Below are positions 1 through 32,533 of a DNA stretch of 32,533 nucleotides, in pieces. Within the stretch, counting starts at the first letter, position 1; every line of letters begins with the position of its first letter. Made by a program: the position numbers and the translations under genes. The notes below the pieces were generated by a model. The model did not search any database. It saw nothing but the letters and a program-made list of their open reading frames with translations, and was not told the DNA's origin. The DNA comes from Clostridiales bacterium (GTDB lineage: Bacteria > Bacillota > Clostridia > Caldicoprobacterales > DTU083), in contig DUOI01000029.1 in NCBI GenBank assembly GCA_012838915.1, forward strand, positions 1-32,533, read 5' to 3'.

Positions 1-229
1 AATAGTATGCATCCTTTTTAAAAACCACCATATAATATGTGTCGTCCACAGTACCCACAAATGCTGGTTTACTTTCATTCTCCTGTGAATTGTTATCCTC
101 TTTTAAAGACTCCCGTCTGTTTTTATTATAGCCTTCCATGTCATCCAGAAGAATATAACCGGCAAGCAGAATAATTAAAACAATCACCAAGGTAGTTACG
201 ATATTCAGCAAATAGTTTTTTTTGTTCAT
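1..229 (-). CDS. Membrane-anchored periplasmic sugar-binding protein (partial, N-terminal 76 residues)
   Basis: The gene runs off the left edge, so only the N-terminus is visible. It starts with a Lys-rich cap and one hydrophobic segment (about residues 6-28) with no lipobox Cys, so the protein is probably tethered by an uncleaved signal anchor. A polar linker follows, and then at about residues 57-70 a segment (FVGTVDDTYYMVVF) that looks like the first beta strand of RbsB/XylF-type periplasmic binding proteins. Its ATG overlaps the stop of the upstream sensor kinase (ATGA), so translation is coupled. A preceding AGGAG supports the start. From the context I infer a ligand-binding partner of the kinase, like XylFII in the clostridial XylFII-LytS-YesN system. 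The family call rests on a short stretch and could be wrong. Confidence 0.6.
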   Translation of the reverse strand, partial: MNKKNYLLNIVTTLVIVLIILLAGYILLDDMEGYNKNRRESLKEDNNSQENESKPAFVGTVDDTYYMVVFKKDAYY

Positions 230-1737
230 AAAGGTCTCCTGCCTTCCTGCACTTTGTCACGGCTATACAAATTGTTCTTAGGCAACTTGATATATACTTC
301 CGTACCCAGACCCAAAGTGCTTCGAATATCTACAACATTCCTGCCGAACATCAGTTCCAGCCTTCTTATCACATTTGATATACCGATGCTGGTATTGGTG
401 CTTGAGCAATTATTCATATTGGCCATGATATTCCTCAGACGCTCTTCAGACATCCCTACGCCATTATCCCGGATAGTGATAACTATGTCAGTACACATAT
501 CCTTAATGATAAGTTCTAATAAGCCCTCTTCCTCCATGGGCTCCAGGCCGTGTTTAATAGCATTTTCAACCAATGGCTGAAGGATCATGCCGGGTACCGG
601 ATAATCCATTACAGCCTTATCTATATCCAGAACAAATTTAATTCTGTTGCCAAATCGCGCCCGCTGGATGTATAAATAGCTTTCAACAATTGCATACTCA
701 TCTTCAAGAGTAACTTGCTCATTGCCCCTTTTCAGGTTGTATTTCAGTATTGCTGACAGGTTCTCTATCATCTTCTTGGTTTCATCCGCACCTTCAATTA
801 ATGCAAGAGCAGAAATCGAATTCATTGTATTGAATAAAAAGTGCGGATTGATCTGCGACTGAAGAAACTTCAATTCCGATTGATTCAATAAGGTAGACAT
901 CTCCAGGTTTTTAATCTGCTGCTTATGAAGTTCCTTTTCTATGCCTGCCTTTGTATTGATTTCTTCAATTAACTCCTTTATTTTCAGTATCATATAGTTA
1001 AAGGACTCAATTACCGTATTTATCTCATCATCTGTGTGAATTTCAATGGTATCTGCCTGAAGATCTCCCCCTGCAACCCTTTGCAGCCTGGCTGCCAATT
1101 GATGTATTGGCTGAGAAATATGCCTTGAAAAGCGAATTGCAAGGAAAATGCACAGTGCAATTATCAAAGCATTCAGGATATAAACCAGATTCTCTCTATT
1201 GCCGATATATTCCCAGAAAACCCCATAATATATCATTATGTTACTGAGTTGATTTAACAGTATTCCCTTCACATCATCCTCAATATAGCTTTTTAATCTG
1301 GACATCTCTGATATAGACTCATAGATAAACACAGGTTGTACATCCTGCTGATAGTCTGCGAATACCTGATTGGCCTTTTCATCGAAGCTTTGGATCATGT
1401 TCCCAATTTCTCTTATCTTTTGGTATTCCTCGCCGTCGCTGTCTTGTTTGAGCAATTCCAGGTTAATATAGAGTTCCTGAATGTTTTGTTTATATTCGGC
1501 TAAATAATTATCAACGCCGCTTTGAACATAATTTTCGGTTTTTTGATAGAGATCACCCACCCCCATTATTATTTGATAGGTGTCCACCGCCCTGCTGAGC
1601 ATGGAGTAAACACTGGTATAGAAGGATTTAAAGTTATATGAAATATATGCGCTGATCAACACCAGGGAGAAGATGATTACAAGAAAGTATTTGATAAGCT
1701 TTTTCATCAAGGTATTGTTACGTTTTGCTTTCTTCAT
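226..1737 (-). CDS. YesM/LytS-family sensor histidine kinase
   Basis: A 503-residue membrane sensor kinase. It has a TM helix at about 15-34, an extracytoplasmic region at about 35-182 with no obvious Cache or PAS fold, a second TM at about 183-203, and a HAMP linker at about 203-260. The His_kinase domain carries the phospho-acceptor His299 in NPHFLFN. The HATPase domain has the N box around Asn391 (LVENAIKHG), DNGVGM at 424-429, and a final glycine box. The chosen start is the ATG at 1737, which shares its A with the stop of the upstream response regulator (TAATG) and follows GGGAGAG; an in-frame extension upstream lies inside that gene. It probably phosphorylates the adjacent YesN-type regulator in response to a sugar, perhaps sensed by the downstream anchored binding protein. 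Control of the neighbouring BMC cluster is inferred from proximity only. Confidence 0.9.
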   Translation of the reverse strand: MKKAKRNNTLMKKLIKYFLVIIFSLVLISAYISYNFKSFYTSVYSMLSRAVDTYQIIMGVGDLYQKTENYVQSGVDNYLAEYKQNIQELYINLELLKQDSDGEEYQKIREIGNMIQSFDEKANQVFADYQQDVQPVFIYESISEMSRLKSYIEDDVKGILLNQLSNIMIYYGVFWEYIGNRENLVYILNALIIALCIFLAIRFSRHISQPIHQLAARLQRVAGGDLQADTIEIHTDDEINTVIESFNYMILKIKELIEEINTKAGIEKELHKQQIKNLEMSTLLNQSELKFLQSQINPHFLFNTMNSISALALIEGADETKKMIENLSAILKYNLKRGNEQVTLEDEYAIVESYLYIQRARFGNRIKFVLDIDKAVMDYPVPGMILQPLVENAIKHGLEPMEEEGLLELIIKDMCTDIVITIRDNGVGMSEERLRNIMANMNNCSSTNTSIGISNVIRRLELMFGRNVVDIRSTLGLGTEVYIKLPKNNLYSRDKVQEGRRPL

Positions 1738-3350
1738 TAATGCTCTCCCATGGCCTTTTGTAATCTGAACTGTCTTGGGGAACATCCGGTGTCTTTTTTG
1801 AAAATGCGGCTGAAATAATTAGCATCTACGTAACCGACGAGGCTGCTTATCTCTTTAATGCTTTTACGGCTGTTGAGCAATAATTTCTCAGCTTGTTCTA
1901 TTCGCTTTTTAGTAATATAATCAATGAAATTTACTCCATAATTCTCCTTAAATATTCTGCTTAGATACTGGGGACTTAATCTCACTTCATCGGCAATTTG
2001 GTTTAGTGTAATCTCATTGCTGAAGTTCTTATTAATATAATCAATTACACGACCGATTAATTCGGATTTAACATTTTCTTTGCTCTCAGTATGCTCAATC
2101 AGGTTAAATAAACATCTCTTGCTCCAAACAGCAATCTCGTCAATCTCTTTCAAATTCCCAAGCTCCGTCAGCATGCTGGAATTACAGTATTGATTGAGTT
2201 TTGCTCCACTCATTACCACCGTTCTTTTCAGTACGGTTATTAACTCATTTAGTGATTCCTTAATTACTTCAATATTGTCGTTGTTGTTAATAACCTGAGA
2301 AATAAATTCACAGGCAGCCTCTTTGGCCTCATCAACCTTGCCAAGCTTTACCTGCTCAACAATGAGAGTCTCAAGATCCATAGGATACTCAATATTGGCA
2401 GGTGTAATATGATCTTTCTTAATTCTATTGTAGTGTACAACTCCTCCTGTCTTCAATGCTCTTTTCAGGGCTATATTAGCCTCGCTGTAAGACTTACAAA
2501 AATTATCGAATCCGGCATGTACACTTCCTATTCCAATAGCAGTATCAATCTTGGCAATGGTTTTAATTCGATTTGCCAAACCAATGCCGATTACCTGCGC
2601 TTCCCTCATCAGTATCATTTCTGATTTGTCATTTTTCATTGTATGGAACACTGCAATAGTGCTGCCCATTTTACTGCTGAACAGGCATCTGTTCAGCAGC
2701 AATGGATGACCGGATACTACTTCATATATTCTCTCTCTGATTTTTTTAAAGCTTACCTCCCTGTTTTCCTGCCTTATATAGCTATAAGCCGGTGTAATCA
2801 GCATAAAGAAGCCGGATTCAATATCTTTTTCATTTAACAGCCTTTTATAGCTTTCTATCTTTTCAGCATCAAAATCGCCTGTTATAAAAGCTGATATCAG
2901 CTCATTTTCTATCAGGGGTCTGACCGTTTTTATTTTTTCCTCCACATGAACATTTTGATCAGAATGACGCTCCCTTTTTTCAATTTCATTTATCAGCTTT
3001 CGAATACTCTGTACTACTTCCTCTTCATTGATGGGTTTTAACAAAAAACCCTTTATTCCCAAATCCAAAGCTTCCTTTACATAATTAAATTTGTCATAAG
3101 CAGTGAGGATTAGAATCTGAGTGCTTGGTAACTCATTAAGTATTACTCTGGATGCCTCAAATCCATTCAAGCCAGGCATTCTGATATCCATAACAATGAT
3201 ATCAGGCTTGAGATTTAAACCATACTCTATTGCCTGCCTGCCATTTTCCGGTTCAGCTACTATCTCAATATCAGGAAAGTTCTTTTGTATCAGCGACTTG
3301 ATTACAAATCTGGAAAGAAATTCATCGTCAACTATCATGAGCTTGTGCAT
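1737..3350 (-). CDS. YesN-type response regulator with AraC DNA-binding domain
   Basis: A 537-residue cytoplasmic transcription regulator. The N-terminal receiver domain has the acidic pocket (VDDE, 7-10), phospho-acceptor Asp55 in VMDIRMPG, Thr83 and Lys105 (LLKP). A long middle region (about 120-430) resembles those of other YesN proteins. The C-terminal 100 residues form a double helix-turn-helix AraC/XylS domain (ITLNQIADEV and IKEISSLVGY, ending SPRQFR). The start at 3350 has a GGAGG eight bases upstream and overlaps the end of the preceding gene by 16 bp. It forms a two-component pair with the following kinase, which begins at its stop codon. Proteins of this type usually activate sugar uptake and catabolism genes, so the BMC/transport cluster next door is the likely target; this is inference. 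Confidence 0.92.
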   Translation of the reverse strand: MHKLMIVDDEFLSRFVIKSLIQKNFPDIEIVAEPENGRQAIEYGLNLKPDIIVMDIRMPGLNGFEASRVILNELPSTQILILTAYDKFNYVKEALDLGIKGFLLKPINEEEVVQSIRKLINEIEKRERHSDQNVHVEEKIKTVRPLIENELISAFITGDFDAEKIESYKRLLNEKDIESGFFMLITPAYSYIRQENREVSFKKIRERIYEVVSGHPLLLNRCLFSSKMGSTIAVFHTMKNDKSEMILMREAQVIGIGLANRIKTIAKIDTAIGIGSVHAGFDNFCKSYSEANIALKRALKTGGVVHYNRIKKDHITPANIEYPMDLETLIVEQVKLGKVDEAKEAACEFISQVINNNDNIEVIKESLNELITVLKRTVVMSGAKLNQYCNSSMLTELGNLKEIDEIAVWSKRCLFNLIEHTESKENVKSELIGRVIDYINKNFSNEITLNQIADEVRLSPQYLSRIFKENYGVNFIDYITKKRIEQAEKLLLNSRKSIKEISSLVGYVDANYFSRIFKKDTGCSPRQFRLQKAMGEH

Positions 3351-3802
3351 AAGCGCCCTCCTCGCTTTATAAAGGATTTTCTGTAGAATTCCTTCTCGCT
3401 CTTTACGTCGACTGTGATCTCCAGTAAGATAGTGCGTTCTTTAATTACAACTGAAATATCAATCCGAAAAAAACATTCATATCGGTTAAGCAGGCTGTTA
3501 AAGGTGTTATCAACAAAATTTATTATTGCAAAACGTTCTATAAATATTTCACCATCTGCAGTATCGTGAATGTATATATCAAACCTCTTTCCGTACCTGA
3601 TTTTTTGAATGCCGAAATAATGCCTGAGAGCATTTATTTCTTCGGTTAATAAGACTATATCATCGTCTGTTATCATGTGCTTATAGAATGCATTTAAATC
3701 TGATAAAAGCGTATGGGTTACCTGTGCTTCTTCATGAGAGGCTGTCTGACTGGCATTGACTAATATGATATAAACAAACTCTTCAAATGCCTTTAGTTCC
3801 AT
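3335..3802 (-). CDS. Degenerate histidine-kinase-like small protein
   Basis: A 155-residue soluble protein, first in the regulatory operon. ATG at 3802 follows a clear GGAGGGG. Residues about 45-125 align by eye with the YesM/LytS kinase core encoded two genes downstream: the VTLEDEY...YIQRARFGNRI stretch of the kinase corresponds to VLLTEEI...FGIQKIRYGKRF here, and the N-box LVENAIKHG corresponds to a decayed NFVDNTFNS. The NPHFLFN phospho-acceptor motif and the DNGVGM and glycine-rich ATP-binding boxes are missing. It therefore cannot be an active kinase as read. It could be a regulatory pseudokinase that binds the regulator or kinase, or a decaying remnant; its intact frame, good ribosome site and 16-bp overlap with the response regulator gene favour a functioning protein. 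No established family name is known to me. Confidence 0.65.
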   Translation of the reverse strand: MELKAFEEFVYIILVNASQTASHEEAQVTHTLLSDLNAFYKHMITDDDIVLLTEEINALRHYFGIQKIRYGKRFDIYIHDTADGEIFIERFAIINFVDNTFNSLLNRYECFFRIDISVVIKERTILLEITVDVKSEKEFYRKSFIKRGGRLCTSS

Positions 3803-4025
3803 ATACCCCTCCAGTTGCCCAAAATCAAATTTATCAGGGCCTGTTCATTTAATACAAACAGTTACATTGTATATAAAGCGTATATTAAGCAACAAGGTTA
3901 TTCAGCAAAATTTCAAGGAAGCCGGATAACTCAGCTTGTTCCGTACTATAATGGGTATGTTATTTACCGGGCAAAAATTAGTCATCTTTGCATTTTTAAC
4001 ACGTTATTTTCAAATTGTGTATATT

Positions 4026-4054
4026 ATTATATCATACATACGGTGCTTTCATAA
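4026..4054 (-). promoter_or_regulatory. Candidate sigma-A promoter of the regulatory operon
   Basis: On the minus strand, TATAAT at 4026-4031 is preceded at 17 bp by TTATGA at 4049-4054 (3 of 6 match to TTGACA). It would give a leader of roughly 215 nt before the kinase-like gene at 3802. A perfect 7-bp inverted repeat lies just upstream at 4060-4080. The -10 is perfect and the -35 weak, as expected for an activated or weak promoter. Confidence 0.45.
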
Positions 4055-4059
4055 TAGGA

Positions 4060-4080
4060 TGATTCGCTGAAATCGAATCA
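4060..4080. repeat. Perfect 7-bp inverted repeat upstream of the regulatory promoter
   Basis: TGATTCG (4060-4066) and CGAATCA (4074-4080) flank a 7-base centre. The repeat sits immediately upstream of the -35 region of the candidate regulatory promoter. It could be an operator or a short hairpin; no T-run follows on the minus strand. Confidence 0.5.
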
Positions 4081-4093
4081 GCAATATTTAAGC

Positions 4094-4152
4094 ATATTAG
4101 GGCACAAAGGTTATGGAATATTAAATTGTATCCTAAGCCCCGGCCCTAATAT
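4094..4152 (-). terminator. Long-loop inverted repeat downstream of the iron alcohol dehydrogenase gene
   Basis: ATATTAGGGC at 4094-4103 is the exact reverse complement of GCCCTAATAT at 4143-4152, with a 39-nt interval. The repeat begins 34 bp after the end of the last gene of the BMC cluster. No clear U-tract follows, so it is either a factor-assisted 3' end or RNA-stabilising structure, or an operator pair. The repeat itself is certain; its role is not. Confidence 0.35.
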
Positions 4153-4185
4153 ACGGAATTATATTATGCTTTAATTCAATGAGCT

Positions 4186-5361
4186 CTAGAAAGATGCCCT
4201 GAGGATATTTATGATATCTTCCCTGGTCGGCGTTCTCAGGTCAAGATCAAATGCCCCGCTCATGTACTCGAAGGCTGCATCAGCGATTCTTTCGAGATCT
4301 GCTTCCTCAACTCCCTGCTTACTGAGGGGTATATCCAGTCCAATGTCCTTTATGAGCTTTTCTACCTCCTGGATCGCATCTTCCGGTGTAAATTCACTTA
4401 TTACCTGTTCGCAGGTTTCGTCTCTTAAGAGCAAGCCAATTTTCTTGTATTTTTCCGGATCCTGGTTCATGCTGAATCTCATGGTATGAGGTGTCATGGC
4501 AGCAAGGGTTTCACCGTGGACAGTTCCGCTTATACCTCCCACTGCATGAGACAGACCATGGCATATTGTGTTTATTGCAAGGGACATGGCAAATCCGGCC
4601 AGTGTATCAGCATATGCCATGGCTGAACGGGCTTCCAGGTCATTACCCTCTGTCACGGCTTTTCTTAAATATCTGCCCACCAGTCTGATTGCCTCTTCAG
4701 CATATATGTCGCTCATAGGTGATGCAATTTTACTGGTATACGCCTCGATAGAATGAGCTAAAACATCAAAGCCTGTAGCAGCAGTTATTTCTTTTGGCAT
4801 GGATAACATGAGTTCAGGATCAACTATACCAACCCTGGGATAGATAAAATCGCTGCCCATGCCGGGTTTTTGATCGGTTTCAGGGTTGGTAATTACAGAG
4901 AAGGGTGAGATGTGGCTGCCGGTTCCCGATGTTGTGGTAATTGCAATGATGGGATAGGTTTTGTCAGTGGGCTGTTTTACAACAGGTCCTGCAGGGCAGA
5001 AATCCCATATAGGTTCATTGTGTCCCATTGCAATAGCCATTCCCTTTGCGGCATCAATTGCACTTCCGCCACCCAGGCCAATGACAACTTCGCAGCCGGT
5101 TTTTCGGCCTAATTCTGCGCCGGCATCAATTTCGGTACTCAGTGGATTCGGGCTGACATCATGGTAATATTCGGAGTCAACACCGCTTTCCTTTAAAATA
5201 TTGATTAGTCTGTCCACAAGGCCGATTTCCTTAAAGAACGATCCCGTAGTAACTATTAGGGCCTTGGAACCATATTTAGCTGCATATTTCCCTGCTTCAT
5301 TCAGCTTACCGGCTCCAAACACCACTCTGACCGGTACATAATGATTGAAATCCTTAATCAT
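4186..5361 (-). CDS. Iron-containing (group III) alcohol dehydrogenase
   Basis: A 391-residue enzyme of normal length for the family. The NAD-binding GGGS motif is at 97-100, and the expected metal ligands are Asp199, His203 (DVLAHSIEAY), His268 (CHGLSHAVGG) and His282 (VHGE). A TTTSGTGSH stretch replaces the more usual GTGSE. It reduces an aldehyde to an alcohol with NAD(P)H. In BMCs this enzyme regenerates NAD+ for the aldehyde dehydrogenase, which fits here because the cluster also encodes a CoA-acylating aldehyde dehydrogenase. It is the last gene of the BMC cluster, 41 bp after the SDR gene, with AGGAGG-type spacing before its ATG. The exact substrate (acetaldehyde, propionaldehyde or another) cannot be read from sequence. 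Confidence 0.92.
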   Translation of the reverse strand: MIKDFNHYVPVRVVFGAGKLNEAGKYAAKYGSKALIVTTGSFFKEIGLVDRLINILKESGVDSEYYHDVSPNPLSTEIDAGAELGRKTGCEVVIGLGGGSAIDAAKGMAIAMGHNEPIWDFCPAGPVVKQPTDKTYPIIAITTTSGTGSHISPFSVITNPETDQKPGMGSDFIYPRVGIVDPELMLSMPKEITAATGFDVLAHSIEAYTSKIASPMSDIYAEEAIRLVGRYLRKAVTEGNDLEARSAMAYADTLAGFAMSLAINTICHGLSHAVGGISGTVHGETLAAMTPHTMRFSMNQDPEKYKKIGLLLRDETCEQVISEFTPEDAIQEVEKLIKDIGLDIPLSKQGVEEADLERIADAAFEYMSGAFDLDLRTPTREDIINILRASF

Positions 5362-5402
5362 GCTCCTATCTACCTCCTATGTATTTTTTAATAATTTATT
5401 TT

Positions 5403-6164
5403 CTACCTCATCAGCATTCCGCCGGTTACGTCTATGGTGGCCCCCGTTATATAATCCGCCTTGTCTGATGCAAGAAATGCAACAGTGTAGGCCACTTCCC
5501 TGGGATCGGCAATTCTGCCCAGGGGAATTCTTTTCAGATATTCTTCCTCTCTCTCAGCCAGGGCGTCCTTGTTCATCGGGGTGCGCATCATACCCGGTGC
5601 CACCGCTGTCACATTGATACCATGGGGGGCCACTTCCCTGGCCAGAGATACGGTAAATGTAACAACCCCGCCCTTAGCCGCAGCATAGTGGGCATGGCCG
5701 GATGTAGATCCGTGAAATGCAGCCTGTGAAACAATATTAATGATCTTGCCCCTGGCCTTACGGTTCAACAGATAATTGACTAATCTCTTACTGAACATGA
5801 ATGTACCTGTCAGATTGATTTCAATTACTCTATTCCATTCCTCATCTGACATATCCTTGACATATCTAGTAGGCCATACTCCTGCATTATTTACCAATAT
5901 ATCAATTCTTCCATAGAAGTCGTCAGCTCTTTCAATAATATTATCAATATCCCTGGCATTGGTGATGTCACCATAAAGCGGTATACATCTTGTCCCATAC
6001 TTTTCACTCAGATAATCGGAATATTTGAACACATTTGCTTCATCCACTATATAGTTGATTATCACATTAGCGCCTTCCTGGGTAAGAACTTCACATATAG
6101 CTGCTCCCAGACCGCTTCCGCCCCCTGTTACAATTGCCGTTTTACCTTTCAGATTAAAATCCAT
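5403..6164 (-). CDS. Short-chain dehydrogenase/reductase (SDR1)
   Basis: A 253-residue classical SDR of normal length. It has the TGGGSGLG cofactor motif at 13-20, NNAG at 92-95, and the catalytic residues Ser146, Tyr160 and Lys164 (HYAAAK). A C-terminal TGATIDVTGG is typical of FabG and glucose/sugar-alcohol dehydrogenase subfamilies. It probably oxidises or reduces a hydroxyl of a sugar, polyol or small aldehyde with NAD(P)(H). Its place between the FGGY kinase and the iron alcohol dehydrogenase argues for a step in the same catabolic pathway rather than in fatty acid synthesis. There is no extra terminal helix that would suggest BMC targeting. The start has AAAGGTGG upstream. Confidence 0.88.
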   Translation of the reverse strand: MDFNLKGKTAIVTGGGSGLGAAICEVLTQEGANVIINYIVDEANVFKYSDYLSEKYGTRCIPLYGDITNARDIDNIIERADDFYGRIDILVNNAGVWPTRYVKDMSDEEWNRVIEINLTGTFMFSKRLVNYLLNRKARGKIINIVSQAAFHGSTSGHAHYAAAKGGVVTFTVSLAREVAPHGINVTAVAPGMMRTPMNKDALAEREEEYLKRIPLGRIADPREVAYTVAFLASDKADYITGATIDVTGGMLMR

Positions 6165-6180
6165 GTTCTATCCACCTTTG

Positions 6181-7668
6181 TTAGTTATTGCCTGCCAATT
6201 TTTCTATCAGTTCCTTGAAAGCCTTAAATTTCGATTGATAGATATCAGAGTTTTCTCCGGGATAATAGGTACGTGCCTTTTTTACCATATTGGAAACCGC
6301 AGTTTCAAAATCATTGTATAAGCCTATCGCAATTGCGGAATTGGCCGCAGTTCCCAAAGCCCCTGCCTGAGATGATTCAGTGGTTTCCACCTTAATATTC
6401 AATACATCGGCAAAGATCTGGCACCATACATCGCTGTTGGAAGCACCACCAGACAGCACTGCTTTGCTTCTGATGATTCCTCCCTTTCTTAAATTATCTA
6501 TATGCATTCTGTGGGCAAAAGCCACTCCCTCGAATACAGCCCTGAACATATGAAATATATTATGCTCAGCTCTGATGCCGAAAAAGCCGGCATTCACTCC
6601 TTCTGCCAGATAACAATCGTGGAGAAATGGCAAATAGAAAATATTTAATTCTTCAGGTTTAAGTTTTTCTACTTCGATATCTATAGCTTTGTATAATTCG
6701 CCTTTATCTGATACCGGGCTTCCAAACCCGGTTGTCATGTTGTCTGCCAGCCATTCCAGGTTAACTGCAGAAGTAGCGCTGGACTCAACATATATATAGT
6801 TTGTTCCATCTGCAAATAATGAACATTTTGTATTGGAGTCACAATTAACAATATCCTTCTCAATACCGGAGTTTATGTTCCAGGTACCTGCAATCATACT
6901 GTACAGGCTGTCATCGTATACACCGCTGCCCAAAGCACAGGATACCACATCAAATAATCCTGCAGTTACAGGCGTACCTTCAACCAGCCCCGTTTGTGCA
7001 GCTGCCTCGCCGGTTACGTATCCTATTACCTCTGAGCTGCCGCTCAAGGGTGCCAGCTTCTCATACATTTCCTCGATGCCGTATATGCTGAGAATTTCCT
7101 TGTCATAGCTGCATGTTCTAAGGTTAATCAGGCCTGAATTGCTGGCATCCGTATATTCACAGGTACTGCATCCGGTAAGTTTGTATTTGATCCAGTCCTT
7201 AACTGACAGAATTTTATGTATTTGATTATACCGGTCATAGTCATTGATTTTCAGCCATCTTAGTATGGGAATCGCCTGGCCGGCCCAAACCGGATGCAAT
7301 GTCATGTCATAAGCAGTGATATTCTCATCCTGCCAGCCTTTTACAATACCAGATGATCTGTTGTCCATTGAGGTGACAGCCATACCAAGAGGCTGATCCT
7401 CTCTGTCAAGGAGATAGAGTCCTGCTCCATGGCCGGTACCGCCTATTGCAACAATCTGCAAAGGGCTGATCCCTGCTTTTTTTATTACATCGCTAATGCA
7501 CTTTGCAGTTCTTGCCCATTGCTCATTCATATCAATCTCAGAGAAAGCACCGCGGTTTATTACAGGAGTTTGTTGCAGAGAGGATTGGATTTGCCTGCCA
7601 TCGATGTGAAACAGCACTGCTTTCGTGGCTGTAAGCCCATTATCAATGCTAAGCAGATATTTACCCAT
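6181..7668 (-). CDS. FGGY-family carbohydrate kinase, L-xylulokinase-like
   Basis: A 495-residue ATP-dependent sugar kinase. The N-terminal phosphate-binding turn reads IDNGLTATKA (8-17). The catalytic Asp is Asp240 in AGLFDVVSCAL, followed by GTWNINSG at 261-268, and the second actin-like domain has LSGGASNSDVW. From memory it is closest to E. coli LyxK (L-xylulose kinase) in the LFDVVS, GTW, NLEW and FLPFL stretches and in overall length (498 in LyxK). Erythritol and AI-2 kinases are more distant alternatives. It would phosphorylate the imported sugar or a keto derivative made by the cluster's dehydrogenases. That is odd for a deoxyribose-type BMC, where a ribokinase-family kinase would be expected, so the true substrate is open. 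GGTGGG precedes the ATG. Confidence 0.9.
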   Translation of the reverse strand: MGKYLLSIDNGLTATKAVLFHIDGRQIQSSLQQTPVINRGAFSEIDMNEQWARTAKCISDVIKKAGISPLQIVAIGGTGHGAGLYLLDREDQPLGMAVTSMDNRSSGIVKGWQDENITAYDMTLHPVWAGQAIPILRWLKINDYDRYNQIHKILSVKDWIKYKLTGCSTCEYTDASNSGLINLRTCSYDKEILSIYGIEEMYEKLAPLSGSSEVIGYVTGEAAAQTGLVEGTPVTAGLFDVVSCALGSGVYDDSLYSMIAGTWNINSGIEKDIVNCDSNTKCSLFADGTNYIYVESSATSAVNLEWLADNMTTGFGSPVSDKGELYKAIDIEVEKLKPEELNIFYLPFLHDCYLAEGVNAGFFGIRAEHNIFHMFRAVFEGVAFAHRMHIDNLRKGGIIRSKAVLSGGASNSDVWCQIFADVLNIKVETTESSQAGALGTAANSAIAIGLYNDFETAVSNMVKKARTYYPGENSDIYQSKFKAFKELIEKLAGNN

Positions 7669-7697
7669 AATATCCCACCAATACGCCCAATTTTCTA

Positions 7698-8006
7698 TTA
7701 TTCAACGATACAGTTCATTCTTTCAAGACAGGTCTTTACAATAGCAGTCATTTCATCCTTATTCACAGGCATATTACACGCCTTCATTTGCTTTACTATA
7801 CAATCAATCGTAGTATTAAGTAACCTGGTTTTTCCCTGTTCTTCTTCTGTTCCTTCCAAGCTCAGATCGTCTCCCATTACAATACGGATGCCATGCTCAT
7901 AGGCCCAATCCCGTGCAGATGGGGTTATTATCATATCCTTTGAAAGGACCAGCTGCTTTTTATCTCCCATGCCTGCAATGTCATTTAAGGTTATAACCTT
8001 AGACAC
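7698..8006 (-). CDS. Stand-alone EutQ N-terminal-domain-like BMC protein
   Basis: A small protein of 102 residues. It begins with a segment like VITLNDI, then a beta-rich run leading to IITPSARDWAYEHGIRI (26-42), and ends with a helical tail of about 40 residues. This closely parallels the N-terminal part of EutQ from ethanolamine operons (LITANDIR, then IITPEAREVADLLGF, then a helix), but the C-terminal cupin domain of EutQ is absent. The same ITP-ARD motif lies at the C-terminus of the PduL encoded just upstream. The start is set at GTG 8006, because AGGAG lies 8 bases upstream; a GTG three codons earlier would sit directly on the ribosome site. Function is unknown; a scaffolding or enzyme-docking role in the compartment is inference. 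Confidence 0.72.
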   Translation of the reverse strand: MSKVITLNDIAGMGDKKQLVLSKDMIITPSARDWAYEHGIRIVMGDDLSLEGTEEEQGKTRLLNTTIDCIVKQMKACNMPVNKDEMTAIVKTCLERMNCIVE

Positions 8007-8024
8007 ATTTACCACTCCTAAAGG

Positions 8025-8873
8025 TTATTTCAAATATATCACCTTAATGCCTTTCTCTTTAATGATGTCTCTAGCCAGCGGAGTTATGATTCCCCCAGGC
8101 TTTATATATAGATTATCCAGCGCATTTTTAGCAGCTTCTTCCGTAACCAATGTCAGACCTTTTTTGCTCTCATTCCGTATAGGATAACCGGAATCCGTAT
8201 CGTCCGCCCCAGGTGCTGCACAGTAGACTCCTCTGTCTACTATGCTGACAAGGTCACCCTGTTTTAACCCTGCCGCATTAGCCTCTTCAAAGTCTATGTG
8301 GAATTCCAATGCATAGTTCTTATTTACCCTGACTGCTACCTGATCAAATATAAGACCGCGTTCACCGGCAGCCCTTACCTGAACAATATCACCGTCCTGA
8401 ACCTGAAAGAACGCTGCATCCTCCGGCGTCATATGAATATGTCGTTTTGCAACTATTACTCCCCCATCCAATTGAACCGAACCATTGGAACCTATAATTG
8501 TCAAGCCCGAAGTTCCCTGAATGTCACCGGATTCTCTGATATCGGCTGAGACTCCCAACTTATATGCATCACTTACGGATATCTCAGCCTGGGTCTGTCC
8601 CCTTGCAGGACCGAGTACTCTCACCCTCTCTATAGAGCCTTTGGGTCCTGCAAGAATAACAGTTTCAGCGGCAACAAACTGACCCGGTTGAGATAAATCC
8701 CTGTACTTGGTCAAACCATTGGTGAAAAGCATATTTGCATGTACTTCCGACAAATGGACATGACGATTTGATACCCCCGTAGGGATTAAGTGGCGCCTCG
8801 GGGCAGAAGAATTTGTCCTCATCAGCTCAGCAGCAACTCTGGCTGCTATACTCTTAATCAAGTCCTGCTCCAA
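8025..8873 (-). CDS. pduL: PduL-type phosphate acyltransferase with extra C-terminal domain
   Basis: A 282-residue BMC phosphotransacylase converting acyl-CoA plus phosphate to acyl-phosphate plus CoA. Both PduL repeats are present: SNRHVHLS with His38 and His40, and AKRHIHM with His145 and His147, plus His192 in FHIDFEEANA; these are the expected zinc-site histidines. An amphipathic N-terminal helix (residues 2-20) looks like an encapsulation peptide. PduL proteins usually end near 210-220 residues; this one continues with a segment (about 240-282) containing IITPLARDIIKEKGIKV, similar to the EutQ-N-like protein encoded next. Translation appears to begin at TTG 8873, preceded by AGGTGG at 7 bases; the first in-frame ATG would remove the targeting helix. 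It acts downstream of the aldehyde dehydrogenase in the lumen. Confidence 0.9.
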   Translation of the reverse strand: MEQDLIKSIAARVAAELMRTNSSAPRRHLIPTGVSNRHVHLSEVHANMLFTNGLTKYRDLSQPGQFVAAETVILAGPKGSIERVRVLGPARGQTQAEISVSDAYKLGVSADIRESGDIQGTSGLTIIGSNGSVQLDGGVIVAKRHIHMTPEDAAFFQVQDGDIVQVRAAGERGLIFDQVAVRVNKNYALEFHIDFEEANAAGLKQGDLVSIVDRGVYCAAPGADDTDSGYPIRNESKKGLTLVTEEAAKNALDNLYIKPGGIITPLARDIIKEKGIKVIYLK

Positions 8874-8908
8874 TTGGTATCACCACCTGTATAATTAAAT
8901 CAATCGCA

Positions 8909-9184
8909 TTACTTGTAGCCGGGAAGTATGGTCTCAACCTCTGCATGAGGACGGGGAATTACATGTACGGACTTAAGCTCTCCTACCCGATCTGCTGCTG
9001 CAGCCCCTGCATCAGTTGCTGCTTTCACAGCGCCCACATCGCCTCTTACCATAACTGTTACATACCCGCCTCCAATGACTTCCTTGCCAATAAGATGTAC
9101 ATTTGCAGCCTTTACCATCGCATCTGCTGCTTCAATAGCCCCTACCAAACCTTTTGTTTCTACCATTCCCAATGCATTTTCCAT
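8909..9184 (-). CDS. BMC-H shell protein (hexamer-forming), copy 1
   Basis: A 91-residue single-BMC-domain protein of the PduA/EutM type. It forms the hexagonal tiles of the microcompartment facets. It carries the family signatures [28 protein letters not shown] and VHVIPRPH. The pore loop reads KEVIGGGY. It is nearly identical to the neighbour at 9224-9532, apart from the pore loop, a few positions and the tail. The start is set at the second ATG (9184), which has GGAGG 8 bases upstream and matches the start of copy 2; the ATG two codons earlier is only 2 bases from the ribosome site. It lies between the copy 2 gene and pduL. Confidence 0.95.
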
Positions 9185-9223
9185 TTTCATTGCCTCCCTT
9201 TATTCGTTTCGTCTGATTAAGCT

Positions 9224-9532
9224 TTATGCCTTGCCGGCACCGCTTTTTTGGATTTTCTCCTGCTTGCCCCCGGGAATAATCCCTTCCACTTCACCGTGGG
9301 GACGAGGTATAACATGAACTGAGATCAGCTCTCCCACACGTTTGGCTGCTTCCGATCCGGCTTCCGTTGCCGCCTTTACAGCACCTACGTCACCTCTCAC
9401 CATAACTGTTACCAGGCCGCCGCCGGATCTTTCCTTACCAATCAGATGTACATTTGCAGCTTTAACCATTGCATCTGCCGCCTCGATTGCGCCAACCAGC
9501 CCCCTGGTTTCAATCATTCCTAAAGCATCCAT
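9224..9532 (-). CDS. BMC-H shell protein (hexamer-forming), copy 2
   Basis: A 102-residue BMC-H protein with the same core as copy 1 ([20 protein letters not shown] is shared exactly). The pore loop is KERSGGGL, so the hexamer pore should be lined by different side chains from copy 1. The C-terminus has an extra Lys/Gly-rich tail ([15 protein letters not shown]). A strong AGGAGGT precedes the ATG, consistent with high expression of a major shell protein. It follows the aldehyde dehydrogenase gene after a 99-bp gap that may hold a regulatory site. The high identity of the pair points to a recent tandem duplication that then diverged at the pore. Confidence 0.95.
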
Positions 9533-9631
9533 GTTGTTTTTGACCTCCTAATCATTTAATGTAGATAATAATTTGCAGATTGCTATAACAACCCATCACA
9601 GGTGAATAATTATACATATACGGCATATTGC
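9533..9631 (-). promoter_or_regulatory. 99-bp gap with possible regulatory motif before the BMC-H pair
   Basis: This is the largest gap between the aldolase gene at 15814 and the end of the cluster. On the minus strand it carries TTGTTATAGCAAT (from 9591 downwards), which shares TTGTTATAG with the promoter region of the upstream aldolase gene (16676-16686). A TATAAT lies nearer the aldehyde dehydrogenase end (near 9610) without a good -35. An internal promoter boosting shell protein synthesis is plausible but not shown. Confidence 0.3.
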
Positions 9632-11053
9632 TTACACAGCACTTAAATACCTGGCAACAGCCTTCTCAATCTCCTCGATGGTATAGTGATAACAGGAAGA
9701 GATTGTATTTGAATAGGCTAATCGCTTTTTATTAATCAAGTGCTGCGGCCCGACATTATCCGCTGTTACATTTCCACCCCACGATCCACATCCAAGGGTT
9801 AAGGAGGGCTGCAGATTGGTGGTAAACCCTATTGCACCCTGTGATGACGGAGTATTTACCAATATTCTGAAAACTGGCTTCTTCATCGCAAATTCCATAA
9901 TGATATTTCTATCGTTGGAATGTATGGCCAAACTGTGACCCAGCCCCCCATAATTCAGCAGCTCGATGCACCTGTCACATGAACTCTGCCAGTCTTCCTC
10001 AATATAGAAAGCCAGAACAGGACAGAGCTTCTCTGCCGAAAGTGGATATGATCTGCCTACACCAAACATACGAGCTATAAGAATCCTGGTATTGTCAGGA
10101 ACCGCTATGCCTGCTATTTTTGCAACCTCTGCAGCGCTTTTCCCGACAACCTCCGGATTTACACCTCCACCCCGGAGAATAACGGCTTTCTCAACATGGA
10201 AAATCTCCTCCGGTGAAAGAAAGTAACAACCGTTGGCTTTAAAGGCTTCAATTACCTTGTCAGAAATCACTTTTTCAGTTACAACAGCCTGTTCTGATGC
10301 ACATATGGTACCATTGTCAAAGGTTTTGCTGGCAATGATATCACAAACTGCCCGATCAATATCAGCACTTCTTTCAATAAAAGCAGGTACATTGCCAGGA
10401 CCCACTCCGAACGCGGGTTTGCCTGAGCTGTAAGCGGCTTTGACCAGGGCTGAGCCTCCGGTAGCCAGGATTACTGCTGTCATAGGGCTTTGCATAAGCT
10501 CCTGTGTGGCCTCCCGGGTACAATTTTCAATACAGGATACAACACCTTCCGGAGCACCGGCGGACACAGCAGCCTCCTCCATGATACGGGCGGCTTCCCT
10601 TGAACACTTAATAGCCCTTGGATGAGGAGACATAACGATACTGCAACGAGCCTTCACAGCAATAATGGCTTTGAATATTATAGTAGAAGTAGGATTAGTG
10701 GTGGGAATTATACCGGCTATTACCCCCATTGGCTCTGCTATTTCAATAATGCCTTTTTCTCTGTCCTCTGATATGACACCTGCAGTCCGCATATTTTTTA
10801 TGTATTCCCAAACATTTTTGCTGGCAAATTCATTTTTTACTACCTTATCAGCTACAACGCCGATTCCAGTTTCATTGACAGCCATATCTGCCAGCCTGGC
10901 AGCATTTTTGTAGCCTGCTTCAGCCATTGCCTCCGCTATTGAGTCAATTTTTTCCTGAGTAAAACCGGCCAGCACTTTTTGAGCCTGTTTTGCTCTTTTT
11001 AACAGGTCCCTGGTTTGCTGAATGGACAAAATATCTTTATCTAAATAATCCAT
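9632..11053 (-). CDS. CoA-acylating aldehyde dehydrogenase of the microcompartment
   Basis: A 473-residue enzyme of the EutE/PduP type. It oxidises a short aldehyde to acyl-CoA with NAD+ and CoA. The catalytic Cys251 lies in [12 protein letters not shown], and the nucleotide/CoA regions IPTTNPTST and [23 protein letters not shown] match acetaldehyde/propionaldehyde dehydrogenases. The C-terminus ends with an amphipathic helix ([17 protein letters not shown]) after a polar linker, which looks like a C-terminal encapsulation peptide. It is encoded 13 bp after the canonical DeoC aldolase, matching a channel from retro-aldol cleavage to aldehyde oxidation. Product acyl-CoA would go to PduL. Acetaldehyde is the expected substrate if DeoC has its usual activity. 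Confidence 0.95.
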
Positions 11054-11066
11054 TTAAACTCACATC

Positions 11067-11843
11067 CTAATAGCTGGATTTTGCTGCTGCCAGCTGTGGT
11101 GAGATGCCTTTTACGATGGCAATTCCGGAGCTGGTGCCAAGCCGGGTAGCACCTGCTTTTATAAGCCTATCAGCATCTTCTCTTGTCTTAATGCCGGTTG
11201 AAGCTTTAACCTCCATCGTGGATCCTACCGTCTTTTTCATAAGTGCTATATCCTCAGGAGTTGCTTCACCTACGGACATACCGGTACAGGTTTTGACAAA
11301 ATCCGCTCCGGCATTCTTAGCAAGAAGACAAGCTTTGATCTTTTCTTCCTCAGTCAATAAACCGGTCTCAATAATAACTTTTACCTTTGCACGTCCTGCG
11401 GCTGCATCCACTACCGCTTTGATGTCACTGGATACCAGATCATAGTCTCTGTCCTTGAGTGCGCCGATATTAATCACCATGTCCACTTCCTGAGCACCAT
11501 TGGCCAATGCATCCCGCACCTCTGCCGCCTTAACAAAGGACGTGTTGGCCCCCAGTGGAAATCCTATTACCGTGCATACCTTTACACTGCTTCCTTTTAA
11601 CAGCTCAGCTACGTACTTTACATGGGTTGGATTTACACATACGGAAGCAAACCCATATTCCTTTGCCTCTCTGCAAAACTTTTCTATGGTAGCTCTGGTA
11701 GTATCCGGCCTTAAAACGGTATGATCCACATATTTTGCGTATTCAGCGTTGTAACCTGACTGCATTCTGCCTGAATCCGGCGATTTGTTCAGCTCTTTCA
11801 TAACCTCGCGGGTTATTTCTTCAATCAAATGGTTTATATCCAT
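11067..11843 (-). CDS. deoC: Deoxyribose-phosphate aldolase (DeoC), canonical copy
   Basis: A 258-residue class I aldolase that cleaves 2-deoxy-D-ribose 5-phosphate to glyceraldehyde 3-phosphate and acetaldehyde. All key residues are present: [10 protein letters not shown] near the N-terminus, Asp121 (EVDMV), Schiff-base Lys184 in FVKTCTG, proton-relay Lys213 in [10 protein letters not shown], and the phosphate-binding GTSSG near 236-240. Compared with ordinary DeoC it has an extra N-terminal amphipathic helix (residues 2-19) joined by a polar linker, typical of an encapsulation peptide. It is encoded between the BMC-P genes and the aldehyde dehydrogenase gene, so its acetaldehyde would be released in the compartment. 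It is the likely signature enzyme of this BMC. Confidence 0.93.
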
Positions 11844-11849
11844 TCATTT

Positions 11850-12164
11850 TCACCTTCCCTGCATAGTATCAAATAAATATAGGGATCCCTGGGTTGTGAT
11901 AACCTCATCCACTACACCGGCAATAACGGTATCAACAGGTGTATTGGGGTCCTCTGCCTTAATGACCTGTCTGGCAGAACGTCCCTCTGCAATTGCTATC
12001 ACGAGATCTCCTATACCACTTCCGACAGCATCGACAGCCAGCAGTTCGGAACCCGCCGGGTTGCCCTTCAGGTCTATTGGCTGTATCAGCATCAACTTTT
12101 TCCCAGAAAGATGAGGGTTTTTCTGGGTGGCAACAACATTTCCGATCACCCTGGCCAGAATCAT
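11850..12164 (-). CDS. BMC-P (EutN/CcmL) vertex protein 1
   Basis: A 104-residue pentamer-forming shell protein that caps the vertices of the compartment. It has the family pattern ARVIGNVVAT at the N-terminus, LMLIQPID, AVDAVGSGIGD, GRSARQ and PVDTVIAGVVD. The ribosome site GGGAGG overlaps the last codons of the preceding BMC-P gene, whose stop is two bases before this ATG, so the two are translationally coupled. The canonical deoC follows 6 bp downstream. It is the third of three consecutive BMC-P genes in transcription order. Confidence 0.93.
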   Translation of the reverse strand: MILARVIGNVVATQKNPHLSGKKLMLIQPIDLKGNPAGSELLAVDAVGSGIGDLVIAIAEGRSARQVIKAEDPNTPVDTVIAGVVDEVITTQGSLYLFDTMQGR

Positions 12165-12166
12165 TA

Positions 12167-12451
12167 TTATCCTCCCTCGTCTGTTATAGGCACATGGATA
12201 GAATCAATTATGCCGATTATCCCTGCATCTACACAGGCATTTGGTTGGGGTAGCGGCATTGCACCTTCCCTGCTCCGGGCATAAAATATGGTCTCTCCAT
12301 ATCCGGCCCCTATTGAATCGGCTGCTACTATAGGCGAGCCTTTGTCTTCACCCCTGCTGTTAATGGGCTGAATAACCAGCAGCTTAACTCCCACCAACCG
12401 TTCATCCTTATCTGTGGCAACAACACTTCCGATAACTCTGGCGAGATGCAT
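12167..12451 (-). CDS. BMC-P (EutN/CcmL) vertex protein 2, divergent
   Basis: A 94-residue BMC-P protein with HLARVIGSVVAT, LLVIQPIN, AADSIGAGYGE and VDAGIIGIID. It lacks the GSSAR-type motif seen in its two neighbours, having ARSREGAMPLPQP in that region instead. The start is set at ATG 12451, which shares its A with the stop of the upstream BMC-P gene (TAATG) and has CAGGGG upstream; a longer in-frame extension would overlap that gene. The divergence suggests a specialised pentamer, perhaps at a different vertex position or with a different partner. Confidence 0.9.
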   Translation of the reverse strand: MHLARVIGSVVATDKDERLVGVKLLVIQPINSRGEDKGSPIVAADSIGAGYGETIFYARSREGAMPLPQPNACVDAGIIGIIDSIHVPITDEGG

Positions 12452-12762
12452 TATACCCCTGCCTTCCATTTATGCTTGTCATATATCTTGTTGCCCTCAA
12501 TGTCGATATAGTCAACAATTGCCATAATCACTGCATCAACCGGCGTATTATTGGTCAAATGGGTCTGTCTCGCAGAGCTTCCGCCAACCACCAGTACAAT
12601 CTCCGACTCACCCGCTCCCACCGTATCTATGGCCACAGCAGGCTTCCCTTCATCCTCAAGATTAAGAAGGTTTACAGGCTGTACCACCTGCATTTTTCTA
12701 CCGCTTAGTTTCTCATCCTTGGTGGTACACACAACCGTTCCTATTACCCTGGCTGCATACAT
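12451..12762 (-). CDS. BMC-P (EutN/CcmL) vertex protein 3
   Basis: A 103-residue pentameric shell protein with AARVIGTVVCT, MQVVQPVNLL, IDTVGAGESE, GGSSARQ and PVDAVIMAIVD, all typical of EutN/CcmL/PduN. A short Lys/Trp-containing tail (YDKHKWKAGV) extends beyond the usual fold. AAGGAGG precedes the ATG and overlaps the end of the 2-hydroxyacid dehydrogenase gene 2 bp upstream. It is the first of three tandem BMC-P genes in transcription order. Confidence 0.93.
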   Translation of the reverse strand: MYAARVIGTVVCTTKDEKLSGRKMQVVQPVNLLNLEDEGKPAVAIDTVGAGESEIVLVVGGSSARQTHLTNNTPVDAVIMAIVDYIDIEGNKIYDKHKWKAGV

Positions 12763-12764
12763 TG

Positions 12765-13859
12765 CTATGCCTCCTTGTCAAACTTCTTTTGTTCAAACCG
12801 AAAAAACTGTCTTTTTATGAAGTCATTAAACAGTTCTTTGTTAATCAGATTTCCGGACGGCTTTCCCTCCCAAATCTTTGCTATTTCAGCAGCAAGCTTC
12901 CTGGGAGAATTCAGAAATGCATCGCTGGATCCTCCGGCCATGTGAGGAGTAATTGTTACATTATCAAGCTTAACAAGGGGATAATCGATACCGGGAGGCT
13001 CCACATCAAATACATCCAATGCAGCCCCGGCCAGTCTGCCCTCTTTCAATGCCCGGTACAGGGCTTTTTCATCCACTAATGCAGATCTGGATGTATTGAT
13101 TAGATATGAGGCAGGTTTCATTAAACTAATGAGTTCAGTGTTTATCATTCTTTCGGTTTCCTTGGTGAGTCTTGCGTGAATTGTAACAAAATCAGACTCT
13201 CTCATTAGCTCCTCTAAGGGCACCAGGCTGATATAATCAGGGACTTTCTTGGCATAGGGGTCATAACCGATAATTTTCATATCAAAGCCTGTCAGCCTTT
13301 TTGCAACCTTCAAGCCAATCTCCCCCAGGCCTACAATGCCGACTGTTTTCCCAGGTAAATCCGGTATGTAAGAAGAATTCGGATACTCTCTTATCCATAT
13401 TCCTTCCTTCAAGCCCAAATGACCTCTGGCAATATTTCTACATTCAGCTATCATCATCCCTACGGTGAAGTCGGCAACTGCATCAGCATTTCTGCCCGGA
13501 GTATTGTAAACAAGTATTCCTTTCCGGCTTGCATAATCCACATTTATATTCTCATACCCCGCTCTAAGCACCCCTATTACCTTCAGGTTTTTACATCTGT
13601 CAATCATCTTGCTGTTAACGGTACAGAATTGCGTTATTATTATGTCAGCATCCTCAACTGCATCAAATATGTATTCCGGAGGCTCATAAGCTTCACTGCC
13701 CCCATTTTCAACCAGCAGGTTTATGTTTTGAAGCTCAGTAAAATCCTTCAATTCCCAATCGATTACATTTACATCAACACCCAGGCTGTCCAACGGCTGA
13801 AATCCGTTTTTAATATAATCCTTGGGAATAAACAAATCCCCTATGCCCACCAATTTCAT
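12765..13859 (-). CDS. D-isomer-specific 2-hydroxyacid dehydrogenase
   Basis: A 364-residue NAD-dependent enzyme of the SerA/glyoxylate reductase superfamily. The nucleotide-binding GLGEIG is at 177-182, with Asp200 after the second strand indicating NAD(H). The catalytic Arg258 (NTSRSAL), Glu287 (DVFDVEPP) and His306 (TPHMAGG) are all in place. It lacks the C-terminal ACT domain of serine-pathway SerA. It interconverts a 2-hydroxyacid and a 2-oxoacid, but no obvious hydroxyacid step exists in a DeoC-based pathway. Its tight packing between the zinc dehydrogenase and the BMC-P genes argues for a pathway role, such as handling glyoxylate, hydroxypyruvate or a sugar acid. The specific substrate is unknown. 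AAGGGGGTGA precedes the ATG. Confidence 0.88.
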   Translation of the reverse strand: MKLVGIGDLFIPKDYIKNGFQPLDSLGVDVNVIDWELKDFTELQNINLLVENGGSEAYEPPEYIFDAVEDADIIITQFCTVNSKMIDRCKNLKVIGVLRAGYENINVDYASRKGILVYNTPGRNADAVADFTVGMMIAECRNIARGHLGLKEGIWIREYPNSSYIPDLPGKTVGIVGLGEIGLKVAKRLTGFDMKIIGYDPYAKKVPDYISLVPLEELMRESDFVTIHARLTKETERMINTELISLMKPASYLINTSRSALVDEKALYRALKEGRLAGAALDVFDVEPPGIDYPLVKLDNVTITPHMAGGSSDAFLNSPRKLAAEIAKIWEGKPSGNLINKELFNDFIKRQFFRFEQKKFDKEA

Positions 13860-13871
13860 ATCTTCACCCCC

Positions 13872-14921
13872 TTACGGTACAAGTACAACCTTAACAGCAC
13901 TGCCTTCTTTAATAATATCCATTGCCTTATGGAATTCAGTCATAGAAAGCTTATGGGTAACAAGAGGTCTGTAGGCATCCGGATTCTTTCTAAGCATACT
14001 GACTGCTTCTTTGACATGTTCTGCTGTAGAGTCTGATGTGCCGTATGCAATGAGCTCATTGTAATGCAGGGTCCGGCTGTTTATATTGATAAACTCATCC
14101 CCTACGGGAAGGCTGGCAAAGTATGATACGTAACCTCCCTTTTTAGCATATTTCATTGCATTACTTTGAACCTGATTGCTGGGAGCAGTTATAACTACCA
14201 AATCAAAGCCTTCACCTTGTGACAGGTCCAGGCAGGCATTGTCAATATTAGCCGGATCTACAACAGTAAAGCCCATTTCCCGTGCCATTTGCGCTCTTCT
14301 GCCTGGAAATTCCACACAGCTGACATCTTCTACACCCTTTTGCCTGAGGGTTACAGCATGCAGCATTCCCAGCGGCCCCAAACCCAGCACCAGTGCTGAG
14401 CCGATTTTTTCTATTGGAACCCGGCCCAGACCGTTTACTACACAGGATAAGGGTTCACCCAATGCAGCCAGGTCGCTGTCCAGTTCGCCGACATCAACCA
14501 GATGTCCCTGCCTTACAGCCTTGGCAGGTATTTTTACATAAGCTGCCATGGCACCGGGATAATGAAAACCTATTGCCTCAGCGCTTCTGCATAGATTGGT
14601 TCTGCCCTGATTGCAATATATACAATCACCGCAGCCTATGGTTGTGGCCATGGTTACCCTCTGGCCCACTTTATACCCGTTTGCATTACTTCCAACCTCT
14701 ATGATTTCACCACAAAACTCATGACCCATTATCATAGGAGGCTTAATCCTTGGATTGCCCTTCAGATAGGATTTTATATCAGTACCACAGATGGCACAGG
14801 CTTCCACCTTTATTGTTACCTCACCGTCGCCCGTGCTCTCTATAGGCTTCATTTCTTCTATTCTTACATCCCCCGGTGCATAATAGACCACACTATTGCC
14901 TGCACCTGCATTATTGGCCAT
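13872..14921 (-). CDS. Zinc-dependent medium-chain alcohol/polyol dehydrogenase
   Basis: A 349-residue MDR-family dehydrogenase resembling sorbitol and threonine dehydrogenases. The catalytic zinc residues are Cys45 (CAICGTD), His67 and Glu68 (GHEF); the structural zinc cysteines are Cys97, Cys100, Cys103 and Cys111; the cofactor motif GLGPLG follows in the second half. It probably oxidises a secondary alcohol of a polyol or sugar to a ketone, which would produce a substrate for the ketose-type FGGY kinase. It is encoded 2 bp after an SDR gene and 12 bp before the 2-hydroxyacid dehydrogenase gene. No encapsulation peptide is visible. The substrate is inferred only from context. Confidence 0.9.
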   Translation of the reverse strand: MANNAGAGNSVVYYAPGDVRIEEMKPIESTGDGEVTIKVEACAICGTDIKSYLKGNPRIKPPMIMGHEFCGEIIEVGSNANGYKVGQRVTMATTIGCGDCIYCNQGRTNLCRSAEAIGFHYPGAMAAYVKIPAKAVRQGHLVDVGELDSDLAALGEPLSCVVNGLGRVPIEKIGSALVLGLGPLGMLHAVTLRQKGVEDVSCVEFPGRRAQMAREMGFTVVDPANIDNACLDLSQGEGFDLVVITAPSNQVQSNAMKYAKKGGYVSYFASLPVGDEFININSRTLHYNELIAYGTSDSTAEHVKEAVSMLRKNPDAYRPLVTHKLSMTEFHKAMDIIKEGSAVKVVLVP

Positions 14922-14923
14922 TA

Positions 14924-15703
14924 TCAGTGCATCTCCCTTCCGCCGGTTATATTAAAGGCCTGGCCTGTGCAATAATCGCCGCTTACGGTTAAGAAGTGAA
15001 CAAATTCTACTACATCCTGGATAGAAGTGAGCCTTTTGAGCGGTATCTTGGCGGTAAACTTTTTAATAACCTCTTCTCTGGGCAGTTTAAGGTTGTGAAT
15101 ATAGCCCTTGCTTACCTCGCCCCAAACACCGGTTTCATCAGTGATTCCGGGGCATACACAATTCACGTTGATTTTATGCTCAGCCAATTCATATGCAAGT
15201 GCCTGGGTCAGGGCAATAATAGCCCCCTTGGCAGCTGAATAATGGACCATCAGAGCTGAGCCTGTCTTGCCGGACTTTGATGAGAAATTAATAATCTTAC
15301 CTGCCTTGTTTTCCTTCATGCCGCGGATAGCACCCTGGGTACAAAACAGAGTACCGCTTACATTGACCCGCATCTGCCTGTCCATCTGCTCTGCTGTTAT
15401 CTCTTCAAACGGCCTTTGGTCAACGATGCCTGCATTGTTCACCAATGCATATACCGGGCCTAATTCATTATATATTTCATCAAATACCTTATGTACTGCA
15501 TCACGATCTGTTACATCCAAAACATACGCTTTTACATCATGTCCTTCGGATGCCAGACGCTCTGCCTGTTTTTCCACCTCTGGGTTGATATCAATCATTA
15601 CCACCCTTGCACCGTCCTGACAATACCTCTCTGCAACAGCCAAACCTATGCTTCTTGCTGCTCCCGTTACTACACACACCTTCTTCTCCAAACATGTTGC
15701 CAT
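14924..15703 (-). CDS. Short-chain dehydrogenase/reductase (SDR2)
   Basis: A 259-residue classical SDR. The cofactor motif TGAARSIG is at 13-20, Asp38 after the second strand suggests NAD preference, NNAG is at 89-92, and Tyr155 and Lys159 (HYSAAK) with Ser141/Ser142 form the active site. The end TGQAFNITGG is typical of sugar and polyol SDRs such as sorbitol-6-phosphate or 2-deoxy-gluconate dehydrogenases. The start is set at ATG 15703, which has GGGGAGGGG just upstream; an upstream GTG would add 25 unlikely residues. It shows no close similarity to SDR1 beyond the family motifs, so the two probably act on different hydroxyls. It lies after the divergent aldolase gene and is coupled to the zinc dehydrogenase. 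Confidence 0.9.
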   Translation of the reverse strand: MATCLEKKVCVVTGAARSIGLAVAERYCQDGARVVMIDINPEVEKQAERLASEGHDVKAYVLDVTDRDAVHKVFDEIYNELGPVYALVNNAGIVDQRPFEEITAEQMDRQMRVNVSGTLFCTQGAIRGMKENKAGKIINFSSKSGKTGSALMVHYSAAKGAIIALTQALAYELAEHKINVNCVCPGITDETGVWGEVSKGYIHNLKLPREEVIKKFTAKIPLKRLTSIQDVVEFVHFLTVSGDYCTGQAFNITGGREMH

Positions 15704-15813
15704 TACAAACCCCTCCCCTGTATAAATTAAAATAATCCTTATATTATTATTAGTGTGATTTATGCCATAACAAGACACTTGTCAAGGTATTTCAATTTTC
15801 AAATCCATATGCT

Positions 15814-16611
15814 TCAGCCGAATGTAACAATTTTCACTGATCTGCTTGCACCGATCCTGTTGGCGCCTGCTTCAATCACTTTCACTGCAGCCTCATGGTT
15901 CCTGATACCGCCATCGGCTTTAATACCGATGTTGCTGCCTACTGCAGCTCTGATCATCTTAATGTCTTCCTGGGTTACTCCATCCGGTTTGGAACCGGCG
16001 GCAACCTTTAAAAAGGGGGCACCGGACATCTGTGCAATCAGGGCGATTTTTATTTGCTCTTCACGGGTTAACTGTCCCAGATCAACCACAACCTTGATTA
16101 GCGCCCTTTGGCCGGCTGCTTCCAGTACAGATTTAATTTCTCTGCTTATTGATTGAACATCGTCGGATTTGAGCATGCCTATATTGATGGGTAAGTCGAT
16201 TTCAACACCACCAAGATTAATTATTTCCAGGGTTTCTTCAACCTTCATCCTGGTGGTTGTATTACCGTAAGGAAATGAAACTGCGGACGAGGTTTTTACA
16301 CCTGTACCTTTAAGCAGCTCTGCTGCCATTTTAACAAAGCAAACCGGCACACTGACATTTACAAAACCATACCGTACAGCCTCGGCACAAAACTGCTCAA
16401 CCATTGCTGCGGTGGCATTGGGTATGATCATAGAATGCTCCAGGACCTTGGCTAGTTTTTTGTCATAACTGTTTGCGTCATGGGTTATATATCTGCCTGA
16501 TGAATTGAAGGTTCTATTTTTGGTTTTTATATAGTTGTCTATAACTTCCCTGACAATTGAATTGATTCGATTGATGTTCAAATCATCATTTATTCTCGAT
16601 GGTGCACCCAA
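15814..16611 (-). CDS. Divergent DeoC-family aldolase (paralogue)
   Basis: A DeoC-fold protein of 265 residues, counted from TTG 16611. This start is chosen because a purine-rich AGGGGGAGGGGAAGG lies just upstream; the ATG at 16641 would make that ribosome site coding and lies inside a promoter repeat. The catalytic Asp139 (VEIDL), Schiff-base Lys202 (FLKVAAG) and Lys231 (IKADGGIR) remain. However, the DHT-LKPD motif has become LEHSMIIPN, the VCVNP loop is VSVPV, KTCTG is KVAAG, and the phosphate-binding GTSSG is GASRS. A helical N-terminal extension (NRINSIVREVIDNYIKT) may be an encapsulation peptide. It probably has aldolase chemistry on a different substrate, or an accessory role. It has its own promoter. 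Confidence 0.82.
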   Translation of the reverse strand: MGAPSRINDDLNINRINSIVREVIDNYIKTKNRTFNSSGRYITHDANSYDKKLAKVLEHSMIIPNATAAMVEQFCAEAVRYGFVNVSVPVCFVKMAAELLKGTGVKTSSAVSFPYGNTTTRMKVEETLEIINLGGVEIDLPINIGMLKSDDVQSISREIKSVLEAAGQRALIKVVVDLGQLTREEQIKIALIAQMSGAPFLKVAAGSKPDGVTQEDIKMIRAAVGSNIGIKADGGIRNHEAAVKVIEAGANRIGASRSVKIVTFG

Positions 16612-16638
16612 TATCCTTCCCCTCCCCCTAATTGCAAA

Positions 16639-16684
16639 CATTTTCTATAACTTTTGTTAGCATGATTATTACATATTCTATAAC
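16639..16684 (-). promoter_or_regulatory. Direct-repeat candidate operator at the aldolase promoter
   Basis: Two near-identical 13-mers (GTTATAGAATATG at 16672-16684 and GTTATAGAAAATG at 16639-16651, 12 of 13 matches) lie in the same orientation 33 bp apart, about three helical turns. The first fills the promoter spacer and the second covers the expected transcription start. AraC-family regulators such as YesN-type proteins commonly bind direct repeats on one DNA face. A third partial copy (AAGTTATAGA) occurs at 16539-16548 inside the gene. Confidence 0.4.
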
Positions 16685-16693
16685 AAATGTCAA
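16666..16693 (-). promoter_or_regulatory. Internal sigma-A promoter upstream of the divergent aldolase gene
   Basis: On the minus strand, a perfect TTGACA at 16688-16693 is followed after 16 bp by TAATAA at 16666-16671 (or AATAAT at 17 bp). It sits in the 112-bp gap after the second permease gene. Transcription from here would express the enzymes and shell without the importer. The predicted start near 16657 lies very close to ATG 16641, which further favours translation from TTG 16611. Confidence 0.65.
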
Positions 16694-16754
16694 CAATAAT
16701 TTTTGAAAACTAAGAAAATTTAAACAGGCATATTGAGCAGATAAATTACAAGAG

Positions 16755-17762
16755 CTAATCCACTATTCTCTCCTTAACCGCTATGTCAACAAGCAGCGCA
16801 AAAATCAAAACCGCCCCCCTGATGGAATACTGCCAATAGGGAGGAACACCGGCTACCTGCATTCCTGCCGTTAACGACATCAGCACCAATACACCTATCA
16901 TTGTTCTCCAAACTGATCCCTCACCGCCAAAGAAATGGGTTCCGCCCAGTACAACCACAATCATTGCATCCATTTCCATACCCTGACCGGTTCCGGGATC
17001 GCCAAGATGAAGATAACTTGTTCTGGCTATGCCGGCCAAGGCACTGCAGAATCCGACAATTACATACATAAGCCATACGTTTTTAATCACATTGATTCCT
17101 GACAGCTCAGCAGCTGTTCTATTGCCGCCTATAGCTGCAGCATATTTCCCCAATACGGTTTTCTTCTGAATAATTACAAGAACAGCCACGACTATGACAG
17201 CAATATAAAAGGCTAAGGGTAATCCAAATAAAACAGAAGTTCTCATAAATCCTTCCATGCCTCTTGGAAGCTGCTTGATCAATCCCACCCCCCTGGGCGT
17301 CAGCAGCTTCCCGACTCCGATACTGAGGGTCATGGTAGCCAGGGTTGCTATCAATGGTACTATATTCAGTTTCATTACCAAATATCCATTGATAAAACCT
17401 ACCAAGGTGCCCAGCAGCACTGTCAGCAGGGCAGCTGCAAAGTAGCTCATACCGGATTTTACAGCCAAACTGTATACTACAGAGCATAAGCCGAGAATGC
17501 CTCCCACTGACAGGTCGATATGCCCTGATATCATCACCAGTGTGACCGCACCTCCAATAAGAAATAAAGGTACTGATTGACGCAATATATTTACAATATT
17601 CGGTGCGCCTATGAATTTGGTTGACATGGAGGTAAATATAACAAATATCAGTATCAATACACTGAAAACATAAACATTTTTAATTGTAGTTTTCATGGAA
17701 AACCTTCCAATTATACGGCCCACATCCCATTCCTCCTTATTACTGTATGTGTGGTTATTCAC
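16755..17762 (-). CDS. Sugar ABC transporter permease 2 (RbsC family)
   Basis: A 335-residue polytopic membrane protein of the ribose/xylose/AI-2 permease family, with about 8-10 hydrophobic segments starting near residue 30. It has the conserved cytoplasmic loop AAAIGGNRTAAELSGINV and the VVLGGTHFFGGEGSV stretch typical of RbsC-like proteins, close to the usual 320-340 residues. It pairs with the product of the gene at 17774-18805 (9-bp gap) to form a heterodimeric channel driven by the double ATPase, as in LsrC/LsrD-type importers. It is the last transporter gene before the internal promoter of the catabolic genes. Confidence 0.92.
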   Translation of the reverse strand: MNNHTYSNKEEWDVGRIIGRFSMKTTIKNVYVFSVLILIFVIFTSMSTKFIGAPNIVNILRQSVPLFLIGGAVTLVMISGHIDLSVGGILGLCSVVYSLAVKSGMSYFAAALLTVLLGTLVGFINGYLVMKLNIVPLIATLATMTLSIGVGKLLTPRGVGLIKQLPRGMEGFMRTSVLFGLPLAFYIAVIVVAVLVIIQKKTVLGKYAAAIGGNRTAAELSGINVIKNVWLMYVIVGFCSALAGIARTSYLHLGDPGTGQGMEMDAMIVVVLGGTHFFGGEGSVWRTMIGVLVLMSLTAGMQVAGVPPYWQYSIRGAVLIFALLVDIAVKERIVD

Positions 17763-17773
17763 TTATCCTGTAT

Positions 17774-18805
17774 TCAGCCGCTTCTCCTGTTAATGGCATA
17801 CCTTTGTGCCAATATGGCAATAATTATAACCACGCCGCTCACTACCAATTGCAAATCAGGTTGAAAGCCCAGCATATTTACGGAGGTTTTGAGTATACCC
17901 AGTATGAAAGCACCAACCACCACACAGGTTACCGATCCAAAACCGCCGAATATACTGGTACCTCCCAATACCGTTACAACCAGCGCATCAAATTCATATC
18001 CCGTTCCGAAAGCGGCATTGCCTGCATTAAACTTGGATGCCATTATTATTCCGGTTATGGCTGCCAAAATAGAGCTGGCTATATAGAGCAGTGAAACCTC
18101 CCTGGAAACCTTTATTCCTGACAGCCTGGCAGCTTCACTGTTGGCCCCTATCAAAAAAATCCGCCTGCCGAAAACGGTTTTTCTTTCAATTATCAGAGCG
18201 ACTATCACCAGTATCACCATTATTAACACTGCAACATTTATGGTTGCAAAAAAGGTGTGCTGACCGATTTGTTTGAATTCCGGAGGAAGGCCTGCGTTTC
18301 GCTGGGCACCTCTTGCAACAATCAGTGCCACACCTCGTGCCAGTGCCATGGTTGCCAATGTGGCAATAACAGATGCAATATTCATTTTTACCACCAGGAA
18401 GGCATTAATTAAGCCGATTATGGAGCATATCAAAACGGTTAATGCTGCAGCCACGCCGTAGCTCATACCCAGCCCGCTGGACAAGCCCTCTATGCCCCTG
18501 TTCTCCTGGGAAAAGTATGCGCACAATACGGCTGCCATGGCTATTATGCCGCCTACAGACATGTCAAAGTATCCTGAAATCAGCAGATATGCTATGCCGA
18601 TTCCTATAATAATTATTTCCGCCTGCTGTGCTATTAGATTTGATACTGTATTGATATTGAAAAAATTGGGTACAATCAGCGAAGCCACAATGAACAAGGC
18701 AACCAATACGCCTATCATTACAATATTTATAAATGTTAAATTGCTGATTCTGCCTTCTCCCAGGCTGCCTGTTTTCAGCTCCTCTTTCCTTGTTTTCTCT
18801 ATCAT
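17774..18805 (-). CDS. Sugar ABC transporter permease 1 (RbsC family)
   Basis: A 343-residue inner-membrane permease with a hydrophilic N-terminus of about 25 residues and then 8-10 membrane segments. Family signatures include DMSVGGIIAM, MNIASVIATLATMALARG, FLIGANSEAARLSGIKV (the ATPase-coupling loop) and VTVLGGTSIFGGFGSV. It follows the ATPase gene with only 2 bp between them. It is clearly distinct from permease 2, so the channel is probably a heterodimer. Substrate range for this family covers pentoses, hexoses, AI-2 and polyols; sequence alone does not narrow it. Confidence 0.92.
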   Translation of the reverse strand: MIEKTRKEELKTGSLGEGRISNLTFINIVMIGVLVALFIVASLIVPNFFNINTVSNLIAQQAEIIIIGIGIAYLLISGYFDMSVGGIIAMAAVLCAYFSQENRGIEGLSSGLGMSYGVAAALTVLICSIIGLINAFLVVKMNIASVIATLATMALARGVALIVARGAQRNAGLPPEFKQIGQHTFFATINVAVLIMVILVIVALIIERKTVFGRRIFLIGANSEAARLSGIKVSREVSLLYIASSILAAITGIIMASKFNAGNAAFGTGYEFDALVVTVLGGTSIFGGFGSVTCVVVGAFILGILKTSVNMLGFQPDLQLVVSGVVIIIAILAQRYAINRRSG

Positions 18806-18807
18806 TG

Positions 18808-20292
18808 TTATTCACCCCCCGTGACAATATGTATGATCTTTCGGCTGTCGATATCCGGCCCATTAATCAGCTCAGCCTTGATTTCACCATCAAAGAGCAA
18901 AAATATCCTGTCGCAGAGGTTCAATATTTCAGGCAATTCTGATGACAGAAACATGATTGACTTCCCGCCCTCCGCCAATTGTCTTACAATGCTGTATATT
19001 TCGCTCTTTGCTCCCACGTCAATGCCCCGGGTGGGCTCATCCAATATTAACAGGTCACTGTCGGCAAACAGGCATTTTGCAAATACCAGCTTTTGCTGGT
19101 TGCCTCCGGACAGCTTGGCTGTTTCCTTTTCCGGTCCGCTGGTTACGATTTTCAGCTTATCTATATACTCAATTGCTACTTGCTTTTCTTTTGCAGCATC
19201 CACAAATCCGCCGTTTGAAATTTTCTTCATATTCATGACAGGTATATTGCTGCGAATGGTCAGAATTGTAAATATTCCCTGGGTCCGCCTCTCCTCGGGA
19301 ACCAATGCGATTCCTGCTTCTATCGCCTTAGCCGGTGTTGACCCCAGTTGCTTGCCTTTGAATATAACCTCTCCTGAATACCTGTCTGCCCCGAAGATTG
19401 CCCGGGCCAATTCAGTCTTGCCCGCACCGACCAAACCATAGAACCCTACAACTTCACCCTTTTTAATGTTGAATGCAATGTTTTTCAGCTTTTCATTTGA
19501 TAGATTTCTCACTTCCAGTAATATATCCTCTTCCTCTGCTTCCTTGGGAATGTATGACTCAACTATAGATTTGCCTATCATCATCCTGATAAGTTCCGAC
19601 CTGTCCTCCATCTCGGCTACGGGTTTTGTAGCAATATGCTTTCCATCACGCATTACGGTAACATAATCGCCAATTTCAAATATCTCATCCAGTCTGTGGG
19701 ATATATAGATAACAGTAACATTATTCCTTTTGAGTTCCCTTATTATCTTAAACAGCCTCTTGATCTCGCTTTCAGAAATGGATGCAGTAGGTTCATCCAT
19801 TATGATGATATTCGACTCTGAAGCTACAGCCTTGGCGATTTCAACAATCTGCTTCTTTGCAACACTCAGTCGTTTTACCTTCTGCTTCGGATCAATGCTG
19901 GGTTCAATCTCTTTTAATACCTCAACCATTTTCTTGATCTTAGTTGATTTTCTTAAAAATCCAAAGGTGGTGTCTTCCATGCCCAGGGTAAGATTTTCCT
20001 CCACAGTAAGCTGATCAACGACATTAAGTTCCTGAAACAGCGTGCTGATACCCTTCTTTCTGGCTTCTCCAGGATTGTTGCTCACGTATTCCTGACCGTT
20101 TAGCAATATGGTGCCGTCAGTCCGTTCAAGGGCTCCGGTCAGAATTTTAATAAGAGTGGACTTGCCTGCTCCATTTTCACCGACCAGGCAGTGAACCGTA
20201 TTCCTTTCTATATTAAAACTGACATCATTGACTGCCCTGACACCCGGGAAGTCTTTAACCAAACCTTTGATTTCCAATACATAATCCCTCAT
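18808..20292 (-). CDS. Sugar ABC transporter ATP-binding protein, two ABC domains (RbsA family)
   Basis: A 494-residue fused double ATPase that powers the importer from the cytoplasmic side. The first domain has Walker A GENGAGKST (about 38-46) and Walker B IIIMDEPTAS, with a degenerate LSVAKKQ signature usual in this family. The second domain has GLVGAGKTE, a full LSGGNQQ signature and LLILDEPTRG. Length matches RbsA/MglA/XylG proteins. It is encoded between the lipoprotein gene, from which it is separated by a strong stem-loop, and the two permease genes. That stem-loop probably lowers its expression relative to the binding protein. Confidence 0.95.
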   Translation of the reverse strand: MRDYVLEIKGLVKDFPGVRAVNDVSFNIERNTVHCLVGENGAGKSTLIKILTGALERTDGTILLNGQEYVSNNPGEARKKGISTLFQELNVVDQLTVEENLTLGMEDTTFGFLRKSTKIKKMVEVLKEIEPSIDPKQKVKRLSVAKKQIVEIAKAVASESNIIIMDEPTASISESEIKRLFKIIRELKRNNVTVIYISHRLDEIFEIGDYVTVMRDGKHIATKPVAEMEDRSELIRMMIGKSIVESYIPKEAEEEDILLEVRNLSNEKLKNIAFNIKKGEVVGFYGLVGAGKTELARAIFGADRYSGEVIFKGKQLGSTPAKAIEAGIALVPEERRTQGIFTILTIRSNIPVMNMKKISNGGFVDAAKEKQVAIEYIDKLKIVTSGPEKETAKLSGGNQQKLVFAKCLFADSDLLILDEPTRGIDVGAKSEIYSIVRQLAEGGKSIMFLSSELPEILNLCDRIFLLFDGEIKAELINGPDIDSRKIIHIVTGGE

Positions 20293-20330
20293 TGTATCAG
20301 TTCTCCCATCAACTCATTAATGCGGAAACA

Positions 20331-20404
20331 GGCAGCCTCAAAATATAGATGCAAAGCCTATATATAAATATAGATGCAAAGCCTATATATTATATTGAGA
20401 CTGC
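20331..20404 (-). repeat. Intercistronic stem-loop containing a 25-bp tandem duplication
   Basis: Between the binding-protein gene and the ATPase gene, GGCAGCCTCA (20331-20340) pairs with TGAGACTGCC (20395-20404) at 9 of 10 positions. Inside are two exact copies of a 25-bp unit at 20341-20365 and 20366-20390, each with its own ATATAG/CTATAT inverted repeat. The RNA should fold into a long compound hairpin. Such elements after binding-protein genes (as in malE-malF) stabilise the upstream mRNA or limit read-through, giving excess binding protein. The structure is visible; that role is inferred. Confidence 0.7.
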
Positions 20405-20451
20405 CTTCCCCTAAATTCCTATATCAATTTTCCCTTCAAACTATTCTGATA

Positions 20452-21603
20452 TTAGTCATATACCGGCACTGCCAGATTTTCACCAAATTGTTCATTAAAC
20501 CATTTAACAGCTTCTTCTACACTGCTTTGGGTCCAATACCCAATCAAGGTGTTGGTAATATATATGGTTTCAGCGTTCTCATCAAATTGTGGGATTTTGC
20601 CCAGATAAATATCCATAAGGGTATCGATTCTTACTTTGGCAGTCTCCATGGGGGGCAGGCCCATTGACATTTTAAGTGAGCTGTTAGGATTGAAAATTTC
20701 AATCAACTCAGTTTCCGGACAGTCAACACTTACAAGTATTTCTGTAATAGGTACTCCATTGTCCATAACACCACGGCCAAGCTGCTGCAATGCAGGCAGT
20801 ACACCTACTGTCAAGTCGGCTGCCTGGGAATATATGATATTGATATCAGGATGAGCCTGGATTAAATCCTGAGTTACAGCAAATGCTGCATCAGCACCGG
20901 CACTGGCATCCATGCATCCCAGATCTGTTGCATCAGGTGCTACACTCAATACTCCTTCTCTGAAAGGATCTGTACGCCCTACGGTAACGCCTTCATGATC
21001 GGGCCAGCCAATCTGGACAAATTTGATCGGCTTGTCGGGATGAGCTTCCAGCCATTTTTCAGCTGCTATTTTACCCATTTCAAAGGAAACGTCAGCTTCT
21101 CCCGGCATGGTATGAGGAATATGCATATCAGGAATTTCATCAAAGTAGGTGCTAATAACCATTCCGTTCTCAATAGCTTCCAGGGCTGCGGCTCTGATTG
21201 ACTCACCCTGCCAGATGTGAAGTGATACCATATCCATGCCCTGGGCTATTGCCTGGTCGAAGTTCTGTGCCATTACATTCTCATCTGACTGGCCGTCAAA
21301 TATCTGTACATCTGCTCCATATTCATCCTTGGCATACTTTTGCGCCCAGTTGGCATGGGATTGATGGAATGCATTGTTGAGAGTGGATACACCGTAACCA
21401 ATCTTCAGCCCCTCGGGAATCTCAGTGGGGAATTCCGGTTCAGGTTCAGGTTCCGGCTCCGGCTCCGGTTCTGGTTCGGGTGCAGGTGCGGGAGCCTCGG
21501 CGGTTGGATCAGGCGCTGCCGGTTGCTCTCCTTTACATGCAGCCATGGAAAATACACCCAGTACTAACAAAAGACATAACAGAATACAAGTTAGTTTTTT
21601 CAT
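20452..21603 (-). CDS. Sugar-binding lipoprotein of the ABC importer (RbsB family)
   Basis: A 383-residue extracellular solute-binding protein, first gene of the transport/BMC operon. It has a lipoprotein signal peptide (residues 1-22) with lipobox FSMAAC and Cys23 for membrane attachment. A Pro/Ala/Glu linker of about 35 residues with a long alternating Glu-Pro run (about 42-57) follows, then a periplasmic-binding fold from about residue 65 (LKIGYGVSTL). The family is RbsB/ChvE/LsrB-like, matching the RbsA and RbsC partners. The start is ATG 21603 with AAGGAGGT upstream; a longer frame upstream lacks a signal peptide. The ligand is unknown; it is the compound that feeds the compartment. Confidence 0.93.
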   Translation of the reverse strand: MKKLTCILLCLLLVLGVFSMAACKGEQPAAPDPTAEAPAPAPEPEPEPEPEPEPEPEFPTEIPEGLKIGYGVSTLNNAFHQSHANWAQKYAKDEYGADVQIFDGQSDENVMAQNFDQAIAQGMDMVSLHIWQGESIRAAALEAIENGMVISTYFDEIPDMHIPHTMPGEADVSFEMGKIAAEKWLEAHPDKPIKFVQIGWPDHEGVTVGRTDPFREGVLSVAPDATDLGCMDASAGADAAFAVTQDLIQAHPDINIIYSQAADLTVGVLPALQQLGRGVMDNGVPITEILVSVDCPETELIEIFNPNSSLKMSMGLPPMETAKVRIDTLMDIYLGKIPQFDENAETIYITNTLIGYWTQSSVEEAVKWFNEQFGENLAVPVYD

Positions 21604-21897
21604 GGGATACCTCCTTAATAAAATGAAATCTTCATATTGCACTATCATTATTGATAATGCCAATATGGTCCGGGCAAAAAGAGAACTACCCGTCCAAAAC
21701 AAATATACTATGCAGGTGCTAAATTTTGTCATGGAAAATTTTAATAAAGAAGGGAAGTTTTTAACTTGGTATAATAAAAGGAGGTATTTGAAATGTAAAA
21801 TCTTAAAATAGTGCTAGAATAATAAAAATGTGAAGATTAAATGCTTATTGGTGTTATTGTATGAAATGATGCTGCCCTGACAAAGGGTCAGGGCATT
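21604..21897 (-). promoter_or_regulatory. Promoter region of the transport/BMC operon
   Basis: This 294-bp gap must hold the main promoter. The best candidate on the minus strand is ATGACA (21727-21732, 5 of 6 to TTGACA) with TAGTAT (21705-21710) after 16 bp. An exact inverted repeat AAATTTT-7-AAAATTT (21721-21741) covers that -35, and a smaller one (TATCA-4-TGATA, 21643-21656) lies in the leader. The weak -10 fits an activator-dependent promoter. No riboswitch is recognised in the leader of about 95 nt. Confidence 0.4.
21873..21895 (-). terminator. Hairpin terminator after the TPM-domain gene
   Basis: TGCCCTGA and TCAGGGCA form an 8-bp perfect stem around a 7-nt loop, starting 3 bases beyond the stop codon of the TPM-domain gene. 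The following minus-strand sequence is only moderately T-rich, so termination may be partial. It separates the lemA/TPM pair from the BMC operon. Confidence 0.6.
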
Positions 21898-22713
21898 CTA
21901 CCAGCGCCTTGAACTGCCACCGCCGCCGCTGCTGCCACCGCCGCCCCGGCGCCCGCCGCCACCCCAGCCGCCGGAGCCTCCGCCTCCGTATCTGCCTCCC
22001 CGAAACAGCATGGCAAGAATAAAATTCAGGAACATGCCGCCGGTCAGCCTGTTATCCAGGATAAGCAGTATGACTAATACAATTATTCCAATAAAAATTA
22101 CAGGACCGGGAATTTGAATTTCTCCGGCGACCTGGCTTTCATCTTGCCGATTGCCGTTATAATCAACCAGGCCTTCATATTCAATTCCATATTCAGAATA
22201 CACTTCACTAACTATTGCATCAAAGCCATGGAGGATGCCCTGATTGTAATCGCCCTCCTGAAAATAGGGAATCATCCAATTGTCCTGAATTCTCCCTGTT
22301 TTACCATCAGGCAATATACCCTCCAGGCCATACCCTACTTCTATCCTGGATTGCCTTCCTCCCACATCAACAAGAATCAACACACCATTATCAGCCTTTG
22401 AAGAGCCTATGCCCCATTCCCGAAACAAACCGGTAGCATATTCCTCCAAAGGCCGATCGCCCAAATCAGGCAGGGTTACAACCACCACCTGTGCCCCTGT
22501 TCTGTCATCCAATTGACCGGCAGTACTTATAATCAGCTGCTCCGTTGAGGAATCCAGTACATTGGCAAAATCGTTGACGTAAAATGAAGAGGAATGGGAG
22601 GGATATTGCGCTCCATAAGCAACAGATGCCAATGATAACAGGAAAAGGCACAGCAGTAATACAATTGGGGTTTTTCTGTTGAAGACATTCTTATTAATCA
22701 CCAAAGAGGTCAC
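21898..22713 (-). CDS. TPM-domain membrane protein (YgcG family)
   Basis: A protein of about 271 residues with a signal peptide (hydrophobic run about 16-35), an extracytoplasmic TPM domain (about 44-185; FANVLDSSTEQLI, DDRTGAQVVVVTLPDLG, DNGVLILVDVGGRQSRIEVGYGLEG), a TM segment (about 202-222) and a C-terminal Gly/Arg/Ser-rich tail ending in RRW. The biochemical role of the family is uncertain; it nearly always accompanies lemA, as here. The start is uncertain: GTG 22713 overlaps lemA by 20 bp, and GTG 22701 is also possible; neither has a strong ribosome site. The gene is unrelated to the BMC function as far as can be seen. Confidence 0.88.
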   Translation of the reverse strand: MTSLVINKNVFNRKTPIVLLLCLFLLSLASVAYGAQYPSHSSSFYVNDFANVLDSSTEQLIISTAGQLDDRTGAQVVVVTLPDLGDRPLEEYATGLFREWGIGSSKADNGVLILVDVGGRQSRIEVGYGLEGILPDGKTGRIQDNWMIPYFQEGDYNQGILHGFDAIVSEVYSEYGIEYEGLVDYNGNRQDESQVAGEIQIPGPVIFIGIIVLVILLILDNRLTGGMFLNFILAMLFRGGRYGGGGSGGWGGGGRRGGGGSSGGGGSSRRW

Positions 22714-23269
22714 CTACATCCGGAGTTTCTCTGCTTGCTTCTGATGCCTCGAAATAATCGGCACTTTCAAAACCAAACATTCCGGCAATAATATTGGTCG
22801 GGAATCGCCGGATAGTTGTATTGAGGCTCCTGGCCGCCTCATTATAATCCCTCCTGGCGGTGGCTATACGATTTTCAGTGCCGGCCAGCTCATCCTGTAA
22901 ATTTATAAAGTTTTCATTTGCCTTTAGCTCGGGATAAGCTTCAGCTATGGCTAATAAACGAGACAGCGCACCCCTAAGCTCGGCGTCGGCTTCAGCAATT
23001 TCAGATACAGAACCGGCACCTGCCAATTTTGATCTGGCTTCCGCTACACTGGCAAAAACCTCTTTTTCATGTGCAGCATATTCCTTTACTGTTGCCACCA
23101 GGTTGGGTATCAAGTCATATCGTCTTTGCAGCTGAACATCGATGAGGCTCCAGGCCGATTCTACATTTTCGCTTCTCGCCACCAAATTATTGTAACTGCT
23201 AGTTATACTAATAACCAGGATTAGAATAACAGCACCTATAGCTAATAGTACCTTTAATCCACTTTTCAC
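22694..23269 (-). CDS. lemA: LemA family protein
   Basis: A 191-residue protein with an N-terminal membrane anchor (about 6-25) and a long helical-bundle body. Family signatures are YNNLVARSENVESAWSLIDVQLQRRYDLIPNLV, then ELAGTENRIATARRDYNEAARSLNTTIRRFPTNIIA and MFGF. The start is GTG 23269 with AGGAAG 6 bases upstream. It overlaps the TPM-domain gene, with which it forms the common lemA-ygcG pair, apparently expressed from an AT-rich region upstream containing a TATAAT-type -10. Its molecular function is not established; a role at the cell envelope is generally assumed. Confidence 0.93.
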   Translation of the reverse strand: MKSGLKVLLAIGAVILILVISITSSYNNLVARSENVESAWSLIDVQLQRRYDLIPNLVATVKEYAAHEKEVFASVAEARSKLAGAGSVSEIAEADAELRGALSRLLAIAEAYPELKANENFINLQDELAGTENRIATARRDYNEAARSLNTTIRRFPTNIIAGMFGFESADYFEASEASRETPDVGDLFGD

Positions 23270-23390
23270 TTATCTTCCTGCCTTCCTTATTTATGATAAT
23301 TATATTATATGATAAGCCAGACTGTTTTTAACCTTTTTTCTTTATTGCTTGTAAATAATTAGGTTAATTAACAAGTTGTGAGTATATAAC

Positions 23391-23417
23391 AGGTCCCGCC
23401 ATCTCTATGCGGGACTT
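23391..23417 (-). terminator. Hairpin downstream of the HEPN toxin gene
   Basis: GTCCCGC (23393-23399) and GCGGGAC (23409-23415) form a GC-rich 7-bp stem, extended by A-T and G-T pairs, about 10 bases after the HEPN gene stop. The following minus-strand sequence has only scattered Ts. It probably terminates or protects the toxin-antitoxin transcript before lemA. Confidence 0.55.
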
Positions 23418-23426
23418 GTCTTAATT

Positions 23427-23765
23427 CTATCTGTCCATGATAATTCTATTTAGTTCAACCTTTAAATATGGTATTTCATTTTCGATTGTAGCCCATACGT
23501 CTCCCATTTTTAACGTCTGATACTTATGGACTGTAATATTTCTCATTCCAGCAATAGCCTTCCAAGGAATATAATTAAAATTTTTTATAAATTCATCAGT
23601 AAGATTTTTTACCAGTTCACCAATATTTATAAGAGTCATACAGCATGCTCGCTTTGTTTTCTCGTCATCCAAAAAGCTCTCTAAATTGAATCCTTTAATA
23701 AGATCTTCGATAACATATATTTCAGATAGCACCTTTTTAATAATTTGTTGATCTCTATTGTTCAT
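23427..23765 (-). CDS. HepT-like HEPN-domain ribonuclease toxin (DUF86)
   Basis: A 112-residue all-helical HEPN protein. The catalytic RX4HXY motif is intact: Arg75, His80 and Tyr82 in RNITVHKY, so RNase activity is plausible. In characterised HepT/MntA systems the cognate nucleotidyltransferase inactivates the toxin by adding AMP to the motif tyrosine. The start is ATG 23765, which overlaps the antitoxin gene by 11 bp; upstream ribosome-site sequence is weak, as expected for a toxin translated by coupling. It lies in the antitoxin-first order of this TA type. Confidence 0.88.
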   Translation of the reverse strand: MNNRDQQIIKKVLSEIYVIEDLIKGFNLESFLDDEKTKRACCMTLINIGELVKNLTDEFIKNFNYIPWKAIAGMRNITVHKYQTLKMGDVWATIENEIPYLKVELNRIIMDR

Positions 23766-24039
23766 AGATATCAATTACCTTATCTATAGTTATTAACGAA
23801 TCTTCTTCTATCGGAGCATGAATTAAGTCCACTCTTTTCTGTAATCTGTCCTCAATCTCGCTTTTTATATTGTATAGAGTAAATAGAGATATATTAGGAG
23901 AAAAAAATTCCACAAGCAAGTCTATATCACTATCATTATTTGCTGTATTGTTTGCATATGACCCGATTAGAGAAATCTTTTTGATGGGGTATTTAATTAC
24001 TATATCTTTTATCGACTCCTTAATCTCCTTTATAATCAT
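23755..24039 (-). CDS. MntA-like minimal nucleotidyltransferase antitoxin
   Basis: A 94-residue MNT-family protein. The nucleotidyltransferase signature is visible as Gly26-Ser27 (IGSYAN) followed by Asp38 and Asp40 (SDIDLLVEF). In HepT/MntA modules this enzyme adds AMP to the HEPN toxin and thereby neutralises it. It is the first gene of the pair and overlaps the toxin gene by 11 bp. Its promoter is at 24081-24109. The pair sits between housekeeping genes (comF and lemA), a typical place for a horizontally acquired module, though no mobile element is visible. Confidence 0.88.
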   Translation of the reverse strand: MIIKEIKESIKDIVIKYPIKKISLIGSYANNTANNDSDIDLLVEFFSPNISLFTLYNIKSEIEDRLQKRVDLIHAPIEEDSLITIDKVIDIYEQ

Positions 24040-24080
24040 TACCCTACCGACACCTCCAAAATCTCTATTTCTCTATATAC

Positions 24081-24109
24081 ATTATACCACAAACTACCAG
24101 CATCTATAA
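24081..24109 (-). promoter_or_regulatory. Promoter of the MntA/HepT module
   Basis: On the minus strand TATAAT at 24081-24086 is preceded by TG one base upstream (extended -10) and by TTATAG at 24104-24109 with a 17-bp spacer. It lies about 40 bp before the antitoxin start. Confidence 0.55.
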
Positions 24110-24146
24110 ATCGCAGATTTTGTTTAGTAATGGTCAAATCATTTCC

Positions 24147-24872
24147 TTACAATACTAAAGCTGTTGTAAGAACATAAACCTTATTTGCACCGGCCCGGTG
24201 CAGTACTTTGCTGCAGCTGTCGGCTGTCGCCCCCGTTGTATGTACATCATCTACCAGTAGTATATTCCTGTTTTTTAGCTTTATCTCATCTGATTTGGCA
24301 ATTGTAAAGGCATTCTTTAAATTAACAGCCCGACTGTATCGATTGAATCCGGTTTGTGTTTTTGTATCCACACTTCGAATCAGTATTTCCTGTTCACAGG
24401 GTATCCCGTTTCGCCGGGACAAATACTCTCCCAACAGGGCAGATTGGTTGAATCCCCTGCTTTTCAGCCTGTTCTTGTGTAAAGGCACCGGAATAATCAT
24501 ATCAACCTGCCATGTGGATTGCTTCAGCAATTCCGACATAAAGTATCCCAGTGTACGGCTGAGGCTGTATTCTCCGCCGTATTTATACCGATGAATCAGC
24601 TCCCTGATGGTAATGGAATACTCAAATACAGCAAGAGCCTGATCATAATCATGGCCGTGCAGCCTGCATTCCTTGCACATCAGGTTTTCAGCCTCAGTAG
24701 GTTTACTGCAGACAGTACACCGCGGAGGGTAAATAAAGGGCAGGGTATCGGTGCAATGATTGCATATGCCATGGGCTGCCCCCTTCTCCAGGGGTTTATC
24801 GCATAATATGCAATTTATGCGGGGATATAAAATATCCAGCACCGCATCCAATAGTAAACGGGCCTTAATCAT
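24147..24872 (-). CDS. comF: ComF family phosphoribosyltransferase-like protein
   Basis: A 241-residue protein of normal ComF length. The N-terminus has a double zinc-ribbon with CxxC pairs at 21/24, 37/40, 52/55 and 66/69, and the C-terminal half is a PRTase fold with the PRPP-binding loop ILLVDDVHTTGAT. It is associated with DNA uptake in competent bacteria. Its ATG overlaps the recD2 stop (ATGA), so the two are co-translated, which suggests a shared role in DNA processing. No other competence genes are in the window. Confidence 0.93.
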   Translation of the reverse strand: MIKARLLLDAVLDILYPRINCILCDKPLEKGAAHGICNHCTDTLPFIYPPRCTVCSKPTEAENLMCKECRLHGHDYDQALAVFEYSITIRELIHRYKYGGEYSLSRTLGYFMSELLKQSTWQVDMIIPVPLHKNRLKSRGFNQSALLGEYLSRRNGIPCEQEILIRSVDTKTQTGFNRYSRAVNLKNAFTIAKSDEIKLKNRNILLVDDVHTTGATADSCSKVLHRAGANKVYVLTTALVL

Positions 24873-27097
24873 AACAACGCCATCCCAAATGCTTGTTTCA
24901 ACCGGTAATCCAAACCGGAATAACGCCTTGCAATACGGTTGTTACGCACCATGAGCCGGATAGTCTTTTCCCTGCCTACCAATACCACCAACTTCTTGGC
25001 TCTGGTCACACCGGTGTACAGAAGGTTTCGGGTCATCAGCATGGGCGGGCCTGAAACAAGGGGAATTATTACAACGGGAAACTCACATCCCTGGCTCTTA
25101 TGTATGGAGATGGCATATGACAATTCCAGTTCATCCAGCTGGGAAAAATCATAAACCACCGTCTTATCGTCATCAAAAAGAACGGTTAAGGTTTGTTCTT
25201 CCGTATCAATATCCTGTATGAACCCTAAATCCCCGTTGAATACCCCTTCCCCTTCATAGGTTTCTCCGTTTTGGCCATGCCTGGTCCACTGCAACCTGTA
25301 ATTGTTCTTAATCTGCATGACCTTGTCGCCTTGTCTGAATACAACCTGGCCGTATGCCTTTTCCTTTTTGTTATATGCAGGCGGGTTAAGAGCCTTCTGG
25401 AGTTCCGTGTTCAGATTATTTACACCGATCGTTCCCTTTCGCATGGGTGCAAGTATTTGAATGTCCTGCAAAGAATGATAGTCTCCAAACCCGGGCAGCC
25501 TTCTGACAACCAAATCAATAAGGGTTTTCAATACGTCATCAAGGCTTTCCCGTTTATCAAAAAAGAAATCCTTGTCGGTTACATTCAGAAAGGGATTTTC
25601 ACCGCGGTTGATCCGGTGGGCATTTACAATTATCATGCTTTCCTGAGCCTGCCTGAAAATTTCAGTTAATTGAATAACAGGAATGACTTCGCTTTGGATC
25701 ATATCTCTTAAAACATTTCCCGGCCCGACAGCCGGAAGCTGATCAACATCGCCCACCATAATAAGCCGGGTACCCTGGGCTATTGCTTTTAACATATGGA
25801 ATATCAACAAAATATCCACCATGGACATTTCATCTATAATCACCGCATCAGCCTTGACAGGGTTGTCTTCATTGCGTTGAAAAGCATATTCATGCTCATC
25901 CCCAAACCCATATTCCAGCAGACGATGAATGGTTCTGGCTTCCCGTCCGGTTGTTTCGGCCAACCGTTTCGCTGCACGTCCGGTAGGTGCAGCCAGTTCC
26001 ACTTTCAAACCCTTTTGCTCCATCAGGTCGATTATGCAATTGATGGCAGTGGTTTTACCTGTGCCCGGGCCTCCGGTAATGATAAGCACTCCATGCTGCA
26101 TGGCAGAGCATACCGCTTCCCGCTGCTGTTCTGCCAGGCAAATATGATTTTTTTCTTCAAAGCGCTTAATGTTTTCTTCAATGTTATTGTATTGCTTTAT
26201 TGTATTGCCGACAGCCAAATCACGAAGCATCCTTGAAGCCCCGGCTTCCGCCTGATAGAGGCCTGCCCGGTAGACCGCCGTATATTCTTCTGTTAGTTCC
26301 ATTACAATGGAATGGGTCAATGCCAGATTGGTCAGAGAATTTTCAATAATTAAATTGTCTATTGCTAATAGTTTGCTTGCTTTCTCAAGTAAAACCTCTT
26401 TGGGCAAAAAGGTGTGTCCCTCTGCGGCTGCTTCGGAAAGTATATATCTTATACCGGCAGCTGCCCGGTATGGAGAATCCATATCCACCCCAAGGCTTCC
26501 GGCAATTCGATCTGCTGTTTTGAATCCAATCCCTGTTATATCCTCCGCCAGCCTATATGGATTTTCGCGAACCACATTAACGGTGTTTCCGCCATACATC
26601 TTGTAGATTTTTAGTGCATAAGCGGTTGTAATGCCGTAGGATTGCAGGAAAATCATGACTTCACGAATTTCCTTCTGCTCGGAAAAAGAAGAGGCAATCA
26701 TTTCCGCACGCCTTTGACCTATGCCGTCTACTTCAGTCAGCCTCTGCGGATTAAACTGAATTATATCCAATACATCCAGGCCGAAAAGCTGGACCAGTTT
26801 CCTGGCTGTAGCTTCCCCCACACCTTTAATCAAGCCGGATGCCAAATAGTTTGTCAATCCTTCAATGGTGGACGGCGCAGCACTGCTGTAGTTCAACATT
26901 TTCAATTGCCGGCCGTAATCCGGATGAGTGGTCCATTCCCCTTCCAGGCGGATTCGTTCCCCCTGGCTTATAAATGGAAAGCCGCCCACTGCGGTGACGA
27001 GATGATTGGTTCCCTCTTCCCGCACTTCTATTACGGAAAACCCGTTGTCTTCATTGCGAAAGATGATATCCTCCACGATTCCAATAACCTCTGCCAT
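24869..27097 (-). CDS. recD2: RecD-like superfamily 1B DNA helicase (RecD2)
   Basis: A full-length 742-residue 5'-3' DNA helicase of the RecBC-independent RecD2 type. It has an N-terminal OB-like region (about 1-75), helix-hairpin-helix repeats (for example LIKGVGEATARKL and LTEVDGIGQRRAEMI), Walker A GGPGTGKTT at 342-350, Walker B IDEMS at 421-425, and the C-terminal motif VI region (AISIHKSQGCEFPVVIIP then LLYTGVTRAKKLVVLVG). The start is set at ATG 27097, matching the usual MAEVxGxVE start; a TTG 9 codons earlier is less likely. It unwinds DNA in repair and replication stress and is co-translated with comF. Confidence 0.95.
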   Translation of the reverse strand: MAEVIGIVEDIIFRNEDNGFSVIEVREEGTNHLVTAVGGFPFISQGERIRLEGEWTTHPDYGRQLKMLNYSSAAPSTIEGLTNYLASGLIKGVGEATARKLVQLFGLDVLDIIQFNPQRLTEVDGIGQRRAEMIASSFSEQKEIREVMIFLQSYGITTAYALKIYKMYGGNTVNVVRENPYRLAEDITGIGFKTADRIAGSLGVDMDSPYRAAAGIRYILSEAAAEGHTFLPKEVLLEKASKLLAIDNLIIENSLTNLALTHSIVMELTEEYTAVYRAGLYQAEAGASRMLRDLAVGNTIKQYNNIEENIKRFEEKNHICLAEQQREAVCSAMQHGVLIITGGPGTGKTTAINCIIDLMEQKGLKVELAAPTGRAAKRLAETTGREARTIHRLLEYGFGDEHEYAFQRNEDNPVKADAVIIDEMSMVDILLIFHMLKAIAQGTRLIMVGDVDQLPAVGPGNVLRDMIQSEVIPVIQLTEIFRQAQESMIIVNAHRINRGENPFLNVTDKDFFFDKRESLDDVLKTLIDLVVRRLPGFGDYHSLQDIQILAPMRKGTIGVNNLNTELQKALNPPAYNKKEKAYGQVVFRQGDKVMQIKNNYRLQWTRHGQNGETYEGEGVFNGDLGFIQDIDTEEQTLTVLFDDDKTVVYDFSQLDELELSYAISIHKSQGCEFPVVIIPLVSGPPMLMTRNLLYTGVTRAKKLVVLVGREKTIRLMVRNNRIARRYSGLDYRLKQAFGMALL

Positions 27098-27225
27098 ACT
27101 ACACTCACTTCCCCTATCCTGCAATCCGGCAGACTAAAATAAAACAATCTTCCAATATGTATCGTATCGGATATACCTGGAATTTACAAGGAAATTGTTT
27201 ATAATGCTGACTTCTCTGCAGCCCT

Positions 27226-28242
27226 TTAGATGGCGCGGCCTACCGCCTGTGCAATGGGCTTAAGAACATTCATCAGCTCGTCAAATACTTCGGGCTTCAG
27301 GGATTGAGGCCCATCGCTGGCCGCATGTTGGGGATCGGGATGAACTTCAATAATCAGGCCGTCTGCTCCTGCGGCAATAAAGGCCCTGGCTACAGCATTA
27401 ACATATTTCCAATTGCCGGTGCCATGGCTGGGATCTGCAATGATGGGCAGATGGGATAATTCCTTGACCACCGGCACAGCATTGATGTCCATGGTATTGC
27501 GAGTAGCGCTTTCAAAGGTTCGGATGCCGCGTTCACATAAGATTACCCTGGTATCCCCCTCCGACATCACATATTCAGCAGCCATCAGCCACTCTTCTAT
27601 AGTGGAAGACAGGCCTCTCTTCAGCAACACCGGCTTTTTTGTTTTTCCGCATTCACTGAGCAGACGAAAATTCTGCATATTTCGGGCACCAATCTGAAGG
27701 ATATCGGAATACCGGCTGACCAGCTCCACATCCCGGGTATCCACTACTTCAGTAATCACCGGCATGCCCAAATCCTGTTTCACCCTGCAGAGAAGTTTCA
27801 AGCCCTCCTCTTCCAGGCCCTGAAAGGAATAAGGGGAAGTGCGGGGTTTAAATGCACCACCTCTTAAAATCTTCGCTCCTGATTTTTTTATAGCCTGGGC
27901 TACACTATAAATTTGTTCTTCACCCTCAACTGCACAAGGCCCGGCTATGATAACCAGTTCCTTCCCGCCGATTTGAACACCGCCCCCTACGTCCACCACG
28001 GTAGGATCTTTTTTTAGTTCCTTTCCCACCAGTTTATACGGTTTCAAAATGGGAACAATCGCCTCAACACCCGGCATATGGGACAAACTGGACGGATCTG
28101 CCAGGCTTTTTTCCCCGACAGCACCTATAACGGTTTTTCTCTCCCCATAAATGGGATGGGTTTGAAAGCCCAGTTCCGTCAGCCTTTTTTCCACATTTTG
28201 AATTTCCTGCTTAGTGGCATATGGCCTCATTACAACAATCAT
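27226..28242 (-). CDS. aroF: 3-deoxy-7-phosphoheptulonate (DAHP) synthase, type I-beta
   Basis: A 338-residue enzyme catalysing the first step of the shikimate pathway (phosphoenolpyruvate plus erythrose 4-phosphate). An N-terminal ferredoxin-like regulatory domain (about 1-66; IVVMRPYATKQEI) precedes the KDO8PS-like barrel with metal-site Cys103 (IAGPCAVE), KPRTSPYSFQG (132-142), QIGARNMQNF and IADPSHGTG. The length equals that of the Thermotoga-type enzyme, where the N-terminal domain mediates feedback inhibition by aromatic amino acids. The start is ATG 28242 with AAGGAAGGTG upstream. It has its own promoter and a leader of about 190 nt. Confidence 0.94.
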   Translation of the reverse strand: MIVVMRPYATKQEIQNVEKRLTELGFQTHPIYGERKTVIGAVGEKSLADPSSLSHMPGVEAIVPILKPYKLVGKELKKDPTVVDVGGGVQIGGKELVIIAGPCAVEGEEQIYSVAQAIKKSGAKILRGGAFKPRTSPYSFQGLEEEGLKLLCRVKQDLGMPVITEVVDTRDVELVSRYSDILQIGARNMQNFRLLSECGKTKKPVLLKRGLSSTIEEWLMAAEYVMSEGDTRVILCERGIRTFESATRNTMDINAVPVVKELSHLPIIADPSHGTGNWKYVNAVARAFIAAGADGLIIEVHPDPQHAASDGPQSLKPEVFDELMNVLKPIAQAVGRAI

Positions 28243-28474
28243 AAGTGCACCTTCCTTCAAGTACCGTGATACCAATACCCATAGTATGAACCATGCTTGT
28301 ACCAAACATCAAGAATATCAGAATTCTCTCAAGGATAAAATTTTTATCCGCCCGAAAACCGGATGCCCTTGTGTCTGAAACAAAAAACTTCCCATCCATG
28401 TAGGACGAGAAGCATGCCTGTGCTGAATAATTGATAAGATTATACAGTATGCTTTTGCAAAGAGTCAATACAAA
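28243..28474 (-). promoter_or_regulatory. Promoter and long leader of the DAHP synthase gene
   Basis: TTGACT (28463-28468) and TATAAT (28439-28444), 18 bp apart, form a good minus-strand promoter. The leader of about 190 nt includes an exact palindrome GGATAAAA-T-TTTTATCC (28333-28349). No T-box specifier or terminator was recognised. A frame with an ATG near 28395 crosses the leader but has no ribosome site and lacks runs of aromatic codons, so a leader-peptide attenuator is not supported. Confidence 0.55.
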
Positions 28475-28831
28475 TTATATCAAGGTCTTCAGATAGCCGG
28501 TCAGATCATCAGGCTTTACCAGCTTTACAATGGAATAATTCACTGACAGATTCCGCATTATTCTGGCTGTTTCATCTGTTGAGCCCAAATCCAGCAAGAC
28601 AACCTGCAATAGCTTTTCTTCGGTGGAATCCAGCCCGGCCTTGAGAATAAAGCCGCGAACCAGCCCTTCTATGGCGTCTTCCTGGTTTCTGGCAGAAATA
28701 ATCAGGGTATAGGCTCTATTCTTTTTCTTCCTGTATAAATCCCAAGTGGCATAAACCCGCAGCACAAAATAGAACAGACCAAAGATGGCAAATGCCCATA
28801 ACATAATAGCTATGTAGGTATCTATATACAT
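28475..28831 (-). CDS. Small membrane protein with glycosyltransferase-like fragment
   Basis: A 118-residue protein with one N-terminal TM helix (about 5-27), a basic Lys-rich turn, and then a soluble part (about 38-100). The latter resembles the start of a GT-A family 2 glycosyltransferase: an ISARNQEDAIEGLV strand-helix like the usual SxxNE, and LLDLGSTDETARIM like the usual DDGSTD. The rest of a glycosyltransferase, including catalytic parts, is missing, so it is not an active enzyme. ATG 28831 has AGGAGGA upstream, arguing for real translation. It follows metK by about 165 bp. I do not know a function. Confidence 0.7.
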   Translation of the reverse strand: MYIDTYIAIMLWAFAIFGLFYFVLRVYATWDLYRKKKNRAYTLIISARNQEDAIEGLVRGFILKAGLDSTEEKLLQVVLLDLGSTDETARIMRNLSVNYSIVKLVKPDDLTGYLKTLI

Positions 28832-28996
28832 AAAAAGTCCTCCTGTCCATATACCATTTTGAAAAGCATTTGCAGTCAGCCGCGTCCGGGAGCCTATTAA
28901 CCGTAACCATAACGCTATGGCAAACGCCATTAACAGCAGACAGCAATTTGCTTATGGTATATGTTATGCACACAGGAGGATATAAGTGCCGGCCTG

Positions 28997-30193
28997 TTAG
29001 TTTCCAAATGCCAGCCGACGAAGAATCTCAGCCTTATCAGTTCTTTCCCAGGAAAGATCCAGATCACTGCGTCCAAAATGGCCGTAAGCTGCTACCTGCC
29101 TGTAGATTGGCTTAAGCAAATCCAGTTTTTTGATAATGGCAGCAGGGCGTAGGTCGAAATTACTCTTTATCAGTTCAATGATTTTATCCTCGGCAATATA
29201 ATTGGTACCAAAAGTATCAATCATTATGGAGACAGGATTGGCAACCCCGATTGCATAAGCCAATTCAATTTCACATTTTTCAGCCAGCCCGGCTGCTACA
29301 ATATTTTTTGCTACATAGCGGGCTGCGTAGGCAGCAGATCTGTCAACCTTTGTCGGATCCTTTCCGGAGAAGGCACCTCCGCCGTGCCGGGAGTAACCTC
29401 CGTAGGTGTCTACAATGATTTTCCTGCCGGTTAAACCGGAGTCCCCCTGAGGCCCTCCAATTACAAAACGGCCGGTGGGATTGATCAGGTAGACTGTATC
29501 TCCATCAAGCAATTCTTCCGGAACAACTTTTTTGATAACATGCTCAAGCATGTCCTTTTCGATGGTTTCCCGTTCAACCTCCTGGCTGTGCTGGGTGGAA
29601 AGAACAATGGTGTCTACCCTGATAGGTACATTATTATCATATTCAACGGTAACCTGTGCCTTACCATCAGGCCTTAGGTAACCCAACAGACCCTGTTTCC
29701 GCACTGACGCCAGTTGCCTTACCAGTTTATGAGCCAGTGAAATAGGCATAGGCATGAGTTCCGGAGTCTCCTTGCAGGCATAACCGAATATAATTCCCTG
29801 ATCTCCTGCACCGGTACTGTAATCATCGCTGCTGTCGCCGGCCAGCCCCATTCTATGCTCAAGTGCCTTGTCCACACCGATGGCAATATCAGGAGACTGT
29901 TCATCGATGGCCGTCAATACAGCACAAGTATCGGCATCGAACCCGTATTTTGCCCTGGTGTAGCCGATTTCTTCCACAGTCTGACGAACAATTTTAGGAA
30001 TATCAACATAGCAATTGGTGGTAATCTCCCCCATAACCAGTACCATCCCGGTGGTTACTGCAGTTTCACAGGCGACCCGGCCGTTGGGATCCTGCTCCAG
30101 TATGGCATCCAGTATTGCATCGGAAATCTGATCGCAGATTTTATCCGGATGTCCTTCTGTAACAGATTCCGAAGTAAAATATTTCTTACTCAT
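28997..30193 (-). CDS. metK: S-adenosylmethionine synthetase
   Basis: A 398-residue cytoplasmic enzyme that makes S-adenosylmethionine from ATP and methionine. All hallmark motifs are seen: [19 protein letters not shown] near the N-terminus, [12 protein letters not shown], the P-loop-like [19 protein letters not shown], and [12 protein letters not shown]. Length is normal. The start is ATG 30193 with GCAGGAGG upstream; an extended frame of 11 residues has no support. Expression is controlled by the upstream SAM-I riboswitch and terminator, giving feedback by its product. Confidence 0.97.
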
Positions 30194-30383
30194 ATATTTC
30201 CCTCCTGCAATTAATAGTGCATGCAACTATAAAAGATTAAAGCACTCATATTGTACATGTAACATGACCCCCGCAGTTCAGTATCAATTCTTATTGTGTG
30301 TTCAGCGGATTCTTATTATATGCAATAACAGCGGTTAAAGCTGATTGATTTTTATTATTACAACCAGGTCCGCAGTATTACAT

Positions 30384-30408
30384 AAAAAAAGCCATCTGAA
30401 AGATGGTT
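30384..30408 (-). terminator. Riboswitch expression-platform terminator of metK
   Basis: CCATCT and AGATGG (30392-30397 and 30401-30406) form a short stem with a 3-nt loop followed on the minus strand by seven Ts (30384-30390). The upstream AAAGATG near 30423-30430 can pair with the 5' arm of the stem and form an antiterminator, the normal S-box arrangement. Confidence 0.85.
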
Positions 30409-30420
30409 CTTTATAAAGCA

Positions 30421-30537
30421 CCTCATCTTTCAAGATATTAAATATCTTGTGGGAATTAGCACCGGTTCCTGCATGTCTTGCATGCAAGCGGTTGCCGGGT
30501 TTCACAGGGCCCAATCCCTCCACCTCTCTTGATAAGG
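30421..30537 (-). ncRNA. SAM-I (S-box) riboswitch aptamer upstream of metK
   Basis: The minus strand reads as a classic S-box. The P1 stem is formed by CCTTATC (30531-30537) and GATGAGG (30421-30427). Next come AAGAGAGGTGGAGGGA, the GAAACCCGGCAACC core, a variable P3/P4 part and GGTGCTAATTCC. High S-adenosylmethionine stabilises P1, releases the terminator and switches metK off. It lies about 230 nt before the metK start. Confidence 0.95.
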
Positions 30538-30561
30538 TTACGATATTCAGTTAGCGTATTT

Positions 30562-30589
30562 ATTATATCATATGCAAAAACTATGTCAA
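30562..30589 (-). promoter_or_regulatory. metK promoter
   Basis: A perfect TTGACA at 30584-30589 and a perfect TATAAT at 30562-30567 are separated by 16 bp on the minus strand, about 25 bp before the riboswitch P1 stem. Confidence 0.85.
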
Positions 30590-30710
30590 ACGCTTCAAAG
30601 GATTGTCGACTGTGCGCTTCTCTCAAGTGCTTGTATGCATCAGGTTCATCCCACAAGTTCAAAGTGCGCCTTGCCCAGGCAGGCTGATGCCTGGCAACCG
30701 ATCACCACAC
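30590..30710. other. Unassigned region with a strong hairpin between tRNA-Tyr and metK
   Basis: About 120 bp between the tRNA terminator and the metK promoter. It contains a strong imperfect hairpin (TTGCCCAGGCA at 30671-30681 with TGCCTGGCAA at 30688-30697) and a smaller CTTGT/ACAAG stem. A minus-strand frame begins about 30700 and runs through the metK promoter, but no ribosome site supports it. I could not match the region to tRNA, T-box, SRP, 6S or a known riboswitch. Confidence 0.35.
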
Positions 30711-30743
30711 TTAAAAATTAGGCACCCGCAATCAGCAGGTGCC
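30711..30743 (-). terminator. Intrinsic terminator of tRNA-Tyr
   Basis: GGCACCTGC and GCGGGTGCC (minus strand, 30721-30743) form a 9-bp stem with one G-T pair and a 5-nt loop, followed by TAATTTTTAA. It begins 2 bases past the tRNA 3' end. Confidence 0.85.
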
Positions 30744-30745
30744 TT

Positions 30746-30830
30746 TGGTGGGGGAGGACGGATTCGAACCATCGAAAGCTGAGCTAACAGATTTACAGTC
30801 TGCCCCCTTTGACCACTTGGGTACTCCCCC
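30746..30830 (-). tRNA. tRNA-Tyr (anticodon GTA)
   Basis: An 85-nt class II tRNA on the minus strand. The acceptor stem is GGGGGAG paired with CTCCCCC, the discriminator is A, and the 3' CCA is encoded (30746-30748). The anticodon arm CAGACTGTAAATCTG reads GTA for tyrosine. A long variable arm precedes the T arm GGTTCGAATCC. It has its own promoter and terminator. Confidence 0.97.
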
Positions 30831-30855
30831 ATATAACTTCACGTGACAATAAATA

Positions 30856-30884
30856 ATTATAGGACAAACCCCATACAAAGTCAA
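30856..30884 (-). promoter_or_regulatory. tRNA-Tyr promoter
   Basis: TTGACT (30879-30884) and a perfect TATAAT (30856-30861) with an optimal 17-bp spacer on the minus strand, 25 bp before the tRNA. It is back to back with the murC promoter. Confidence 0.88.
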
Positions 30885-30914
30885 CCGGAAAAAATAAACT
30901 TTTTCTTATTTGAG

Positions 30915-30944
30915 TTGATAATAAAAGTTGTCCTTGGATATAAT
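30915..30944 (+). promoter_or_regulatory. murC promoter
   Basis: On the plus strand TTGATA (30915-30920) and TATAAT (30939-30944) are separated by 18 bp. The leader to murC is about 130 nt, with no recognisable riboswitch. The promoter diverges from that of tRNA-Tyr 31 bp away. Confidence 0.7.
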
Positions 30945-31080
30945 TTAAATTACAGATACTAGGCAGTTTATCTGCAAATACTAAACCTGGCAATGAATAC
31001 CATGGAATGATATGCAGACTTGTTTGAAGGGATTTTTGATTGTTTACAGGAAATCGGTGCAAGGAGTGAAGGAATAGGCC

Positions 31081-32457
31081 ATGATCCATATACGAGATTT
31101 TGCGGGCAAGCATGTTCATTTCATTGGAATCGGCGGCATCAGCATGAGCGGTCTTGCTGAAATATTACTGGAAAGAGGTTACCGGGTTTCCGGATCGGAT
31201 CTCAGGCAATCAGGGTTGACCGCCCGCCTGAAAAGCAAGGGAGCAACCGTATACCAGGGACATAATGCGCATAACATCCGGGAAGCTGATTTAATCGTAT
31301 ATACCGCAGCAGTAAAGGATGACAATCCGGAATTGATGGAAGCTAAAAAACAAAACATACCGTATATGAGCCGGGCAACCCTGCTGGGTCAGATCATGGA
31401 GACCTTCCGGTTTTCTATCGGAGTAGCAGGTGCCCATGGTAAAACAACTACCACTTCCATGCTGTCAATTATGATGAATCATGCCGGGCTGGATCCTACC
31501 ATACTGGTAGGAGGTGAGCTGGATGAAATCGGCGGGAATGTACAAATAGGTCAAAGTGAATATTTTATCACCGAGGCTTGTGAGTATATGGACAGCTTTC
31601 TTAAATTTAATCCCTATATGGCAATCATATTAAATATAGACAAAGATCACCTGGATTACTTTAAAGATATGAATCAAATATATGATTCTTTTGTTAATTT
31701 TGCAAACCTGGTTCCCAAATCCGGTTACGTTATTGGTTGCGGAGACGATCCTTTAGTAGCCAGGTTAATGGAAGAAGTAAATTGCAGCGCAATATCCTAC
31801 GGAATCGATCATCCCTGCCATTGGCTGGCTCATGATATTGTTTACGATAAGGAGGGGCACAGCTCATTTTCGGTAGAAAACAACGGAAGGAACCTCGGAC
31901 AGTATACCTTGAAAGTGCCCGGAAAGCATAATATATATAATGCCCTGGCTTCAATTGCCGCCTGCGATATTATCGGTATTCCCAGTGACAGCATGCAGGA
32001 AGCGCTTCTGCATTACGGGGGCACTCACCGCAGGTTTGAAGTAAAAGGCAAAACCTGTAATCAGGCTGTTATTATTGACGATTATGCCCATCATCCCACG
32101 GAAATCAAGGCAACAATAAGAGCTGCGCTGAACTATCCCCATAATCGAATATGGTGCATCTTTCAGCCTCATACTTATACACGAACAAAGAAGCTGTTTC
32201 AGGATTTTACCGAAGCCTTTCATGGAGTGGATTTTTTGATTCTGGCTGACATATATGCTGCCAGGGAAAAAAACACCGGAGATATCAGCTCGGAAATGCT
32301 GGCAGAAGCCATTGCCCAAAAAGACCTGAACTGCACTTATATTCCTGGATTCAGCCTGATTACGGATTATGTCCGGGAACATGCGAAGCCCGGTGATCTG
32401 ATTATTACAATGGGGGCAGGAAACATTTATGAGATTGGAAATGCATTGTTGCAATAA
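31081..32457 (+). CDS. murC: UDP-N-acetylmuramate--L-alanine ligase
   Basis: A 458-residue cytoplasmic Mur ligase that adds the first amino acid of the peptidoglycan stem peptide. It has the N-terminal UDP-binding Rossmann motif HFIGIGGISMSGLAEILL (13-30), the ATP-binding loop GAHGKTTTTSM, then EACEYMDSFL, ILNIDKDHLDYF and the C-terminal DDYAHHPTEI and FQPHTYTRT motifs, all typical of MurC. Length is normal. AAGGAG lies upstream of the ATG. It is the only plus-strand gene in the window and is transcribed divergently from tRNA-Tyr. The 76 bp after its stop show no gene start. Confidence 0.96.
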   Translation: MIHIRDFAGKHVHFIGIGGISMSGLAEILLERGYRVSGSDLRQSGLTARLKSKGATVYQGHNAHNIREADLIVYTAAVKDDNPELMEAKKQNIPYMSRATLLGQIMETFRFSIGVAGAHGKTTTTSMLSIMMNHAGLDPTILVGGELDEIGGNVQIGQSEYFITEACEYMDSFLKFNPYMAIILNIDKDHLDYFKDMNQIYDSFVNFANLVPKSGYVIGCGDDPLVARLMEEVNCSAISYGIDHPCHWLAHDIVYDKEGHSSFSVENNGRNLGQYTLKVPGKHNIYNALASIAACDIIGIPSDSMQEALLHYGGTHRRFEVKGKTCNQAVIIDDYAHHPTEIKATIRAALNYPHNRIWCIFQPHTYTRTKKLFQDFTEAFHGVDFLILADIYAAREKNTGDISSEMLAEAIAQKDLNCTYIPGFSLITDYVREHAKPGDLIITMGAGNIYEIGNALLQ

Positions 32458-32533
32458 GCCTTCAATCATGCACCATAACCTGTAAACCATCATAGTATGG
32501 AATGGTAATCGAATATGAATCTTAATCATAGTG

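Follow-up and report, generated by a model that had tools for sequence, protein, structure and literature searches.

In the window, the whole 32,533-nucleotide stretch of DNA analysed here, the gene ahead of a yesN–yesM two-component pair, a sugar-sensing switch adjacent to a microcompartment operon, encodes a 155-residue LytS/YesM-type protein that has lost nearly all of the catalytic motifs of a histidine kinase and kept its structural core. We propose, with a probability of roughly 0.4, that this small protein is a non-catalytic DHp-type accessory that docks the response regulator YesN and buffers or restrains it. If this reading is right, the protein would represent a pseudo-histidine kinase reduced to a soluble minimum, a hairpin with half an ATPase domain whose synthesis is probably coupled to that of its response regulator, and would show how two-component systems acquire non-catalytic adaptors. 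Both pseudo-histidine kinases and hairpin phosphotransferases that do without ATP have been described; the open-access papers searched contain no free-standing LytS-type core that lacks His and lid and is probably coupled to yesN.

A LytS/YesM-type core without catalytic motifs

By its sequence, the small protein is a real member of the LytS/YesM type. It matches the Pfam family PF06580 (His_kinase) with an E value of 6e-9 and 36.5 bits, above the curated cut-off of 25.2 bits, and residues 9–74 align on profile positions 14–81; the window's own YesM matches the same family at E 7.5e-30. Pairwise BLASTP between the small protein and this YesM gives 27% identity over 66 residues (E 8e-4), and phmmer returns a weak match to the GanS kinase domain (6swj; E 0.003) that spans residues 9–130. 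The original prediction had placed the homology between the phospho-acceptor helix and the N box. It in fact extends from the phospho-acceptor region through a degenerate N box to the former G1 strand at about residue 135, somewhat further than predicted.

Unlike LytS/YesM kinases, the small protein has no sensor, membrane or HAMP part, no phospho-acceptor His, no G1 or G2 box and no lid. Alignment to about 50 kinase cores places Glu8 at the phospho-acceptor His position, and QINP, the Asn of the FLFN motif and the QP ahead of the N box are all lost. The N box itself reads VDNTFNSLL compared with VENAIKHGL, with only N99 kept exactly, the neighbouring Glu changed to Asp, and the H and G gone. 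Further on, D-x-G-x-G (G1) is lost and the chain stops before G2, with the ATP lid and later glycine boxes absent, and Pfam detects no HATPase domain in the small protein. The missing phospho-acceptor His and the missing ATP-binding glycine boxes had both been noted in the original prediction, and both absences are confirmed here. Judged from these residues, the small protein cannot autophosphorylate or carry out His phosphotransfer.

The losses are concentrated in catalytic positions. Among near-invariant kinase columns, 13 of 15 in catalytic motifs are lost compared with 1 of 11 others (Fisher p 1.7e-4, or 6e-4 with the deletion counted once), the split into motif and non-motif columns having been made after the alignment had been seen. 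Structural invariants are retained at E55, Y62, I65, R69, F9, L14 and V97, and 35 of 37 hydrophobic core columns are still hydrophobic, where the background rate is 0.47 (p 7e-10).

Predicted fold and structural relatives

AlphaFold, supplied with a ten-sequence alignment, models the small protein with a pLDDT of 84.6 and a pTM of 0.79. The model has helices at residues 3–22, 26–43 and 52–73, an N-box helix at 92–107 and strands to residue 153, with neither a lid nor a last helix; the aligned sequences are kinases that give almost no support beyond about residue 135. A model of the small protein alone, computed without an alignment, reached a low-confidence pLDDT of 52.5 and was set aside. The top Foldseek match of the retained model is GanS (E 9e-7), and a second structure comparison returns GanS at Z 11.6 over 147 residues, Spo0B at Z 8.7 and ChpT-type phosphotransferases at Z 8.2–8.6; the RetS kinase region is also among the structure matches (Z 9.1). 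The small protein is accordingly predicted to be a helical hairpin followed by a lid-less half ATPase domain, as in GanS, Spo0B and ChpT. Together with the PF06580 match and the alignment, this predicted fold upholds the earlier description of a soluble, catalytically empty LytS/YesM-type protein.

GanS (6swj and 6swk), a LytS/YesM-type kinase domain composed of PF06580 and HATPase, is the best structural match and resembles the small protein in its hairpin and half CA fold as well as in homology across residues 9–130. Spo0B and ChpT resemble it as soluble hairpins with a degenerate ATPase-like domain in which ATP is not used. The AlphaFold model has this layout, at Z scores that are middling and from a model built on a kinase alignment. 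However, Spo0B and ChpT keep their His and relay phosphate, and their Pfam families have no match in the small protein. A role as a Spo0B/ChpT-type phosphotransferase that passes phosphate to YesN is therefore highly improbable, even though the fold class is the same and a His-bearing short LytS-derived protein does occur in the phosphorelay-like locus of two other genomes (G558 and G797, described below): Glu8 at the acceptor position already contradicts it, and no lone receiver gene lies nearby. With a kinase fold that is kept by prediction and an acceptor His that is absent, the small protein instead has the make-up of a pseudo-histidine kinase.

Gene arrangement and translation signals

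The small gene begins with ATG, with ctGGAGGGGtatATG ahead of the start, and its Shine–Dalgarno sequence GGAGGGG is strong and lies 4 bases before the ATG, in agreement with the strong ribosome site of the original prediction (Table 1). The gene order is small gene, yesN, yesM, and the overlap with the regulator gene, also anticipated, amounts to 16 nt. The last ten codons of the small gene cross the yesN ribosome site and pass the yesN start. Because the small-gene 3′ end thus carries both the ribosome site and the start codon of yesN, the two genes are probably translationally coupled. Codon usage in the frame of the small gene is coding-like (0.097 per codon compared with −0.014 and −0.080 in the other frames), with a synonymous-codon z of 2.3 and a coding signal weaker than in the long neighbouring genes.

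Table 1 Features of the small gene and its surroundings in the window
Feature	Position	Strand	Basis
Small gene: 155-residue non-catalytic LytS/YesM-type protein, predicted DHp-like hairpin (His to Glu8) and lid-less half CA domain	3335–3802	−	PF06580; alignment and column test; AlphaFold; structure matches
Shine–Dalgarno region of small gene, ctggaggggtat	3803–3815	−	Direct reading
Small-gene 3′ end: holds yesN ribosome site GAGGAGGG and start codon; encodes tail KRGGRLCTSS	3335–3366	−	Direct reading
YesN-type response regulator: receiver and AraC HTH, 537 residues	1737–3350	−	Pfam
YesM-type sensor kinase: HAMP, His_kinase and HATPase, 519 residues, intact catalytic motifs	226–1785	−	Pfam; motifs read
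Intergenic region from FeADH (last microcompartment gene) to small gene	3816–4185		Frame reading; promoter and Rfam searches
Microcompartment and sugar-uptake operon: FeADH, SDR, FGGY kinase, PduL-like, BMC-H/-P shell, aldehyde dehydrogenase, two DeoC, ABC sugar transporter and binding protein	4186–21732	−	ORFs; orthologous loci in G022 and G178

All three minus-strand frames of the 370-base region upstream of the small gene are closed, and this region therefore contains no lost kinase N-terminus; reading its frames revealed no other remnant either. Promoter-like matches in the region are near chance level, and a search of Rfam returned no match there. An assembly or binning artefact, in which a chimeric contig fuses a kinase fragment to yesN, deserves mention since the source genome is a MAG in 149 draft contigs with 4% estimated contamination. 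Such a fusion is very hard to reconcile with a small open reading frame that has its own Shine–Dalgarno sequence and start and ends exactly across the yesN start, and with kinase sequence that continues on neither side, and we regard it as extremely unlikely.

Distribution and probable maintenance of the small gene

No ortholog of the small protein, and no homologue of similar length beside yesN or yesM genes, turned up in searches at the level of the order (30 genomes), the class (391) and the phylum (398) or in a scan of GTDB contigs. The closest yesN–yesM pair, in G178, is 38% and 43% identical to that of the window and stands without the small gene. The original prediction had called the protein conserved, and these results speak against that. 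Among PF06580 matches in the 30 genomes of the order, the window's is the only open frame that is short and free of both stops and motifs; the remaining small entries are a truncated kinase (L006) and an 89-residue piece with a stop. Queries of the class and phylum genomes with the small protein retrieved full-length or contig-cut kinases with one exception, the short protein of G558. When 273 genomes of the class were searched with a profile, the matches listed included no open frame of comparable length. The original prediction had named two refuting outcomes, and neither was seen: the relatives have no frameshifted homologues and no full-length kinase at this position, homologues being absent from the genomes searched.

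Beyond these genomes, the GTDB contig scan with YesN returned only distant regulators, and viral contigs queried with the small protein, YesN and YesM yielded nothing. Plasmids gave two matches of ~30% identity; one carries a histidine-kinase annotation and the other lies on a record without annotation. On the samples covered here, the small gene was either gained in the lineage of the window or persists nowhere else. In a tree of 85 transmitter cores its branch is 7.3 changes per column long and cannot be placed.

The small gene could be a nonfunctional remnant, or a mere leader on which translating ribosomes expose the start of yesN while the protein stays idle, as the lack of an ortholog in several hundred related genomes, the yesN Shine–Dalgarno sequence inside the small-gene 3′ end and the orthologous G178 pair that does without the small gene would each fit. 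We nevertheless consider this rather unlikely, as the frame is intact, with no stops or frameshifts despite near-total motif loss, and core columns are retained. Simulated neutral decay of the corresponding segment of the window's YesM, run until 10 of 13 motif residues had changed, gave 30% identity and a mean of 5.0 stops, with a probability of no stop of 0.011 before indels are considered. A truncated LytS-type kinase of the same family illustrates the opposite pattern. This 177-residue fragment (L006:321-854 in G012), which is followed by an HTH-type regulator gene, has its His, N box and G1 intact (motifs PHF, ENSLNHG and DDGIGM). It is probably a recent remnant and, as a truncated kinase with intact catalytic motifs, was rejected as a second case of the short protein.

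The intact frame and retained core therefore argue that the small gene was maintained after catalytic loss, with its open reading frame probably kept by selection. The gene is known from one genome, and we infer this selection from these features rather than from dN/dS. Overall, the small protein looks like a working accessory rather than debris.

Proposed function

Docking on YesN is the most plausible role for the small protein because it is probably co-translated with YesN, is soluble and has kept its hairpin core. Starting from the supported fold and catalytic loss, we infer that the protein dimerizes, which partner it has and in which direction it acts. Two copies would pair through a four-helix bundle of their hairpins, and the dimer would dock the YesN receiver by presenting an inactive copy of YesM's output surface; by analogy with the pseudokinase DivL, this docking would buffer or restrain YesN. 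YesN docking is not visible in the sequence, however: a by-eye reading of the alignment gives six putative receiver-docking positions downstream of the His, and one of them carries the same residue in the small protein and YesM.

The original prediction suggested that the protein might hold, inhibit or scaffold the sensor complex, which it conceivably could. One such route, the leading alternative within the accessory reading, is dimerization with the YesM kinase core into inactive mixed dimers that set the sensor threshold; we judge it unlikely. RetS is thought to form inactive mixed dimers with GacS, its kinase region is among the structural matches of the small protein, and the DHp hairpin retains its hydrophobic face. 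However, YesM is a membrane protein with a HAMP domain and dimer contacts of its own, whereas the small protein has no membrane or HAMP segment and is only 27% identical to YesM over their 66 aligned residues.

The preferred reading, a non-catalytic accessory of YesN, has a precedent in DivL, a Caulobacter pseudo-histidine kinase that binds a response regulator without catalysis (PMC4211667). Like the small protein, DivL has a kinase core in which the acceptor His is replaced; unlike it, DivL is large, contains PAS domains and a full CA domain, and belongs to a different kinase subfamily. In the XylFII–LytS–YesN and CuaDSR systems, a third gene beside a yesM/yesN-type pair tunes sugar sensing (PMC10384115). 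The third component of these systems is an extracellular solute-binding protein, whereas the small protein is a cytoplasmic kinase relic.

Short His-bearing LytS-derived proteins

The exception among the class and phylum matches, in G558 (L184), is a 146-residue PF06580 protein that keeps its His and has the same end point and a similarly ruined N box and G1 as the small protein. An ortholog occurs in G797 (L207), a member of another family, with 68% identity and NG86 estimates of dN 0.19 and dS 0.84. The two genomes share a gene order (L185:10444-14170 in G558 and L207:7722-13573 in G797) of HisKA kinase, LytTR regulator, lone CheY-like receiver, short protein and giant secreted protein, and the locus looks like a Spo0F/Spo0B-style phosphorelay in which the LytS-derived short protein, with its His and without an ATP site, serves as the Spo0B-like transferase.

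These short proteins cover the same kinase span as the small protein, have lost everything after G1 and stand beside response regulators. They differ from it in keeping the His, in being conserved across two families and in having a HisKA kinase, a LytTR regulator and a lone receiver as neighbours. Pairwise BLASTP links the two kinds of protein at E 2e-9. The nearest full-length relatives of the G558/G797 protein are kinases of its own order, which it resembles more than it does the small protein, and the small protein is closer to kinases than to the short protein; the two therefore probably arose independently, a point that the tree does not settle. The nearness of the small protein to the G558/G797 proteins at the tree root may be long-branch attraction. 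The His-bearing counterparts suggest that small signalling parts have arisen repeatedly from LytS-type kinases. A broader and rather doubtful generalization is that LytS/YesM kinases repeatedly shed sensor, lid and catalytic boxes to become free 150-residue adaptors, acting as phosphotransferases where the His is kept (G558 and G797) and as co-translated response-regulator buffers where it is lost (the window).

Genomic neighbourhood

The gene names of the adjacent microcompartment and sugar-uptake operon are presumed from homology. A tie of the small gene to the microcompartment was considered and rejected, as the orthologous loci in G022 and G178 lack the small gene and have a different regulator at that end. 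In G022, a yesM and a yesN-like gene that belong to the locus itself flank a 99-residue ORF near the binding protein (L146:16959-19951). The aldolases of the window's microcompartment locus are the two DeoC-like proteins; in G178, a pair of related FGGY/ABC/DeoC clusters occupies adjacent positions (L147 and L148).

Elsewhere in the window, adjacent small genes at 23427–24039 resemble, by eye only, a HEPN/nucleotidyltransferase (HepT/MntA-like) pair. A SAM riboswitch (Rfam RF00162) lies at 30420–30538, upstream of an S-adenosylmethionine synthetase gene.
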